DNA of 64,000 bases from Treponema sp. (lineage in GTDB: Bacteria > Spirochaetota > Spirochaetia > Treponematales > Breznakiellaceae), in assembly GCA_009781635.1 (NCBI GenBank), contig WQXU01000001.1:1-64000 (forward strand), in the 5' to 3' direction. The notes below the pieces were generated by a model. That model had not been told where the DNA came from. It saw only the letters and a list, made by a program, of their open reading frames with translations, and ran no database searches. Below, in pieces: positions 1 to 64,000 of this stretch (the first letter of the stretch is position 1; the number at the start of each line of letters is the position of its first letter). A program made the position numbers and the translations under genes.

Positions 1-446
1 TCCATAATTTTAGTAGGTCTTGTTTTTATGCCCAATCTAGGCGGAGACTATGCACAATCATTAACGTACGCTATGCACAATTCATGCGTACTCTATGCTC
101 GTTTTGGGGCGTAGTATTCAGGATTCAGAGAATGACATATCCTGCCTAACTGGCTCTTAATTTATATTATTGATAAAGGGCGGCTTGTACTTACTGCTTC
201 CCGAACAGGAACACATTCTGATCTTTTTGATAAAAAGAAACGACAGAAATAGTAGCTTTGGCAGCATCTGCCACTTTATCTATAAAATGGATCTTCTAAA
301 ATTGTATTGTTCGTCTTCAAGCATAAGGTATATTGCATCTTTTATTATAGGAATAAAAATATTAATCAATCTGCCTTCAATGAAAAATCTTATAAACATT
401 TTTATTATCCCAGGCGGATTCACCGTTTAGTGTCAGGCATTGGGGT
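1..446. other. Intergenic/accessory DNA without a supported gene
   Basis: I see no gene I would defend here. The open frames on the + strand have no recognisable product and no ribosome-binding site. On the - strand, short broken frames around 200-330 might be debris of a gene downstream of the DUF2442 gene, but I cannot identify it. The first 120 bases hold a short direct repeat with the core CTATGCACAAT, described separately. Confidence 0.4.
47..115. repeat. Short direct repeats with core CTATGCACAAT
   Basis: Three successive units of roughly 22 bp begin with CTATGC: ACTATGCACAATCATT, GCTATGCACAATTCAT and CTCTATGCTCGTTTTG. The first two share an 11-bp core and the third is diverged. The array is too short and degenerate to name. 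It could be a remnant of a repeat-rich site such as a recombination or protein-binding site, or chance. Confidence 0.3.
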
Positions 447-698
447 TTATACAGTTTCTTTTAAAATAACTTTGCCTTTTTCATATAATACTTCGGGATC
501 CAAATCTACCCCATTTGGCCATTCTATTGAATCGTATGATATCTTAACCATTCTAAAAAACTTTTCATCTTTTAATGTTCTGAATAATCCTGTATCCAGA
601 TACGGTTTTACATCAAACAATTTTTTTTCTTTATTTTCAAAAGTCAGCTCTAATATATAATTTGCTAATGGTTTCACTTTTTTTACAGATAAATACAT
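447..698 (-). CDS. DUF2442 family protein (TA-type partner)
   Basis: An 83-residue protein matching the DUF2442 pattern: a short hydrophobic N-terminal strand, a motif like LFDVKPYLDTGLFRTLKDE, then DSIEWPNGVDLDPEVLY. Family members are small and typically encoded next to a DUF4160 protein, an arrangement generally regarded as toxin-antitoxin-like; which partner is toxic is not settled to my knowledge. It lies 9 bp downstream of the DUF4160 gene, and its Shine-Dalgarno-like AGGCGG overlaps the upstream stop codon, so translation is probably coupled. Start ATG at 698 is well placed. Function is inferred from family and context only. Confidence 0.75.
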   Translation of the reverse strand: MYLSVKKVKPLANYILELTFENKEKKLFDVKPYLDTGLFRTLKDEKFFRMVKISYDSIEWPNGVDLDPEVLYEKGKVILKETV

Positions 699-707
699 TT
701 TTACCGC

Positions 708-974
708 CTATATTAATGGAGCAATTTTATATGGAAGTTCACCATTCTGTGACAACTCCCAATTAGCCAGGAGTTCGTCTTTATGTAAAATTATCCAAGC
801 AGAAACCAGTTTTTCTTTATCCTGCGGCAACTTTCCTTTCAATCTATCTCCTGTTTTTATATTAAAAGTTGCTTTTTTATCCTGATATAAAGCATGAATA
901 TGAGGGGGATTATGATCTTTTTTTCCCAAATACATTCTTATCAATATGCCATAAAACATTGAAATTGTTGCCAT
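708..974 (-). CDS. DUF4160 family protein (TA-type partner)
   Basis: An 88-residue protein with the DUF4160 signature: N-terminal FYGILIRMY, then HNPPHIHALYQDKKATFNI, and a C-terminal WILLHKDELLANWELSQNGELP-like helix. It is the first gene of a two-gene - strand operon with the DUF2442 gene. No Shine-Dalgarno is visible before the ATG at 974; instead a TATATT hexamer lies 6 bases upstream, with TTGAAA further upstream, so the mRNA may be leaderless. Known DUF4160/DUF2442 pairs occur on genomic islands and are treated as putative toxin-antitoxin modules; the biochemical activity is unknown. Confidence 0.75.
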   Translation of the reverse strand: MATISMFYGILIRMYLGKKDHNPPHIHALYQDKKATFNIKTGDRLKGKLPQDKEKLVSAWIILHKDELLANWELSQNGELPYKIAPLI

Positions 975-1050
975 TTGATTAATATATACTAGTTTTTATT
1001 ATTTTTCAATGTTTCACGCTCCGTACCTAAGAGCACTCTGGTTGCTACCG

Positions 1051-1147
1051 ACACCCCTACGCTATATTGTGTAGGGGATGTCACAAATAAAAAGGTTGAG
1101 CGGTGATAAACACCAATTGGGGGTTCCTGTTACGGAGCCCCTTTTTA
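1051..1147 (+). repeat. Three-hairpin repeat, copy 1 (ends as terminator)
   Basis: Copy 1 of a 90-bp sequence that recurs at 5281 with 82 of 90 positions identical and no gaps. On the + strand it can fold into three successive hairpins: CCCCTAC with GTAGGGG, GGTG with CACC around TTTAT-like loop bases, and GGGGTTCC with GGAGCCCC followed by a T-run. The last is a good rho-independent terminator. It lies between the DUF4160 gene and the 3' end of the brnA-like gene. Differences between copies mostly keep the stems. It could be a small RNA with its own terminator, or a mobile palindromic repeat. Confidence 0.6.
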
Positions 1148-1167
1148 TTATCAATTAACAATGTAAT

Positions 1168-1398
1168 CTACGTTAAAGCGGCATCAAGAATAGCTGCCCC
1201 TTGTTTCATTGCTGCTGCCCGCTCTTCCATGCTGTCAAAGTTGACAGGGCGAAATTCTGATAACTGTTTTTCTGTAAGTAATGGGCAATCAGGGTCATAA
1301 GTATAGGGGCGTTTAGCGGCCGCTTCTATTTCCACTTTTATTGCCGCTCTTCTCTCAGGGGTTAACTCTCTGCCAACCGTGTATCTCACTACTGCCAT
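1168..1398 (-). CDS. BrnA-like antitoxin
   Basis: A 76-residue protein encoded directly after a BrnT-type toxin. It starts MAVVRYTVGRELTPERR and has an acidic middle section (DPDCPLLTEKQLSEFRPVNFD) of the type seen in antitoxins partnered with DUF497 toxins; a C-terminal helix follows. The start at 1398 is chosen because GGAGG sits 7 bases upstream; a longer frame to 1428 lacks a site. Its 5' end overlaps the toxin gene by 44 bp. Expected role is to bind and neutralise the toxin and repress the operon; I cannot clearly place a ribbon-helix-helix motif, so the antitoxin call rests on position and composition. Confidence 0.6.
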   Translation of the reverse strand: MAVVRYTVGRELTPERRAAIKVEIEAAAKRPYTYDPDCPLLTEKQLSEFRPVNFDSMEERAAAMKQGAAILDAALT

Positions 1399-1663
1399 GA
1401 TAAATCCTCCGTTCAAAAGGCTCAGCAACCCGAGCTGAAATTATACGAATAACTTCTCCACGCTCCGCATATACAACAAAAAGCACATCATCAACAAATC
1501 CCATAGTTTGCCAACGATCTTCATCAATGCTGGAATCGTCATCATGACGCTCCATGCGAAAGTGATCATAAAATGCAAGAGCCGCCGCATCAAAATAAAC
1601 GCCGTGGTCTCTAACATTATCTTGCTCTTTTTCCAAGTCCCATTCAAACTCTAATTCAAACAT
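1355..1663 (-). CDS. brnT: BrnT family toxin (DUF497 ribonuclease)
   Basis: A 102-residue protein with the BrnT/DUF497 fold signature: FEWDLEKEQDNVRDHGVYFDAAALAFYD near the N-terminus, then a D-rich turn, RWQTMGFVDDVLFVVYAERGEVIRIISARVAEPFERRIYH. The conserved WD..K..N..HGV and RIISAR..E motifs match the RelE-like BrnT toxins, which cleave RNA. It heads a bicistronic operon with a downstream antitoxin, the usual brnTA order. GGGGA about 9 bases before the ATG is the probable ribosome-binding site. The C-terminus is some ten residues longer than typical, running into the antitoxin gene. Confidence 0.85.
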   Translation of the reverse strand: MFELEFEWDLEKEQDNVRDHGVYFDAAALAFYDHFRMERHDDDSSIDEDRWQTMGFVDDVLFVVYAERGEVIRIISARVAEPFERRIYHGSSEIHGWQRVNP

Positions 1664-1826
1664 AACATATAATCCCCAAAAAGTAAAATCTCAAATCGAT
1701 ATTATTACTTTTTACCTACATAATCGTATAGTCATTTTATTAAAGTTTGTCAATGAAAAATTAACAAAAACCTGAATTCTTATTCAGCTTCAATTTTAGC
1801 CCGCTAAAAAACGATAGAATTCCCGC

Positions 1827-2001
1827 ATGGATATGCTTTTGGTAGAAGATAACGAAAACATACAAAAGATCAACAAAAGGATGCTGGAAAAATATGGCAA
1901 GTTTAATTTGCGCCTTGCCATGAATCTGGCTGAAGTTCAGGAACAAATAGCTCAAACTGCACCTGATGTTATAGTGCTTGATATTATGCTGCCTTTGCAC
2001 C
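1827..2001 (+). pseudogene. Truncated response-regulator receiver domain
   Basis: The frame encodes a recognisable receiver-domain N-terminus: MDMLLVEDNENIQKINKRML with the acidic pair, then DVIVLDIMLP carrying the phosphoacceptor aspartate. It breaks off right after this motif, exactly where the 51-bp left inverted repeat of the MazEF-type element begins (2002); the frame then ends in the repeat. Sequence beyond the right inverted repeat (after 2858) does not resume a receiver domain in any frame I tried, so insertion was accompanied or followed by loss of the rest. Dead gene. Confidence 0.75.
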
Positions 2002-2052
2002 CCCACCGCTATATATCCTAGATTCCCGCCTTAAAAGTTAACCTACAAAGGG
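2002..2052 (+). repeat. Left terminal inverted repeat (51 bp)
   Basis: Begins CCCACCGCTATATATCC and ends CCTACAAAGGG. Its reverse complement is found at 2808-2858 with two mismatches (positions 7 and 29 of the repeat). It begins immediately after the codons for the receiver-domain LDIMLP motif. Confidence 0.85.
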
Positions 2053-2071
2053 AAAAGGGAACAATGAGGAA

Positions 2072-2440
2072 TTAAACAGCTAATGCAATGCGGAGAGCGG
2101 TATTCACTTCTTCCATTTTGGTATCGGAGAGCGAGCTGACAAAGTTGGTCAGCAGATGTTTTGGGATACTAGCCAGGTAATCAAGAGGGGAACCTTCGCC
2201 AATTTACAATTGGCTCGGTTGAGGTTCACAATAGATTGCGCTATCATGTTTGAGCCCTTCGTCAGAACCTACATCGACTTGAGTCGGAAGGTCTTCGTAT
2301 TTAGTGTGTACTGGAGCGCAAATGACAGAGTTGAATTGGGTATCAATCAACACTTGCCGGGAAACAATCAGATAAACACGATAATCTTTTGGATCGTATT
2401 TATCTCCTTCGTGTACCCTGTAAAAGTCTCCGCGCTTCAT
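2072..2440 (-). pseudogene. MazF/PemK-like toxin interrupted by a 48-nt insert with a stop
   Basis: From ATG 2440 the frame encodes MKRGDFYRVHEGDKYDPKDYRVYLIVSRQ..., typical of MazF/PemK endoribonucleases (RGD near the N-terminus, RP/RVYLIVSRQ, then DEGLKHDSAIYC). It stops at codon 79 (TAA at 2204-2206). The same frame reopens and encodes the expected C-terminus, SIPKHLLTNFVSSLSD...ALRIAL, to a TAA at 2072. Removing 48 nt (2177-2224) would restore a standard length of about 106 residues. The insert forms a hairpin and carries the stop. The 78-residue product lacks the last helix, so it is probably inactive. The start overlaps the antitoxin stop as ATGA. Confidence 0.75.
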
Positions 2441-2676
2441 ATACTAACATCTTCCGGGTGGCAATTCTGCATTTCAAGTACATCTGCCATTTCAACTTTA
2501 AGCCGTTGCGCAATACGATTGATGGCTGCTTTTTCTTCCTCCGCAGTCATAAGCTTTTTTGTAGGGTTTGACTGGGTAAATGTAAGAATTACCGGCTGTT
2601 CTCTTGAAAACCCTTTTGGAATATCTACTGTCATCCTGCCGTCGGCAGGGAATGTGATTGTTTGTGTTGCTACCAT
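2437..2676 (-). CDS. MazE/AbrB-like or related antitoxin
   Basis: A 79-residue protein encoded upstream of, and overlapping by 4 nt (ATGA), the MazF-like toxin. N-terminus MVATQTITFPADGRMTVDIPKGF reads like a short beta-strand DNA-binding segment, and the C-terminal half (MTAEEEKAAINRIAQRLKVEMADVLEMQ) is helical and charged, as expected for toxin binding. I cannot assign a specific antitoxin family with certainty. A good sigma70-type promoter lies directly upstream with only 6 bases between the -10 element and the ATG, so the mRNA is probably leaderless. It should still be functional while its toxin partner is broken. Confidence 0.65.
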   Translation of the reverse strand: MVATQTITFPADGRMTVDIPKGFSREQPVILTFTQSNPTKKLMTAEEEKAAINRIAQRLKVEMADVLEMQNCHPEDVSI

Positions 2677-2682
2677 GAGGTC

Positions 2683-2711
2683 AGTATAACGTGAAAATCA
2701 AAGAGAAACAA
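2683..2711 (-). promoter_or_regulatory. Sigma70-type promoter of the MazEF-like operon, leaderless
   Basis: Reading the - strand: TTGTTT (-35, 2711-2706), a 17-bp spacer, TATACT (-10, 2688-2683), six bases GACCTC, then the ATG of the antitoxin at 2676. The spacing puts the transcription start at or next to the A of ATG. No Shine-Dalgarno exists. Confidence 0.55.
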
Positions 2712-2807
2712 GGCACGTAGAGTTTCTATAAAAAACATAAAAAAACTGGATTATTTAATTCTTATTTGAGTTATATATGAATTTGAATCAATTTTTTAAT
2801 ACCATTT

Positions 2808-2858
2808 CCCTTTGTAGGTTAACTTTTAATGCGGGAATCTAGGATATATAGTGGTGGG
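2808..2858 (-). repeat. Right terminal inverted repeat (51 bp)
   Basis: Inverted copy of 2002-2052, ending GTGGTGGG at the outer boundary. The flanking sequence ATAATTTATGGGAGGC shows no direct repeat with the left flank. Confidence 0.85.
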
Positions 2859-3097
2859 ATAATTTATGGGAGGCAAAAGCCTCAAACATTGGTTACTATA
2901 AAAATCCAATCGGGTAAGATGATAGTCACTTTTATCGTTGAACTTTTTTTAATAAAGTTGGGTAATACACTTGATTTCTTTATAAAAAACCTATAGTTTA
3001 TATTTAAATACATAAACGCTATTATTATTTATCATATCAGCCTATAAATTTTATCTATCAGCAATAATTTTTATAAACTCGTTTCAAGGACAGCAAA

Positions 3098-3544
3098 GTG
3101 GCTGTAAAAAAAAACTATCAAATTCCGGAAATTATAGAAACAGAAGATGAAAAAAAATATTTCGTAAAGGAGCTTAAAAAAATATATTTCGATTGGGCCT
3201 TACATAATATTCGGGGAAAGTCATTTTTTAATAAATCCATTAACAAATCAATTTCAGTTTCCAGATATGGACTTGGAGAGTGGAAAACCAATACAAAATC
3301 AAAAGAACAGGCGCTTTCTATTAAAATCCTGGATCAATTACTGGAAAATGCGGTTTTTTGGAAAAACAAAATACACAATCCTCTTGATTCAAATATTATT
3401 GAAGTTCTTTATTTTAAGCAGGATTGCAAAATAAATTTTAATATGTATACAGCAATTATGACTGTAAAGGTTTATAAAGCACATAATCACCACAAATATT
3501 ATCATCATTACCTTGATGATTTTACATTAACCTCTGTACAATAA
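3098..3544 (+). CDS. Orphan protein resembling LPD3 polyvalent-protein domain
   Basis: A 148-residue basic protein starting at GTG 3098, with AAGGA 8 bases upstream. The central segment reads SISVSRYGLGEW..., then SIKILDQLLENAVFW, NIIEVLYF, INFNMYTAIMTVKVY and HKYYHHYLDDF. This order (short strand with VS.xG, helix LLENA, two strands with a final YYH..L.D) resembles the large polyvalent protein-associated domain 3 of phage and conjugative-element proteins. That assignment is from memory of the pattern and is tentative. It stands alone, between transposon debris and a non-coding stretch, so it may be a remnant of a mobile element. No other function can be claimed. Confidence 0.5.
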   Translation: MAVKKNYQIPEIIETEDEKKYFVKELKKIYFDWALHNIRGKSFFNKSINKSISVSRYGLGEWKTNTKSKEQALSIKILDQLLENAVFWKNKIHNPLDSNIIEVLYFKQDCKINFNMYTAIMTVKVYKAHNHHKYYHHYLDDFTLTSVQ

Positions 3545-3546
3545 AA

Positions 3547-3627
3547 AAACCATGCTCAAGCATACTGCACCCTACCTCGTAAGGTCAGGAATGCGCTTTT
3601 CTTGCATGGTTTCCAGGCAACCGCCTG
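3547..3627 (-). ncRNA. Rod-like double hairpin; terminator or small RNA
   Basis: AAACCATGC (3547-3555) pairs perfectly with GCATGGTTT (3604-3612). The interior adds AAGCAT with ATGCGCTT (one bulged G), CCT with AGG, and ACCT-CGTA-AGGT at the tip, giving an extended rod of about 66 nt. A second hairpin CAGGC-AACC-GCCTG follows at 3614-3627. On the - strand the large stem is followed by a run of T, as in a rho-independent terminator, although no gene precedes it on that strand; this makes a short - strand RNA possible. On the + strand it directly follows the stop of the orphan gene and could end its transcript. Confidence 0.4.
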
Positions 3628-3664
3628 TCTATAATATATAATATTATTTATATTTCGTCTACGC

Positions 3665-3800
3665 ATTTTGCGATCACGCTTCTGCGCTTGTCTCCGCTAT
3701 TTTATGTCTGAGGTGCTCCCCCATCCTCTAAACCCTATTCTCCGATCCCTACTCCCCAACCCTCGAACCCTATTCCTTAAACCCCACTCCCTTCCCTGGT
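3665..3800. repeat. GCGATCACGCTT core plus C-rich degenerate tract, copy A
   Basis: CATTTTGCGATCACGCTT is followed after about 35 bp by C-rich DNA of units such as CCCTACTCCCCAACCCTCGA and ACCCTATTCC. The same core followed by the same kind of C-rich units occurs at 6082-6290, so this is a dispersed composite repeat. The opposite strand is G-rich. Confidence 0.5.
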
Positions 3801-4336
3801 AGCGGCAACCGCTTTTCAAAGACAATGCGTTGCTGGTTGTTATTCGTTAGCACGAGGTAAATAATATTGCCTCAGTTTAAGGGAAAACCAGCATCGTTCT
3901 TTTCAAACTTTACTTAGTATACCAGCTTCAGCATTTCTTTTTTCATAACCTCGTTAGGTGATAATTGTATTATTAATATATAATACATAATTAGAATATA
4001 AAGCGAATGAATTATTTTTGCCCCACTGCCATTGTTCTGTCCTAGCTTGGGAATTAGAGAAAAAAGAGGAAAAGATAAAAGAAGATATCGTAAAAGACTA
4101 CAGCGCAATAAGCAAAATGATATAAAATAATAAGTATTTTTCATAAAAAAACTAAAATTTTATAATAAATTCATTTGAAAAATAAATAATAAACTATGAT
4201 AATAACACAATGATCGTTATAACTGCTTTAACTGGCAAGAAACATTCATTAAACTCAACACAAAAAATGCCACAGATATTTTTGTGAGTAATCAACAATC
4301 AACTATTATGAATGCTTAATGTGTTAGGTAGTTAAA

Positions 4337-4356
4337 AACAACTCGTATGGGTTGTT
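4337..4356 (+). promoter_or_regulatory. Leader hairpin before the secreted-protein gene
   Basis: AACAAC-TCGTATGG-GTTGTT forms a 6-bp stem with an 8-base loop, ending 16 bases before the GGAGG ribosome-binding site at 4373. It may stabilise the leader or be a repressor site. Confidence 0.3.
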
Positions 4357-4383
4357 AAGATAAAGAGTTTTTTGGAGGTTTTT

Positions 4384-5235
4384 ATGAGATTTAGGTACGT
4401 CGTGATTTTTTCTATCTTGTCGTTTTTTTTATTGAGTCCTTTATTTGGACAAGCTGTTAATGTAAGAGATTTTAACGAAGCATTAACAAGCGGTAATGTT
4501 ACATTAGAATCCGCTAATGGAACAGGATACATTTCAACTGTTACAGGACGATTGAGAAACAATACGAGAAACGAAATTCAAATTAATGTTTCTATAACTA
4601 ATGGGCTTTATTTTGTAAATTCCGGAGCTGGTCAGAATATGATTGCAGTGGCTGTATATCTGGAGGGCAATAGATTTTATCGGTCGGGAACAATTAGATA
4701 TATAATATTACCGGCGAATACTACAACAAATATTATTTTTGTTTCTTTATGCGCAGATCGGGAAAAAGATGCTCCAAAAACAAATGAATTGCTTATAAGA
4801 ACAAATATGCCTTCTAATTTACAATCAATAGCTACAAGGTTAAGTAATTATTATGCTGCTAATTACGGCACGGCTGTAAACGAACCAATTCAACTTGCAT
4901 TATGGCGAGAACAAAGAGAATCAATTTCTGATATTGCTGCAATTTACAATTTTACTGCAGAGGACTGGACAACCTCCTCTAATATTCTTGGATTGCCGCC
5001 GCCTCCAATAGATCCTATTCCTGCAGGTACATATTCTTATAGTTCCAGATATTCAGTCACAATTAACGGTAATAATTTTACAATGAATTGGGAAGACAGT
5101 ATATACAGAGGAACCTATATAAGAATAGATAATGCAATAATTTTAAAAGCAACAAGTGGTGATTATAAAGGTGTATTTACAATAGTCAATAATGGTATAC
5201 AAGACCGTGATGGCGACTTGTGGCGCAGGCGTTAA
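4384..5235 (+). CDS. Secreted hypothetical protein
   Basis: A 283-residue protein with a clear signal peptide: MRFRYVVIF, a hydrophobic core, then SPLFGQ before AVNVRD. The ATG at 4384 is chosen over the in-frame TTG at 4372 because GGAGG lies 6 bases before it and the signal peptide begins there. The N-terminal half is beta-rich with repeated Asn/Thr (GRLRNNTRNEIQINVSITNG, ILPANTTTNIIFVSLCADREKD) and one cysteine. A proline linker (LPPPPIDPIP) leads to a C-terminal strand-rich unit with short turns, ending IQDRDGDLWRRR, resembling a small lipocalin-like barrel. Probably periplasmic or surface-exposed. I do not recognise a family. It is monocistronic, with a long AT-rich leader. Confidence 0.7.
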   Translation: MRFRYVVIFSILSFFLLSPLFGQAVNVRDFNEALTSGNVTLESANGTGYISTVTGRLRNNTRNEIQINVSITNGLYFVNSGAGQNMIAVAVYLEGNRFYRSGTIRYIILPANTTTNIIFVSLCADREKDAPKTNELLIRTNMPSNLQSIATRLSNYYAANYGTAVNEPIQLALWREQRESISDIAAIYNFTAEDWTTSSNILGLPPPPIDPIPAGTYSYSSRYSVTINGNNFTMNWEDSIYRGTYIRIDNAIILKATSGDYKGVFTIVNNGIQDRDGDLWRRR

Positions 5236-5240
5236 CATTG

Positions 5241-5280
5241 GGACGCTTTGATAGCAGCTGGGACGTTCTGGGAGCAGCTG
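5241..5280 (+). repeat. 20-bp tandem duplication
   Basis: GGACGCTTTGATAGCAGCTG is followed directly by GGACGTTCTGGGAGCAGCTG (16 of 20 identical). The pair abuts copy 2 of the three-hairpin repeat. Confidence 0.5.
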
Positions 5281-5382
5281 ACACCCCTATGCTATATGGT
5301 GTAGGGGATGTTACAAATAAAAAGGGTGAACGGTGATAAACACCAATTGGGGGTTCCTGTTACGGGGAACCTTTTTTTTTTT
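5281..5382 (+). repeat. Three-hairpin repeat, copy 2 (ends as terminator)
   Basis: Same 90-bp sequence as at 1051 (82 of 90 identical). Hairpin 1 CCCCTAT with GTAGGGG keeps pairing through a G-U; hairpin 2 GGTGATAAACACC is unchanged; hairpin 3 is GGTTCC with GGAACC followed by at least ten T. It follows the secreted-protein gene and faces the 3' end of the DUF5615/DUF433 operon, the same position relative to a toxin-antitoxin operon as copy 1. It would terminate transcription of the secreted-protein gene. Confidence 0.65.
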
Positions 5383-5405
5383 GCGTGTGAGGAAGATGGA
5401 TGAGA

Positions 5406-5768
5406 TTACAAAGGAAGCAAAGTTACACGGGTTTTGTTTTGGTCGATAGTGACAATCGCACCGGCTTCAATTTTGTCGGAGAACATATTAATTGCGCTGA
5501 TAACTATATTGTTTATCTTTCTGTGATTAAGAGTGCCTTCTTTCATTTGAACAACGCTTGGTTTTTTATTATGGTTAATTGCAAGAAATGTACCAAAATC
5601 GAGATCTTTATTAAAAATAACAAAATTATTTTCTGCAGCATAAGTAATAATGTTTATATCAGGATCATTCGGGGAGCCGATAGATGACCAGTGTACCGAT
5701 TCAATATTGTTATCAGTTAAAAGTTTAACCCATTTTGGGGAGAGGTTCATGTCAACAAGAATTTTCAT
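5406..5768 (-). CDS. DUF5615 PIN-like toxin
   Basis: A 120-residue protein starting MKILVDMNLSPKWVKLL, the DUF5615 (Mut7-C/PIN-like) signature with the first catalytic-type aspartate, followed by HWSSIGSPNDPD and NNFVIFNKDLDFGTFLA carrying the second acidic cluster. The usual VT.DxDF appears here as FNKDLDF. PIN-like proteins of this group are putative RNases and are regularly paired with DUF433 antitoxins, as here. Its start overlaps the stop of the antitoxin gene by 4 nt (ATGA), so translation is coupled. All key acidic residues seem present, so the toxin is probably intact. Confidence 0.85.
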   Translation of the reverse strand: MKILVDMNLSPKWVKLLTDNNIESVHWSSIGSPNDPDINIITYAAENNFVIFNKDLDFGTFLAINHNKKPSVVQMKEGTLNHRKINNIVISAINMFSDKIEAGAIVTIDQNKTRVTLLPL

Positions 5769-6040
5769 TCGGAAGAAATGGCGACCTCACGCCATTGACA
5801 GAGAGCTGCAGCGTATCGCAGAGCCTGCATTATGTCTTCCCTTTCAAGGTAGGGGTAGTCATCAAGCAGTTCATCAATTGTTTCGCCTGCTCCAATCTGC
5901 CCAACGATCATGCCGACAGTTACCCTCATGCCACGAATACACGGTTTACCTCCCATTATGGCAGGATTTTGCGTAATACAGTCAAGAGTATCAAAAGTGT
6001 CCCGGAAGCCAACCGGTCTTTCGGCAGTTTGTGTAGTCAT
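5765..6040 (-). CDS. DUF433 antitoxin
   Basis: A 91-residue protein with the DUF433 core ITQNPAIMGGKPCIRGMRVTVGMIVGQIGAGETIDELLDDYPYLEREDIMQALRYAA, including the characteristic GGKPCIRG.R motif and a winged helix-turn-helix-like region. This family provides the DNA-binding antitoxin of DUF433/DUF5615 modules. It is the first gene of the operon. No Shine-Dalgarno is visible; TATATT lies 5 bases before the ATG, again suggesting a leaderless transcript, though no good -35 is seen. Confidence 0.88.
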   Translation of the reverse strand: MTTQTAERPVGFRDTFDTLDCITQNPAIMGGKPCIRGMRVTVGMIVGQIGAGETIDELLDDYPYLEREDIMQALRYAAALCQWREVAISSE

Positions 6041-6081
6041 AAGTCAAATATAGCACAAAAAGAAACAATTAACTACGAGCA

Positions 6082-6290
6082 TTTTGCGATCACGCTTTGG
6101 ATCTACCCCCACTCCCTAACCCCCACTCCCCAACCCCCGAACCAAAACCCCTACTCCCCCCTAACCCCTAACCCCTATTCCCCACTCCCCAACTCCCGAA
6201 CCCAAACCCCTACTCCCCCCTAACCCCCATCCCCCACTCCCCACCCCCCGAACCCCCAAACCCTATTCCCCATCCCCCACCCCCCATGCT
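6082..6290. repeat. GCGATCACGCTT core plus C-rich minisatellite, copy B
   Basis: The core GCATTTTGCGATCACGCTTT is followed by about three degenerate units of 50-58 bp beginning CCCCACTCCCCAAC(C/T)CCCGAACC, near 6121, 6180 and 6232, each continuing AAACCCCTACTCCCCCC or a variant. The - strand has many runs of three or more G and could form G-quadruplexes. It ends about 12 bases before the alaS start, so it occupies the alaS promoter region. Confidence 0.65.
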
Positions 6291-6301
6291 AACATGCCAC
6301 C

Positions 6302-8131
6302 ATGAATGTCTTAACAGCTTGCGAGCTTCGCAGCAAATACATCAATTTTTTTGTTTCCAAAAACCATGCGCAGATACAGGGTAAATCTCTCCTGCCTGAA
6401 AACGACCCTACAGTGCTTTTTACAACCGCGGGTATGCATCCATTGGTTCCCTATCTTTTAGGAGAGGAGCACCCGGCAGGCAAGAGGCTTGTAAACTTTC
6501 AAAAGTGTATCCGCACAGGAGATATAGACAGCGTGGGAGACAAAAGCCATCTTACCTTTTTTGAAATGCTTGGCAACTGGTCGTTAGGGGATTACTTTAA
6601 AGAAGAAGCCATTAAAATGAGTTTTGAGTTTTTAACATCCCCGCAATGGCTTAATATCCCGCTTGAAAAATTGGGAATAACTGTTTTTCAGGGCGAAGGA
6701 AATATTCCCAAAGATGATGAGTCTGCTGCAATCTGGAAAAGCTTAGGTATAAGCGAGAATCGCATTTCCTATCTTCCCCGCGAAGACAACTTTTGGGGCC
6801 CTGCCGGCGCTACAGGTCCCTGCGGTCCTGACTCGGAAATGTTTTATTACACAGGGGATGCTCCATGCAGCGCCGATTGTAAACCCGGCTGCTCCTGCAA
6901 TAACTGGCTTGAAATCTGGAACGATGTTTTCATGCAGTACAATAAAAACGCAGATGGTGAATACGAAGCTCTCAAACGCAAGTGCGTCGATACAGGCATG
7001 GGTATAGAAAGAACCGTAACTGTGCTTAACGGAAAATCAAGCGTTTATGACACAGTTATTTTTCAGCCAATCATTGCCGCGATAGAAAATGCTTCGCTCT
7101 GCAAGTACACAGGAAGCGATAATATTGATACCGATCGTTCCATCAGAATTATTGCAGATCACATACGCTCTGCTGTTTTTATCCTCGGCGATCCAAAAGC
7201 TGTAAGTCCTTCCAATGTAGGGGCAGGTTATGTTCTTCGCCGCCTTATCCGCCGGGCTGTGCGGCACGGAAAAAAACTTTTAAAATCTTCATCGGGCGAA
7301 GGGATAAACCTTTCTGTAATTGCCCGTGTTGTAATTGATAATTTTAAGGAGACATATCCTGAGCTTGAGGAAAACATCTCTTTTATAATAAACGAACTGG
7401 ATAAGGAAGAAGCGAAATTTATGGAAACCCTGCAAAAGGGAGAGCACGAATTTGAAAAACTTCTTCCCAATCTGCTTAAAGACCCAAGAAAAATCATGTC
7501 CGGCCGCCTTGCCTTCAAACTTTATGACACCTACGGTTTTCCCATCGAATTAACAGAAGAACTTGCATCTGAATCCGGCATGAGCGTAAACAAGGACGAG
7601 TTCGACGAGGCCTTTAAAAAACATCAGGAGCTTTCGCGCTCCCAGAGCGGACAGTCTTTTAAGGGAGGTCTTGGCGATCAGGGAGAAATGGCTGTTAAAT
7701 ACCACAGCGCAACCCACCTTTTACACAAGGCCTTAAAGATGATTCTGGGAGACAAGGCAGCGCAGAAGGGCAGCAATATCACGGCTGAACGCCTTCGCTT
7801 TGACTTTATTCTGGACAGAGCAATGACAGCGGATGAAATTAAAAAGACAGAGGATATTGTAAACGAGCAGATAAAAAAAGACCTTCCCATCTTTATGGAA
7901 ACAATGAGCATAGAAGATGCAAAAGCAGCAGGGGCTATTGCCCTTTTCGGCGAAAAATATGAATCCATGGTAAAAGTCTATACAGTGGGTAATTCAAACG
8001 AAGATTTTTTTGCAAAGGAAGTCTGCGGCGGTCCTCATGCAGAACGCACAGGCGCTCTTGGGATATTCAAAATACAAAAAGAACAGTCATCATCGGCGGG
8101 AGTACGCAGGATAAGAGCTGTTTTAGAATAG
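6302..8131 (+). CDS. alaS: Alanyl-tRNA synthetase, short spirochaete form
   Basis: Charges tRNA-Ala with alanine in the cytoplasm. At 609 residues it is much shorter than the usual 850-880. The N-terminal class II catalytic core is complete (LRSKYINFFVSKNHAQI, TAGMHPLVPYL, GDKSHLTFFEMLGNWSLGDYFKEEAI, WNDVFMQYN, DTGMGIERT). The editing domain follows, with HSATHLLHKAL near residue 467 and CGGPHAERTGALG near 573. The protein stops after the editing domain, lacking the C-terminal oligomerisation (C-Ala/DHHA1) domain, as in treponemes. There is no Shine-Dalgarno; a TAACAT hexamer sits 6 bases before ATG. It opens the housekeeping region and lies beside the C-rich repeat. Confidence 0.97.
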   Translation: MNVLTACELRSKYINFFVSKNHAQIQGKSLLPENDPTVLFTTAGMHPLVPYLLGEEHPAGKRLVNFQKCIRTGDIDSVGDKSHLTFFEMLGNWSLGDYFKEEAIKMSFEFLTSPQWLNIPLEKLGITVFQGEGNIPKDDESAAIWKSLGISENRISYLPREDNFWGPAGATGPCGPDSEMFYYTGDAPCSADCKPGCSCNNWLEIWNDVFMQYNKNADGEYEALKRKCVDTGMGIERTVTVLNGKSSVYDTVIFQPIIAAIENASLCKYTGSDNIDTDRSIRIIADHIRSAVFILGDPKAVSPSNVGAGYVLRRLIRRAVRHGKKLLKSSSGEGINLSVIARVVIDNFKETYPELEENISFIINELDKEEAKFMETLQKGEHEFEKLLPNLLKDPRKIMSGRLAFKLYDTYGFPIELTEELASESGMSVNKDEFDEAFKKHQELSRSQSGQSFKGGLGDQGEMAVKYHSATHLLHKALKMILGDKAAQKGSNITAERLRFDFILDRAMTADEIKKTEDIVNEQIKKDLPIFMETMSIEDAKAAGAIALFGEKYESMVKVYTVGNSNEDFFAKEVCGGPHAERTGALGIFKIQKEQSSSAGVRRIRAVLE

Positions 8132-8189
8132 TAACTAGCAACTAGCCTTTATTGTTTATTTTATGATAGATTAAAACAGAGGAAGAATT

Positions 8190-9230
8190 ATGAAACGATT
8201 ATTATTTGTTTTCTTGGGGCTGTTGATGTCATTGCCTGTCTTTTCACAGGCCGGTTTACAGCCCGCGGCGACAGTCAATCTTACAAGAACAGAAGCCATC
8301 ACTGTGGGGCAGCTTCGCACCGAAGTTGAGCGCATGGAAAGAGGTACAGGCCGCACTTTAACTCATTCTGAACGCCTTCAGTTGCTGGATGTAATGATAA
8401 ACGAACGCCTTGTCCTGCAGGCCGCAGAACGCGACAGGATCATGATAACAGATAACGAAGTAAATAACCAAATCCAGGATCTTCGCACCGGTATGGCCCA
8501 GCAGCTTGGCCGTCAGCCGACAGACGCGGAGTTCGCCCAGGCTGTCATGAATGAAAGCGGCCTTGATGTTCCGGCTTTCAGGGATCAATTTCGCAGGCAA
8601 ATGATTGTTCAGAAATATCTTATTTCCAAAAAGGGGCATCTTATAGAAGCTGTGCGCATCCCTACGGAAGAAGAAATCGCCGCTGAGTATACTCTTTTAA
8701 GAAGTGATCTTGTCCGCCCGGATACAATCCGTTTTTCAATGATTCAGGTTCCCTACGGCCCTGATGCCGCTTCAAGAACAAGAGCCAGAACCCTTGCAGA
8801 ATCTCTTGTAAGGGAAATTAATAATGATCCTTCAAAATTTGACGAAGTCGCTTCGCGCAGTGTTGCGCCTAACTCCGGTTTTCAGGCCGGGGACGCAGGA
8901 TACCTTCCGCGAAATCAGGAAGCAAGGCAGGTTGTAGGACAGACCTTTATTGATACTGCTTTTAGTTTAAGGCAGGGACAGGTTTCCCGTATGATAGAAG
9001 GCGTACAGGGTTTTCAGATTATTAAAGTAACGGAAAATTACGCATCAAGGCAGCTTGATTTAACCGATATATTGCAGCTTGGCACAAGGTTTACGGTAAG
9101 AGACTACATAGGACAGCTTATGTTAAATCAAAGACAGCAAGCTGCATTGGCGCAGGCAAGCCAGGAACTTGTTACAGAATTAAGAGCAGGCAGAACATTC
9201 CAGGTTTTTGAAAATAACATAAGATGGTGA
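8190..9230 (+). CDS. SurA/PrsA-like peptidyl-prolyl isomerase, exported
   Basis: A 346-residue exported folding factor. The signal peptide is MKRLLFVFLGLLMSLPVFSQA. Residues about 30-170 form the SurA N-like chaperone domain (LLDVMINERLVLQAAERDRIMITDNEVNNQI, then FRRQMIVQKYL). A parvulin-type rotamase follows at about 180-290 (IRFSMIQVPYG..., FDEVASRSVAPNSGFQAGDAGYLPR, FSLRQGQVSRMIEGVQGFQIIKV). It should assist periplasmic and outer-membrane protein folding. SD AGGAAG precedes the ATG. It lies between alaS and nusB, an order I recall from treponemes. Confidence 0.9.
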   Translation: MKRLLFVFLGLLMSLPVFSQAGLQPAATVNLTRTEAITVGQLRTEVERMERGTGRTLTHSERLQLLDVMINERLVLQAAERDRIMITDNEVNNQIQDLRTGMAQQLGRQPTDAEFAQAVMNESGLDVPAFRDQFRRQMIVQKYLISKKGHLIEAVRIPTEEEIAAEYTLLRSDLVRPDTIRFSMIQVPYGPDAASRTRARTLAESLVREINNDPSKFDEVASRSVAPNSGFQAGDAGYLPRNQEARQVVGQTFIDTAFSLRQGQVSRMIEGVQGFQIIKVTENYASRQLDLTDILQLGTRFTVRDYIGQLMLNQRQQAALAQASQELVTELRAGRTFQVFENNIRW

Positions 9231-9231
9231 C

Positions 9232-9657
9232 ATGGCATCCAGGCGAAAGGGCCGCATTCTGGCATTTCAGGCTTTATATTTCTGGGAAGCATCCGGGAAT
9301 GTCTCTGTAGAAGAACTTTCAAGTTTCGCCTGGCTTGACGAAGAAAAATTAAAATCCCTTGATGAAAGCATGGCTTCTTTTTCCCGCATCTTAATTGCAG
9401 GGTCTTTGGAAAACATAAAAGACATCGATAAAATGATAAAATCTCATCTTGAAAATTGGGATATCTCGCGGCTTAACCGCGTAGACCTTGCAATCCTGCG
9501 CATTTCTGTCTATACGCTGATGTATCAAAAAGAAATTTCACCCTCCATTGTAATAGATGAAGCAATCGGCATTTGCAGGGAATACGGCGCGGATGATTCA
9601 TTTAAATTTATAAACGGCGTTCTTGACAGCATCCGCAAGACATTATCTTCCGGGTAG
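9232..9657 (+). CDS. nusB: Transcription antitermination factor NusB
   Basis: A 141-residue RNA-binding protein that, with NusE/S10, binds boxA in rRNA leaders for antitermination. Typical NusB sequence: RRKGRILAFQALYFWE at the N-terminus, an all-helical middle, then NRVDLAILRISVYTLMY and ISPSIVIDEAIGICREYGADDSFKFINGVLDSI. Full length. It starts one base after the isomerase stop, so it is co-transcribed and probably translationally coupled; the next gene follows within 5 bases. Confidence 0.95.
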   Translation: MASRRKGRILAFQALYFWEASGNVSVEELSSFAWLDEEKLKSLDESMASFSRILIAGSLENIKDIDKMIKSHLENWDISRLNRVDLAILRISVYTLMYQKEISPSIVIDEAIGICREYGADDSFKFINGVLDSIRKTLSSG

Positions 9658-9661
9658 AGCC

Positions 9662-11341
9662 ATGAAGTTTTTGCGCATAACATTAATTGCAGGTTTAATG
9701 CTTTTAATTTTATCTTCCGGTGTTTTAACTTTTTTTTATCTGCTTGAAAGAAGGGATTCTGCTGTAACAAGGCAGCAGGACAGTTTCAACCGTATAATGC
9801 GCGATTATGACGCTGGTTTTAATGATTTATTTTTTACAGAGAGGGAGTTTGATTATTTAAACAGCGAACTTGACAAACTGGAAAAAATGGCGATAAGCGT
9901 TGAATCCTGGCTTTCTGTTATAAAAAGACGCAGAACTCTTGCATCCCTTCACACTCCTTCTTCGGTTAATTACCGTAACACTGTAAAAAAGGCACTGGAA
10001 ACATATCCTTCATCCATGAGCATTGCAGCCATTGCATCGGCTGCTCTTGTAAAAAATGCCGCAATAAACAATGAGAGCGAAAATCATCTTCGCGCCCTGC
10101 TTCCTGTCATGACAGATAACTCATATGATGCTCTGCGCCTTAGCCTTCATGTTTTAATGGGAGATTTAAACGAACCGCAAAGGGCCTCCTTATTGTCTTC
10201 AAATCTTTCCCGCCTTGTTCTGGATTATCCGGAAAACAATTCAAATAAAAATACAAGCCTTGATGCTGCAAATATCAATATTGCTATTATAAAAACGCTT
10301 CGCTCTGATTACACAGGAGCAGCCTCCGATATTCAAAATCTAATAAACAGGGACTCCCCTCCCATAGAAATCCTGCGTTTTGCGGCGGAGTATCAATATG
10401 ATTTTGGAAACCTCCAGCGCAGCGCCGAAATTTTTTCATTTATAAATGACAGGGCATCAATGATTAGGCAGGCTGACGCTCTGTATCTTGCAGGATACAC
10501 AGAAATTGCAAGGGCAATCTGGAGCATGCTTGCGGACTCTCAGGACTTTGAAGAAAATATGATAAATGCGGCAAGTCTTTATAACCTTGCCCTCACATCA
10601 ATAGATACAGAAGAAAAAAGCGCATTCCTTGAAAGACTTGTGAATATGGAAAACGAGTCTGAAAATTCAGCATCTTTAAACGCAATTAAATTCGGCCTTA
10701 TACTCTACAGCCGACTTCTTGATTATGAATCTGCGCTTTTTCTGCTTCAGAATAATGCAAGCTTTCCTGCAAAGGATTTTCCGTATATCGATTTGGAAAT
10801 CTGTAAACGCCATATTCAAAGTTTAATTCTGGGAAGGCAAATTGCAGAGACATGGCTTCTTCTTGACAGGCATGAAAAAAATGAGGATTTATACAAGTGG
10901 GCAGCCTGGCATTTCTTCTTTCAAAGGGATTTTACAGAAACAAAAATTTTACTAGATCGCATGGAAGCAATGCAGTTTGATTCACGCTGGTTTGAGATAT
11001 ACAGGGTAATTCAATTAATGATCGAAGGGGAACTTGACAGGGCACAAGATATATTAAGAGCAGTCCCAAAAGAGGATGCATCCTGGGTAACACATGCAAA
11101 TTTGGGATTAATCCTTGAAAGCAGAAGAACCCCTGTCCGCGCTATTGACCAGTACGAACATGCGATTGCCCTTTTAATGCATGATTCAGGCTTTAAAACG
11201 GCAGCCAGATTGCAAACCCGCATCGCAAGGTGTTTTATTTCCATTAATCGTCCAATCGAAGCAAGGGATGCGCTTTTAAACGCCCTGGAATTAGACCCTG
11301 AAAACCAGAATGCCCGCTTTGAGCTTGACAGATTTTTTTGA
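9662..11341 (+). CDS. Membrane-anchored TPR-repeat protein
   Basis: A 559-residue protein with one N-terminal transmembrane segment (MKFLRITLIAGLMLLILSSGVLTFFYLL) and a long helical body facing the periplasm. The C-terminal third contains clear TPR units (ASWVTHANLGLILESRRTPVRAIDQYEHAIALL; AARLQTRIARCFISINRPIEARDALLNALELDPENQNARFEL). A longer frame from 9623 exists, but the start at 9662 sits 4 bases after the nusB stop and begins the membrane anchor. It probably scaffolds protein-protein contacts at the envelope; the partner is unknown. It belongs to the alaS-groES cluster. Confidence 0.8.
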   Translation: MKFLRITLIAGLMLLILSSGVLTFFYLLERRDSAVTRQQDSFNRIMRDYDAGFNDLFFTEREFDYLNSELDKLEKMAISVESWLSVIKRRRTLASLHTPSSVNYRNTVKKALETYPSSMSIAAIASAALVKNAAINNESENHLRALLPVMTDNSYDALRLSLHVLMGDLNEPQRASLLSSNLSRLVLDYPENNSNKNTSLDAANINIAIIKTLRSDYTGAASDIQNLINRDSPPIEILRFAAEYQYDFGNLQRSAEIFSFINDRASMIRQADALYLAGYTEIARAIWSMLADSQDFEENMINAASLYNLALTSIDTEEKSAFLERLVNMENESENSASLNAIKFGLILYSRLLDYESALFLLQNNASFPAKDFPYIDLEICKRHIQSLILGRQIAETWLLLDRHEKNEDLYKWAAWHFFFQRDFTETKILLDRMEAMQFDSRWFEIYRVIQLMIEGELDRAQDILRAVPKEDASWVTHANLGLILESRRTPVRAIDQYEHAIALLMHDSGFKTAARLQTRIARCFISINRPIEARDALLNALELDPENQNARFELDRFF

Positions 11342-11388
11342 TTTTTGTATATTACTGTCAATAATAATAAAATAGCAAGGAGATAAAT

Positions 11389-11661
11389 ATGAAAGTAAAG
11401 CCCCTGGCAGACCGTGTCATGGTTAAACTCGAGAAAAATGAGGCTAAAACAGCCGGAGGAATCATTATTCCCGATACAGCGCAGGAAAAAACACAAATTG
11501 GTACTGTTGTAGCAGTTGGACCGGGCACTGAAAAAATCACAATTACAGTGAAAAACGGCGACAGAATAATGTATGACAAATATGCAGGAACACAGATAAA
11601 AGTTGATGGTGAAGAACACCTGATTCTGAAAATGGCTGACGTTATTGCTATTGTTGAATAA
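11389..11661 (+). CDS. groES: Co-chaperonin GroES (Cpn10)
   Basis: A 90-residue lid of the GroEL chaperonin. It starts MKVKPLADRVMVKLEKNEAKTAGGIIIPDTAQEKTQIGTVVAVGPG, with the mobile loop TAGGIIIPD that contacts GroEL, and ends GEEHLILKMADVIAIVE. AAGGAG lies 7 bases before the ATG. groEL does not follow; separate groES and groEL loci are known in treponemes. The 47-nt gap upstream (TTTTTGTATATTACTG..., AT-rich) could hold a promoter. Confidence 0.97.
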   Translation: MKVKPLADRVMVKLEKNEAKTAGGIIIPDTAQEKTQIGTVVAVGPGTEKITITVKNGDRIMYDKYAGTQIKVDGEEHLILKMADVIAIVE

Positions 11662-12991
11662 ATACAAATATTTATTAATATTTTTAACTCTTGCCGTCCT
11701 CATCCTGTCATCATGTTCAAGGCTGGGGTATGGGGTACTGCTGTGGTCTGTTGATGATCCTCCGGTTGATTCCGGTACTGTCCTGCCTGTTTACATAAGG
11801 TCCAATATCGAAAAAATCTGGGTAGTGGGCCTTCCTGAACCGGTCAGGGCAAACAGGGATTATAAAATGGAAATCCCTCTTACCCAGCTTGAATTTATAG
11901 GAAGCAGGAGAAAGGCAGAAAGGTGGGCCTCTGATTTCAACGAGTATGCCCTTACCTATGCTGAAAATTTGCAGGACGGACTTCCCATCCGCGAAAATCC
12001 CGATAATAATTCAAGGCGCGTATACCGTCTGCGCCTTGGAGAAATAATTAAAGTCTTAAGCATGGCAGTAGGTATTCCTCCCATAAGCGCAACAGGCGAT
12101 CCGCTTCCCGGCTCATGGTACAGGGTAATGACACATGACGGCGTCATAGGTTTTTGCTTTTCCTACAGGTTAAAAATATTTAATCAGAATGAAAGCTCTG
12201 TGCAATCCGCATCCGATGCAACCGCGCATCTGCCTGATCCCGAGCTTGAAATGGTTTTATCAAAAACATGGTATACAGAATCATATTTACAGATGCTAAA
12301 TGCAAGGCGCTTTAATATTGAAGAGATGGAAAAAAAATACCGTTTTGATCCTGGTTATGAAACCGGTTTTGCAAGAATTATACTGCCCGATTTTGAAAGG
12401 CAGTTTTCATATGAACGAATAAGCCCCGCAGGAGAAAGCGCCTGGCATTTTGAAGGAGATGCATCGAACCTTCAAATGATACTTCGTAACAATACAATTC
12501 TTGCAGTTCAGTTTAATGAAGCAACAGGTACAACGCGGACTTTTAATTTTGTCTCCCTGCCTTCCGATATTGACGATATTGTCCTTCAGGAGAATGCGCG
12601 CAGAGAAAATCTTTTTATGGCAATTTACGATCAGGGGCCTGTATTTACAAGCAATAATTTCGGAACAATAACGCTTCTTCAAACAGGCGATTTTACATGG
12701 ACAGGGTATGAGCTTCTTGTCCCTCAGGTTATTCCCGGGGAAACAAAAGGAACAGGGCAAATCAAAATGGATCTGTATATTTCCCCGTCTTACGAAGATC
12801 GTTTTAACGGAGCTTTCACAATGCAGTTTAATGATATAAGAGCAAATAATACCATATGGTTTATGTACGGTATTGATGATCAGGGGCTGCGTCTTGAAAT
12901 TGTACCGGATTTCGGCATTGAAGGCGTAACCGTTATGCGAAGAGCCTCATCTCCTGTAGTCTTATACTTTTTCAGAGATTCACCCCAGTAA
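11645..12991 (+). CDS. Lipoprotein with SH3-like domain
   Basis: A 448-residue predicted lipoprotein. It begins at a TTG (11645 or the in-frame TTGs at 11651/11654) inside the end of groES, followed by a hydrophobic stretch and the lipobox LILSSC. Residues about 100-190 resemble a bacterial SH3 domain (YAENLQDGLPIRENPDNNSRRVYRLRLGEIIKVLSM..., GSWYRVMTHDGVIGFCFSYRLKIF). The C-terminal 230 residues are beta-rich. Likely outer- or inner-membrane anchored in the periplasm; SH3-like domains often bind peptidoglycan or peptides. No Shine-Dalgarno is evident, so it may depend on groES translation. Exact start uncertain. Confidence 0.8.
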   Translation: MLLLNKYKYLLIFLTLAVLILSSCSRLGYGVLLWSVDDPPVDSGTVLPVYIRSNIEKIWVVGLPEPVRANRDYKMEIPLTQLEFIGSRRKAERWASDFNEYALTYAENLQDGLPIRENPDNNSRRVYRLRLGEIIKVLSMAVGIPPISATGDPLPGSWYRVMTHDGVIGFCFSYRLKIFNQNESSVQSASDATAHLPDPELEMVLSKTWYTESYLQMLNARRFNIEEMEKKYRFDPGYETGFARIILPDFERQFSYERISPAGESAWHFEGDASNLQMILRNNTILAVQFNEATGTTRTFNFVSLPSDIDDIVLQENARRENLFMAIYDQGPVFTSNNFGTITLLQTGDFTWTGYELLVPQVIPGETKGTGQIKMDLYISPSYEDRFNGAFTMQFNDIRANNTIWFMYGIDDQGLRLEIVPDFGIEGVTVMRRASSPVVLYFFRDSPQ

Positions 12992-12993
12992 CA

Positions 12994-14952
12994 ATGTCTT
13001 TTGTGCAATTTTCCAAAGTCAATCTTGCTTTCGCAGACAGAGACATACTTAAAAATGTGTCTCTTCGCCTTGCATCAGGTTCACGTTCCTGCCTTACAGG
13101 CGCAAACGGCAGCGGCAAATCGACACTAATGAAAATAATCGCAGGCAAAATGAACTGGGACAGCGGGGAACGCGCGGTTCAAAAGGATACTCGCATCTGT
13201 TATCTGCCGCAGTCAGGCATTGTACACCGCGGAAAAACACTGCGGCAGGAAGTTGAAACAGCATATGCCTTTGTACATAACCTGCTGGAATGCCTTGAAA
13301 AAAAAGGATCATTACTTGAAAAGTCAGAAGAAGACGGAGCATCTTTAAAAGTTTTAATCGAAGAGCATCACAGTCTGCAGGAGCAAATTGAAAACACAGG
13401 CTATTACAGAAGGGAAGCTGAAATTTCTTCTGTGCTTTACGGCCTTGGTTTTTCCTCAGGTGATACTGAACGCAATACAGGAGAGTTTTCCGGCGGCTGG
13501 CAGATGCGTATAGCTCTTGCAAAAGCGCTTCTGGAAAAACCTGACATCCTGCTGCTTGATGAGCCGACAAATTATCTTGACATAGAAGCAAGATCGTGGC
13601 TTGAAGACTATTTAAATAAATTCCAGGGCGGCTATCTTCTGGTTTCGCATGATAAATATTTTCTTGATGTCTGCGTTAATGAAGTTTATGAACTTTTTAA
13701 CGGCAATTTAAAGCGTTATGCGGGAAATTACAGTTCTTACAAAGAAACGCGCCAGGTTGAACTTGAAAGCCTTATAAAAAAATATGCCGAACAAAATGAA
13801 GAAATTGAAAAAACGCAAGCTCTTATCCGCAGGTTCAGATACAAGGCAAGCAAGGCTTCCTTTGCCCAGGAACTTGTAAAACGCCTTGAAAAAATGGAAC
13901 GCATAGAAATACCGGCAAGCTTTAAAAAGATAAATATAAATTTCCCTCCTGCGCCGCATTGCGGCAATATAGCCCTGACTCTTAATTGCATTACAAAAAG
14001 CTATGGAAATCATCATGTTTTAAATGCACTGGATCTCTGTCTTGATGCAGGAGAAAGACTTGTTGTCGCAGGCCCGAACGGAGCGGGAAAATCTACCCTT
14101 CTGCGTATTATTGCAGGAGAAGACAGTGATTTTAAGGGGGATGTAAAATTTGGTACAGGCGTTAAAATGGGTTATTTTTCTCAGGATGCGGCGGAAGCAA
14201 TGCAATCTTCAAAAACTGTACTTGATTTTATTGAAGAAGATGCGCCTTTATCTTTAATTCCCAAAATTCGGGATATGCTCGGCGCATTTTTATTTTCCGG
14301 GGACGATGTTTACAAAAGCGTCAGTGTGCTTTCCGGAGGTGAAAAAAGCCGCCTTGCTCTTTTAAAAATGCTTTTAAGACCTGTTAATCTTCTTGTTCTT
14401 GACGAGCCGACAAATCATCTTGACCTTTATTCCAAAGACATACTATTGGATGCGCTTAATAAATTTACAGGCACCATTATATTTGTCTCGCATGATCGCG
14501 CCTTCATGGAAGAACTTTCGACAAAAACATTTGAGTTAAGTATATCTGCTGTGTCTTATAAACTCTTTTACGGTAATTATGCCTATTATCTTGAAAGCGT
14601 AAAACCTGACGATTTACAGGAAAATAAAACGCATTGCCTTAAAAAGAGCAAACCTGCTTGTTCTCAGGATGCAAAGGAAATAAATAACGAACAAAGAAGG
14701 GTTTTAGACAAGCAGAAACAGGCTGCCTCGAGAAAACTGGAAAGACAGGAAGAAGCCATACTAAAAAAACTTGAAGAACTTGAAACCAAAAAAAATGAAC
14801 TTGAAAATGAACTTGCAGATCCTTTAGTTTATTCCAATGCGCAAAGAGCAAGAGATATAAAAAGGCAGCTTGATCTTTATTCATTGCATATAAGCGAACA
14901 AACTCAGTATTGGGAAAGCATTGCCCTGCAGCTGGAAGAACTTAAGAATTGA
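12994..14952 (+). CDS. ABC-F family ATPase (Uup/YheS-like)
   Basis: A 652-residue soluble protein with two ABC ATPase domains and no membrane segment. Domain 1 has GANGSGKST near residue 37, the signature FSGGWQMRIALAKALL and LLLDEPTNYLD. Domain 2 has GPNGAGKST near 363, LSGGEKSRLALLKMLL and LVLDEPTNHLD. The linker between them (about 235-310) is charged and helical, and a C-terminal coiled coil (about 555-650) follows. ABC-F proteins act on the ribosome (translation factors or antibiotic protection); Uup/YheS types have this C-terminal coiled coil. The specific subtype is not resolved. It starts 2 bases after the lipoprotein stop. Confidence 0.93.
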   Translation: MSFVQFSKVNLAFADRDILKNVSLRLASGSRSCLTGANGSGKSTLMKIIAGKMNWDSGERAVQKDTRICYLPQSGIVHRGKTLRQEVETAYAFVHNLLECLEKKGSLLEKSEEDGASLKVLIEEHHSLQEQIENTGYYRREAEISSVLYGLGFSSGDTERNTGEFSGGWQMRIALAKALLEKPDILLLDEPTNYLDIEARSWLEDYLNKFQGGYLLVSHDKYFLDVCVNEVYELFNGNLKRYAGNYSSYKETRQVELESLIKKYAEQNEEIEKTQALIRRFRYKASKASFAQELVKRLEKMERIEIPASFKKININFPPAPHCGNIALTLNCITKSYGNHHVLNALDLCLDAGERLVVAGPNGAGKSTLLRIIAGEDSDFKGDVKFGTGVKMGYFSQDAAEAMQSSKTVLDFIEEDAPLSLIPKIRDMLGAFLFSGDDVYKSVSVLSGGEKSRLALLKMLLRPVNLLVLDEPTNHLDLYSKDILLDALNKFTGTIIFVSHDRAFMEELSTKTFELSISAVSYKLFYGNYAYYLESVKPDDLQENKTHCLKKSKPACSQDAKEINNEQRRVLDKQKQAASRKLERQEEAILKKLEELETKKNELENELADPLVYSNAQRARDIKRQLDLYSLHISEQTQYWESIALQLEELKN

Positions 14953-14983
14953 AAAGCCCTAGCCCTTAATCAAAAAAAACTGA

Positions 14984-14989
14984 TATAAT
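14984..14989 (+). promoter_or_regulatory. TATAAT -10 element, 6 bases before galE ATG
   Basis: A perfect TATAAT is followed by AAACCT and the galE ATG at 14996. There is no Shine-Dalgarno and no good -35 at 17 bp. The geometry would give a leaderless mRNA. Confidence 0.35.
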
Positions 14990-14995
14990 AAACCT

Positions 14996-15973
14996 ATGAA
15001 CATATTAATTATTGGCGGCGCCGGATATATAGGCAGCCATGTTACAAGAGAATTTCTTGATAACGGACACAATTGCACTGTTTACGATAATCTTTCAAGC
15101 GGACTTCGTGAAAATCTTTTTAAAGATGCGAAATTCATTTATGGCGATATCCATGACTACCCGTCTCTTCTTGAAGCAATGAAAACATTTTCTTTTGACG
15201 CTGTTATTCACCTTGCGGCATTTAAAGCGGCAGGAGAATCAATGTTAAATCCGGAAAAATATTCGCATAACAATATTGCAGGCACTTTAAATATATTAAA
15301 CGCTTCCTGCGCTGCCGGCATTAAAAATATTGTCTTTTCTTCCAGCGCCGCCGTTTACGGGGAGCCTAAATATTTGCCCATAGATGAAAAACATCCTGTT
15401 AACCCGGAAAACTATTACGGTTTTACAAAGCTTGAAATCGAACGCTTTCTTGACTGGTACGACAAACTTAAAAACATACGCTATGCAAGCCTGCGTTATT
15501 TTAACGCCGCAGGTTACGATGTTAAAGGACGCATAAAAGGACTTGAACAGAATCCTGCAAACCTTCTTCCTGTCATAATGGAAACCGCAAGCGGCCTAAG
15601 AAATGAAATGCAGGTTTTCGGAGATGATTACAATACAAAAGACGGTACATGCATCCGCGATTATGTCCATGTAAGTGATCTTGCTAAGGGCCATGCAATG
15701 GCTCTTGACTATATAATAAAAAACAATAAAAGCCTAATTGTTAATATGGGCAGCGAACAGGGTTTCTCTGTCAAAGATGTGCTTGAAACTGCGCGTAAAT
15801 TGACAGGGCAGAAGATACCTGCAAAAATAACAGGAAGGCGAAGCGGGGATCCGGAAAAACTTACTGCTTCCTGCAGTCTTGCCTTTGAAACACTGGGATG
15901 GAAGGCAAGTCATTCAGATTTGGAAACACTTGTAAAAACAAGCTGGGATGTTTATAGAAAAGACAGAGGCTGA
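14996..15973 (+). CDS. galE: UDP-glucose 4-epimerase
   Basis: Interconverts UDP-glucose and UDP-galactose in the cytoplasm with tightly bound NAD. The 325-residue sequence has the nucleotide motif GGAGYIGSH at residues 6-14, HLAAFKAAGESMLNPEKYSHNN, the catalytic serine region SSSAAVYGEP, the YGFTKLEIE catalytic Tyr/Lys pair and RYFNAAGYD. The C-terminus (GTCIRDYVHVSDLAKGHAMAL..., RRSGDPEKLTASCSLAFETLGWKA) is typical of GalE. Full length. It supplies precursors for surface glycans and galactose use. The M20 peptidase follows after 14 bases. Confidence 0.95.
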   Translation: MNILIIGGAGYIGSHVTREFLDNGHNCTVYDNLSSGLRENLFKDAKFIYGDIHDYPSLLEAMKTFSFDAVIHLAAFKAAGESMLNPEKYSHNNIAGTLNILNASCAAGIKNIVFSSSAAVYGEPKYLPIDEKHPVNPENYYGFTKLEIERFLDWYDKLKNIRYASLRYFNAAGYDVKGRIKGLEQNPANLLPVIMETASGLRNEMQVFGDDYNTKDGTCIRDYVHVSDLAKGHAMALDYIIKNNKSLIVNMGSEQGFSVKDVLETARKLTGQKIPAKITGRRSGDPEKLTASCSLAFETLGWKASHSDLETLVKTSWDVYRKDRG

Positions 15974-15987
15974 TAACAAGGGATTTT

Positions 15988-17235
15988 ATGAAAGATAAAT
16001 TATTTGCATGGATTGAAAAATCCTCTTGTATTGCAGTTGAACTTGAAACAGAGCTTACAAAGTATCCGGCTATATCGCCTGAATCCGCCGGAGAGGGAGA
16101 ACTTGACAAGTGCATCTTCCTTGAGAACTGGCTTAAATCTCATGGTATAACACAGCTTGAAAGATACGATGTGCCGGATGAAAATGCAAAGGGTAGTGTG
16201 CGCCCCAATTTAATCGCAACAATTAAGGGCAGCGCAGATGAAAATGAAGGATGCCTTTGGATTATCAGCCATATTGATGTTGTTCCTCCCGGAGATGAAA
16301 AATTATGGGATAATAACCCCTGGACTGTTGTAAAAAAGGATGATCCCAATCTTGGCACAATACTTGTCGGGCGCGGGGTTGAAGACAATCAGCAGGGCCT
16401 AGTCTCTTCCGTTCTTGCGGCGATGGCCTTTACTAAGCAGGGATTAGTTCCCTATCGTACTGTAAAGTTACTGTTTGCTTCTGATGAAGAAGTGGGTTCT
16501 GTTTACGGAATGGAATGGCTTGTAAAAAACAAGGGCGATTTATTTAAAAAAAATGATATGGTACTTGTTCCTGACGGAGGAGATCCAAAGGGAGAAAACA
16601 TCGAGATTGCAGAAAAAAATATTCTGTGGCTTAAGATTACTACAAGCGGAAAGCAGTCTCACGGCTCAAGACCTGATTTAGGCGCAAATGCATTTCTTGC
16701 AGGTTCTGATTTGGCGCTTAAGCTGCACTGCGGCCTGTCTGATAAATTCTGCAAACGGGATCCAATGTTCAATCCGGACTACTCTACTTTTCAACCGACA
16801 AAAAAAGAAGCCAATGTCCCGAACATAAACACAATCCCGTCAGAGGATATTTTTTACATGGATATGCGCATCCTTCCGGAATACTCTGTCAAAAGCGTTT
16901 TATCCGAAGTTGACAGAATAAAAAAAGAAATTGAAATTAATTACAATGTAAAAATTGAATATACGCCTGTTCAATTACTGGAATCAAAACCTACCGCTGC
17001 CCAAGCGCCGGTAGTAAAATTGTTAAGCAGAGCCATAAGACAGGTGTACGATGTAAACCCCCGCCTGATTGGCATTGGCGGCGGTACAATGGCAGCATAT
17101 CTTCGCAATGCCGGAATAGACTGCGCAGTCTGGACAAAAACGCAGTCATCGCTTCACCAGCCAAACGAGTTTGTCCTTCTTGACAATATTACCGGTGATG
17201 CGAAAGTAATGACCTTATTAATGATTAATGAATAG
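15988..17235 (+). CDS. M20 family metallopeptidase (dipeptidase-like)
   Basis: A 415-residue zinc hydrolase of the ArgE/DapE/dipeptidase clan. Metal ligands and catalytic residues sit in ISHIDVVPPGD (His, Asp) near residue 92, GRGVEDNQQG (Asp), LFASDEEVGS (Glu pair) near 170, PDGGDP and a C-terminal histidine in SSLHQPNEF. The dimerisation lid lies between about 215 and 330 (KITTSGKQSHGSRPDLGANAF). It would cleave a small peptide or acyl-amino acid; substrate not determined. GGGA precedes the ATG. Its 3' end overlaps the helicase gene by 8 bp. Confidence 0.88.
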   Translation: MKDKLFAWIEKSSCIAVELETELTKYPAISPESAGEGELDKCIFLENWLKSHGITQLERYDVPDENAKGSVRPNLIATIKGSADENEGCLWIISHIDVVPPGDEKLWDNNPWTVVKKDDPNLGTILVGRGVEDNQQGLVSSVLAAMAFTKQGLVPYRTVKLLFASDEEVGSVYGMEWLVKNKGDLFKKNDMVLVPDGGDPKGENIEIAEKNILWLKITTSGKQSHGSRPDLGANAFLAGSDLALKLHCGLSDKFCKRDPMFNPDYSTFQPTKKEANVPNINTIPSEDIFYMDMRILPEYSVKSVLSEVDRIKKEIEINYNVKIEYTPVQLLESKPTAAQAPVVKLLSRAIRQVYDVNPRLIGIGGGTMAAYLRNAGIDCAVWTKTQSSLHQPNEFVLLDNITGDAKVMTLLMINE

Positions 17236-19381
17236 CAAACTGGATCATGAATTAATAATTTCTGCCTTATGCGAAGGCGGCTCTGTAGCCCGGAAGCTTC
17301 CGTCATATGAGCCAAGACAGGCGCAGCTTGATTTGCTTTCCCTTATAATAAAGGGATTTAACGAAGACTCCCTTGTTATGGCGGAAGCGGGAACTGGCGT
17401 AGGAAAGTCTTTTGCCTATCTTCTTCCCGCCATGCATTTTGCCCTTTCAAATAATGAAAAGGTTGTAATTTCCACAGCTACTATCACACTGCAGCAGCAG
17501 TTATACGAAAAAGATATACCTCTTGTTTCCTCATGTATGGGAGATAAAAAAATAAAATCCGTTATCATGAAAGGCAGGGGTAATTATATATGCCTTCGAA
17601 GGCTTGATGATTCATTGCGCGAACCCTCCCTTTTTGATTCTGATAACAAAAAACTTAATCAAATTGCAAAATGGGCGCATACGACAAAAACAGGCGCAAG
17701 AAGCGAGATTGTTTTTAAAATACCGGAAGCTGCATGGGCATCTGTCTGCTCTGAATCTGATCTATGTCTTGGAAATCACTGCCTTTTTAGGGAGCAATGT
17801 TTTATACTCACCCTGCGCAAAGAGGCAAATAACGCCCATATTATTGTTGTAAATCATCATCTTTTATTTGCCGATCTTGCAGCCCGTTACCAGGGCGCAG
17901 GTTATGAAAGCGCTGTAATCCTGCCCCCGTTTTCAAGGCTTGTTATAGATGAAGCGCATACAATAGAAAACGCGGCAACTTCATTTTTCTCGTCGGAATT
18001 CGGACGCACCGGCATAATCCGCCAGCTTGGAAGGCTGTATCACAAGCGCAGGGCAAACCGTCACGGACTGTTATTAAGATTGTGCGCCATGCTGCCTTCA
18101 GGCGATGAGCAGCTGGACAGTATGGCGGATTATATCCAAAAAATACGCACTTGCGCAGAAGAACTTGATGAAAGCGCAGTAAGGCTCTGCAGCCAAGAAG
18201 GCATATTAAGGCTCTGTCCTGCTTCTGATGAATCATTTTTAAACAGGGAACTTTTCCCTTATTTAAAAACTTTGCGCAAAAATATATTAAGCCTTACGGA
18301 TTTAATCCGCGATATTACAGAAAACCTTGATGAAGGAAAAGCAACTGATCCTGTTGTCTGGGAAACAAAGTCGATAGTAAGACGGCTGGAAAGCGCGGCG
18401 CAAATGTGTGATATTTTCTGCAAATATAAAAAACACGAAAACGAAATCCTGTGGATAGAAAAAAAACGCCTGAAGGATTCAACCGCTGTGCGCGCAAATG
18501 ACGCAGTCAATGAACATTACAATATGCGTAATGAGCTCTCTTCTTTTGCAATTTTTACAAAAACACCTCTTGATTTGGCGCCCATACTAAGGGAAAGTGT
18601 CTTCTCCTGCAACAAGACTGTTATCTGCGTATCTGCAACCCTGGCTGTTAATGATGATTTTTCATTTTGGGCAGGCCAGAGCGGCATTACAGGCCTTAAT
18701 AACCGCCTCCTTCTTTCCGGCTGTTTTCCGTCTCCATTCCCGTATAAAAACGCTGTCCTCCTTGCAAGCCCAAATGATGCGCCTCTCCCGGATGAAATTG
18801 AATACCAGGATTTCGTCAATTTTGCCGCCTGCCGGCTTGCGGCAATTGCAGGAGGCTCGGCTTTAATTCTGTTTACTTCCTATCAGTCCCTGACAAGCGC
18901 CTATAATTCCGCAAAGGACGAATTAAGCTCTCTTGGCATCCGCTGCCTAAAACAGGGAGATGACGATAGAAGCCGCCTTTTACAGAGCTTTTTGTCCGAC
19001 AAATCCTCATGCCTTTTTGCAACAGATTCATTCTGGGAAGGAATTGACGCTCCCGGGGATACTCTGCGGCTTGTTATTATCTGCAGGCTGCCCTTCCGCA
19101 CCCCCGGCGATCCTGTCTTTGAAGCCCGCCGTGAAGCTATACAAAAAAATGGTAAAAATCCTTTTTTGGAGCTCTCCCTTCCGCAGGCTGTAATGAAGTT
19201 CAAGCAGGGGTTCGGAAGATTAATGAGAAGAAGCGCAGACAGCGGCGTTGTTGCAGTTCTTGACGGACGCCTGCATAAAAAATCCTACGGGCAATTGTTT
19301 TTACACTCTGTTCCGGAAACTAAATGCAGTTTTAAAAATATAAACAATATTCTGCTTGATATGGAAAATTTTCTGTACTAA
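17228..19381 (+). CDS. DinG/XPD-type superfamily 2 helicase
   Basis: A 717-residue ATP-dependent DNA helicase. Walker A is AEAGTGVGKSFAYLLPA near residue 55; an Fe-S cluster is indicated by cysteines in GRGNYICLRRL and SVCSESDLCLGNHCLFREQCF (about 120-195); VIDEAHTIEN is the DEAH box near 240. Motifs IV-VI follow in the C-terminal half (SALILFTSYQSL, ATDSFWEGIDAPGD, QGFGRLMRR). DinG-type helicases unwind R-loops, D-loops and 5'-overhang DNA. It is translationally coupled to the peptidase gene by overlap. Its last codons contain a likely promoter for the chemosensory array. Confidence 0.92.
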   Translation: MNSKLDHELIISALCEGGSVARKLPSYEPRQAQLDLLSLIIKGFNEDSLVMAEAGTGVGKSFAYLLPAMHFALSNNEKVVISTATITLQQQLYEKDIPLVSSCMGDKKIKSVIMKGRGNYICLRRLDDSLREPSLFDSDNKKLNQIAKWAHTTKTGARSEIVFKIPEAAWASVCSESDLCLGNHCLFREQCFILTLRKEANNAHIIVVNHHLLFADLAARYQGAGYESAVILPPFSRLVIDEAHTIENAATSFFSSEFGRTGIIRQLGRLYHKRRANRHGLLLRLCAMLPSGDEQLDSMADYIQKIRTCAEELDESAVRLCSQEGILRLCPASDESFLNRELFPYLKTLRKNILSLTDLIRDITENLDEGKATDPVVWETKSIVRRLESAAQMCDIFCKYKKHENEILWIEKKRLKDSTAVRANDAVNEHYNMRNELSSFAIFTKTPLDLAPILRESVFSCNKTVICVSATLAVNDDFSFWAGQSGITGLNNRLLLSGCFPSPFPYKNAVLLASPNDAPLPDEIEYQDFVNFAACRLAAIAGGSALILFTSYQSLTSAYNSAKDELSSLGIRCLKQGDDDRSRLLQSFLSDKSSCLFATDSFWEGIDAPGDTLRLVIICRLPFRTPGDPVFEARREAIQKNGKNPFLELSLPQAVMKFKQGFGRLMRRSADSGVVAVLDGRLHKKSYGQLFLHSVPETKCSFKNINNILLDMENFLY

Positions 19382-19390
19382 TGATATAAT
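19362..19390 (+). promoter_or_regulatory. Candidate promoter for the chemosensory array
   Basis: TGGAAA (19362-19367), a 17-bp spacer and TATAAT (19385-19390). The -35 lies in the last codons of the helicase gene. The leader to the cheW ATG would be about 85 nt and includes GGATA/TATCC arms around 19411-19433. No other strong promoter is visible before 41946. Confidence 0.4.
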
Positions 19391-19482
19391 CAAGCTTGGG
19401 CGTTTCTTTCGGATATATGTTTTTCTTTTATCCAAAGGCGCTAAAAAATGAGTGCTATTTTTTATTAAGGCGGTTTTAATTT

Positions 19483-19968
19483 ATGTCAGATATAACAGAT
19501 ACAATTGAACCTGAAGAATTGTCGTCAGAAAGCGAAAACGGCGAGAAATTCCTTGTATTTTCAATTTTAGGAAAATCATACGCTTTCCCTTCCCGTTTAA
19601 TCGGAGAAATTGCCCTTTATGACATGGTATATCCCCTGCCTTTAATGCCCCCCTATGTGCTTGGCGTTGTAAATAGGTACTCTGTTCCATATGCGTTATT
19701 CGACATTGGCATTTTGTTTCATAACAAACAAAGCCCGCGCAGCAAGGTATTAATATTCAAGGATGAGGTTGATCATATTGCCTTTCTTATCGATGATGTG
19801 TCCGGCATTGCCGATATAAATCCGGATGAACTTTTTATTATGGAAAGAAGCGCAGGCTCAGGGGATCTTACTGATGCTGTTGCCGCTTCCTTTAACTGGA
19901 ACGGTAATGATGTTTTTATACTTGATGTTCACAGTATATTATCCCGTGTTTCCGGGGAAACGGTATAA
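19483..19968 (+). CDS. cheW: CheW-like coupling protein
   Basis: A 161-residue single-domain CheW. The core reads EKFLVFSILGKSYAFPSRLIGEIALYDMVYPLPLMPPYVLGVVNRYSVPYALFDIGILF, with the usual PYVLGVVN segment at the receptor/kinase contact, then VDHIAFLIDDVSGIADINPDEL. CheW docks receptors to CheA in the cytoplasmic array. AAGGCGG lies 9 bases upstream of the ATG. It opens an array of chemosensory genes, and the next gene begins 2 bases after its stop. It is diverged from standard motility CheW, which fits a non-flagellar system. Confidence 0.88.
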   Translation: MSDITDTIEPEELSSESENGEKFLVFSILGKSYAFPSRLIGEIALYDMVYPLPLMPPYVLGVVNRYSVPYALFDIGILFHNKQSPRSKVLIFKDEVDHIAFLIDDVSGIADINPDELFIMERSAGSGDLTDAVAASFNWNGNDVFILDVHSILSRVSGETV

Positions 19969-19970
19969 TA

Positions 19971-20402
19971 ATGAGAGTTTTTCTTTGTTCATATAACGGG
20001 TTTATGCTTGCAATTCCAATGGAGCTTGTTTCTTCCGTCTTTCTTTATACCGGCAGTGAAGAAAAGACAGTCAGCTATGATTCGCAAAAAAACAATACGC
20101 ATATTTTACTTCCCGTGCTGTTTAATTGTCCTTCCCTAAAAACACATCATGGTATTGTTCTTAAAGACTCATACTCCGGTGATAATGCAGCAGAAAATAA
20201 AATCATTTTACTTTCAACTGAGATTGAAAGCGAAAAAGAGATCCCTTCCGATATATTCTACCCTGTTCCGAAAGCTCTTGGCGCATTGCGTTTTTCATCT
20301 ATATTTAAAGGAATTGTTTTTGACAAGCAAACAGGCAGTCTTGTACTTCTGCTTAATCCTGAACAGCTGATTCAAAGCATAAAAAAGGAACTAATAACAT
20401 GA
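19971..20402 (+). CDS. Divergent second CheW-like protein
   Basis: A 143-residue protein whose start (MRVFLCSYNGFMLAIPMELVSSVFLY) and end (GIVFDKQTGSLVLLLNPEQLIQSI) match the first and last strands of a CheW fold. The middle is diverged, lacking a clear PxxLGVVN, so the call depends partly on its position between cheW and cheB. It may be a specialised adaptor for one of the unusual receptors. Its end overlaps the cheB start by 4 nt (ATGA). Confidence 0.6.
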   Translation: MRVFLCSYNGFMLAIPMELVSSVFLYTGSEEKTVSYDSQKNNTHILLPVLFNCPSLKTHHGIVLKDSYSGDNAAENKIILLSTEIESEKEIPSDIFYPVPKALGALRFSSIFKGIVFDKQTGSLVLLLNPEQLIQSIKKELIT

Positions 20403-21406
20403 TTAGAACATTAATTGTAGACGACAGCCCGCTGGTTCGTTCAATTTTAAGAAATTTTCTTGAAAGCGAAGGCTCATTCGAAATTATTGATGAGGCTGAG
20501 AACGGCCATGACGGTGTAAATAAGGCTGCGCAATTAAAGCCGGATTTAATTACAATGGATATCGACATGCCCCTGCTTAACGGACTTGAAGCTATCGTAG
20601 AGATAAGGAAATTTTCTTCTTGCGGCATTGTCGTAATAAGCACTCACGACACTGCAAAGATGGCCTATGACGCTACAGTGAAAGGAGCGCATGAGTTCTT
20701 TGCAAAAAATATTTTTACTTCTGATATGACAGATCGTCAAAGAAGTGACATTTTCAATACATTAAAACAGATAACAAAAATTAAAAAGTCTGTCTCTCGA
20801 AGCAGTGAAACTGTAATTCAGTCTTCTGCAGCGCCCAGAAAAATAAACTGCATAGTAATTGCATCTTCTACAGGCGGTCCGATGGCCCTCTGCAATTTAT
20901 GTTCAGGACTTCCCGCTGATTTTCCTGTTCCAATATTGCTTGTTCAGCATAATACTTCAGGATTCGACAGGGGTTTTGTACAATGGCTTGACGGATATTC
21001 TCAACTTAAGGTGCAGCTTATCGAAGAAGGGATTTATCCGTCCAAAGGGAGCATTTATGTAGCACCTACAGACAAGCATGTAATAATCGGTTTAAACGGT
21101 TTGGCTTATGATGACAGCGAACCTGTTAACAATCAGAAACCTGCCGCTGACATTTTATTTAAAAGCGCCGCAAAACATTTCGGCAGCTGTCTTGTTAGTG
21201 TTGTTCTTACCGGTATGGGAAGCGACGGCGCAGAGGGAACACGCCATGTAAAAAATTCCGGCGGCATTACAATAGCGCAGGATGAGGCTTCCTCCATGAT
21301 TTACGGCATGCCCCTCGCCGCATTTGAAACAGGCTGTGTTGATATGGTACTTCCTTTAAATGACATTGCCCATCGCCTTGTATCATTAACAGGAGGCCAT
21401 ACATAA
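20399..21406 (+). CDS. cheB: Chemotaxis response regulator methylesterase CheB
   Basis: A 335-residue two-domain enzyme that removes methyl groups from receptor glutamates. The receiver domain (about 1-120) has LIVDDSPLVRS and the phospho-Asp in LITMDIDMP. The esterase domain (about 145-335) has the triad: Ser in IASSTGGPMAL, His in LLVQHNTSGFD, Asp in GMGSDGAEGTRHVKNSGG. The closing EASSMIYGMPLAA motif is standard. Its receiver could be phosphorylated by the CheA hybrid downstream. AAGGA precedes the ATG, which overlaps the previous stop. Confidence 0.95.
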   Translation: MIRTLIVDDSPLVRSILRNFLESEGSFEIIDEAENGHDGVNKAAQLKPDLITMDIDMPLLNGLEAIVEIRKFSSCGIVVISTHDTAKMAYDATVKGAHEFFAKNIFTSDMTDRQRSDIFNTLKQITKIKKSVSRSSETVIQSSAAPRKINCIVIASSTGGPMALCNLCSGLPADFPVPILLVQHNTSGFDRGFVQWLDGYSQLKVQLIEEGIYPSKGSIYVAPTDKHVIIGLNGLAYDDSEPVNNQKPAADILFKSAAKHFGSCLVSVVLTGMGSDGAEGTRHVKNSGGITIAQDEASSMIYGMPLAAFETGCVDMVLPLNDIAHRLVSLTGGHT

Positions 21407-21408
21407 GA

Positions 21409-22914
21409 ATGTTTGATAAAGCATCTTCAGATAATAAGTCAGATGTTCCTGCAGATATACTGAGCTGTCCTGCTTTATTATTTTTATATTACAGGGTAGA
21501 ACAAATACTCGGCATAAAAGCAGGAATCGATGCTTTAAAAACACTCAATAGCTATCTTGAAAAAAATTGCGGCTCATCATTTATTGAAAATCCGGCCGCT
21601 TATGAAAATCTGCTTTCATCCCGTGAACAAATTTATGATATCTCCGGATTTCTTACCATAAATGAAACGTATTTTTTCAGGGAAGGCGCGCATTTTAACC
21701 TTCTTGTAAACCTTTTGCCCGGGTTTGCAGATCTTGGACGTCCTGTACAATTATGCTGCGCCGCTGTTTCCATAGGATGCGAAGCCTACAGTATTGCCAT
21801 GCTTCTTGATTATCATCAGAAAAAAGAAGGAGGCTTTGATTTTTTTATCGATGCTTTTGACATAAGCTCTTCTGCGATAGACACCGCAAAAAACGGACGT
21901 TACACTGCCAACACGCTTCGCAATGACGGCTCTTCTTGGAAACATATCCTTGACTCTTATCTTGTCAGCGACAACGGCGAATACTTTGTACCGCAAAGCA
22001 TCAAAAGAAAGGTAAAGTTTTTTTCGCATAACATCATGCGCGGGCTTGATAAACAATATGACATAATATTTTTTAGAAACTCTCTTATATATTTTACATC
22101 CAGAAACAGGCTTTTTGTCATTAATAATCTTGCAGAATCGCTGATTAATAACGGTCTTTTATTTTTGGGCGTCTCCGAAACATCATCTGTTAAACATCCG
22201 CTTTTAACAAACAGATATTTATCTGATGCTTTTTATTTTCAAAAAACAGGTTTTCCAAATGCAATCGATGTTTCTTCCGATGCTGATTTTTCTAATCAAA
22301 TCCTTAACATGACTCATACTCCTGCTGCAAAAAAGAATAATCCCCCGGCGTCTCAGGAAAAAAATGAAAAAACAGTTAAAAAAACTTCTCCAAAACAGGA
22401 TGATACTCCTGTAAAGTACGATGAAATATCAAATATATTGCATACAAACGAGGGAAAATCAAACGCTCTGGAAGTGCTTGATATACTTGAGAATGGAAAT
22501 CTTTCAGAACTTTCTAAAGAGAGTCTTGCAGCCTGCGTCATTTATATGCTTAACATGCAGGATTTTATAAATGCAGATAAAATTATTTCATTTCTGGAAA
22601 AAAGCGGCAGCGGAAGCCTCATCCGCTTTCTGCGCGCAGAATATTTTTTCCTTTGCGGTATTGCTGACGAAGCGGAAAAATATTATAATGAAGCTGCCGT
22701 AAAAGACAAATATTTCTGGCCTGCTTTCTACAGAATCGCAATTCTTGCCGCGGAAGGAAACCGCATCAGATTTGAATACAAAATAAAAAAAACAATTGAA
22801 AGTATTGATCTTTGCCAAAGCCCGGAAGCGGACGGCAAGTTTAATTATGAATGTTTTATGGGCGGGTTTTCCCCGGATTATTTCCGCAGAATTCTTGAAA
22901 AAAAATTAACATAA
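21409..22914 (+). CDS. cheR: Chemotaxis methyltransferase CheR with C-terminal extension
   Basis: A 501-residue protein: a CheR SAM-dependent glutamate methyltransferase (about 1-285) and a long tail. Motifs include INETYFFREGAHFNLL, CAAVSIGCEAYSIAMLL (SAM loop, where the usual CSTGEEPYS is altered), DAFDISSSAIDTAKNGRY, YDIIFFRNSLIYF and LFLGVSETSS. After a Lys/Pro-rich linker (about 300-345) comes a helical, TPR-like region (about 350-480). TPR-tailed CheR proteins are typical of alternative chemosensory pathways and may bind receptors or the output protein. The altered SAM loop should be checked for activity. Confidence 0.9.
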   Translation: MFDKASSDNKSDVPADILSCPALLFLYYRVEQILGIKAGIDALKTLNSYLEKNCGSSFIENPAAYENLLSSREQIYDISGFLTINETYFFREGAHFNLLVNLLPGFADLGRPVQLCCAAVSIGCEAYSIAMLLDYHQKKEGGFDFFIDAFDISSSAIDTAKNGRYTANTLRNDGSSWKHILDSYLVSDNGEYFVPQSIKRKVKFFSHNIMRGLDKQYDIIFFRNSLIYFTSRNRLFVINNLAESLINNGLLFLGVSETSSVKHPLLTNRYLSDAFYFQKTGFPNAIDVSSDADFSNQILNMTHTPAAKKNNPPASQEKNEKTVKKTSPKQDDTPVKYDEISNILHTNEGKSNALEVLDILENGNLSELSKESLAACVIYMLNMQDFINADKIISFLEKSGSGSLIRFLRAEYFFLCGIADEAEKYYNEAAVKDKYFWPAFYRIAILAAEGNRIRFEYKIKKTIESIDLCQSPEADGKFNYECFMGGFSPDYFRRILEKKLT

Positions 22915-22926
22915 AAGAGGTATTTC

Positions 22927-24927
22927 ATGAATTTTACCAATTTAAAAAATCTAAAAATAACAACTAAACTAACAATCAGCGCCTCGATTTTTCTTTTACC
23001 TTTGGGGATAATGCTGTTTTCAATTATATCCATGTCTGTTGCCTCCATTGATAAAGACAGACGTGAATTAAACGGTATTGAAGTTTTGCGCCCTGCAATG
23101 TCTTTAATGCAGGTTATTCCGCAATATGTCCGGCTCTCCGTTGACGGCACTCACGGTGATTTGGAATATGTCATTCAGAATACAGAGCAGCTTCTTTCGG
23201 AGTTAAAAAATAAATATGAACTTTATTATCTTCATGAGCATATTTTGGTTACTCCTGATTCGCTTTTGGATAACTGGAGGCATTTATCCGGTACTTCTAT
23301 CCGTGATACGGTTTTATGGGCTTACAGGCATATGATACTTGATTTGCACAGGCTTATTGTCAATGTAGGTGATATATCGGGGCTTATTACAGACAGCGAT
23401 ATTGAAAGCGCCTACCTTGTCGCCGCTGCCGTTCATGAACTTCCCCAGGCGCAGGAGAGAATGATTTTAATTGGAAACCTTTTAAGAACAATTGAAGACG
23501 GCGCCTTTACCCAAAGACGCAGAGCTGAACTTAACCGCCACCTTGAGCTTCTAGTCTACTCTGACAATGCAAGGATACAAAACAGGTTTAACGCAGCGGA
23601 ATCTTTAAGAATAAGAAATGCCGAAACGCTTGATTCATTTGAGATTCTTCTAAAAGCCTGTTTTGACAGAGTTGCATTTTTTGCAGAAACTGTTGATATT
23701 GCAATCAGTAATCCTGAAACAGAATCTGATACCCTTATATCGCTTCATGAATCCGCAAGCCATGCAAACAATGCCACTTTCCGTCTCCAGAATGCGGCGC
23801 TTGACCGTCTTGAAGCAATAATTTCCGCAAGAATTGAAACATACAGGATACATCTTTTCCTGTCTTTAATTGCCGCTTTTCTTGCAATGTTAACAGCGTT
23901 TATAATTATTTTTGCTACAACAATAAACATAAGAAAATCTACGGATGTTATTGGCATTGTATTCAATCAGCTTGATAAAAACGATCTCTCTGTAAAATTT
24001 GATTCTCTTTCAAGTGACGAGCTTGGAATGTTTTTAAAAGCCTTAAACGGATTTTTATTTAAACTAAAATCCGCTTTTTCTTCCATTAACACAAATACAT
24101 CCCTTGTTTCAACTTCAATGGTGGAGCTTTCATCTTCTGCAAAAGAAATGACAGCTACAGCCAATGAACAGTTTGCAAGCGTATCTGAAATTGTAAGCAC
24201 AATGGAAAACAACAAAGAGCTGTCCGCACAGGCTGCCGAAAAGACATCGGAAGTTGCAGACCTTGCAGGACAGACACAGGAATTAAGCCGCAGAGGCGCA
24301 TCTCTTCGCGATGTCAATGAAAACATGATGCTTGATATTCGCAATCAGAATGCAAAAATAATAGACATAATCAAGAATCTTGCAGAAATGCTTTTAAGAA
24401 TTGACGAGTCAATAAAGCTAATAGACACAATTGCAGATCATACAAAACTTATTGCATTTAATGCAGCCCTTGAAGCATCCTCGTCAGGGGAAGCAGGCAC
24501 TCGCTTTTCTGTAGTAGCAGGCGAAATACGCAGATTTGCAGATAACGTAGTTGAATCTGCATCAGAAATAAAGGAGAGAATTTCCGAACTGCAGGAAGAG
24601 TCCAATAACCTTCTTACAGAGGCAAATAACGGCTCCCGCATAATTGATTCAGGCTATAACAGAATGGTCGAACAAAAGGAAGTCTTTGAACATATCGTTG
24701 AAGTATCACAGAATGTCGCAATAAGATCCCAGCAGATATCAAGCTTCAGTAAACAGCAGGAATTTGCATCTTCCCAGGTTTTTACCGCATTAAAAGAAAT
24801 ATCTGCAGGTATAAATCAGTTTGTTTCTGCTACAACAATAACATCAGCAACAGTGGAAAAACTCAATAATATGTCAAGAGAATTAAAAGAAACGCTTGCA
24901 ATATACCACATAACGGACAGGGATTAA
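22927..24927 (+). CDS. Methyl-accepting chemoreceptor with helical periplasmic sensor
   Basis: A 666-residue membrane receptor. TM1 is at about 16-38 (LTISASIFLLPLGIMLFSIISM) and TM2 at about 300-325. Between them is an all-helical periplasmic sensor of about 260 residues starting RRELNGIEVLRPAMSLMQVIPQYVRLS, like helical-bundle/NIT-type sensors. The cytoplasmic signalling tip reads IADHTKLIAFNAALEASSSGEAGTRFSVVAGEIRRFADN, a diverged version of the usual DQTNLLALNAAIEAARAGE. Part of the cluster's receptor set; ligand unknown. GAGG lies before the ATG. Confidence 0.9.
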   Translation: MNFTNLKNLKITTKLTISASIFLLPLGIMLFSIISMSVASIDKDRRELNGIEVLRPAMSLMQVIPQYVRLSVDGTHGDLEYVIQNTEQLLSELKNKYELYYLHEHILVTPDSLLDNWRHLSGTSIRDTVLWAYRHMILDLHRLIVNVGDISGLITDSDIESAYLVAAAVHELPQAQERMILIGNLLRTIEDGAFTQRRRAELNRHLELLVYSDNARIQNRFNAAESLRIRNAETLDSFEILLKACFDRVAFFAETVDIAISNPETESDTLISLHESASHANNATFRLQNAALDRLEAIISARIETYRIHLFLSLIAAFLAMLTAFIIIFATTINIRKSTDVIGIVFNQLDKNDLSVKFDSLSSDELGMFLKALNGFLFKLKSAFSSINTNTSLVSTSMVELSSSAKEMTATANEQFASVSEIVSTMENNKELSAQAAEKTSEVADLAGQTQELSRRGASLRDVNENMMLDIRNQNAKIIDIIKNLAEMLLRIDESIKLIDTIADHTKLIAFNAALEASSSGEAGTRFSVVAGEIRRFADNVVESASEIKERISELQEESNNLLTEANNGSRIIDSGYNRMVEQKEVFEHIVEVSQNVAIRSQQISSFSKQQEFASSQVFTALKEISAGINQFVSATTITSATVEKLNNMSRELKETLAIYHITDRD

Positions 24928-24929
24928 TT

Positions 24930-26456
24930 ATGGCAGGTAATCATATTTCTTTAAGAACCAAAAAGGATGAATTTGAAGGTGAAAAACTAATCAACAAATT
25001 CAGATTTGTCATTGCTTTTTTGTATGTAGGAGTTGTAGTCCTCTTTGCAGTTTTAAGAAAGATAGAAGGACTTGAGCCCTTCCCGGTTTATGGATTTTTT
25101 CCCAACACTTTTTTTCTTCTTTTTTCCATTGTTCTTTTTTTCTATTTATTAAAAAGGAAAACCCTTTCTCCTGTATTTAAATATTTCTGCGTAATTATGG
25201 ATATGACAATCATAAGCGCAAGCATTTATATTGGATGCAGCTACCATCACCTTGATCCTCCTATTTCATATCTTTCAATCTGGGCGCTTTTTTACAGTGT
25301 GCTTATATTGCTTGGCGCATTCAGATACAGCACTCGCTGCGCTATATTTTCCGGTATTTACGCCGGCATCTGTTATCTTATAGTTATAATTTTAAGATCA
25401 AATGCACTTGATCTTCCATATTTTGTTGAATTTGAAGGTGCAATTATAAGCGTATCTTTTCCTACATTAAATGAATCTTTCCGTATTATATCAATGTTTA
25501 TAACAGGCATTATCACAGGAATAGCCTGCAAACGTCAGTTAAAATTATTCAGCGGAATTATAGATACACAGGCAGAAATGGCAAAGACAGCATCTATTAC
25601 TGTTGATAAAACCCACTCAATGGCGGAAACTATCCGGAAATCCACTGATGAAATATTTTTATCATCAAAAAATATTTATTCAATTGCAAATAATCAGGCT
25701 GCAAGTATTCAGGAAATTGAAGCTACCATGAATGAAAATACGCAGATTGCGGTTGAAATAACCGAAAAAACAACAAATGTTTCTTCGATTGCTTCACAGA
25801 TGGAAAATGATGTAAGAAACGGATTTTCCATACTTGAAAGAAATATCGGACAGCTGGAAGAAATAAAATTAAAAAATGACAATGTAATTTCCGGTATATT
25901 GGCTTTAGGAAATAAAATAGTAAAAATAAGAGACATAATTGAAACCATAAATGCAATAACAGACCAGACAAAGGTTATTGCATTTAACGCAGCCTTGGAA
26001 GCTGCAAGCGCCGGAGAACACGGAAAGCGTTTTTCGGTTGTTTCAAGCGAGGTTAACCGTCTTGCAGATGATATAGCAGCCCTGACAAAACAAATTCGCA
26101 AACAGGCGGATGACATAAAAGGCTCATCATCATCTCTTATTGTTTCCAGCAAAGAAAGCGCTGCAAATATCAAAGAAGGGAATAATCTTATAAAAGAACT
26201 TGAAAATATTTTCCGTGAAATACGCAGCGGCGCGGAAGTTGCCGCAATTAAGGCTCAGGTAATAACCATATCAAGTCATAAGCAGCAAAAATCAAGTGAA
26301 CATATAAATACAGCTATTATGGATATTTCCAGAGGCCTTTCCAGTTTTATTAATTCTACAAAAGTTGCAACATCTTCCGCCGAGGATCTTACCAAAACAA
26401 TGAATGAGCTGGGCAACCTTTTAACTGTTAGCGCAGATGAAAGGGAGGATGCATGA
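24930..26456 (+). CDS. MCP with multi-pass membrane sensor, paralogue 1
   Basis: A 508-residue receptor with no periplasmic domain. A short cytoplasmic N-terminus (DEFEGEKLINKFR) precedes roughly six membrane segments up to about 205, ending TGIITGIACKRQ. The methyl-accepting signalling domain (about 220-500) has the tip DQTKVIAFNAALEAASAGEHGKRFSVVSSEVNRLADD. Two further paralogues in the cluster share the whole architecture. Sensors embedded in the membrane often respond to membrane potential, quinone redox state or lipophilic ligands; here that is inference. It starts 2 bases after the preceding gene. Confidence 0.88.
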   Translation: MAGNHISLRTKKDEFEGEKLINKFRFVIAFLYVGVVVLFAVLRKIEGLEPFPVYGFFPNTFFLLFSIVLFFYLLKRKTLSPVFKYFCVIMDMTIISASIYIGCSYHHLDPPISYLSIWALFYSVLILLGAFRYSTRCAIFSGIYAGICYLIVIILRSNALDLPYFVEFEGAIISVSFPTLNESFRIISMFITGIITGIACKRQLKLFSGIIDTQAEMAKTASITVDKTHSMAETIRKSTDEIFLSSKNIYSIANNQAASIQEIEATMNENTQIAVEITEKTTNVSSIASQMENDVRNGFSILERNIGQLEEIKLKNDNVISGILALGNKIVKIRDIIETINAITDQTKVIAFNAALEAASAGEHGKRFSVVSSEVNRLADDIAALTKQIRKQADDIKGSSSSLIVSSKESAANIKEGNNLIKELENIFREIRSGAEVAAIKAQVITISSHKQQKSSEHINTAIMDISRGLSSFINSTKVATSSAEDLTKTMNELGNLLTVSADEREDA

Positions 26457-28003
26457 CTCAAAGAGAAGTAAAAGAAAAAATTAAATCAGATGAGTTTAAC
26501 GGAGAGAAGATTATAAGCCGTCTTCGAATAATACTTGCAATTATCTTTTTAGTCAGCGTACCTGTTGTTTCTTTTACAAGAGGCCTTGCAGGTGAGGGTT
26601 ATTTTCCGCCGCAGGCATATATTTGCTGCAGCGTATTTTTTATATATTCGCTTTTCATTCATATATATCTTTTAAAAAGAAAAAAAGTATCAGTTTTTTT
26701 TAAATATATATGCGTCATCTTTGATATAACAATACATTCTGCAAGTATCTGGATTGGCTGTACTTATCCGTTAATTGCGCCTGCCATTGTTTATCTTTCA
26801 ACCTGGGCACTGTTTTTTATGCTTCTTGTTATGGCCGGCGCATTCAGATACAGCGTTCCCTGCGCATATTTTTCCGGTATATTCGCAGGTTTCTGCTATC
26901 TATTTGTTGTTATAGTTAATGCCGGTAATCTTGATTTACCGTATTATTTTTTCATTGACGGCAATAAAATAAACGTCAGTTTTCCTGTTTTTAATGAATC
27001 ATTCAGGGTGATCGCGATGATTGTAACAGGAGCTATAACAGGCATTGCCTGTAAACGTCATTTTTCACTTTTTCACAATATGCTTGAAACGCAGTTAAAT
27101 GCATCTGACTCTGTTTCAAAAACAGTAGAACAAACGCGCAATATGGCATATTCAATTCAAAAATCTACAGATGAAATATTTCTTTCCTCCAAGAATGTTT
27201 TTTCCACAGCAAACAATCAGGCTGCGAGCATTCAGGAGATAGAAGCTACAATAAATGAAAATACGCAAATAGCTGTTGAAATTGCAGACAAGACATCCAG
27301 CGTTGCAACCATTGCTTCAAAAATGGAGCAGGATGTAATTAATGGTTTTTCCGTTCTTGAACGCAATGTTGGACAATTTGAAAATATTAAACTTAAAAAT
27401 GACGGTGTTATATCCGGCATTTTATCTTTGGGAAATAAAATCATAAATATAAGTGATATTGTAAAAAATATTAATACAATTACAGATCAGACAAAAGTAA
27501 TAGCATTTAACGCTGCCCTTGAAGCCGCAAGCGCCGGAGAAAAAGGAAAAAGATTCGCTGTTGTCGCAAGCGAAGTTAACAGACTTGCAGACGATGTTTC
27601 TTCCCTTACAAAACAGATACGTGAGCAGGTTGAGGAAATTCAGGACTCTTCATCCTCACTTATATTATCCAGCGAAGAGAGCGCAAATAAAATTAATGAA
27701 GGCAACAGTCTTATCAGAGAACTTGAAAATGTTTTCCGGGAAATAAGATCCGGTGCGGAAATTACATCAAATCAGGCGAAGACAATTACAGTATCAACCC
27801 AGAGACAGCTTAAATCCACTGAGCAGATCAATACCGCCATTACAGATATTTCCAAAGGCCTTGCAAACTTTATTCATTCAACAAGGGTTGCAACGTCCTC
27901 CGCCGAAGAGCTTTCGCATTTAACCGCCGAATTCGGCAATCTTTTTACAGAAGACACTCTTTCCCAGGATGAAATTAATCAACTTTTAAGCAAGAGGAAG
28001 TAA
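26453..28003 (+). CDS. MCP with multi-pass membrane sensor, paralogue 2, FliM-like tail
   Basis: A 516-residue paralogue of the preceding receptor: N-terminal DEFNGEKIISRLR, about six membrane segments to residue 205 (TGAITGIACKRH), then the signalling domain with tip DQTKVIAFNAALEAASAGEKGKRFAVVASEVNRLADD. It differs in its extreme C-terminus, LSQDEINQLLSKRK (503-516), which matches the CheY-binding peptide at the N-terminus of FliM (LSQxEIxxLL). It may tether a phosphorylated receiver domain. GGGAGG precedes the ATG, which overlaps the previous stop by 4 nt. Confidence 0.9.
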   Translation: MTQREVKEKIKSDEFNGEKIISRLRIILAIIFLVSVPVVSFTRGLAGEGYFPPQAYICCSVFFIYSLFIHIYLLKRKKVSVFFKYICVIFDITIHSASIWIGCTYPLIAPAIVYLSTWALFFMLLVMAGAFRYSVPCAYFSGIFAGFCYLFVVIVNAGNLDLPYYFFIDGNKINVSFPVFNESFRVIAMIVTGAITGIACKRHFSLFHNMLETQLNASDSVSKTVEQTRNMAYSIQKSTDEIFLSSKNVFSTANNQAASIQEIEATINENTQIAVEIADKTSSVATIASKMEQDVINGFSVLERNVGQFENIKLKNDGVISGILSLGNKIINISDIVKNINTITDQTKVIAFNAALEAASAGEKGKRFAVVASEVNRLADDVSSLTKQIREQVEEIQDSSSSLILSSEESANKINEGNSLIRELENVFREIRSGAEITSNQAKTITVSTQRQLKSTEQINTAITDISKGLANFIHSTRVATSSAEELSHLTAEFGNLFTEDTLSQDEINQLLSKRK

Positions 28004-28014
28004 CGGAATAAATT

Positions 28015-30249
28015 ATGGCAATAGACAAAGAAAAGTATATTGGTAAATACATTGATGAGGGAATAGACAATATTGCCCTTGTAGAAACTCTTGTTTTTGA
28101 CATCAAGGACGGCATCTCTGTAGAAGATGATCTTGCAACATTATTGCGCGCTCTTCATACCCTTAAAGGCTCTTCGCGAATGCTTAATTTCAGGAACATT
28201 GAAGAGTTATGTCATTCCCTTGAAAGTGTTTTTGTCGCATTAAAAGAACAGCGCATTGGTTTGTCTGAAAATGCCGTAAAATTGATATTATCCTCTCTTG
28301 ACTTGCTAAAAGACGGATTTAAAGTTTTATCAAAAACAAAAAATGATTCAATTGACATAAGCGAACATGTTAAAAACCTTTTTCTCCTTTCGTCAAACGA
28401 TGATTATAATCTGCCGAAAGGTGATTCATCCCAAAATACGGATACCGTTACTACCGTAATTTCAGAAAAAATAAAACCAGCAGAATCGGCGGCTGTTCAT
28501 GAAACTTCTTCTACCGACAAACGCAAGGACAAAAAATCAGAATCAATACGCCTTTCGCTTGATAAAATAGACGGTATAATTAAAAGCATCGCTTCTTTAC
28601 AAACCCTTGAAATCTCTGCAAAGAGTCTTTCCCAGAACAGCTCCGATTTAGTTAAAAACATGAAGGACTTTTCCGCATCCCTGAAGGAATTTAAAAAATT
28701 TGATGTTGCAACAACAGCCAATTTCAGAAAGCTTGAACGCCTGTGCGAACGTCTTAATTCTTCACTTAAAAATTTTGCAATAGACACAGGAACAAATATA
28801 AGATCTGCATATGACAGCGTTATATCATTGCGCACCCTTCCTGTCTCCACAATCTTTGACAGCTATCCGCGTTTTGTATATCAAATGTCACAGGAAATGG
28901 GAAAGAATGTCCTTCTTTCTATTGAAGGCAAGGAAAATGAAATTGACAAAAATATTATTGAATCCATGTCTGATGTATTTATGCATATGGTGCGCAACGC
29001 AATCGATCACGGCATTGAAACGCCGGAAGAACGTATTGCAGCCGGAAAAAACGAAGCCGGTAAACTTTCAATTGTTTGTTCCCGTGAAAGCGGCAGCATG
29101 AAAATTATTGTCTCTGATGACGGAAGGGGCATCGACATTGAAAAAATAAGGCAAAAGGCTGTAAGAGAAGGTTTTGTTGCAGAGGCAGCCGCTTCCGCTC
29201 TTTCTAAAGAAGATTTAACCAATCTTATTTTTCACAGCGGCTTTTCCACTTCCAGTAATGTAAGCAATGTTTCCGGAAGAGGCGTTGGAATGAATGTTGT
29301 CCGTGAAACTGTTGAATCTTTAAAGGGCAGCATTGTTGTAGAAAGCCATTTTAAGGAAGGCACTACTTTTACCATCATTGTTCCGCTTTCAATTGCCGCA
29401 CTTATGGGCTTTCCCATAGTTTGCAGCCAGATGAAATTTATAATACCTGCCAACTTTGTAGACAACATCCTTCTTTTAAGCAGCAATGAAATAATAACTG
29501 TTGTTGACAAGCCGGAAATAAAATATAATGATCGCATAATAAAACTTTACTATTTAAGCCAGATATTGCAGATTAAAACTGAATCCATTTTGTCATCCGA
29601 TATTCTTTTTATTGTTATAGTCAGATCCTATGATGATATTGCGGCTATTGCAGTTGACAACATAGACAGTATGAGATCTGTTATCCTTAAAACCATGCCC
29701 AAGTTTATGGAAACCATGCCCATTTTTTCCGGTATTGTCCTTAACGAAGATTATGAAATGGTCAGCGTTCTTCACATTCCAACCGTTATGAAAATGGCAA
29801 AGCGTATTAAGACAATCGACATTAAAAAACGGCATATAGAGTATGAAAAATTAAGAAAATCAATTTTAGTTGTCGATGATTCTCTTCCAATCCGTGAAAT
29901 AGAAAGTGAGATATTGCAGTCCGAGGGATATATTGTAAATACCGCAGCAGACGGAGCTTTGGCCCTAAAAGCCGCAAAGTCAAAGCACTACGATTTAATA
30001 TGCACAGATTTAAACATGCCTGTCATGGACGGTTTCATGCTTATAGAAAATCTTAAGAAAAATGAAGACCTTGCAAAGATACCGATTATTGTCATTTCTT
30101 CAATTGCCGATGAAGAAGAGCAAAAACGCGCATTCGCTTTAGGCGCGTCACGTTACATCATTAAAAATTCATTTAATAACCAGAATCTGCTTGAAGCTGT
30201 AAATGAGCTAATAGGTGATGTCCGCCATGGAGGTGATAATGAGCGATGA
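28015..30249 (+). CDS. CheA-type histidine kinase fused to a receiver domain
   Basis: A 744-residue hybrid kinase. Hpt domain at 1-110 with phospho-His48 in LLRALHTLKGSSRML; dimerisation helices at about 180-290; HATPase at about 300-460 with MVRNAIDHGIETPEER, DDGRGID and SGRGVGMNVVRETVESLKG; CheW-like domain at about 465-610; receiver domain at about 620-740 with SILVVDDSLPIRE and the phospho-Asp in LICTDLNMPVMDGF. The usual CheY-binding P2 domain is absent. It would phosphorylate its own receiver, CheB and probably the cyclase receiver encoded next. Its 3' end overlaps the cyclase gene by 11 bp. Confidence 0.93.
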   Translation: MAIDKEKYIGKYIDEGIDNIALVETLVFDIKDGISVEDDLATLLRALHTLKGSSRMLNFRNIEELCHSLESVFVALKEQRIGLSENAVKLILSSLDLLKDGFKVLSKTKNDSIDISEHVKNLFLLSSNDDYNLPKGDSSQNTDTVTTVISEKIKPAESAAVHETSSTDKRKDKKSESIRLSLDKIDGIIKSIASLQTLEISAKSLSQNSSDLVKNMKDFSASLKEFKKFDVATTANFRKLERLCERLNSSLKNFAIDTGTNIRSAYDSVISLRTLPVSTIFDSYPRFVYQMSQEMGKNVLLSIEGKENEIDKNIIESMSDVFMHMVRNAIDHGIETPEERIAAGKNEAGKLSIVCSRESGSMKIIVSDDGRGIDIEKIRQKAVREGFVAEAAASALSKEDLTNLIFHSGFSTSSNVSNVSGRGVGMNVVRETVESLKGSIVVESHFKEGTTFTIIVPLSIAALMGFPIVCSQMKFIIPANFVDNILLLSSNEIITVVDKPEIKYNDRIIKLYYLSQILQIKTESILSSDILFIVIVRSYDDIAAIAVDNIDSMRSVILKTMPKFMETMPIFSGIVLNEDYEMVSVLHIPTVMKMAKRIKTIDIKKRHIEYEKLRKSILVVDDSLPIREIESEILQSEGYIVNTAADGALALKAAKSKHYDLICTDLNMPVMDGFMLIENLKKNEDLAKIPIIVISSIADEEEQKRAFALGASRYIIKNSFNNQNLLEAVNELIGDVRHGGDNER

Positions 30250-32137
30250 GCAAAAACGCATCCTTGTGCTTGAGGATTCTGATATCTTCGCAGATATGCT
30301 CACAGGCGCATTTGAATCCAGTGATTATTTAATTAATAGGGCTGTAAACGGTTTTGAAGGAATTAAAATGGTTTATTCCTTTAAACCGCATCTAATAATA
30401 ACTGACATTGAAATGCCCCTTTTTAAGGGATATCAGGTTACGCGCCTTTTAAAATCACGGAAAAACACAAAGGCAATTCCAATTATCATGTTTACAGCGC
30501 TGGATGAATCAAAAGACAAGTTCTGGGGCAACCAGGCCGGAGCTGATTACTATATTGAAAAATCTCCTGATAATTTAAAGCATCTTGTTGAATCTGCGGA
30601 TAAAATATTGTCCCAATGCGCAGAAATTGATTTTAATGCAATAGAAAAAGAAGGAAAAAAAATAAACGATAACTCTATCATTGAAATAGTTAACAATCTT
30701 CTTGATACAAAGCTTTTCCAGACAACGATTATCGGACTTCTTTCCGATTTATCAAGCAAGATTCACTCCATGGATATGGTTGCAAGCGGCATTTTCGAAC
30801 TTCTTCAGAATATCTGTGAGGCTGAAGCTACAGCTCTAATGATTAAAAGAAGCAACCGTTTTCTATATATTTATACTGCAAATTACGGCGGGTTCACAAA
30901 AGAAATATTCGATGATTTTTCAAGCATATGCGTTTCTGATTTTAAATCGCTTTTTCCCGAATTTTCATTTTCATCAAAAATGACAAAAGATTTTTCCAAC
31001 GAAGGATCTAATAATAAAAATTTGATTTCTTATTTATCGCTTCCTTTAACCGTCGCTGGGGAGAATTTCGCCTCTATCCACATTGCAAATACCATTAATG
31101 AATATTTTTCTCCTTCTGTAATGGACAATATAAATGTATTTATAGCTTCGGCTGCTCCTGTTATCTCAAACGCGCTTTTAATGCATGAGATGACCCTTCT
31201 TCAAAAGAATACAAGGACTGCTTTTGCCCGTTATGTTCCTGCAGATGTCATGGATGATCTTATTAATGAAACATCAAAAAAAGTACAGATGAGCGAGACA
31301 AGAAATGTTTCTATATTATTCAGCGATATAAGGGATTTTACAGATATAGCAGAGACTTCCGATGCGCAAAATGTTGTTGATTTTTTAAATACCTATTTTG
31401 CAAAAATGGGAAGTGAAATAATTTCTGAAAACGGCCATATAGACAAATTTATAGGCGATGCAATCATGGCTGTCTTCGGTGCATTTCAGAATCTTGATAA
31501 CCCTCCTGCGAATGCAATCAGGGCTGCTGTTAAGATGCTGGCTGCAATTAACATGATTAATTCATCTCCCTTAAAACTTTCCATGAACAAGGTTGATATC
31601 GGTATTGGAATAAATTGCGGCGAATGTATTTTGGGAAACATTGGTTTTAAGAATAAAATGGATTTTACATTAATAGGCGATGCTGTAAATATCGCTTCCC
31701 GCCTTGAGAGCCTTACCAAGATTTATCATCATCCTCTTATTGTATCCGAAGCTGTATATGAAGTTACAAAAGACAATTTTCTTTTCCGCAAGATTGACGA
31801 TGTCCGCGTTAAGGGAAAGAAAAAATCAATTGGAATTTATGCCGTTTACTCCGGATTTTCAGGGGTTGACGGTAAGAAACTTCGTTCAGGCGATATCGCA
31901 GACATTATTTCCGTACCAGGCCTTTTAATAAACCGTAATACATTAGTTAATTATAACAAGGGTTTGCAGGTTTTTTATATGCGCGAGTGGAAACTGGCGG
32001 AAGAATATTTTATTAATGCGCTTGCAACAGAAAAAAATGATTTTCTTTCAAAATTATATCTTGAAAGGGCACGGGAATACGGACGCAATCCGCCTGATGA
32101 TGACTGGGACGGCGTAATAACTCTTTTAGAAAAATAA
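30239..32137 (+). CDS. Class III adenylate cyclase with receiver and GAF-like domains
   Basis: A 632-residue response regulator with cyclase output. Receiver domain at 1-125 with phospho-Asp56 in LIITDIEMP; GAF-like region at about 150-310; class III cyclase at about 350-540 with both metal aspartates (LFSDIRDF near 363 and HIDKFIGDAIMAVFG), the Lys in DKFIGD favouring ATP, and LIGDAVNIASRLE with the catalytic Asn and Arg. A short TPR-like tail ends the protein. It should make cAMP under CheA-hybrid control. The start at 30239 follows GGAGGTGATA and is preferred to upstream in-frame starts inside the kinase gene. Confidence 0.93.
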   Translation: MSDEQKRILVLEDSDIFADMLTGAFESSDYLINRAVNGFEGIKMVYSFKPHLIITDIEMPLFKGYQVTRLLKSRKNTKAIPIIMFTALDESKDKFWGNQAGADYYIEKSPDNLKHLVESADKILSQCAEIDFNAIEKEGKKINDNSIIEIVNNLLDTKLFQTTIIGLLSDLSSKIHSMDMVASGIFELLQNICEAEATALMIKRSNRFLYIYTANYGGFTKEIFDDFSSICVSDFKSLFPEFSFSSKMTKDFSNEGSNNKNLISYLSLPLTVAGENFASIHIANTINEYFSPSVMDNINVFIASAAPVISNALLMHEMTLLQKNTRTAFARYVPADVMDDLINETSKKVQMSETRNVSILFSDIRDFTDIAETSDAQNVVDFLNTYFAKMGSEIISENGHIDKFIGDAIMAVFGAFQNLDNPPANAIRAAVKMLAAINMINSSPLKLSMNKVDIGIGINCGECILGNIGFKNKMDFTLIGDAVNIASRLESLTKIYHHPLIVSEAVYEVTKDNFLFRKIDDVRVKGKKKSIGIYAVYSGFSGVDGKKLRSGDIADIISVPGLLINRNTLVNYNKGLQVFYMREWKLAEEYFINALATEKNDFLSKLYLERAREYGRNPPDDDWDGVITLLEK

Positions 32138-32154
32138 ATACTGGGGGTAATTAT

Positions 32155-33669
32155 ATGACAGCTATTGAAATTAATGAAAAAATCACGCGTGATGAGTACT
32201 CAGGTGAAAGGCTTATAAATAAATTCCGCTTTGGTCTTGGAATTATATTTGTCGTAAGTATATTTTTGGTTTCGATACTAAGAAACCTTGACGGCCTTGC
32301 GCATTTTCCTTTACGTGCATACATTTTTCCGATTATTTTCTTTACTTACTCTATAGTTGTATATATTTATATCCGCAGCAGGCAAACGCTTCCTTCATAT
32401 TTTAAGTATTTATGTTCATTTCTTGATGCTGTTTTAATAACTGCCGCTATTTGGACAGGATGCACATATCCTGAACTCTCCCCTCCCATAATTTTTCTTT
32501 CCATACAGGCGCTTTTTTATATGGTTCTTATTATGGCAGGATCATTTCGATACAGCATACCCTGCGCGTATTTTTCAGGAATATTTTCAGGGCTTTGTTA
32601 TTTAATTATGGTTTATGCAAACGGACATGTTATTGATTTACCCTACTTTTTAAATTTAAAAGGGAATACTATTTCTTTTAGTTTTCCTTTATATAACGAG
32701 AATTTCCGCGTTTTAGCAATGATAATAGCAGGGGCAATTTCAGGTATGGCATGCAAAAGGCATCTTGTTCTTTTCAAAAATATGCTTTCATCCCAGGAAG
32801 ACGCGGCTCAAACATCAACAAATACAGTTGAACAAACGCGTTCAATGGCGAAAGTTATAAGAAAATCCACTGATGAAATATTCCTGTCTTCCAAGGATAT
32901 TTTTACAAATGCAAATAATCAGGCGGCCAGCATTCAGGAAATTGAAAGCACAATAAACGAAAACACGCAGATAGCAGGCGATATATCGGAAAAAACATCG
33001 AGCGTTGCAAACATAGCTTCAAAAATGGAAAACGATGTCATCCATGGTTTTTCTGTTCTGGAACGGAATGTCGATCAGCTTGAAGATATTAAAATGAAAA
33101 ACGACGGCGTTATTACAGGGATTATATCACTTGGAAATAAAATATTAAGAATACGCGACATAGTTAAAAACATTAATACAATTACGGATCAGACAAAGGT
33201 TATTGCATTTAACGCCGCGCTTGAAGCTGCAAGCGCCGGAGAAAGAGGCAAGCGTTTTGCGGTTGTCGCAAGCGAGGTAAACCGTCTTGCAGATGACATT
33301 GCATCCCTTACAAGGCAGATCCGCGAACAGGTTGAAGAGATTCAAAACTCTTCTTCGTCATTGATCATATCCAGTGAAGAAAGCGCCGACAAAATAACAG
33401 AAGGCAATACTTTAATTAAGGAACTTGAAAATATATTCCGCGAAATACGCAGCGGAGCCGAGATTACTTCAAATCAGGCGCAGACAATTACTGTTTTCTC
33501 GCAAAAGCAAAGAAAATCTTCGGAACACATAAATATCGCAATTGCTGATATTTCAAGGGGACTTACCAATTTTATTCAGTCAACAAGGGTTGCAACTTCA
33601 TCTGCGGAAGGACTTACAGAAATGATACAGGAACTTGACAAGCTCCTTACAGAGCAGAAACTGCAGTAA
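32155..33669 (+). CDS. MCP with multi-pass membrane sensor, paralogue 3
   Basis: A 504-residue third copy of the membrane-sensor receptor: DEYSGERLINKFR, about six membrane segments ending GAISGMACKRH near 205, then the signalling domain with tip DQTKVIAFNAALEAASAGERGKRFAVVASEVNRLADD. It lacks the FliM-like tail of paralogue 2 and ends ELDKLLTEQKLQ. GGGGGT precedes the ATG by about 7 bases. It lies after the cyclase and 32 bases before the first TonB-dependent receptor, bridging the signalling and transport halves of the array. Confidence 0.9.
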   Translation: MTAIEINEKITRDEYSGERLINKFRFGLGIIFVVSIFLVSILRNLDGLAHFPLRAYIFPIIFFTYSIVVYIYIRSRQTLPSYFKYLCSFLDAVLITAAIWTGCTYPELSPPIIFLSIQALFYMVLIMAGSFRYSIPCAYFSGIFSGLCYLIMVYANGHVIDLPYFLNLKGNTISFSFPLYNENFRVLAMIIAGAISGMACKRHLVLFKNMLSSQEDAAQTSTNTVEQTRSMAKVIRKSTDEIFLSSKDIFTNANNQAASIQEIESTINENTQIAGDISEKTSSVANIASKMENDVIHGFSVLERNVDQLEDIKMKNDGVITGIISLGNKILRIRDIVKNINTITDQTKVIAFNAALEAASAGERGKRFAVVASEVNRLADDIASLTRQIREQVEEIQNSSSSLIISSEESADKITEGNTLIKELENIFREIRSGAEITSNQAQTITVFSQKQRKSSEHINIAIADISRGLTNFIQSTRVATSSAEGLTEMIQELDKLLTEQKLQ

Positions 33670-33701
33670 AAGCAGTTATCTGATTCACAGGATTTTATTT
33701 G

Positions 33702-36317
33702 ATGCCTTTTGACTTCAAAAAAATATTTATAGTAATATTTTTATTTTTATTGGCCATTACATTATATTCCCGCGAAATTACTATTCTTGTTCTTGATATA
33801 GACCTTGAGATGCCTCTTGAAGGAGCTGTTATACGCACAAGAGAGGGAAATGAATATACCTGTGATGAAGACGGAAAAGCACTTATTCAAATCCCTGGTG
33901 ACAGGCAGACTGTTATCCATGCGGTTTATCCTGGTTATGAAACAGGAATTCTTGCTATACCTTTTGCGGGAAATCATTTTACCTTACATCTTCGTCTTTC
34001 GGGGATTTTACAGGGAAGGGAGCTTATAGTCGAAGCCTCAAGGCCGGGTTCAAGCGATACAAGAACTGGCCGCAGCATTGCGGTAAGCGAGAGGGAAATA
34101 ACTCAGACTGCGGAGATTGGCATTATTGAAGATGTCATGAGTACAATAAAACTTCTTCCCGGCGTTAACTACTCCGGTTTTTTTAATGCGCAGCCAAGCA
34201 TTAGAGGCGGGCATCCAGGAGATATGAGCGCGTCTTTAGACGGCTATTATATAAATAACCCGTATTTCTGGGGCGGTGGTTTTTCAATTTTTGATCCCAG
34301 AATGGTGCAAAGCGCCCAGCTTTCCCACGGTGTCTTTTCAAGCCGTTACGGCCATACAATTTCCGGCATGCTGGAAGTAACAACCAAAGAGCCTTCCTAT
34401 TCTGAAACCATGTTTGAACTTGGATTAAATTCAAGCTCCGCAAATTTCAATCTCTCCCTGCCATTGTCAGGCAGGGGTGGCATTCTTTTTATGGGCCGCA
34501 TTACCTATTACGATCCTGTTATTGCAGCCGCAAAGCAGGCGGCAAGTGTAATTCCCCAGTTGTCTTCTGTAGAGTTTATCCGAAAAGCTCCTTTTATAAG
34601 AGCTGCAACCGTTACGGGAAATTACAGGTTAAAGGACAACCTCGAAGTTTCTTCTACATTATTCTGGGGAATGGACGGGGTTAGCGTTTATTTTTTAAAC
34701 TCCAGCCGTTCCGCCTCACTTGAAAGCGATACGAGCGCAGATTTTGAATTTGCAAATTATCAGGGGTTTTTAACATCATCCCTTGCCTGGAATCCAAGAT
34801 CCAATATGCTTTTAAAGTTTACCACAGGAACCGGATATGAAAACAGAGTTATTGACGGCAGAATGTTATTTGAAATACATAATAAAAAAATCTCAACTAA
34901 ATTTATAGAAGATTATGATTACTTAAAATCTTTATTACTTGAAAATATTTTTAAGGAAACATATGATTTATATGATGACACTCTTATAGATCAATCAGAA
35001 TTTGCATACAATGCGCAGGGAAGAATTGATTTTGATATAGAATTAAATGATTACTTTTTATTTTCCGCAGGGCTTCAGGAGATGTTTAACTACTATTATA
35101 CATCAGGCCATCAAAAAGTAACAAACGATGTCTGGTTTCAGAGTCTTAGCGAATCTGAACAATTTGGAATTATGTCATTATTACATCCAACACCAATCGA
35201 TGTTATCCGTCAAAGCCTAAGAGTTGCAGTTCCCATAAATTATTATCCTTATACAAAGAATTATCTTTTTACAACATCAGGATACGCTTTAACTGAATAT
35301 AATTCCTACGGCAGCCGCCTTAAAGCGGAACTTGGACTTCGCCTTGATCATTTCCACTTAACAGGAGACGGATTTTCCTTATCAAGCGATCCTGTATTAA
35401 ACCCGAGGCTTAATCTTGATTACAACATCTTAAAAAATTCAGGTTTTCTGCAGTCATTGGACATATCCGCAGGGACAGGGCTTTTTTCATCCGTTAACGA
35501 TGTTGTCTTTTCCGCGGAAGAAAGATACAAGCTTAATTTTATAAAACCAAACCGAAGCTGGACATCCATTATAGGAATGAGGTTTGAGTTTCCGGAATCA
35601 ATAAGCCTTAATATCGAAGGATATTATAAATATATTTTTGATCGCATGTATATTCCAATGACAGTCACCCTTGACGATCTGGATATAAGACCTCACTTTG
35701 ACGGGGAAGGGATCGTTTGGGGTATAGACATGATGCTGCATAAACTGCAATCCCGTTTCTGGGACGGCTGGATTTCCTATTCCTATAACTGGGCAAAATA
35801 CCGCGATCCCCAGGGCATCAGATACGGAAGAGGCATTTCTGGCGGAAACAGGGGGGATTCATGGTATTTTCCGTCATTCCACAGATTCCATAATTTAAAT
35901 CTTATACTCAACTTAAAGCCTGTTCAAACCATCAATATATATTTCCGCTTCGGTATTGCTTCCGGTGTACTGCTGGCAAGACGGCTTGAAGATGGGCCTG
36001 TAAGTTACCCTGTATTAATCTTAGATGAAGAAAAAATTATTGAAAAATATGTCTGGACTTCTGTAATTGACGAGGCAAACCGCACTACCCCCTCATTTCC
36101 CTTTGACATAAAATTTTCAATTTTTGGAAGCAGCAGAAACGGAAAATCAAGATATGAAGTATATGCGGCTTTAGAGAATATCCTGGCTTTTGTTTATACC
36201 GCCCAGGGAAATACAAGTTTTAACCAGTACACAGGACAGGTCGACAGGGGCAGCAGCACTGCAACATATGACATACCAATGCCTATCCCCTCTTTTGGAT
36301 TTAAAATAAGTTATTAA
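33702..36317 (+). CDS. TonB-dependent outer-membrane receptor, paralogue 1
   Basis: A protein of 871 residues from ATG 33702 (an in-frame TTG precedes it). Signal peptide KKIFIVIFLFLLAITLYSR; a carboxypeptidase regulatory-like domain at about 24-105 (LEGAVIRTREGNEYTCDEDGKALIQIPG); a plug at about 110-235 (IEDVMSTIKLLPGV, AQPSIRGGHPGDMSASLDGYY, SRYGHTISGMLEV); and a beta-barrel ending in the aromatic GFKISY. RELIVEASRP may serve as TonB box. The substrate is unknown; glycans, peptides or metal chelates are possible. It is encoded with a close paralogue and its own ExbB-ExbD-ExbD-TonB motor. Confidence 0.93.
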   Translation: MPFDFKKIFIVIFLFLLAITLYSREITILVLDIDLEMPLEGAVIRTREGNEYTCDEDGKALIQIPGDRQTVIHAVYPGYETGILAIPFAGNHFTLHLRLSGILQGRELIVEASRPGSSDTRTGRSIAVSEREITQTAEIGIIEDVMSTIKLLPGVNYSGFFNAQPSIRGGHPGDMSASLDGYYINNPYFWGGGFSIFDPRMVQSAQLSHGVFSSRYGHTISGMLEVTTKEPSYSETMFELGLNSSSANFNLSLPLSGRGGILFMGRITYYDPVIAAAKQAASVIPQLSSVEFIRKAPFIRAATVTGNYRLKDNLEVSSTLFWGMDGVSVYFLNSSRSASLESDTSADFEFANYQGFLTSSLAWNPRSNMLLKFTTGTGYENRVIDGRMLFEIHNKKISTKFIEDYDYLKSLLLENIFKETYDLYDDTLIDQSEFAYNAQGRIDFDIELNDYFLFSAGLQEMFNYYYTSGHQKVTNDVWFQSLSESEQFGIMSLLHPTPIDVIRQSLRVAVPINYYPYTKNYLFTTSGYALTEYNSYGSRLKAELGLRLDHFHLTGDGFSLSSDPVLNPRLNLDYNILKNSGFLQSLDISAGTGLFSSVNDVVFSAEERYKLNFIKPNRSWTSIIGMRFEFPESISLNIEGYYKYIFDRMYIPMTVTLDDLDIRPHFDGEGIVWGIDMMLHKLQSRFWDGWISYSYNWAKYRDPQGIRYGRGISGGNRGDSWYFPSFHRFHNLNLILNLKPVQTINIYFRFGIASGVLLARRLEDGPVSYPVLILDEEKIIEKYVWTSVIDEANRTTPSFPFDIKFSIFGSSRNGKSRYEVYAALENILAFVYTAQGNTSFNQYTGQVDRGSSTATYDIPMPIPSFGFKISY

Positions 36318-36336
36318 AAAACAAGCAAGTGCAATT

Positions 36337-36372
36337 TTTCTCCTTTTATTTGTTGCATGTAATAAGGAGAAA
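36337..36372 (+). promoter_or_regulatory. Stem sequestering the ribosome-binding site of the second receptor gene
   Basis: TTTCTCCTT (36337-36345) pairs perfectly with AAGGAGAAA (36364-36372), which contains the AAGGAG ribosome-binding site of the next gene. The loop is 18 bases. The arm begins 20 bases after the stop of the first receptor gene, so ribosome passage, a small RNA, a protein or temperature could open it. Confidence 0.6.
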
Positions 36373-36379
36373 CATAATT

Positions 36380-39037
36380 TTGAAGCAGAAAATAAAAATA
36401 TTTATATTAGCAATTTTACTTCTAACATGTGCTTTTTCACTTTATGCAAGAGAAATAGAAATAACAGTTCTTGATTATGATTTATCGCTTCCTCTGGAAG
36501 GAGCTGTTATAAGAAGCTGGGATCAAAGAGAATATACATCCAATAAAGACGGAATAGTTCATTTGCAAGTCCCGGACAACAGGCAGGTTATTGTCCATGT
36601 AATGTATCCCGGCTATGAAAATTACAGGATTTTAATTCCGGTTACGCAAAACAGTTTTACTGCAAGCTTGCGTCTTTCCGGCATTATACTGGGCAGAGAG
36701 CTTGTAGTTGAAGCAGCAAGGCCCGGAACCAGCGAAACTCAGACAGGACGCAGCATAGCTCTTACAGGCCGTGAAATTACCCAGACTGCGGAAATTGGCG
36801 TCATTGAAGATGTAATGAGTTCTGTTAAGCTATTGCCTGGCGTTGGATATTCAGGATTATTCAATGCCCAGCCGAGTATAAGGGGAGGCGATCCTCAGGA
36901 TATACGCGCATCCCTTGACGGTTTTTATATTTTTCATCCATATCACTGGGGCGGAGGTTTCTCTATATTTTCACCGCGCATGGTAGAAAGCGCCCAGCTC
37001 TCGCACGGGATTTTTTCCAGCCGTTACGGCAATACCATTTCCGGCCTGCTTGAAGTAAGACCGAAAAAACCTTCTTCTGAAGAAACAGAATTCGAGTACG
37101 GCATAAGCACAAGCGCAGCCAGTTTTAATGTTTCTCTTCCCTTTACAGGAAGAGGCGGCGTATTATTAATGGGCAATGTTACATATTACGAGCCGTTTAT
37201 ATGGCTTGCAAAGCAGGTATCCAATAATATCGATAATGAAGATCTTGATTCTATAAATGGCATACGCGTTCCCCCATATATCAGAAGCTCAACAGTTACG
37301 GGAAATTACCGCTTTACAGAAAGACTGGAACTTTCTTTCACAGGTTTTCTTGGTATGGACGGCATTGGAGTAAGCTTTGAAAGCTCAAACCGTACAAGCG
37401 AGCTGGAAAGCGATTCTGATATGGACTTTGACTGGATTACATATCAAACTTTTTTAACAACATCCCTTGCATGGAATCCGCGCAATGAAATGCTGATTAA
37501 GTTTGCTATTGGAGCCGGTTTTCAGGATGCAATATTTGACATACGAATGACAGACAGAATTACAGAAAAATCATTTCACAAAACACCTGCCAATGACTGG
37601 TATTATGATGATCTAAGAGACGGCATCAGCAGCTTTAATGAAATATACAGTCTTGATACATATCTTTACGGATATGAAAACGCAAAATTGACAAACATTC
37701 AGGGAAGAATTGATTTTGACTATGAACTTGGAAAAGGTTTTCTCTTTGCTGCGGGAATCCAGGAATTATATTTAAGCGGTATATATAAAATGTATCAGGC
37801 TTTCTCCTCCCAGGATGTTCTTCTTGACAAGTTTGATATTAATACGCAGGAATCAATATTACAGAGCCTTGGCGTATATGACAATAATCCTGCTCTAAAA
37901 GATTTATTAATAAATAATATGAGAATAAGTTTTCCCGTTTCTCTCCCCGGAAATATGGAAAACCATATTTTTAATACTTCGGCTTACAGCCTTGTTGAAT
38001 ACGCTTCATTAAACAACAGATTTAACGCGGAACTGGGACTTCGTTTTGATCATTTTTATCTAACAGGAATGGACGGATTATCGCTTTCTGCAAAACCTGC
38101 GTTAAATCCAAGGCTAAACCTTGATTTTAATATTTTTAAAAACAGACGGATTATTCAATCGTTTAATATAACAGGGGGAACAGGCCTATTCTCCTCAATG
38201 AATGACATGATTGTAATAGCTGATAAAATGTTTAATTTGGAAGAGATTAAACCAAATCGAAGCTGGACTTCGGTATTGGGCGCCAAATTTGAGTTTTATG
38301 ACGGTTTTCTTTTTAATATCGAAGGGTATTACAAATATATATTTGATCGTACATATATCCCGGTTAATTATGGTCTTGAGAGCATGGAAATACTGCCTCA
38401 ATTTAACGGAGAAGGAAGAACATACGGTATCGACATTATGCTGCAAAAAAAGCAATCCCGTTTCTGGGACGGCTGGCTCTCTTATTCCTTTAATTGGACA
38501 AAACTGCGAGATCCAAATTCCGGAATGGACGATTTTGGCTACGCTGGAGAATTTATAGGTGATTCATGGTATTTTCCGACATATCACAGGTTTCACAATT
38601 TAAATCTTGTTTTAAATTATAAACCCAGGCAAAACATGAATTTGTATGTCCGTTTAGGCATGGCAAGCGGAATACTCTTAGAAAAGCTTACAGGAGAGGC
38701 TCCTTTAAGTTATCCTGTTTATGTTTATGACAGGGAAAACCCTGAGAATAATAAAGTTATTGAAAAGTTTTACTGGCCGTCTGAAAGAGATGAGAGTAAC
38801 CGCACTACCCCTTCTTTTCCAATGGATATAAAATTTTCCATTTTTAACGGTTCTCAGAACGGAAAAACAAGGTATGAAATATATGTTGCAATAGAAAATG
38901 TACTTGCTTTATTGTATACTTCACAGGGAAACAGAATTTTTAACCCGTACACAGGGCAGGTTGAATCCGGAAGTAACTCTGCAAGTTATGACATGCCTGT
39001 TCCAATGCCCTCTTTTGGTGTAAAATTCAGCTTCTAG
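36380..39037 (+). CDS. TonB-dependent outer-membrane receptor, paralogue 2
   Basis: A protein of 885 residues from the TTG at 36380, preferred because AAGGAG precedes it and the signal peptide (KQKIKIFILAILLLTCAFSLYAR) then begins properly; a GTG at 36329 would add 17 unneeded residues. It has the same layout as its neighbour: regulatory-like domain (LEGAVIRSWDQREYTSNKDG), plug (IEDVMSSVKLLPGVGYSGLF, AQPSIRGGDPQDIRASLDGFY) and barrel ending GVKFSF. The plug is strongly conserved between the two, while barrel loops differ, suggesting related but different ligands. Translation is probably controlled by the upstream stem. Confidence 0.92.
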   Translation: MKQKIKIFILAILLLTCAFSLYAREIEITVLDYDLSLPLEGAVIRSWDQREYTSNKDGIVHLQVPDNRQVIVHVMYPGYENYRILIPVTQNSFTASLRLSGIILGRELVVEAARPGTSETQTGRSIALTGREITQTAEIGVIEDVMSSVKLLPGVGYSGLFNAQPSIRGGDPQDIRASLDGFYIFHPYHWGGGFSIFSPRMVESAQLSHGIFSSRYGNTISGLLEVRPKKPSSEETEFEYGISTSAASFNVSLPFTGRGGVLLMGNVTYYEPFIWLAKQVSNNIDNEDLDSINGIRVPPYIRSSTVTGNYRFTERLELSFTGFLGMDGIGVSFESSNRTSELESDSDMDFDWITYQTFLTTSLAWNPRNEMLIKFAIGAGFQDAIFDIRMTDRITEKSFHKTPANDWYYDDLRDGISSFNEIYSLDTYLYGYENAKLTNIQGRIDFDYELGKGFLFAAGIQELYLSGIYKMYQAFSSQDVLLDKFDINTQESILQSLGVYDNNPALKDLLINNMRISFPVSLPGNMENHIFNTSAYSLVEYASLNNRFNAELGLRFDHFYLTGMDGLSLSAKPALNPRLNLDFNIFKNRRIIQSFNITGGTGLFSSMNDMIVIADKMFNLEEIKPNRSWTSVLGAKFEFYDGFLFNIEGYYKYIFDRTYIPVNYGLESMEILPQFNGEGRTYGIDIMLQKKQSRFWDGWLSYSFNWTKLRDPNSGMDDFGYAGEFIGDSWYFPTYHRFHNLNLVLNYKPRQNMNLYVRLGMASGILLEKLTGEAPLSYPVYVYDRENPENNKVIEKFYWPSERDESNRTTPSFPMDIKFSIFNGSQNGKTRYEIYVAIENVLALLYTSQGNRIFNPYTGQVESGSNSASYDMPVPMPSFGVKFSF

Positions 39038-39046
39038 GAGACAAAA

Positions 39047-39889
39047 TTGAAAAAATTAATTATTTTATTTATATTTATACCGATACTGCACGCAGGCTGT
39101 ACCGGTTTAGTTGAAAGAACAGGGCAAATGTTAGACGGCTCTTATTTCTCGGAAAAAACAATCAATATTTACAGAGCTCAAAAAAAAGACGGCTCTCCTA
39201 TAGACATTGAAATCCATATTGTAGAAAACAGGGACCTGGAAAAATCCTTCTTTATAACATTGGATAATTTTCCAATGTTTAAATTAAGATGCTATCTGCC
39301 GGATGCAAATAACAATTTTTCATTAGCATCGCTTGATTACCTTGCCGGAAATACACATGGATGGAATGAATATACATTGCAGTTAATGGGAGAGGGCAGT
39401 CTTTCACTTGCAGAGACAGCAGCCCTTGACGGCATAAAAAATATTGAGACCGTTCAGATAATAAACGGAAAAATACACCGTTACGACACAAGAATAACAG
39501 GCGCTGATGCTTTGACAGCTTTAAGAAACCGCCGCGATCGCATAACATCGCTTGCCCTGTGGATGAAATCAACTGATGCTCCAAAGGCTCAAAACATAAA
39601 AGATTTTGAAAATTACTGGAAGCCTGTATTCTTTCCCGAAATAACGGCCGCAAGAAAAAGGCCGCAATCATGGCGGCTGGAAACTGACAAATATGAAAGA
39701 GCCGAAAGTATCCGCTGGAATACAGGCTATACAGAGCGTGTTTTTTCTGAAGAATTATGGCAGGTTCGAAACTCGGGTACTTTATTAAGGGATTGGGAGG
39801 AAGCTCTCCCCTGGATATATCTTGAATACGAATGGGAGAGCATCATGGAACTGCTTTCTCAAAATATAATTTTAAATAAAGTGAGGTAA
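39047..39889 (+). CDS. Lipoprotein accompanying the TonB receptors
   Basis: A 280-residue predicted lipoprotein starting at TTG 39047, with AGGAG 7 bases upstream. The signal sequence KKLIILFIFIPILHAGC ends in a lipobox with Cys17. The mature part is mixed alpha/beta with a central motif on a conserved-looking DGIKNIETVQIINGKIHRYD and a Trp-rich C-terminus (YEWESIMELL). I do not recognise a family. Being wedged between two TonB receptors and their motor genes suggests a periplasmic or surface accessory protein for substrate capture. Confidence 0.75.
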   Translation: MKKLIILFIFIPILHAGCTGLVERTGQMLDGSYFSEKTINIYRAQKKDGSPIDIEIHIVENRDLEKSFFITLDNFPMFKLRCYLPDANNNFSLASLDYLAGNTHGWNEYTLQLMGEGSLSLAETAALDGIKNIETVQIINGKIHRYDTRITGADALTALRNRRDRITSLALWMKSTDAPKAQNIKDFENYWKPVFFPEITAARKRPQSWRLETDKYERAESIRWNTGYTERVFSEELWQVRNSGTLLRDWEEALPWIYLEYEWESIMELLSQNIILNKVR

Positions 39890-39892
39890 TAT

Positions 39893-40564
39893 ATGGAAAC
39901 TGCATCTTTTTCTGTGCTGGAGCTTTTTAAACTTGGGGGCGTTGTCATGTGGCCCCTGCTTTTATTTTCTATTGCGGTTGTTGCAATCTCAATAGAGCGC
40001 ACTATTTTCTTTATTTATCATAATTTAAAAATTGATGATTTATATTTAAATGTGTCAGAGCATATCAATAAAAATGATTATAACGGGGCCTGTGATTATC
40101 TTGAAAATTTTACAAAGAGGCGTATGGGCGCAAGGATTCTTCTCTCCCTTTTAAAGCAGGTAAAAAGCGGAAAAACTTTTTCCGAGCACCGCGCTGAAAA
40201 AGCTGTGGAGACCGAGGCCATGAACTGCATAAGCTCCCTTGAAAACGGTTTTAATTTTTTAACGGCTCTTGGCTCCCTGTCTCCCCTTACAGGCTTTCTT
40301 GGTACAGTAACAGGCATGATTGGCGCTTTCAGATCCATCGCGGAAGCTACGGAAGTTAACGCACAAATAGTTGCGAACGGTATTTACGAGGCGCTTATAA
40401 CAACAGTTTTTGGGCTTATAATTGCCATTATCGCAATGATTTCCCATTCTGTCTTCAACCATATAACGGACAAATTCGCTCTAAGAGTTGAAGGAGTATG
40501 CTCAAATTTAATATCGCAAATGGCAACAGAATCCAAAGAAGTGCAGAATACAGAAAATTCATGA
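39893..40564 (+). CDS. exbB: ExbB/TolQ/MotA-family proton channel protein
   Basis: A 223-residue inner-membrane protein with three membrane segments: GVVMWPLLLFSIAVVAISIERTIFF near the N-terminus, and two after residue 115 (LGSLSPLTGFLGTVTGMIGAFRSIA; IYEALITTVFGLIIAIIAMISHSVF). The TP.LGLLGTVxGM-like motif and the E..E/T positions match ExbB. With ExbD it uses the proton gradient to drive TonB. It begins 3 bases after the lipoprotein stop and overlaps the next gene by 4 nt. Confidence 0.93.
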   Translation: METASFSVLELFKLGGVVMWPLLLFSIAVVAISIERTIFFIYHNLKIDDLYLNVSEHINKNDYNGACDYLENFTKRRMGARILLSLLKQVKSGKTFSEHRAEKAVETEAMNCISSLENGFNFLTALGSLSPLTGFLGTVTGMIGAFRSIAEATEVNAQIVANGIYEALITTVFGLIIAIIAMISHSVFNHITDKFALRVEGVCSNLISQMATESKEVQNTENS

Positions 40565-40965
40565 AACTAAAACGGCGGAATAAACTAGGCTTTATTGAAT
40601 CTTGCGCTGCAAGCGATCTTGCCTTCCTTTTAATTATTTATTTTCTTGTAATCGCAGGCTTTAACATAAGCAAGGGTTTTATAATGAACCTTCCTGCAAA
40701 GGATTCTACAAGGCTAATCTTGCGTGATGATCTTCTGCGTTTTGAAATGGACGGCGGCGGACAAATTCTTTATTCGGATGAAATTATAAGTATTCCCCGG
40801 ACAAGAACAGTAATTCAAACTGCTCAAAGAGCCAACCCCAATATCGCGGTTATTATTACAATAGACAGCCAGGCAACCTGGCAGAATGTCGTATACTTTG
40901 TTGAACTTGCCCAGGATTTGCAGATAGATTCTTTTTCATTTTCCATGAAGAAGGAAAGTCAATGA
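40561..40965 (+). CDS. exbD: ExbD/TolR-family protein, first copy
   Basis: A protein of 134 residues from ATG 40561 (overlapping the exbB stop as ATGA); an upstream in-frame start at 40498 lies inside exbB and adds a non-conserved leader. The single membrane segment carries the key Asp in AASDLAFLLIIYFLVIAGF. The periplasmic part has the ExbD fold (FEMDGGGQILYSDEIISIPR, NPNIAVIITIDSQATWQNVVYFVELAQDL). Forms the proton path with ExbB. Its stop overlaps the second exbD by 4 nt. Confidence 0.9.
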   Translation: MKLKRRNKLGFIESCAASDLAFLLIIYFLVIAGFNISKGFIMNLPAKDSTRLILRDDLLRFEMDGGGQILYSDEIISIPRTRTVIQTAQRANPNIAVIITIDSQATWQNVVYFVELAQDLQIDSFSFSMKKESQ

Positions 40966-41363
40966 AGATTAGAAAAAAGCATAAATTTGTATCAGTGCCG
41001 CTGTTCTCTACTTCGGATATCGCGTTTTTACTTTTAATTTTTATTATGCTTGTTTCATTAATTAATTACAGGGTAGAAGTAAAAATTGAATATCCCGAAG
41101 CGCAGCGAGCCCTAAGAACAACTGCGGAAAAAAATCTGGAGCTCTGGATTAATTACGAAGGCGATATCTTCCTTGACGGCATTGCATCTGATTTTCTTGC
41201 GCTGGAAAATAAAATTGCTCATCTTTATGTTTCAGCGCCGGATACAAGGGTGCATATCATAGCTGACAAAAATACTCCCTATGAAAATATCAACAATGTA
41301 TTGGAAATACTGCAAATTCTTCAGTACCGCGTTGTAAGCTTTGTGGTAAAAACAAATGAATGA
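40962..41363 (+). CDS. exbD: ExbD/TolR-family protein, second copy
   Basis: A 133-residue ExbD with the membrane Asp in FSTSDIAFLLLIFIMLVSL and a periplasmic domain (LWINYEGDIFLDGIAS, DTRVHIIADKNTPYENINNVLEILQ). Tandem exbD genes are common in TonB systems of Bacteroidetes and spirochaetes, where the two copies probably assemble together. It overlaps the upstream exbD by 4 nt and tonB by 8 nt. Confidence 0.92.
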   Translation: MKIRKKHKFVSVPLFSTSDIAFLLLIFIMLVSLINYRVEVKIEYPEAQRALRTTAEKNLELWINYEGDIFLDGIASDFLALENKIAHLYVSAPDTRVHIIADKNTPYENINNVLEILQILQYRVVSFVVKTNE

Positions 41364-41946
41364 AAAAATAATCCGCCTTATAGTAATTATTATCACGGCT
41401 CTTTTGCACCTTGCAGTTATATTTTTTCTTGTATTTGAAACAAAAAAAAATGTACAGGAGCCGTCAGAACACGCAAGAGTTATGAAAGTAACAGACCTTG
41501 CAGAACTCCCTCCTCCTCCGCCGCCTGCAGAACCTGAGATTCCCCAGGTAGAGGAAATTGCCGAAACTATGATAGAAACTGACATAGCTCCTGTACAAAG
41601 TGTTGTCGCGGCGGGAACTCTTAGTGTCTACTCATTTGAAAATTATCTGCCAATGCACATGGTTTCTGTAAGACCTCAGTTTGACGAGAATGCCATTACT
41701 TCCGATCTTGTTTACCCGCCTATTGCGCTTCGCTCAGGGATAGAAGGAAGAGTTATTCTGGAATTGTTTGTAGATCGCGCCGGCATTGTTCAGAGAGTAA
41801 CAATACTGCGTGAAGAACCGGAAGGCAGGGGATTTGGAGAAGCGGCAGTGAGGGCATTTTCAGGAAGGAGGGGAACGCCTGCATACGCTAACGGAGAGGC
41901 TGTCTCCTGCAGGTACCGCTACCCTGTTACTTTCAGGATAAGATAA
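41356..41946 (+). CDS. tonB: TonB energy transducer
   Basis: A 196-residue protein: an N-terminal membrane anchor (RLIVIIITALLHLAVIFFLVF), a short proline-rich spacer (LPPPPPPAEPEIPQVEE at about 54-70) and a C-terminal TonB domain (about 110-196: VYPPIALRSGIEGRVILELFVDRAGIVQRVTILREEP, FRIR end). It transmits energy from ExbB/ExbD to the two outer-membrane receptors. The spacer is shorter than in E. coli TonB. It ends the array; its stop codon is 3 bases from the convergent queA stop. Confidence 0.93.
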   Translation: MNEKIIRLIVIIITALLHLAVIFFLVFETKKNVQEPSEHARVMKVTDLAELPPPPPPAEPEIPQVEEIAETMIETDIAPVQSVVAAGTLSVYSFENYLPMHMVSVRPQFDENAITSDLVYPPIALRSGIEGRVILELFVDRAGIVQRVTILREEPEGRGFGEAAVRAFSGRRGTPAYANGEAVSCRYRYPVTFRIR

Positions 41947-41949
41947 AAC

Positions 41950-43029
41950 TTAATATATCAGCATTGCATCGCCGTAACTGAAAAAACGGTATTCTTTGCA
42001 GATTGCTTCTTTATAGCTTTCCAGAATTAAATCTCTGCCTGCAAAGGCTGACACAAGCATTATTAAAGTCGATTCAGGCGTATGAAAATTTGTAAAAAGA
42101 GCGTTTACAGCTTTAAAATTGTATCCAGGGTATATAAAAATTGATGTTCTTTGCAAACCTCGCTTTAATCTAAAGCTCCCTGACTCTGCATCCTCCAGCG
42201 CAGCACTTTCAAGGGAACGAAGAGTAGTTGTTCCTACAGCAATAATTTTTCTTTTATTTTTTACTGCATCTTCAATGACAGATGCGTTTTCATCAGTAAT
42301 AATAAATTCTTCTTCATGCATTACATGATCTTCTATATTCCTGCTGCGCACAGGCTGGAACGTTCCAAGTCCGACATGCAGGGTTATAAATGCGCTTTGT
42401 ATCCCGCATTTTTTTAAATCTTCTAAGATTTCCTGCGTAAAATGAAGGCCGGCTGTAGGCGCCGCCGCAGAACCGCTGATGTTTGCATAAATTGTCTGAT
42501 ACCTTTGCGTATCCATTTGTTCATCAGCTCTTTTTATATACGGCGGCAGCGGAACATGACCGTATCTGTCCAGAAAATCATCATCTATGTTTTTATCAAA
42601 TTTAAGGGTGCAAAACCCGCCTTCTGTATCTGTTATCTGCGCCGAGGCTACTTCTTCACCCCTATTATCTGTAAAAATGTATATGCTTCCCTTTTTTCTG
42701 CGGCCGGAACGCTTTACAAGAGTTTTCCATTGTCCATTTTCAAGTTTCTCAAGCAGTAGAAATTCTGTACATGCTCCTGTTTCAATTGATTTGCATAAAA
42801 GGCGGGCCTTCCTTACCTTGGTATCATTAAAAACTAAAAGAGGCTTCTGTCCATCTTCTGTTAAAAAAATATCCCTGCAAAGAATTTGATGTAGCTGCAA
42901 AACAGATGTATGCTCTCTTTCTCCTGTTATGCGGTTTAACATAAAGAGGCGGCTATCTCCGCGCTGCAACGGCGGCTTTTGAGCTATAAGGCAGGAAGGA
43001 ATTTCAAAATTAAAATCACTTGTCTTCAT
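41950..43029 (-). CDS. queA: S-adenosylmethionine:tRNA ribosyltransferase-isomerase
   Basis: A 359-residue enzyme that transfers ribose from SAM to preQ1 in tRNA to make epoxyqueuosine. Typical start: MKTSDFNFEIPSCLIAQKPPLQRGDSRLFMLNR; further motifs are FNDTKVRKARL, GHVPLPPYIKR, TAGLHFTQEIL, LHVGLGTFQPVR and FIYPGYNFKAVNALFTNFHTPESTLIMLVSAFAG. Full length. It is the last gene of the yebC-ruvC-ruvA-ruvB-queA series, and its start overlaps the ruvB stop at position 43029. Confidence 0.96.
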   Translation of the reverse strand: MKTSDFNFEIPSCLIAQKPPLQRGDSRLFMLNRITGEREHTSVLQLHQILCRDIFLTEDGQKPLLVFNDTKVRKARLLCKSIETGACTEFLLLEKLENGQWKTLVKRSGRRKKGSIYIFTDNRGEEVASAQITDTEGGFCTLKFDKNIDDDFLDRYGHVPLPPYIKRADEQMDTQRYQTIYANISGSAAAPTAGLHFTQEILEDLKKCGIQSAFITLHVGLGTFQPVRSRNIEDHVMHEEEFIITDENASVIEDAVKNKRKIIAVGTTTLRSLESAALEDAESGSFRLKRGLQRTSIFIYPGYNFKAVNALFTNFHTPESTLIMLVSAFAGRDLILESYKEAICKEYRFFSYGDAMLIY

Positions 43030-44060
43030 TAAAAAAGAGAACCCTCAATTGCATTTTCCGTCCCGGCGGGCGTTATGCCCAAATGCCCATAAGCAAAACT
43101 TGTTACTACCCTTCCGCGCGGAGTCCTTTGCAAAAGACCTGCCTGAATAAGATAGGGCTCATAATAGTCTTCAAGGGTTTCTACAGATTCACCAATCGAG
43201 ATTGCAAGAGTCTCAGCCCCGACAGGGCCTCCCTTATAACGCTCGATAATTATTCCCAAGATTTCCCTGTCCTGTTTTTCAAGACCAAGTTCATCTATTT
43301 CCAAACGCGAAAGGCCTGTGCGGACAACAGGCAGTGTGATGCATTTTTCTCCTTCATACTGGGCAAAATCCCTCATCCGTTTTAAAAGCTGATTAACAAC
43401 CCTTGGCGTACCTCTGGAAGATTTTGCCAGAAGCAATGCCGCATCGTTATCTATTTTTACATTTAAAAGCCCCGCAGAACGGTGAACAATAGCCTTTAAT
43501 TCATCCTGTTCATAAAATGAAAAGCGGCAGGTAATTCCAAAGCGGCTTATAAGTGGGCTTGAGACAACTCCTGCCTTGGTAGTTGCGCCTACAAGCGTAA
43601 AAGGTTTTATTGCGATTCTTATTGTTCTTGCCATAGGCCCCTGCCCTACAACCCAGTCAATTCCATAATCTTCCATTGCAATATAAAGAAGCTCTTCGAT
43701 TGCAGGTTTAAGGCTGTGTATCTCGTCAATAAAAAACACATCCCCCTTTTTTAAATTGGTTAAAAATCCAACAAGATCTTTTGGCTTGTCAAGAGCAGGG
43801 GCTGTTGTCTGCACAAAACCTGATCCAAGTTCATTGGAGACAACCTGAGCCATTGTTGTTTTACCAAGTCCTGCAGGTCCAATTAAAAAAAGATGATCAA
43901 GCGGATCTTCGCGCTGTTTGGCGGCGGTAATAAAAACGCAAAGGTTATCTTTCATCCCCTTCTGGCCAATAAACTCTTTTAAATAGCGGGGACGCAGAGC
44001 CATGTCTTTTAAATCATCTGTTTTTTGGTCCTGCCTTACAGGGCTGTTTTCATTTTTCAT
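43029..44060 (-). CDS. ruvB: Holliday junction branch-migration ATPase RuvB
   Basis: A 343-residue AAA+ motor that, with RuvA, drives Holliday junction migration. Features: LRPRYLKEFIGQKGMKDNL, Walker A GPAGLGKTTMAQVV near residue 65, Walker B FIDEIHSL near 112, sensor ATTKAGVVSSPLISRFG, and a C-terminal winged helix (IGESVETLEDYYEPYLIQAGLLQRTPRGRVVT). Full length. It overlaps ruvA by 4 nt. Confidence 0.97.
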   Translation of the reverse strand: MKNENSPVRQDQKTDDLKDMALRPRYLKEFIGQKGMKDNLCVFITAAKQREDPLDHLFLIGPAGLGKTTMAQVVSNELGSGFVQTTAPALDKPKDLVGFLTNLKKGDVFFIDEIHSLKPAIEELLYIAMEDYGIDWVVGQGPMARTIRIAIKPFTLVGATTKAGVVSSPLISRFGITCRFSFYEQDELKAIVHRSAGLLNVKIDNDAALLLAKSSRGTPRVVNQLLKRMRDFAQYEGEKCITLPVVRTGLSRLEIDELGLEKQDREILGIIIERYKGGPVGAETLAISIGESVETLEDYYEPYLIQAGLLQRTPRGRVVTSFAYGHLGITPAGTENAIEGSLF

Positions 44061-44647
44061 GCGCCGCTCAAATAAATAATTGCTTCTTTAAAAATATGTT
44101 TTTCTTTTTCAGCGGCGGAAAGTTCAGAGCCTGCTGAAGCTGCAGCTTTTTCAAGCGCCTGTACAGCCTGCCTCCTGTCATATCCCATTGCCGCAAGCGC
44201 TTCAACAAGATCGCCGTAAGGCGTAGAAACTGCCGCTGCTCCCTGGGACTGAACAAGTTTTCCTTTTAGGGAAAGGAGCATTTTCTGAGCTGTCTTTTTT
44301 CCAAGCCCTGGGACTGCTTCAAGCCGCGCGATATCCGCATTTTCCAGGGCATGCTCAAGATCATCCTGGCTTATTCCGCTCATTATTTTTAACGCAGCCC
44401 TCGGGCCGATACCTTCAACTTTCAGAAGTTCCAAAAATGTATTACGCCTTCTTTCGCTGGAAAAACCAAAAAGCTTCATTTGGTCTTCCCTGTGGTAGAG
44501 CCATGTTACTACTCTGCATTCACTTTTTAACGTATACTCCTGTATATCATTTGAGGGCATCGATATTTCCCATTCAATATCGCCGGAAAGCAAAAATACC
44601 GATTCAATGCCTTTCTCGCATAAAAGGCCCCTTATACTGTTAAACAT
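44057..44647 (-). CDS. ruvA: Holliday junction DNA-binding subunit RuvA
   Basis: A 196-residue junction-recognition subunit. It has the OB-fold start (MFNSIRGLLCEKGIESVFLLSGDIEWEI), the tandem helix-hairpin-helix motifs (LLKVEGIGPRAALKIMSGIS; LEAVPGLGKKTAQKMLLSLKGKL) and a C-terminal RuvB-binding domain after a flexible linker (VEALAAMGYDRRQAVQALEKA). Full length. Co-transcribed with ruvC upstream (57-bp gap) and ruvB downstream. Confidence 0.96.
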   Translation of the reverse strand: MFNSIRGLLCEKGIESVFLLSGDIEWEISMPSNDIQEYTLKSECRVVTWLYHREDQMKLFGFSSERRRNTFLELLKVEGIGPRAALKIMSGISQDDLEHALENADIARLEAVPGLGKKTAQKMLLSLKGKLVQSQGAAAVSTPYGDLVEALAAMGYDRRQAVQALEKAAASAGSELSAAEKEKHIFKEAIIYLSGA

Positions 44648-44703
44648 GATAACCCCGGTTTAAAAGCACGCATAGTAAAAGTAAGCATATCATTTAATAA
44701 AAT

Positions 44704-45177
44704 TTAGTAACAGCTGTTAAAAGCGCAAATGGCAGCTCCAAGAGCATCTGCGGCATGATTCGGTTTTGGAATATTGTCAAGTTCAAGTATAATACGCACC
44801 ATCTGTTGAACCTGTTTTTTATCAGCCGAGGCGCTTCCTGTTACTCCAAGCTTTATAGCGTTAGGTGTATATTCATGAAGAAAAATATCCTTACCAGCTA
44901 CTACAGCGGATATTACCCCTCTTGCTTCCGCAACAGGTATAGCGCTTGATGCATTCCTGCCAAAGTAAAGGGTTTCAATTGCGGCCTCTGTCGGCTTAAA
45001 TTTTTTAATTATCTCTTGCATGCTTTTTAAAATAAAAAAAAGGCGATCTGCGCGCGCGCAATCCGCCTTTGTTACAATAACTCCATGATCGATATACTTT
45101 GCTTTTCCGTTTACATCGTCAAGCACACCCCAGCCCGTACTTGCAAGACCGGGGTCTATACCTAATATTCTGCGCAT
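44704..45177 (-). CDS. ruvC: Holliday junction resolvase RuvC
   Basis: A 157-residue endonuclease cutting Holliday junctions symmetrically. The catalytic acids are visible: Asp in RILGIDPGLASTGWGVLD (residue 8), Glu in AAIETLYFGRNASSAIPVAEARG (about 66) and Asp in NHAADALGAAICAF near the C-terminus. Full length. It lies 6 bases after yebC, a widely conserved neighbour. Confidence 0.96.
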   Translation of the reverse strand: MRRILGIDPGLASTGWGVLDDVNGKAKYIDHGVIVTKADCARADRLFFILKSMQEIIKKFKPTEAAIETLYFGRNASSAIPVAEARGVISAVVAGKDIFLHEYTPNAIKLGVTGSASADKKQVQQMVRIILELDNIPKPNHAADALGAAICAFNSCY

Positions 45178-45183
45178 TTTCCT

Positions 45184-45924
45184 CTATGGGGCTTCAAAAC
45201 CTTCAGGGATCGCAATATTGGAATATACGTTTTGAACATCATCGTTTTCTTCAAGCTTGTCTATAAGCTTAAGCGCTTTTGCTGTTCCATCGTTATCAAG
45301 CGAGACTTCCGCTTCGGCGACCATGCTTATCTGCGCACTCATTGTCTCAAATTCTTTGGCCTGAAGCGCATTTAAAACGCTTTCAAAATCTTCCGGCGCG
45401 CTTGTTACTTCGATTATTCCGTCTGAAAGCGATACATCTTCCGCACCGCCTTCAATCGCAATTTCCATTATAGCGTCTTCTGTATATTTCTCGCCGTCCA
45501 GCGTAATTACACCCTGCCGCTTGAAGAGCCTTGAAACAGAGCCGGAAGTTGCAAGCTGCCCGCCTGCGCGGGTAAGAATGTTGCGTATATCCGCAGCTGC
45601 GCGGTTTTTATTGTCTGTTAGAACTTCAATGAATATCGCTACTCCTCCGGGAGCATATGCTTCATAAACAAGTTCCTCATAATTTACGCCTTCCAGCTCA
45701 CCTGTACCTTTTTTAACAGCCCTGTCAATATTATCTCTGGGCATATTAGCGGCTCTGGCTTTAAGAATCGCAGTGCGTAATCTTGGATTGCCGTCAAGAC
45801 TCCCGCCGCCCATCCTGGCAGCTATGGAGATTTCCTTTATTAATTTTGTGAATACTTGCCCGCGTTTTGCATCTGCGGCGCCTTTTGCGTGCTTAATCGT
45901 CGCCCATTTACTGTGGCCCGACAT
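45184..45924 (-). CDS. yebC: YebC/PmpR family protein
   Basis: A 246-residue member of the YebC/PmpR (TACO1) family, which acts in translation of proline-rich stretches and has been described as a transcription regulator. Hallmark N-terminus MSGHSKWATIKHAKGAADAKRGQVFTKLIKEISIAARMGGGSLDGNPRLRTAILKARAANMPRDNIDRAVKKGTG. Length is normal. It heads the ruvCAB-queA series; AAGGAGT lies 4-5 bases before the ATG. Confidence 0.95.
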   Translation of the reverse strand: MSGHSKWATIKHAKGAADAKRGQVFTKLIKEISIAARMGGGSLDGNPRLRTAILKARAANMPRDNIDRAVKKGTGELEGVNYEELVYEAYAPGGVAIFIEVLTDNKNRAAADIRNILTRAGGQLATSGSVSRLFKRQGVITLDGEKYTEDAIMEIAIEGGAEDVSLSDGIIEVTSAPEDFESVLNALQAKEFETMSAQISMVAEAEVSLDNDGTAKALKLIDKLEENDDVQNVYSNIAIPEGFEAP

Positions 45925-45985
45925 GGTTACTCCTTACCTTTTTAAAATGAGAAAAATCATATCCCAAAAAATGTTCTAAAGGGAA

Positions 45986-46210
45986 CTAGATTCTTCCCTT
46001 CTGAACTGCTTTATCAAGACTATCGCGCATAAATTTTGAATACCAGTCCATTGAAAAGGGAGTCCTTGCCCTAACCTGGCTTTTCGCTGAAAATTCCAGA
46101 TTGTCCTTGCAGGTTTCACAGATACTGTGGTTCGCATAAAAGAAAAATGTACGGCCGTAATTTGACTCATCCAGTTTTTTCTTGCAAACATCGCACGATA
46201 TAGTAATCAT
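45986..46210 (-). CDS. Small zinc-ribbon-like protein
   Basis: A 74-residue protein starting MITISCDVCKKKLDES with a second pair in SICETCKDN: two CxxC knuckles at residues 6-9 and about 32-35, consistent with a zinc ribbon. The C-terminus is helical (MDWYSKFMRDSLDKAVQKGRI). The start at 46210 follows AGGAGG at 6 bases; a longer frame to 46270 has none. It may bind nucleic acid or another protein; function unknown. It lies between yebC and the divergent neuB-like gene. Confidence 0.75.
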   Translation of the reverse strand: MITISCDVCKKKLDESNYGRTFFFYANHSICETCKDNLEFSAKSQVRARTPFSMDWYSKFMRDSLDKAVQKGRI

Positions 46211-46305
46211 AAAAGCCTCCTGTTTATATTGTGAACCTTTTATTATCCTTAACAAGTCATATAAAGGCACACATCTTGATTATAGTATATAAAAACTTTT
46301 ACAAT

Positions 46306-47475
46306 ATGTCGAGTACCTATATGAAAGAAAACGAAAAAAAACCTTACTTTTGCAACCCAGTTAATTTGCAAAAAACACGTAAATTTGAAGGGTTCGATTA
46401 CAGTTGCGAAAACCCCCTTATAATCGCAGAACTAGGCACATCCCATAATGGCGATATAGTTAAGGCCAGGGAGCTCATTGACGCGGCAGCAGACAGCAGG
46501 GCAAGCTGTATAAAAGTTCAGCTTGTTTATGCTGATGAGATTCTCCATCCAAACACAGGGGAAGTCCCCCTCCCGGGCGGCAGGATAAGGCTTTACGACA
46601 GGTTTAAAGCTCTTGAACTTGCGCCTGCTTTCTACGAGGAGATAAAGGAATATACCGAAAAAAGGGGGTTAATATTTTTATGTACCCCGTTTGGCATGAA
46701 AAGCGCATCCATTTTAAGGGAAATGAAGAGTAAAATCGTAAAAATAGCATCCCCGGAGCTTAATTATTCAAGCCTTCTTGGGGATATAGCAGGTTGGAGC
46801 AAGTTTACCCTTCTTTCTACAGGTGTTTCTACGCTTAAAGATATAGAAAAAGCAGTTGATATTTTTCGCAGTGAAAACGCAAATATATGCCTTCTTCATT
46901 GCGTCACTTTCTACCCCGCGCCTGTTACAGAATATAATTTAAGAGTTCTGCCCAAACTGGCCGGGATTTTCGGCGTTCCTGCCGGCGTAAGCGATCATAC
47001 TGAGGATCCGCAGCTTGTTCCTGCTCTTTCTGTCAGTATGGGCGCATCTGTAATTGAAAAACACTTCTGTCTTTCAAAAAATGATCCCGGCCTTGATGAT
47101 CCAATTGCCCTGCCCCCTGATGATTTTTCCAAAATGACAGAAGCAATAAGGCTTGCATCCAAGGAAGGCCCGCAAAAGACAATAGAGCGCTACTCAAGTG
47201 AAAGAGGCGCCGCTCTTGTAGAGCAGGTCTTTGGAGACGGCGTTAAAAAGCTAGCCCCCTGTGAAAGGGCAAACTACAGATTAACAAACCGCTCCATTCA
47301 TGCGCTTTGTGATATAAAAATGGGGCAAATAATTAAAAGGGAAGATTACGCCGTTTTAAGGACTGAAAAAATCCTGCGCCCCGGGCTTGAACCCTGCTGG
47401 GAAGATGCAATAGAAGGCAGAGCGGCAAGAAACTTTATTCCCGCAGGCGAGGGTATAAGATTTGAGGATATTTAA
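46306..47475 (+). CDS. NeuB/SpsE-type sialic acid synthase-like protein
   Basis: About 389 residues (start ATG 46306 or 46321; neither has a clear Shine-Dalgarno). The NeuB barrel is evident: IIAELGTSHNGDIVKARELIDAAADSRASCIKVQLVYADE, FLCTPFGMKSASIL, KIASPELNYSSLL, LSTGVSTLKDIEKAV, LLHCVTFYPAP, GVSDHTEDPQLVPALSVSMGASVIEKHF. A C-terminal SAF/antifreeze-like domain follows (RSIHALCDIKMGQIIKREDYAVLRTEKILRPGL). It would condense phosphoenolpyruvate with a hexosamine-derived sugar to a nonulosonate such as those on flagellins. The rest of a nonulosonate pathway is not in this window. Its stop overlaps that of the convergent gene. Confidence 0.85.
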   Translation: MSSTYMKENEKKPYFCNPVNLQKTRKFEGFDYSCENPLIIAELGTSHNGDIVKARELIDAAADSRASCIKVQLVYADEILHPNTGEVPLPGGRIRLYDRFKALELAPAFYEEIKEYTEKRGLIFLCTPFGMKSASILREMKSKIVKIASPELNYSSLLGDIAGWSKFTLLSTGVSTLKDIEKAVDIFRSENANICLLHCVTFYPAPVTEYNLRVLPKLAGIFGVPAGVSDHTEDPQLVPALSVSMGASVIEKHFCLSKNDPGLDDPIALPPDDFSKMTEAIRLASKEGPQKTIERYSSERGAALVEQVFGDGVKKLAPCERANYRLTNRSIHALCDIKMGQIIKREDYAVLRTEKILRPGLEPCWEDAIEGRAARNFIPAGEGIRFEDI

Positions 47476-47936
47476 GGGTTCTCATCAGAATTCGCTGTAA
47501 TTGCAGTTACAAGCTCCCAGTATCTTCTTAAGGTTTCATCGTCAAAATTGTATCCATGTTCGTTAAAAAACATTATGATGGCGGAAAACACATGATGCCC
47601 TGCCTTAAACGAAAAATCACTGTTTTTCCGTTTTGATTTTTTTGAGCGCTTTTCGTTGTTTTTTTCATCATTTTCTTCTTCTGAAAGTTTTACTTTGTTT
47701 TCTTCCAGCTGTTTAAGAATCCTTGTGTCTATTTCCTGTAATTCAAGGTTTTTTGCACCAATTCTCCTGTAAACAGTTTCTTCGCTTTTTTCTATAATGC
47801 GATTGTTTTCTTCTAGCTGCCTGTTGTATTTTTTGTCTATTTCATCAAGCTGTTTTTTAATCGATCCTTGTCTTTCCAGGATTACAGACCAAATTTTTTC
47901 TATAAGGAATTCTTTTGCATCAAACGCTTCATTCAT
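47472..47936 (-). CDS. Coiled-coil hypothetical protein, long form
   Basis: A 154-residue protein with a long charged coiled coil (about 20-95), a very basic stretch (KRSKKSKRKN near 97-106) and a compact C-terminal region ending DDETLRRYWELVTAITANSDENP. Residues about 6-55 resemble the adjacent 72-residue protein (E.QxSIKxQxxE....YN.....N.R.I..SE), so the two are diverged duplicates. No family recognised. It begins directly after the smaller gene and overlaps the neuB-like stop by 3-4 nt. Confidence 0.65.
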   Translation of the reverse strand: MNEAFDAKEFLIEKIWSVILERQGSIKKQLDEIDKKYNRQLEENNRIIEKSEETVYRRIGAKNLELQEIDTRILKQLEENKVKLSEEENDEKNNEKRSKKSKRKNSDFSFKAGHHVFSAIIMFFNEHGYNFDDETLRRYWELVTAITANSDENP

Positions 47937-48154
47937 TATTTACTGCCCTTAATCCAGCTGACAATATCTTTCATAATAATGAGGAACTTTTTTTCGCTTT
48001 CCTTTATTTGACGTGTATTATTCTCAACCCACTGATTATATAATCTTTCACCTTCTTCAACCTGTCTTTTAATTGACTGTTGTTTTTCAATTTCTTCGGC
48101 CCAAAATTTTAAGAACGCTTCTTCACTTTGTGTAATATTGTCATTATTTTTCAT
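47936..48154 (-). CDS. Coiled-coil hypothetical protein, short form
   Basis: A 72-residue, almost entirely helical, charged protein: SEEAFLKFWAEEIEKQQSIKRQVEEGERLYNQWVENNTRQIKESEKKFLIIM. Related to the first half of the next gene product. It overlaps the end of the xylanase gene by 4 nt, so it is in the same operon. Function unknown. Confidence 0.6.
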   Translation of the reverse strand: MKNNDNITQSEEAFLKFWAEEIEKQQSIKRQVEEGERLYNQWVENNTRQIKESEKKFLIIMKDIVSWIKGSK

Positions 48155-49389
48155 GACAGCCGGATCTCAATTTCACTTCTTTTGCCATCCAGAGAAAAGA
48201 CATCTTTTTCGCCTTTACATGATATTTCATATCCTCCCTTGAAACCTTCCATGTTTAAATACCCGTTAGAGTCTGTATTCGCAGTAATGTTTGTACTCCA
48301 GTCATTTTCAATTCTTGATTTTAAAGCCTTGTACGAAGGTTTTTCACTGTTATCAATGCGTAAAAAACCCGCAGGCGCATGGAGCCAGGCATTGTCACCT
48401 CCAGACCATGTTGTAATCGCTTCAACCTTAGGATGCGCAAAAAGTATATCGTACATTTCAATTATTTCACGTTCCTGCCTTTTTTCTCCTTCCGGATTTG
48501 TCGGCCAGTCATCAACTACCCAATCGTTTAAATCTACAATATTAGGCGGCATAATATCGCCTGATATTAATGTATTTTCAGTAAAGTGCAGAGGAAGACC
48601 GAAGCGCGAAAAACGTGCAAGTACATCGTGAACCTTGTCCGCTCCCCAATACCCCTGGTGCTGGTGCGATTGAAGTCCGATTACATCTATCGGGATTCCT
48701 GCCTGAAGGCATTTGTCTATCAATATTTCATAATCATTTGACATATCAAAATCATTTAGAAGTAAAACCGCATTCGGGTTTGCCCTTTTTGCAGCCTCGA
48801 AAACTTCTTTTACAATTTTAGTCTGTCCGTATTCTTTGCATATTCTTGTAATCGCATTGTCATATTTATCGAAAACCGGCATGATGACAACTTCATTAAT
48901 TACATCCCACATATCAATAACTCCTGCAAAGGCAGTTACATCCCTTTCAATTCTTTCTATAACCTTTTTTAGTATTTCATCATTTTTATAATTCATTAAC
49001 CAGGGAGCGCAGACAGTATGCCAGCAAAGGGGATGCCCCTTTAATTTAATATTGCGTTCTCTAAAATATTCCGCCCCTTTTCTTACCCTCACTTCATCAG
49101 GTTTTCCTTCCTCCGGCTCATAACGGCCAATATAGAAAGGCAGTGTGGCAAAATTATTAAAACCAAAAAGTTTTCCAAGTTTTTCCTGGAGAAATGCCTT
49201 CCTTGCATCATCTATCTTTTCGCCTCCCTGCTTGCCCCCTGCAAGTTCGACAGCTTCAAAACCTCCGACACCAAAAAGAAATTGATGACTCTTCTGGCAT
49301 ACTTTTATTTCTTTGTTTACTGCGGGAGTCCCGTCTTTATTCAGAATCCTTATATTTGCAGATGCTTTTCTGTGTTTTAAATTATCCAT
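48151..49389 (-). CDS. GH10 endo-1,4-beta-xylanase, cytoplasmic
   Basis: A 412-residue glycoside hydrolase family 10 enzyme cleaving xylan or xylo-oligosaccharides. The TIM-barrel motifs are visible: LKGHPLCWHT, acid/base Glu in MWDVINE near residue 168, LLLNDFDMS, GLQSHQHQGYW, nucleophile Glu in LHFTEN near 270 and AITTWSGGDNAWL. The N-terminal 35 residues form a short strand-rich unit (ANIRILNKDGTPAVNKEIKV). No signal peptide, so it probably acts on imported oligosaccharides. AGGCGG precedes the ATG. The aldolase-like gene is directly upstream. Confidence 0.92.
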   Translation of the reverse strand: MDNLKHRKASANIRILNKDGTPAVNKEIKVCQKSHQFLFGVGGFEAVELAGGKQGGEKIDDARKAFLQEKLGKLFGFNNFATLPFYIGRYEPEEGKPDEVRVRKGAEYFRERNIKLKGHPLCWHTVCAPWLMNYKNDEILKKVIERIERDVTAFAGVIDMWDVINEVVIMPVFDKYDNAITRICKEYGQTKIVKEVFEAAKRANPNAVLLLNDFDMSNDYEILIDKCLQAGIPIDVIGLQSHQHQGYWGADKVHDVLARFSRFGLPLHFTENTLISGDIMPPNIVDLNDWVVDDWPTNPEGEKRQEREIIEMYDILFAHPKVEAITTWSGGDNAWLHAPAGFLRIDNSEKPSYKALKSRIENDWSTNITANTDSNGYLNMEGFKGGYEISCKGEKDVFSLDGKRSEIEIRLS

Positions 49390-49390
49390 A

Positions 49391-50281
49391 TTATTTTCCG
49401 CCTTTTTTTATTTTATCACAAAAATATTCCCATGCCTGTGCATCCGAATATTTATTATGAACAATTTTTCCAACAGCATCCGCCATAGCTACAGGATTAC
49501 TACATTGAAAAATATTACTTCCCATATCAAGTCCGCACGCGCCGCTCTGTATTGATTTGTATGCCATAGAAAGCGCGTCCTTTTCATCAAGTTTATTCCT
49601 CTCTGCAACAATAACGGGAACAGGACATGCAGCAACAACTTCATCAAAATCATCACAGTAATATGTTTTAACGATATTTGCGCCAAGCTCTGCAACTATG
49701 CGGGTTGCAAGTTTAAAGTACTGGCTTGAGTGTTCCGTATCTTTTCCCAAATCAATAACACCAAGAGTTGGAATGCTGTATTTGGAACCTTCATTTATAA
49801 CACTTGAAAGATTATTAATGCTTAATAATTGTCCCCTTGCTCCAATGAAAACCTGAACTGCCATACAGTCCGCGTTTATACGGATTGCTTCTTCAATATT
49901 TACAGATATAATTTCACGGCTTAAATCCTCGTTTAACATGGATGCTCCCGCAGATACACGTAAAACAATACCTTTCCTGAAATTGGGTTTTACACAGGTA
50001 CGAAGCGCACCCCTTGCAGCCATAAGTACATCAAAATGATCTATCAATTGAGGAATGAGAATATCAAGCCTCTCAAGGCCGGAAACAGATCCCATGAAAC
50101 TGCCATGATCAAAAGCAAACATCAATGTGTTTCCGCCCCTTGGACTAAAAATGTTCGCAAGTCGTTTTTTCATTCCCCAGTCAAGGTTTGCAGCTCCCTT
50201 TACATGGAAATTGCCGTTTGTTTTAAACGGAACATCAGTTTGATAATTTTTTTCGACTTTAACCCCTTTTTTCTCAGCCAT
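49391..50281 (-). CDS. LsrF/DhnA-type class I aldolase-thiolase
   Basis: A 296-residue protein strongly resembling LsrF (3-hydroxy-5-phosphonooxypentane-2,4-dione thiolase) and the DhnA aldolases: LDWGMKKRLANIFSPRGGNTLMFAFDHGSFMG, GLERLDI, LMAARGALRT, and the Schiff-base Lys in ANIVKTYYC near 203. LsrF acts late in autoinducer-2 breakdown, but no other lsr genes are here, so another sugar-phosphate substrate is quite possible. The start at 50281 follows GGAG at 6 bases; the ATG at 50293 contains that site. It is immediately upstream of the xylanase gene. Confidence 0.85.
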   Translation of the reverse strand: MAEKKGVKVEKNYQTDVPFKTNGNFHVKGAANLDWGMKKRLANIFSPRGGNTLMFAFDHGSFMGSVSGLERLDILIPQLIDHFDVLMAARGALRTCVKPNFRKGIVLRVSAGASMLNEDLSREIISVNIEEAIRINADCMAVQVFIGARGQLLSINNLSSVINEGSKYSIPTLGVIDLGKDTEHSSQYFKLATRIVAELGANIVKTYYCDDFDEVVAACPVPVIVAERNKLDEKDALSMAYKSIQSGACGLDMGSNIFQCSNPVAMADAVGKIVHNKYSDAQAWEYFCDKIKKGGK

Positions 50282-50293
50282 GTTTATCTCCAT

Positions 50294-50470
50294 TTAATGC
50301 AATATTAACTTATTTTATAACAAAATCCTGTAATGTACAACATTTTTTTAAATATATATTAGCCAGAATTTTACGCAAAATACAGGTATATCCTGTAAAA
50401 TTGAGCTATTTAATTGAGAAATTTAATTATTTTTCTGGAAGGATAATTTAGGTATGTTTTTTTTAAATAT
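50294..50470. promoter_or_regulatory. AT-rich promoter region with ACAGG-N5-CCTGT palindrome
   Basis: The region separates the AT-rich glycan cluster from the aldolase/xylanase operon. It holds ACAGG-TATAT-CCTGT at 50382-50396 and a half-site ATCCTGT near 50325-50331. On the - strand TTGTAC and TATAAA elements lie close to the half-site, so a repressor-controlled promoter for the aldolase/xylanase operon is plausible. Spacing between the hexamers is short (15 bp). Confidence 0.3.
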
Positions 50471-51553
50471 TTATCTTTTTATATAATTTTTATCTATCCA
50501 TTTCTGATATTCGCCGCTTTTTATTTGATTTATCCAATTAGAGTTTGAAAGATACCAGTCTACTGTTTTTTTTAGTCCTGTTTCAAAGTCAACTGTTTGT
50601 TTCCATTTAAGTTCATTTTTTATTTTTGTGCAGTCAATTGCATAACGCCTGTCATGTCCGGCTCTGTCTTTAACATATGTAATTGTAGCGCGTATTTTAT
50701 CCGGCGCTGTTTTTGATTTTTCAGCAACAATATCTATCAGTTTGTCAAGGAGTTTAATATTCTCCCATTCATTTTCTCCGCCGATATTGTATTTTTCTCC
50801 AGCTCTGCCCTTTTGCATAATCTCCCATACTGCTATGTTATGATCTTCTACATAAAGCCAATCCCGAATATTTTTCCCGTCTCCATAAACAGGTAATGGC
50901 TTTCCTTCCAGCATGTTGTTTATCATAAGCGGAATAAGCTTTTCCGGGAATTGATATGGCCCGTAATTATTTGAACAATTTGATAATGTAATCGGCAGAT
51001 TAAAGGTATGATAATAAGACATTACAAGATGATCGCTTGCCGCCTTACTTGCAGAATAAGGAGAGCGCGGATCATACGGAGTATTTTCCGTAAAATATCC
51101 AGTCTCTCCAAGAGAGCCGTATACTTCGTCTGTGCTTACATGATGAAAAAGAGTATCATCTCTTTCTTTCCACCTGCTGCGGGCAACATCCAAAAGAGTA
51201 AATGTACCGTTAAAATTTGTTTTTATGAATGCTTCAGGTCCAAGTATAGAACGATCCACATGGCTTTCTGCAGCAAAATGTACAATAGTATCTATGTCAT
51301 ATTTATCAAATATTTCTTCAATTAATGAACGAACACATATATCACCGTGTATAAAGAAATAATTTCCATTTGTGTATTTTTTTTCTACCTCATTTAAACT
51401 TGCGATATTTCCCGCGTATGTTAAAGCATCAAGATTTATAATTCGGCCATTAAATCCGCTTTTTTGCTTACTTTCGCCAAGAAGGTATCTAATGAAGTTT
51501 ACGCCAATAAATCCTGCTCCGCCCGTTATAAGGATGTTATTTAATTTTCTCAT
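50471..51553 (-). CDS. rfbB: dTDP-glucose 4,6-dehydratase
   Basis: A 360-residue SDR enzyme making dTDP-4-keto-6-deoxyglucose. Motifs: ILITGGAGFIGVNFIRYLL, HFAAESHVDRSI, STDEVYGSLGETGYFTE, YSASKAASDHLVMSYYHTFNLP with catalytic Tyr/Lys, and NCSNNYGPYQFPEKLIPLMI. The C-terminus is standard (YVKDRAGHDRRYAIDCTKIKNEL). It is the last gene of the - strand cluster. No thymidylyltransferase (RmlA) is in the window. AGGA precedes the ATG. Confidence 0.95.
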   Translation of the reverse strand: MRKLNNILITGGAGFIGVNFIRYLLGESKQKSGFNGRIINLDALTYAGNIASLNEVEKKYTNGNYFFIHGDICVRSLIEEIFDKYDIDTIVHFAAESHVDRSILGPEAFIKTNFNGTFTLLDVARSRWKERDDTLFHHVSTDEVYGSLGETGYFTENTPYDPRSPYSASKAASDHLVMSYYHTFNLPITLSNCSNNYGPYQFPEKLIPLMINNMLEGKPLPVYGDGKNIRDWLYVEDHNIAVWEIMQKGRAGEKYNIGGENEWENIKLLDKLIDIVAEKSKTAPDKIRATITYVKDRAGHDRRYAIDCTKIKNELKWKQTVDFETGLKKTVDWYLSNSNWINQIKSGEYQKWIDKNYIKR

Positions 51554-51568
51554 TTTTTTTCCTGTTTT

Positions 51569-51901
51569 TTAATTTATATTTATACAAACAACGCCAGTTA
51601 TAATAAACAATATTCCAATAATTTTTTTAGTATTTATTTTTTCCTTAAGAAACAGATATGATATAATTAATGTCCATATATATGTAATGCTACCAAGTGG
51701 CACTACTACTGAATACGGCAGTTTTTGTAAAATCCATATATTAATTATTGCCGTAATTGTATATAAAATACCGCCAATATATAAATATTTATTTAAAATA
51801 ATATTTTTTACACTTACACTACCTGCAGATTTTTTAAGAAAGAAACCTGCAAATGATGCGGTTAGGGTCATTACTACTATTATTAAATAATTTATTGTCA
51901 T
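51569..51901 (-). CDS. EmrE-like flippase subunit (ArnE/ArnF type), 1
   Basis: A 110-residue protein of four membrane helices (small multidrug resistance/EamA fold): NYLIIVVMTLTASFAGFFLKKSA, YLYIGGILYTITAIINIWILQKLPYSVVVPLGSITYIWTLIISYLFLKEKINTKKIIGILFIITGVVCI. Such paired small proteins flip undecaprenyl-linked sugars. It overlaps its partner gene by 4 nt and forms a trio with the ArnC/GtrB-like transferase. Confidence 0.82.
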   Translation of the reverse strand: MTINYLIIVVMTLTASFAGFFLKKSAGSVSVKNIILNKYLYIGGILYTITAIINIWILQKLPYSVVVPLGSITYIWTLIISYLFLKEKINTKKIIGILFIITGVVCININ

Positions 51902-52221
51902 TTATTATTTGTACCAATTATAATTACTCCACCTATAATAAGTGCTATACCTGCAAAATTAATTGCATTTATTTTTTCCTGAAGAAAAAATATTGCAATT
52001 ATTGCCGCAAATACATAGCTTACGCTGTTTATTGGCTGTAATACTGAAAGTTCACCATATCTGTATGCAATTAACATTGCAATTGCTCCCGTAACATAAA
52101 TTGAAAAACCGCCAATTAAATATATATAATTATAATCCTGCATTATTTTCCAAACAAGCTGACCAAGACATAAACATGCAGCGCTGAGAATCATAAGAGG
52201 TACAGATATTTTATATGTCAT
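51898..52221 (-). CDS. EmrE-like flippase subunit (ArnE/ArnF type), 2
   Basis: A 107-residue protein of four membrane helices with the family motif ELSVLQPINSVSYVFAAIIAIFFLQEKINAINFAGIALIIGGVIII. It probably heterodimerises with the following subunit to translocate a lipid-linked sugar across the inner membrane. It overlaps the transferase gene by 11 nt. Confidence 0.82.
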   Translation of the reverse strand: MTYKISVPLMILSAACLCLGQLVWKIMQDYNYIYLIGGFSIYVTGAIAMLIAYRYGELSVLQPINSVSYVFAAIIAIFFLQEKINAINFAGIALIIGGVIIIGTNNK

Positions 52222-53155
52222 TATTAGTATTAACTATATCTTTTATTATATATGTCGGGCGATTTTTAACACTTTCAAATATTTTACCAACATATAGTCC
52301 AATTATTCCAAGAACAGATATTATGATACCTGAAAGAAAACAAAGAAATAATATAATTGTTGTAAATCCCATAACAGGAATATTTCCTAAAAAATAATTT
52401 ATAAAATAATATATTCCAATTATAAATGAAGATAAAACAATAAAAAATCCGAATAAAATTATTAAACGTAAAGGCTTATAAGAAAAAGCAATTATAGTAT
52501 CAAAAGCCAATTTAAAAAGACCCTTAATATTATAACTTGTTTTTCCTTCATAACGTTCTGAGTGTTCAACCGGTAAATAATATATTTTAAATCCTACCCA
52601 TTGAATCATTGCAGATAAATATCTAATGTAATCTTTCATTGAAAGAACAGCCTCTATTACCTTTCTATTGAATATTCCAAAATTAGCTACTGATGAGTCT
52701 TGCTTTGTATCTGTAAGATAACTGAATACAGAATAGAAAATCTTTGAAAATAATTTTTTAAATAAAGAATCATTTCTGTTAATTCTTTTTGCAAATACTG
52801 AATCATACCCTTCTAATGCTTTTTTATATAAATTAATTATTTCTTCCGGTTTATCCTGCAAATCGCAATCCATTATTACTACCCAGTCGCCTTTTGAAAT
52901 ATTTATACCTGCAGTAATAGCGTATTGCTGTCCGAAATTACGGCTTAAATTCACTCCTACTATTTTATCATCATTATTACATTCTTTTTCAATTGCTTCC
53001 CATGAATTATCAGGCGATGAATCATTAACCAGTATAATTTCATAAGAATCAGTTATTTTATCTAAATTTTCCTTTAACCTGCGGACTAATTCTTTAATTA
53101 TGTTTTCCGCTTTGTATACCGGCGAAACAACAGATATATGCGTTTTTTCTTTCAT
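52211..53155 (-). CDS. GT2 polyprenyl-phosphate sugar transferase (ArnC/GtrB-like)
   Basis: A 314-residue membrane-bound GT2 enzyme. The catalytic domain (about 1-215) shows ISVVSPVYKAENIIKELVRRL, EIILVNDSSPDNSWEAI, VNLSRNFGQQYAITAGINIS and the metal motif MDCDLQDKPEEI. Two C-terminal membrane helices follow (about 235-300), as in GtrB/ArnC/DPM1-type enzymes that load a sugar on undecaprenyl phosphate. With the two EmrE-like proteins it would supply a sugar donor outside the inner membrane. The donor could be the dideoxysugar made by the neighbours. Confidence 0.9.
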   Translation of the reverse strand: MKEKTHISVVSPVYKAENIIKELVRRLKENLDKITDSYEIILVNDSSPDNSWEAIEKECNNDDKIVGVNLSRNFGQQYAITAGINISKGDWVVIMDCDLQDKPEEIINLYKKALEGYDSVFAKRINRNDSLFKKLFSKIFYSVFSYLTDTKQDSSVANFGIFNRKVIEAVLSMKDYIRYLSAMIQWVGFKIYYLPVEHSERYEGKTSYNIKGLFKLAFDTIIAFSYKPLRLIILFGFFIVLSSFIIGIYYFINYFLGNIPVMGFTTIILFLCFLSGIIISVLGIIGLYVGKIFESVKNRPTYIIKDIVNTNNDI

Positions 53156-53176
53156 TTTTATTTTTTCCGTATAATT

Positions 53177-54070
53177 TTAAGTTAAGTTATCAAGCCAGGC
53201 ATCAAAATAATTTATTTGCTTGTAATTTATACTTTTTATTATTTTACTACTATCAAATATTGTATCACCGCTCTCCATTTTTTCTTCAAGTTCAGGCCAA
53301 TCATTATTTTTTACTACAGCATTATATTTTTTTCCAATTTTTTTTGCAATATCTATTATTGAATATGTCTCTCCATGAATATTAAATATTTGATTCTCTG
53401 TATTTTCATCAATAATAGAATAATATATTTGATTGCAAATATCATAAATATGCGAGAAAGTTCTTTTTTGCTCACCGGAACCATATATTGATATTTCATT
53501 TCTTTCTTTTGCACTATTTAATATAAATCCAATTGTACCATATGAATAATTTTCATTAAATGAATTCCCGTAAGGAACACATATTCTGAATATATTATAT
53601 TTTATTTTAAAATATTCACTATACTGTCTTATTATATTTTCACCAAACCATTTATTTAATGAATATATTGTTTTAAATTCTTTCTCAGATTCTTCATTTA
53701 ATGGAGTATTTTCAATTCCTTTATATACTAATCTGGTAGACGGAAAAATAATACGGTTTTTTCTTTTTTCATTTCTCATTCTATTTAATAAATGCAAAAG
53801 TACTTTTTCATTTGTATCTATAAATAATTCATAATCATCATATGCTCTTGATGTTCCCGTTATTCCTGAAAAGTAAAATATATAATCAACATTTAAATTT
53901 ATTTCTTCTGCATCTTTTTTTTCTTTTATTTCCAATTTTTTATATTTTACGCCATCTACACTGTTTTCATTTAATATATCATAACCATATATTTCCCAGT
54001 TTTTTTCCAAAAGATATTTTGCCAAGTGTTTTCCAATATAACCATTGCTTCCAATAATTGCTGCATTCAT
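53177..54070 (-). CDS. NAD-dependent epimerase/dehydratase, likely sugar 4-ketoreductase
   Basis: A 297-residue extended SDR with the nucleotide motif AAIIGSNGYIGKHLAKYLL at the N-terminus, FPSTRLVYKG, and the catalytic YSLNKWFGEN Tyr/Lys. In deoxysugar clusters this type reduces or epimerises the 4-keto group of the dTDP-sugar, the last step. It overlaps the Gfo/Idh gene by 4 nt. Confidence 0.8.
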   Translation of the reverse strand: MNAAIIGSNGYIGKHLAKYLLEKNWEIYGYDILNENSVDGVKYKKLEIKEKKDAEEINLNVDYIFYFSGITGTSRAYDDYELFIDTNEKVLLHLLNRMRNEKRKNRIIFPSTRLVYKGIENTPLNEESEKEFKTIYSLNKWFGENIIRQYSEYFKIKYNIFRICVPYGNSFNENYSYGTIGFILNSAKERNEISIYGSGEQKRTFSHIYDICNQIYYSIIDENTENQIFNIHGETYSIIDIAKKIGKKYNAVVKNNDWPELEEKMESGDTIFDSSKIIKSINYKQINYFDAWLDNLT

Positions 54071-55038
54071 ATATTAACCTTAATTGCATTTTCATATATA
54101 TCAGTCAACATCCTGCTTTGATTTAATATATCTTCTAAATGCAAACTATAATTATCATTTATAATACTATTATAAAATTCCTTCAATAAATTTACAAAAT
54201 GATTATCGGCCTCCATCTTTATTCTTTCTGTGTTTCCATTTTTTTCCAGTATTATAACAGGATTATCTTTTTCCTTAGGTGTAAAAGCTCTTTCAGCTAC
54301 AATATTTCCTTTTGAACCCCATATTTCATAATTACATTTATAATAATTATCAAAACCAAATGATAGCTGAGATACTATATCGTCTTTATTAATGAAAACT
54401 GCATTTCCGTATAAATCAATATCATTTTTCATATATAATACTGCTGACAATAATTTTTGTTTTTCACCCAAAAACCATTGGCAAACTCTAACGGTATAAG
54501 CAGCTGCGTCAAGAAGAGAACCCCCGCCTAAATCTTTTTTATATCTAAAATTATCATCATTTAACGGAGGAAAACCAAATTGCGATCGAAACAATCTGAT
54601 ATCTCCAAGTTCTATATTTTCCAGTAATGAAAAAACATATTTATGCTGAGAATGATACCTAAACATAAAATTTTCCATAAGCAGAAGCTTTTTATCTTTT
54701 GCCTTATTAACCAACTCTTGCGCTTCTTTAAAGTTCATAGCTAATGATTTTTCCGCTAATATATGTTTATTAGCATCAATAGCCTTATTTATCCATTCTT
54801 TATGGAGTCCTGTCGGTAAGGGCATGTATATAGCATCAATATCATTTCTTTTTATTAAATTATCATATCCAACAATTCCTTCTATATTAAATATTTTTTT
54901 AAATTTTTGCGCATTGTCATAAGTTCTGCTGGCTATTGCAACAAGTTCAAATATTTCATTTAAAGATAATATTGCAGGAATCATTAACCTTTCAGCAATA
55001 CTGGCTCCGCCCATTACTCCAATTCTTATTTTTTTCAT
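54067..55038 (-). CDS. Gfo/Idh/MocA oxidoreductase, likely sugar 3-ketoreductase
   Basis: A 323-residue NAD(P)-dependent enzyme. The Rossmann motif is IRIGVMGGASIAERLMIPAIL; AIYMPLPTGLHKEW and EKSLAMNFKEA (the EKP-equivalent Lys) follow, then DLGGGSLLDAAAYTVRV with a catalytic-region Asp. Enzymes of this family (KijD10-like) reduce the 3-keto group of dTDP-3,4-diketo-2,6-dideoxyglucose. Being directly downstream of a 2,3-dehydratase gene, that role is the most likely one here. Confidence 0.85.
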   Translation of the reverse strand: MKKIRIGVMGGASIAERLMIPAILSLNEIFELVAIASRTYDNAQKFKKIFNIEGIVGYDNLIKRNDIDAIYMPLPTGLHKEWINKAIDANKHILAEKSLAMNFKEAQELVNKAKDKKLLLMENFMFRYHSQHKYVFSLLENIELGDIRLFRSQFGFPPLNDDNFRYKKDLGGGSLLDAAAYTVRVCQWFLGEKQKLLSAVLYMKNDIDLYGNAVFINKDDIVSQLSFGFDNYYKCNYEIWGSKGNIVAERAFTPKEKDNPVIILEKNGNTERIKMEADNHFVNLLKEFYNSIINDNYSLHLEDILNQSRMLTDIYENAIKVNI

Positions 55039-55039
55039 T

Positions 55040-56473
55040 TTATATCCTGATTGCTGAAATTAAACTTCTTGCCTGAATATTTAAATAATTATTAAATTTT
55101 ATGAATGTAAACAGCTGATTTAATGTCATCCAGCAGTAATTCTCCGGAATACATTCATTAAAATTATCATCTGCTTCTACGATCATATTTAAATTTTGCT
55201 CTCTATAAAATCTTCCGCCTTCTTCTGATTGATACGTTTTATAAATAATATTTTCTTCTTTTGCATTTAATACTTCTTCAATAAATGGGACATCATATTC
55301 ATTTTGTCCAATTCTGTAATTCCCTGTTAAACATTGAACAGTTGGAGCTAACTCTATAATATCAAAATTTCCAATTTCCACTTTTGCCTGTATTAAAATG
55401 TGATATACTCCATTTATTTTTTTTACAATAAATGCTATTAATCCTTCTTGTGCTGATTTTATAAGGGGCTGAGACCAATTTACAACTTCTCTGTTGGAAA
55501 TACTAATATCAGCTGCTATTACAGAAAAATATTTTTTATCTTTATGCGCTATTTCATTATCCGTAATATTCCAGTCTTTTACATCTTTTAGCGGTATCCG
55601 CCCAAGCTCCAGTTCATATTTTGTCTTTAACTCTGTTAACCATGATATTATATGTTCTATTGATTTTGAATGATGTTCTTCTGTTAAAGATGATCTTAAC
55701 ATATTAATATTATAGTCATCTGTATTATATTTACTATTTGTATATATAAATGTATTTATTAATTCTATACCTGTATCATCTATTGTACCAAATGATATAC
55801 CGGAAATTACTGTACGTGTGTCCATATTAACCAAATTATCATATTTTAATAATTTTTTAATTTGACCAAGTGTTATCCAGCAAAAATCATCATAAACATT
55901 TATATCATCATAAACTTCTATAATAATATTTCTATTTCTTTTTTTTAAAAATCTCGCTCCCTGTTCCGATTGTAATTGATCCAGTAATATATTTACTTTT
56001 TTTTCTCCATTAAAATATTCAAGATATAGAGGTGTCTTTCCCTTATGCACCTTTGAATAATTACTTTTTGTAGCCTGTAATGTAGGAGATATTTGAACAT
56101 AGTTTATATTTCCAGGTTCTATTTTTGCCTGCATTAAAAAATGCAAAATACCGTTAATTTTTTTTGTTATTATACCAAGAAAACCAATTTCGGGCTGATT
56201 TATTATAGGTTGTGTCCAGGTTTCTTTTTTTCTCCAATTTGTATTTACTTCTAAACCTTCTATTGAAAAAAACTTTTTAGATTCATGATATAAATTTGAA
56301 TTTATTTTATCAAATTCCCACTTTTTTAATTCAGAAAATTTTATTAATTTTATGTTTACTTGTGTCGAATTTCTGCGATTATCAATCCATTTTAATATTT
56401 CTTCAATACTTGTATGACCATCTAAAACCTGACTAGAAAGTAAAAATGCTAAATCAGTATCCTTAACTTTCAC
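55040..56473 (-). CDS. NDP-hexose 2,3-dehydratase
   Basis: A 477-residue protein made of two similar halves, as in EvaA/TylCVI-type 2,3-dehydratases: the first has TQPIINQPEIGFLGIITKK, QAKIEPGNINYVQISPTLQATKSNY and LDQLQSEQGARF, and the second SQPLIKSAQEGLIAFIVKK, QAKVEIGNFDIIELAPTVQ and TYQSEEGGRFYREQN. These enzymes remove the 2-OH of dTDP-4-keto-6-deoxyglucose, committing it to 2,6-dideoxysugars. The family is best known from antibiotic clusters of actinomycetes, which makes it notable here. Confidence 0.92.
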   Translation of the reverse strand: MKVKDTDLAFLLSSQVLDGHTSIEEILKWIDNRRNSTQVNIKLIKFSELKKWEFDKINSNLYHESKKFFSIEGLEVNTNWRKKETWTQPIINQPEIGFLGIITKKINGILHFLMQAKIEPGNINYVQISPTLQATKSNYSKVHKGKTPLYLEYFNGEKKVNILLDQLQSEQGARFLKKRNRNIIIEVYDDINVYDDFCWITLGQIKKLLKYDNLVNMDTRTVISGISFGTIDDTGIELINTFIYTNSKYNTDDYNINMLRSSLTEEHHSKSIEHIISWLTELKTKYELELGRIPLKDVKDWNITDNEIAHKDKKYFSVIAADISISNREVVNWSQPLIKSAQEGLIAFIVKKINGVYHILIQAKVEIGNFDIIELAPTVQCLTGNYRIGQNEYDVPFIEEVLNAKEENIIYKTYQSEEGGRFYREQNLNMIVEADDNFNECIPENYCWMTLNQLFTFIKFNNYLNIQARSLISAIRI

Positions 56474-58501
56474 TTAATTAATAATTCCAATTTGTATTTT
56501 ATTTATTTCAAACACTGTTCCATCTGGCGGATCTATTCTAATAGAAAAAAGATTTGTATTTTCCATCCAGCCGGCAATAGGTAAACGCAGTGTTAACATA
56601 TCATTTATTTCATCAATATTATGTCGAATACTGTCTTTCTCGTTAAATCCAATCCCATAATCATAGAATATCTGTATTATACCAGCCTTGCTATTAGTAC
56701 ATAATATCTCCAAAAACGGTTCTCCTAAAGGTTTTTTTATTGTATATTCCAATGGTATATTTATATGCGGATCAATGACCCCGCATTCCAATATTAAAAT
56801 ATCATCTCTATATTCTATTCTTTTTATATCATATGACAATATATTATTTACATCATTGGGAACTTTTATATTTGCAATTATACCTAATCCTTTTGTCATT
56901 TCTTCATAAGATAAAATACTCCAAACGATATTATCTATATTTAAATATCTTGTATAATACCACTGTCCTCCATATCTGCTGTCTTTTATCCATTCTTCTC
57001 TTGTATTTATATATTTATTTCTTTCTGTATGATATATTTTTGCAATAATATTTGTTTCTCCCAGTCTAATCTGATTATTTATAGATTCCATTCTCATTTT
57101 ATTAAAATCATAATAATCAAACGTCCATGTAGTTAACCTTATTATATAAAATATTGATATCAGGCTTATACAGAAATTTGGAATATACTTTATTATATTA
57201 TTTTTCTCTTTTAATGATATATATAGAACTTCATTATTTATTCTTATAATAATTGTAATTATAAATATTTGTATAAATATAAATGATCTAATTTCAGTAT
57301 ATGGCGCAAAAAATAAAGTAATTATTGATATCAAAGATATTAATAATATAAAATAATTATCATATAATATTTTTATTTTATCATTTTTTCTATTTATAAA
57401 TAATATAATAAATACTAATCCATTTATGAATATTCCTATAATTATTATACGTAAAATATTGTCTCTTATAAATGGCAATATCAGCATAAATCCTATTGTA
57501 ATACATAATATTATAGCTTTTATATTCATGCCAATATTTATATTTTTTTTATTATAAATAAAATAAATTAATAATCCAATAAATAAACATATAAAAAATA
57601 ATATAATAAATCGGTAATTACTTTCCAAAAATAATTGTATAACTCTATCCATATTATTTTTTATTTCATTAAAAGATATTTTTTCCGGTAAATTAAACAT
57701 ATCCCTGTAAACAAGAGTTCTTCTTGCTGTATTGGGCGAGAATATAAGTACTGAATATCCTGCACCCATAGAAAGAACTGATAATAAAAGCCAAATTGAA
57801 ATATTTTTTATTCCTTTTTTTATTATATCTCTTAATAATAAAAAACCGCCTAATAAAATAATAACAGGAACCGTATTTTCATTTGTAAAAGCCGCATAAT
57901 AACTTAACAGCATATATATAAATATATAAATGTTTTTCATTCTGTATGAATCATCATTTAAATATTTTCTATATGGCATAGCTACAGACAATAATATTGT
58001 TGAAGTCCATATATAACCAGCAGCGCCGGAACACCAAAAAAATAATTCTCCAATTGAATAACTGCAGATTAAAAATAATAACGGAATAGTCATAAATATG
58101 ACTAAATCATTAAAACTTTTTATATCAGGTAACCGGCAATTACTCCAAAAATATATAAGTAAAAAGAATATAATTGTTATAATTACATTTAATACACTGA
58201 ATAGATGTTTTCCAATTCCAAATAATACTCCTAAATTTAACCATAATTGTACAAAAGTATCACCATGCCTAAGATTAAAAAATGTCAAATCACCAGGATT
58301 AAGTTTTGCCAATACACCATTAATTATTGATTTTATTAATTCACTATTATTTTCATTATAATAAAGATGCGCGAAATCTTCTCCAATAATTGGCGTTTTT
58401 ATATTTATTATTAAAAGATATGTAAATATTATTACAATATATACAAACCAAAGTATATGAGATATTTTTATATTACTTATCATATTATTTTTCATAATCA
58501 A
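56474..58501 (-). CDS. Multi-pass membrane protein, GT-C/DUF6056-like
   Basis: A 675-residue protein with about a dozen membrane helices over residues 10-450 and a soluble C-terminal part. The first loop (PIIGEDFAHLYYNENN, then LRHGDTFVQLWLN) resembles the acidic loop of GT-C type glycosyltransferases and DUF6056 proteins that use polyprenyl-linked donors on the outer face. The last 110 residues (IQIFYDYGIGFNEKDSIRHNI, LFSIRIDPPDGTVFEINKIQIG) resemble the beta-sandwich found in the two upstream proteins. It likely attaches a sugar to the glycan in the periplasm. Confidence 0.7.
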   Translation of the reverse strand: MIMKNNMISNIKISHILWFVYIVIIFTYLLIINIKTPIIGEDFAHLYYNENNSELIKSIINGVLAKLNPGDLTFFNLRHGDTFVQLWLNLGVLFGIGKHLFSVLNVIITIIFFLLIYFWSNCRLPDIKSFNDLVIFMTIPLLFLICSYSIGELFFWCSGAAGYIWTSTILLSVAMPYRKYLNDDSYRMKNIYIFIYMLLSYYAAFTNENTVPVIILLGGFLLLRDIIKKGIKNISIWLLLSVLSMGAGYSVLIFSPNTARRTLVYRDMFNLPEKISFNEIKNNMDRVIQLFLESNYRFIILFFICLFIGLLIYFIYNKKNINIGMNIKAIILCITIGFMLILPFIRDNILRIIIIGIFINGLVFIILFINRKNDKIKILYDNYFILLISLISIITLFFAPYTEIRSFIFIQIFIITIIIRINNEVLYISLKEKNNIIKYIPNFCISLISIFYIIRLTTWTFDYYDFNKMRMESINNQIRLGETNIIAKIYHTERNKYINTREEWIKDSRYGGQWYYTRYLNIDNIVWSILSYEEMTKGLGIIANIKVPNDVNNILSYDIKRIEYRDDILILECGVIDPHINIPLEYTIKKPLGEPFLEILCTNSKAGIIQIFYDYGIGFNEKDSIRHNIDEINDMLTLRLPIAGWMENTNLFSIRIDPPDGTVFEINKIQIGIIN

Positions 58502-58507
58502 TATTTT

Positions 58508-61500
58508 TTATTCAATTCCTAAATAATCTTTAATATATTCTCTGTATTTTAATGCTTTGTTATAATACTCAATATTATCTGTTAATTGATACACATATTC
58601 CTGCACATTACATATTTCATCATAATGTTTTTTTTCATTAATCTTTTTTGTAACACTATTTGTATGACGTCTGTGGATATTCAAATTATCAGATATAAAT
58701 GCAATTTTCTTGTTATCCTTTAATAAATTTATATAAAATAACCAGTCACCTGCAATATTATATTTTTCAATTTCATTAATATTTTCCAATAAATTATTAT
58801 TTTTAAAAATAACTGCCGAAGCATTAGGAATTGTATTTTTTACTGAAAATCTTTTTTCAATTTCTTCAATTCCCTCACTTATATAATCAGATTCCCATTT
58901 ATTATCTATTTCATCTGTATAAAAAAGATAATTATCATTTAATAATTTTCCATTTTCATCAATTATTTTTGATTGCGAATATCCTATTACTATATCTTCT
59001 TCCGATAATATTTTATTTATTACTTTTTCTATAAATTCAGGCTCTGATAAATCATCAGCTTCTGCAATCCATATATAGTCACCGCTGGCTATCTTAATAC
59101 CTTTTGCCCATTGTTTAAATACATTTCCGCTGTTTTTTTTATTATTTATTACTTTTATTCTTAATTTATATTTTAACTTATATTCATCAATTATCTGTAA
59201 GCTATTATCCGAAGAAAAATCATCTAATATTATTATCTCAAATACAGGATATGTCTGATTTAAAACCGATTCAATACGCTCTTTTAAATATCTTTCATAA
59301 TTGTAGTTTGGTATTATTACGCTTATTTTTTTATAATTAAATTCAAATAATTCCATTAATCTATACAAATATGTAATAAAATTAAATTTTTCATTTATTA
59401 AATTATTTGAATATTTTCCCATTTCATATCGTAAATTATTTTCTCTTAATATTTTTATTATTTCATCAGACATTTTTTTTGTATTTTCCATTGGAACAAT
59501 ATAGCCATTATTTTTATTAATTATTTCAACATACCCTCCTCCGCCTTCAAATGCAATTACAGGAAGATGTGAATACATTGCCTCAAGAACAACACTGGGG
59601 AAAGGATCTTCTCTTGATGTAAGTAAAAATATATCTGCAGCGCTGAAGTACATCATGTTATCTTCTTCCCATTTCTTAGTTAGAATTAAATATTCCTTAT
59701 ATTTACTTTCGTTAATTATTCTATTAACTTCATTCTCAATATTTATTTCTACATTACCAATCCAAATAAAATATGTTTTTTCATATTTACATACTTCAAT
59801 CATACATCTGGCAAATAAATCAAGACCCTTTCTATGATCGCCATAACCAACACCCAAAATTATTTTACTGTCAAGAGGAATATTATGCTTTTTACGCACA
59901 ATAGAACGAATCTCATTACGTCTATTGATATAAGGATTTTTTTTATATAAACCCTGTGGCAGAATAACTGTTTTTTCTTCAGGGATATCAATCATATTTT
60001 TATTATCATTTTTTACATATTCTGAAGCGTATATAATTTTAACAGCATTATCTACTATATACTTCAGTTTTTGTTCACAATTGTAATGGTGTATTATTTT
60101 TTCCATCTCATGAATTAATGAAATGCAATTAATACCGCATTTTGTTAAAGTATGTAGTACATCACCTGTAACAACAGTATTACATATTGCAATATCTGCT
60201 TCTGTTGTTTCTATCCAATTTATAATTTCATTTTCATCATATTTATCCAGACAGATTACTTCTTTTGCAATATCTTTATAATTATCTAAAAGAGGTCCGC
60301 CACTTTTCAGTATCAAATATACATCATATTTAAAAACATCTTTTAATTGCTTAATTATATTAAGAGCCAATAATTGCGCCCCATTTTGATATGCATCATG
60401 GCCGGCAAATATGATACTCTTTTTATTAAATTCATTTTCATTATTTGTTTTTTTCTTATTATCAAACTCAATTTCAAATATTGCTTTTGAGAATGTATTT
60501 ATATTTGCATAGCCATATTTTTTATCAGGCTCTAAATATGTTCCTTCCGCCCATTCATTCCATGCATTAATAAAAATAAAAGCTTCATCCTCTGAATATT
60601 TTATCTTTGCTTCTTTTGTTATTATATATACCCATTCATAAAATATCTCTAAAGAATAATTAATAAATGTTGTCCATTCATTTTCTTTTCTTGCTGCATT
60701 ATCCCATGCTAACATACATGTACGATATAGCGGCAATTTATCATAATTACTTTTTTTAATTTCTTTTTTAATATTATTTATAACATGTTTAATTGTTTTA
60801 ATATAATCAAATATATAGGCTTTTTTCCCATTCAATTCAATATTCTTAAAATTAATACTGAAAAGCATATGAGGAGGAAACTCTATTTCAGCATCTACAC
60901 AATCAGCAATATTAAGATTATACGGATTATGATTAAACGTACTGCACATCCATATTTTTATTTCTCCAATACCAGTCTCTATTGCCGCTTTCCTCCATCT
61001 TATAAATACTTCTTTTACATTTTGAACTTTGCCTGAATTATATACAATTATAACAGGTTTATTATCTACTCTTATATATCTTTTATCTACTATGTATTTT
61101 TTTATATCATTTATAAATTTTTCCGGATCATTTTCTTTATACCCCTGCCACATTAATACTTCATTATCCATTCCATCCCATGTTCTTGTCCAATTTTCAT
61201 TGGCCCAGCATAAGCAAAAATTGATATTTATATCCGTGTTCTCTAATAATATATCTAAAGGTTTTTCTAAAAGACGTTCTCCTGAAAACCAGTAATAATA
61301 AAAGCAAAAGCCATAAATTCCGTGTTCTTTTGCCAATTTAACCTGTTTTTTAATACTTTCAATATTTGTTAAATTATAGTATCCAAAATCTTTATGCGGC
61401 TCTCTTGGCTGATAATGACCTTTAAATCTTGGCTCTGTCTTCTTTGTATTAGTCCATTCTGTAAAACCCTTACCCCACCATTTATCATTCTCCGGTATTC

Positions 61501-63052
61501 TGTGAAATTGAGGCAGATAAAATGCTATTGCTTTAACATTTGGCTTATTATTTGAATAATCTATATTTTTTTGATATTCACAGTCATAATAAACTGTATC
61601 ATCAAGATAATTATCTGTTTTTTTATTCTTTTTTTTATTTTGCAAATATACAGATATTCTGTTTTTTGTCTTTTTAATTCCGTATCTTTTTAATGAAACT
61701 ATACTCTTTGCAAAAAGAAATAAATATTTATTTTTCCGTATTAATTTTGCAATACTTCTTAATGGTTTTGTTATACGCCATGATCTTGAATTTAATAATG
61801 CATTCCTGTCTGTTAAAATTAAATTACATTCATTTATTAGATTATTTTTAATAGATATAAGTTCATTCTTTTCTGTAATTATTTTTTCTTGCTCTGATAT
61901 TAATTCTTTATTATTTATCTTATATTCTTCATATTCTTCAAATATTTTCTTTATTCTTGATAATATTTCTATATCACTATTATTATATCTGTATATTGTT
62001 CCTGATATCCTTATTTTATTTACCTTTAATCCACTTAGATTAATAATAATCTGCGGATCAAGCGTATCAAAAATAATAATATTATCTATTTCTTTTCCGT
62101 TTGAGTATTCATGATCAATTTTACCATTATTTGCTATAATTTTTATATTTTTTATTACACATGCATAACCTTCATATGGATCAAACCTAATTTTTTTAAT
62201 TTCTTTAGATATTTTTATTTTTACTTCAAACTGATTTTTATATCTGTAAAACGGAATTTCAACTTGCTCATTTTTATTAAAACCAAATCCTGTATCAAAA
62301 TATATATTACAAGTTCTATTCCAGTTATTTTTTATTAAATCCTGAACTTTCAGGCTGTCTTTATTTTCAATATAATAATTCTTTTTAACACATTTAAATA
62401 TATATTGAAATACATTAGCAGACTCTCTATTTTCAAGAATTTCTGTATTACCATTTATATCATTATAATTACATTTTATTTCTGTTTCTTCAGGATTAAG
62501 ACATACAGCATCCTCTATAACAGGATACAACGAACATGCTTCCAGCATTTTTTTTATTGATTTGTATGTAAAAAACCTTAAATGTGTTTTATCTAATAAA
62601 CCCGAATTTGTATATTCAAAATTATTCTTTATTAAATTAATAATAATTGCGCTGTGTGCAATATTTGGTATAGATATTAAGATACTACCATCATCTTTTA
62701 ATAATGATACTGATTTTTCCAATATCATTACAGGATCTATAAGGTGTTCCAATACATCCGCAAATAAAATATGATCAAATTTAATATTTTTTAATTCTTT
62801 TATCCATAATAAATCATTAATATTTGCGCATATGCCTTTAACAGCATATTTTACGGCGCTTTTATAGGCATCCTTATCTATCTCTATAATATATACTTTA
62901 CAATTTAATTCATTTTTTAAATATTCTGTCATTCTGCCATATGCAGGCCCAAATTCCAATACAGTTGAATTTGGCTTTATATTTTTTATTATTTTCCATT
63001 CACTTGAATTTTCATTATTACTGAGTTGAACTTTATATTGATTAATTGACAT
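58508..63052 (-). CDS. 1514-residue methyltransferase / WbsX / GT4 / GT2 fusion
   Basis: Order of domains: SAM methyltransferase (about 20-190: [29 protein letters not shown]); a beta-sandwich (about 245-355: [29 protein letters not shown]); a coiled coil with [18 protein letters not shown] (about 365-445); a WbsX-type module (about 505-840: [40 protein letters not shown]); a GT4 glycosyltransferase (about 877-1235: [40 protein letters not shown]); and a GT2 glycosyltransferase (about 1242-1470: [38 protein letters not shown]). It would build several linkages of one glycan and perhaps cap it by methylation. No membrane segment. Confidence 0.9.
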   Translation of the reverse strand: [1514 protein letters not shown]

Positions 63053-63065
63053 TTTTTTTTATTTT

Positions 63066-64000
63066 TTACTCAATAAAAAACCATATGTTGCAATATACAA
63101 TTAAATTTTCTATTAAAATTTGATTAATATCAATAAGTATTTGAGGATCCTTACTCGTAAATAAAATACCTTTATTATCTGTCTTACAACCATTTAATAT
63201 TTGATAATTTACTGGAATATTTTCATCTGATAATATATTTAAATTTTGAATATAACATCCTACTCCTTCTACTGGATCAAACCTAATACTTTTTGTATTT
63301 TGTGGGAGTTTAACAGTATTATAAAGATATTTTGTTTCTATAAAATGTTTAAAATTAATTTTTTCATCTTCATTGAAGCCTTTACCGGTATCAAAATAAA
63401 AAGTACCATATAATTTTGATGGTCCCATTTTCATTTCTAGTATTTTTATGTAATTATTTAAATTATTTATAATTTCATTTGCTTGCCCAAGCTGTTCACC
63501 AGCTATTTTACGTTCCAATGAAGATCTCCATGATGGCATATTCCTAATATTATTTTCCAGTTGGGTTGTTAATATTTTAATAAATTGACTTTCTATTTCA
63601 TTATATTTAGTAAAATGGAGATTTATTTTTTCTTTGCAAAAAGATATATCAAATATTCTTTCATTTATATAATTATTATTATTATTTGAAAATGTAAAAT
63701 TATTATATGTTGAAAAATGTTCAAGCATTTCATCTTTAATAATTCCATGTTTTTTAATCTCATCAAAGAATTCTTTCCAATGTGATGACATTGAATAATT
63801 ATAATTACCATCATGAAATGGACATAATAAACGTGTAGTCCATCCAATTATTGTTTTTAACATAAATTGATATTTATTTCTTACAGGATAATGATTATAA
63901 CAAAGTTCTTTCATCTTTATGATAACAGGTCTTTTTTCTTTATAATTAAATGAATGACATCCCATTTCAGGAAATGCCATACATTCTTTTAATAAGAATT
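63066..64000 (-). CDS. Glycan-cluster protein with beta-sandwich domain (5' end outside window)
   Basis: At least 311 residues; the frame is open to the window edge, so the start lies beyond 64000 and the in-frame ATG at 63980 may be internal. The N-terminal visible part (MAFPEMGCHSFNYKEKRPV..., ending near YNHYPVRNKYQFMLKTIIGWTTRLLCPF) is not recognised; a helical Asn-rich middle follows. The last 110 residues (LYGTFYFDTGKGFNEDEKINF, IRFDPVEGVGCYIQNLNI, SKDPQILIDI) match the beta-sandwich of the adjacent fusion protein. Composition is very AT-rich, like the rest of the cluster. Probably a glycosyltransferase or methyltransferase missing its start. Confidence 0.65.
   Translation of the reverse strand, partial: FLLKECMAFPEMGCHSFNYKEKRPVIIKMKELCYNHYPVRNKYQFMLKTIIGWTTRLLCPFHDGNYNYSMSSHWKEFFDEIKKHGIIKDEMLEHFSTYNNFTFSNNNNNYINERIFDISFCKEKINLHFTKYNEIESQFIKILTTQLENNIRNMPSWRSSLERKIAGEQLGQANEIINNLNNYIKILEMKMGPSKLYGTFYFDTGKGFNEDEKINFKHFIETKYLYNTVKLPQNTKSIRFDPVEGVGCYIQNLNILSDENIPVNYQILNGCKTDNKGILFTSKDPQILIDINQILIENLIVYCNIWFFIE

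Follow-up and report, generated by a model that had tools for sequence, protein, structure and literature searches.

A multi-pass membrane chemoreceptor, MCP3, encoded in a 64,000-nucleotide stretch of treponemal DNA (the window), ended in a peptide almost identical to the N-terminal segment with which the motor switch proteins FliM and FliN dock CheY. Our preferred, though tentative, explanation is that a FliM-type CheY-docking peptide was recently gained at the C terminus of the receptor and that it docks a phosphorylated stand-alone CheY (CheY~P). We infer that the tail binds its partner, that it does so in a phosphorylation-dependent manner, and that binding has an effect on signaling.

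The receptor, its tail, and the surrounding cluster

MCP3 is encoded in a chemosensory cluster with three further receptors (Table 1). The MCP signaling hairpin was present at residues 315 to 467 (PF00015, E = 2.3e-29), and MCPsignal was the only family above the Pfam cutoff in this protein, the FliM middle domain and FliMN_C being absent. The C terminus read LSQDEINQLLSKRK followed by TAA, with the last residue ending at position 28000. In longer form the end was ...SAEELSHLTAEFGNLFTEDTLSQDEINQLLSKRK, parsed as ...FGNLFTEDT-LSQDEINQLL-SKRK, and the tail taken as a peptide was TEDTLSQDEINQLLSKRK. It fit the consensus L-[ST]-Q-x-E-I-[DN]-x-L-L, with all ten motif positions intact and no decay. 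The FliM contact residue D12 was replaced by N, which is also found in the FliM of Thermotoga maritima. An NWETF-type pentapeptide (aromatic-x-x-aromatic-x) was absent from MCP3, whose last residues are LLSKRK, and 0 of 60 receptor C termini matched a simple aromatic pattern for such a pentapeptide. An AlphaFold2 model of MCP3 had a break at residues 499 to 504 and a separate short helix at 505 to 515, all at very low confidence (mean pLDDT of 50.5, with values near 45), which was insufficient to position the tail; this helix would fit a docking peptide, but we give the model little weight. As originally predicted, the paralogous receptors MCP2 and MCP4 lacked the tail, and so did MCP1. Using Pfam, no P2 CheY-docking domain was detected in the hybrid CheA of the cluster.

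Table 1. Positions in the window of the tail, its receptor, and neighboring chemosensory genes
Feature	Coordinates	Strand	Basis or remark
CheW	19483..19968	+	PF01584 match
CheW-like, second	start 19971		Assigned by eye
CheB methylesterase, receiver 20411-20734	20399..21406	+	Poor tail partner by contact residues
CheR methyltransferase with C-terminal extension	21409..22914	+	Inferred by eye from translation
MCP1, more distant receptor without tail	22927..24927	+	Reading frame, different C terminus
MCP2, paralogous receptor without tail	24930..26456	+	59% identity to MCP3
MCP3, multi-pass membrane chemoreceptor, 516 aa, bears tail	26453..28003	+	PF00015 match
FliM/FliN-type CheY-docking peptide LSQDEINQLL (by sequence)	27959..27988	+	Motif codons, profile score, likeness to 4iga_B
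SKRK, C-terminal to motif	27989..28000	+	Then stop TAA 28001-28003
Hybrid CheA: Hpt, HATPase, CheW, receiver 29863-30201	28015..30249	+	Candidate but poor tail partner
Receiver-adenylate/guanylate cyclase, receiver 30260-30577	30239..32137	+	Poor tail partner
MCP4, paralogous receptor without tail	32155..33669	+	66% identity to MCP3

The host is a treponeme, probably of termite-gut origin, and its closest named relative was Treponema sp. isolate Co191P3bin15. The cluster of that isolate (locus L043) had the same gene order minus MCP2, and its MCP3 ortholog ended in LTDKDETKNEGGV. The host genome held another cluster of this kind (L165, G000:C31:3000-13500) with CheW, CheB, CheR, two receptors, a hybrid CheA with a receiver, and a receiver-cyclase. 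Directly 3' of MCP4, at 33699 to 39037 on the plus strand, we noted by eye two adjacent large outer membrane receptor-like proteins with a carboxypeptidase-regulatory-like start and a TonB-dependent-receptor-like plug.

The match is not due to chance

The strict codon pattern L-S-Q-[DN]-E-I-[DN]-x-L-L occurred three times in the 2.77-Mb host genome, at the N terminus of fliM, at the N terminus of fliN, and in the MCP3 tail, and the reversed pattern gave no match there. The host FliM (MTEVLSQDEIDQLLTAI) and FliN (MSDGALSQDEIDALLAG) N termini were nearly identical to the tail. The earlier observation of a near-exact match to the FliM consensus was confirmed. A profile built from FliM/FliN N termini was scored over the six frames of the window (78,076 ten-residue words). 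The tail reached 25.5 bits, the runner-up was at 14.4 bits, and a random 10-mer attains the score of the tail with a probability of 3.1e-10 per word, corresponding to 2e-5 expected matches for the window and, over all six frames, 0.002 for the genome. Among 60 distinct receptor C termini, the 59 others scored 2.4 ± 3.0 bits, with a maximum of 9.2. In a PDB sequence search, the T. maritima FliM peptide 4iga_B (SDVLSQEEINQLIE; LSQEEINQLIE) aligned to tail residues EDTLSQDEINQLLS with an E value of 0.22, as expected at a length of 14 residues, and shared the N in place of D.

A looser pattern, in which position 4 was left free, also matched inside unrelated proteins, e.g., a DapA-like enzyme and an integrase; thus, agreement with the loose consensus would not convince on its own. 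These stray matches are what speaks for pure coincidence within a helical, charged C terminus, an explanation that is nevertheless very improbable given the per-word probability of the tail and its distance from the 59 other receptor ends. For practical purposes, chance is excluded.

Conservation and origin of the tail

The last 62 residues of MCP3 were searched against 394 genomes of the order. The query matched 66 places in 48 genomes, and only the match of the window itself reached the end of the query. One alignment of substantial similarity (genome G359) ran to query position 58 and ended in DPTLSIDEP, not in the motif, and two very weak alignments (28 to 31% identity) ran to position 59. 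The nearest relative of MCP3 (73% identical) lacked the motif, and all orthologs from the same genus had other, variable ends. The last residues common to the orthologs were LT or LLT, where the receptor helix ends, and C termini in the MCP3 family were hypervariable in both length and sequence. Two receptor orthologs from another genus (L183 and L184), ending in ...DPTLSIDEP and ...DPTLTIDET, were rejected as relatives of the tail; their likeness to TLSQDE spanned 5 to 6 residues and they scored at most 7.5 bits on the profile. An assembly artifact was also rejected, the tail lying between two genes arranged as in L043, where the receptor has a different end.

In total, the motif was found in 0 of about 65 other homologous receptor C termini of the order, an outcome that the original prediction had itself named as refuting it, here as regards conservation. 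The tail is private to one genome and, since the orthologs end otherwise, is a lineage-specific gain of the host. This leaves no conservation that would point to selection on the tail, which weighs against the preferred reading. It speaks against a feedback device of ancient, conserved origin but not against a recent gain. At the codon level, 24 of 30 nucleotides were identical between the tail and host fliM, where synonymous choice predicts 21.8 (P = 0.17). As this identity is no higher than predicted, the comparison speaks neither for nor against recent copying from host fliM or fliN.

The same observations bear on a neutral origin, in which a captured fliM- or fliN-like fragment, or drift in a hypervariable tail, produced a peptide without function in the receptor. 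The restriction of the tail to a single genome and the freedom of receptor tails to vary in length and sequence both favor this explanation. However, no motif position has decayed, the motif sits on a signaling protein, where a CheY-docking peptide makes sense, and nothing in the codon comparison pointed to a new copy that is still neutral. We consider a neutral graft unlikely, although it deserves serious consideration.

Candidate partners of the tail

The positions of Escherichia coli CheY that touch FliM are A90, I95, A99, Y106, V108, K119, and K122 (interaction table, PMC3774744). The stand-alone CheYs of the host were hydrophobic at positions 95 and 99 and aromatic at 106. The flagellar-type protein on contig C5 had G90, V95, L99, Y106, and V108; the CheYs on C2 (58102) and C9 (3311) had G90, I95, V99, Y106, and K119; and those on C10 and at C2:103781 had V95, L99, Y106, and K119. 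The C5 protein was closest to Borrelia burgdorferi CheY3 (3HZH, E = 2.5e-51) and also close to the T. maritima CheY crystallized with the FliM peptide (4IGA, E = 1.2e-27). A flagellar-type cheA-cheW-cheX group lacking cheY was located on C12 (L162), and the flagellar-type cheY stood alone on C5 (L135).

The receivers of the cluster itself, which the original prediction had named as partners, fared worse. The CheB receiver had D90, A95, T99, F106, A108, and Q119, that of the hybrid CheA had A90, Q95, F99, Y106, I108, and A119, and that of the cyclase had D90, K95, N99, Y106, E108, and S119; at positions 95, 99, and 108 these residues were unlike the FliM contacts of CheY, and K119 was present in none of the three. 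Because the cluster receivers have lost contact positions that the host CheYs keep, the likeliest partner of the tail, judged from these residues, would be a stand-alone CheY, with the C5 protein as the first candidate. Recruitment of a phosphorylated receiver of the own cluster would be favored by the shared operon and by the position of the tail, which is that of the NWETF tether, and the E. coli NWETF peptide does select activated CheB (PMC8609364). However, in addition to the unfavorable contacts, orthologous clusters have the same protein set and no tail, and we find this alternative improbable. Docking of a CheY from another chemosensory cluster (C2:58102, C9:3311, C10, or C2:103781) is slightly less probable still. 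These proteins have kept W58, I/V95, Y106, and K119 and in places match E. coli CheY more closely than the flagellar-type protein does, but the peptide resembles the FliM of the host and of T. maritima, whose partner is a C5-type CheY.

FliM-type peptides on other proteins of Treponematales

A wider motif search covered 200 genomes of the host family and 195 of its sister family. The reversed control of the looser pattern gave no match in any of the 200 host-family genomes and occasional single matches in the sister family. Besides FliM and FliN, the peptide occurred sporadically on other genes, mostly N-terminally and a few residues after the start, as in FliM. N-terminal copies were found on a zinc-ribbon-like protein of about 250 residues in several genera (L077, L080, L093, L102, and L109), a leucine-rich-repeat protein (L078), a DUF4116 repeat protein (L079), an HNH-like protein (L096), and a 67-residue protein (L088), and a TPR protein (L112) carried the peptide internally. 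In the sister family, the peptide was present on a FliM-like paralog (L177; PF02154, E = 4e-14, plus FliMN_C) and on an unrelated protein (L169). Two further proteins (L171 and L173) were FliM-like by eye; like L177, they occurred in addition to the normal FliM and had the peptide at or near the N terminus. L171 was also counted as unrelated. Chance matches to the loose pattern (L091, L092, L094, L101, L174, L175, L179, L181, and L182), comprising a DapA-like enzyme, an integrase, a large beta-rich protein, and a few short reading frames, were discarded and not counted as grafts.

Small proteins of about 70 to 105 residues at L076 and L106 had FliM-type peptides in tandem. L076 had two copies, LSRDEVDQLL and LSQDEINQLL (motif at about nucleotide 2455), and L106 had LTQDEINQLI and LTQDEINQLL with a weaker third (about nucleotide 189 of the reverse complement). 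By their sequences, these proteins look like CheY-binding baits or sponges.

An orphan small protein had the FliM-type peptide TEVLSQEEIDLLLTAIVSDDEKK at its extreme C terminus. It was found in two genera (L095:2009-2545, minus strand, and L097:1624-1848, plus strand) with 55% identity (E = 2.6e-15), and L098:133-315 (plus strand) may be a member from a third genus. As this protein keeps its C-terminal peptide in two genera, C-terminal placement is maintained elsewhere.

Recurring as it does on unrelated proteins across the order, the peptide behaves like a portable module, and the best reading of the MCP3 tail is as a recent case of this putative CheY-docking module. In Treponematales, the peptide has repeatedly come to sit on non-motor proteins, the chemoreceptor included; that CheY~P thereby has a network of partners beyond the flagellar motor is more speculative, and we put it forward only as a possibility.

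Comparison with known docking elements and a proposed mechanism

CheY-docking elements are known from signaling proteins, namely, the P2 domain of CheA and the C-terminal helix of CheZ, but these have other folds and other partners than the MCP3 tail and are not located on a receptor. With the N-terminal peptide of FliM and FliN (FliY) (EIDALL motif; 1F4V and 4IGA), the tail shares all key positions, L-S-Q-x-E-I-[DN]-x-L-L, and may share a short helix, as in the low-confidence model. In contrast to that peptide, it lies at the C terminus of a membrane receptor rather than the N terminus of a motor switch protein, and no second CheY-binding domain follows it. The NWETF-type pentapeptide that tethers CheR and CheB (PMC7390727 and PMC8609364) is likewise a short C-terminal receptor peptide; however, its sequence is unrelated, its known ligands are CheR and CheB and not CheY, and it usually follows a long flexible linker, whereas the MCP3 peptide is only a few residues past the predicted helix end. 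The C-terminal tail of archaeal CheF (PMC9126983) also recognizes activated CheY but differs in fold and in the CheY surface used and belongs to an archaellum adaptor.

For the preferred reading, docking of a stand-alone CheY~P, we propose that the last 12 to 15 residues of MCP3 would fold into a short helix and occupy the alpha4-beta5-alpha5 groove of the phosphorylated protein, as the FliM N terminus does. The docked CheY would most likely be the flagellar-type protein on C5. By analogy with the NWETF tether for activated CheB, the tail would keep CheY~P with the array, at the receptor C terminus and thus at the membrane-proximal end of the cytoplasmic hairpin, and would thereby tie the signal protein of the motor to a cyclase-linked array. 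At the motor, as summarized in PMC9126983, binding has two steps, in which the FliM N terminus raises the local CheY~P concentration at the switch and CheY~P then acts via the FliM middle domain and FliN; the FliM peptide alone binds E. coli CheY~P weakly (27 µM, cited in the same source). This weak affinity and the N in place of contact residue D12 count against the docking reading. The MCP3 tail could act as a sink for the signal of the motor, could let the cyclase-linked array sense the CheY~P level and so read out motor signaling, or could serve as a phosphotransfer docking site in place of a P2 domain, for which Pfam gave no match in the cluster CheA.

Significance

FliM-type peptides and receptor C-terminal tethers are each known, and their combination as a receptor tail, for which the original prediction knew of no description, was not found in the papers searched, a set that left most subscription journals outside its scope. 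To our knowledge, no receptor tether for a response regulator other than CheB is known. Going by sequence, the receptor could plausibly be linked to CheY in a functional way, the weak point being that the tail occurs in a single genome. As a messenger, CheY~P is generally regarded as having a single main target, the motor switch. If the link is real, a second sensory array could read, hold, or phosphorylate the messenger of the motor, and if the peptide-bearing proteins of treponemes bind CheY~P, CheY signaling in these bacteria would be a branching pathway.
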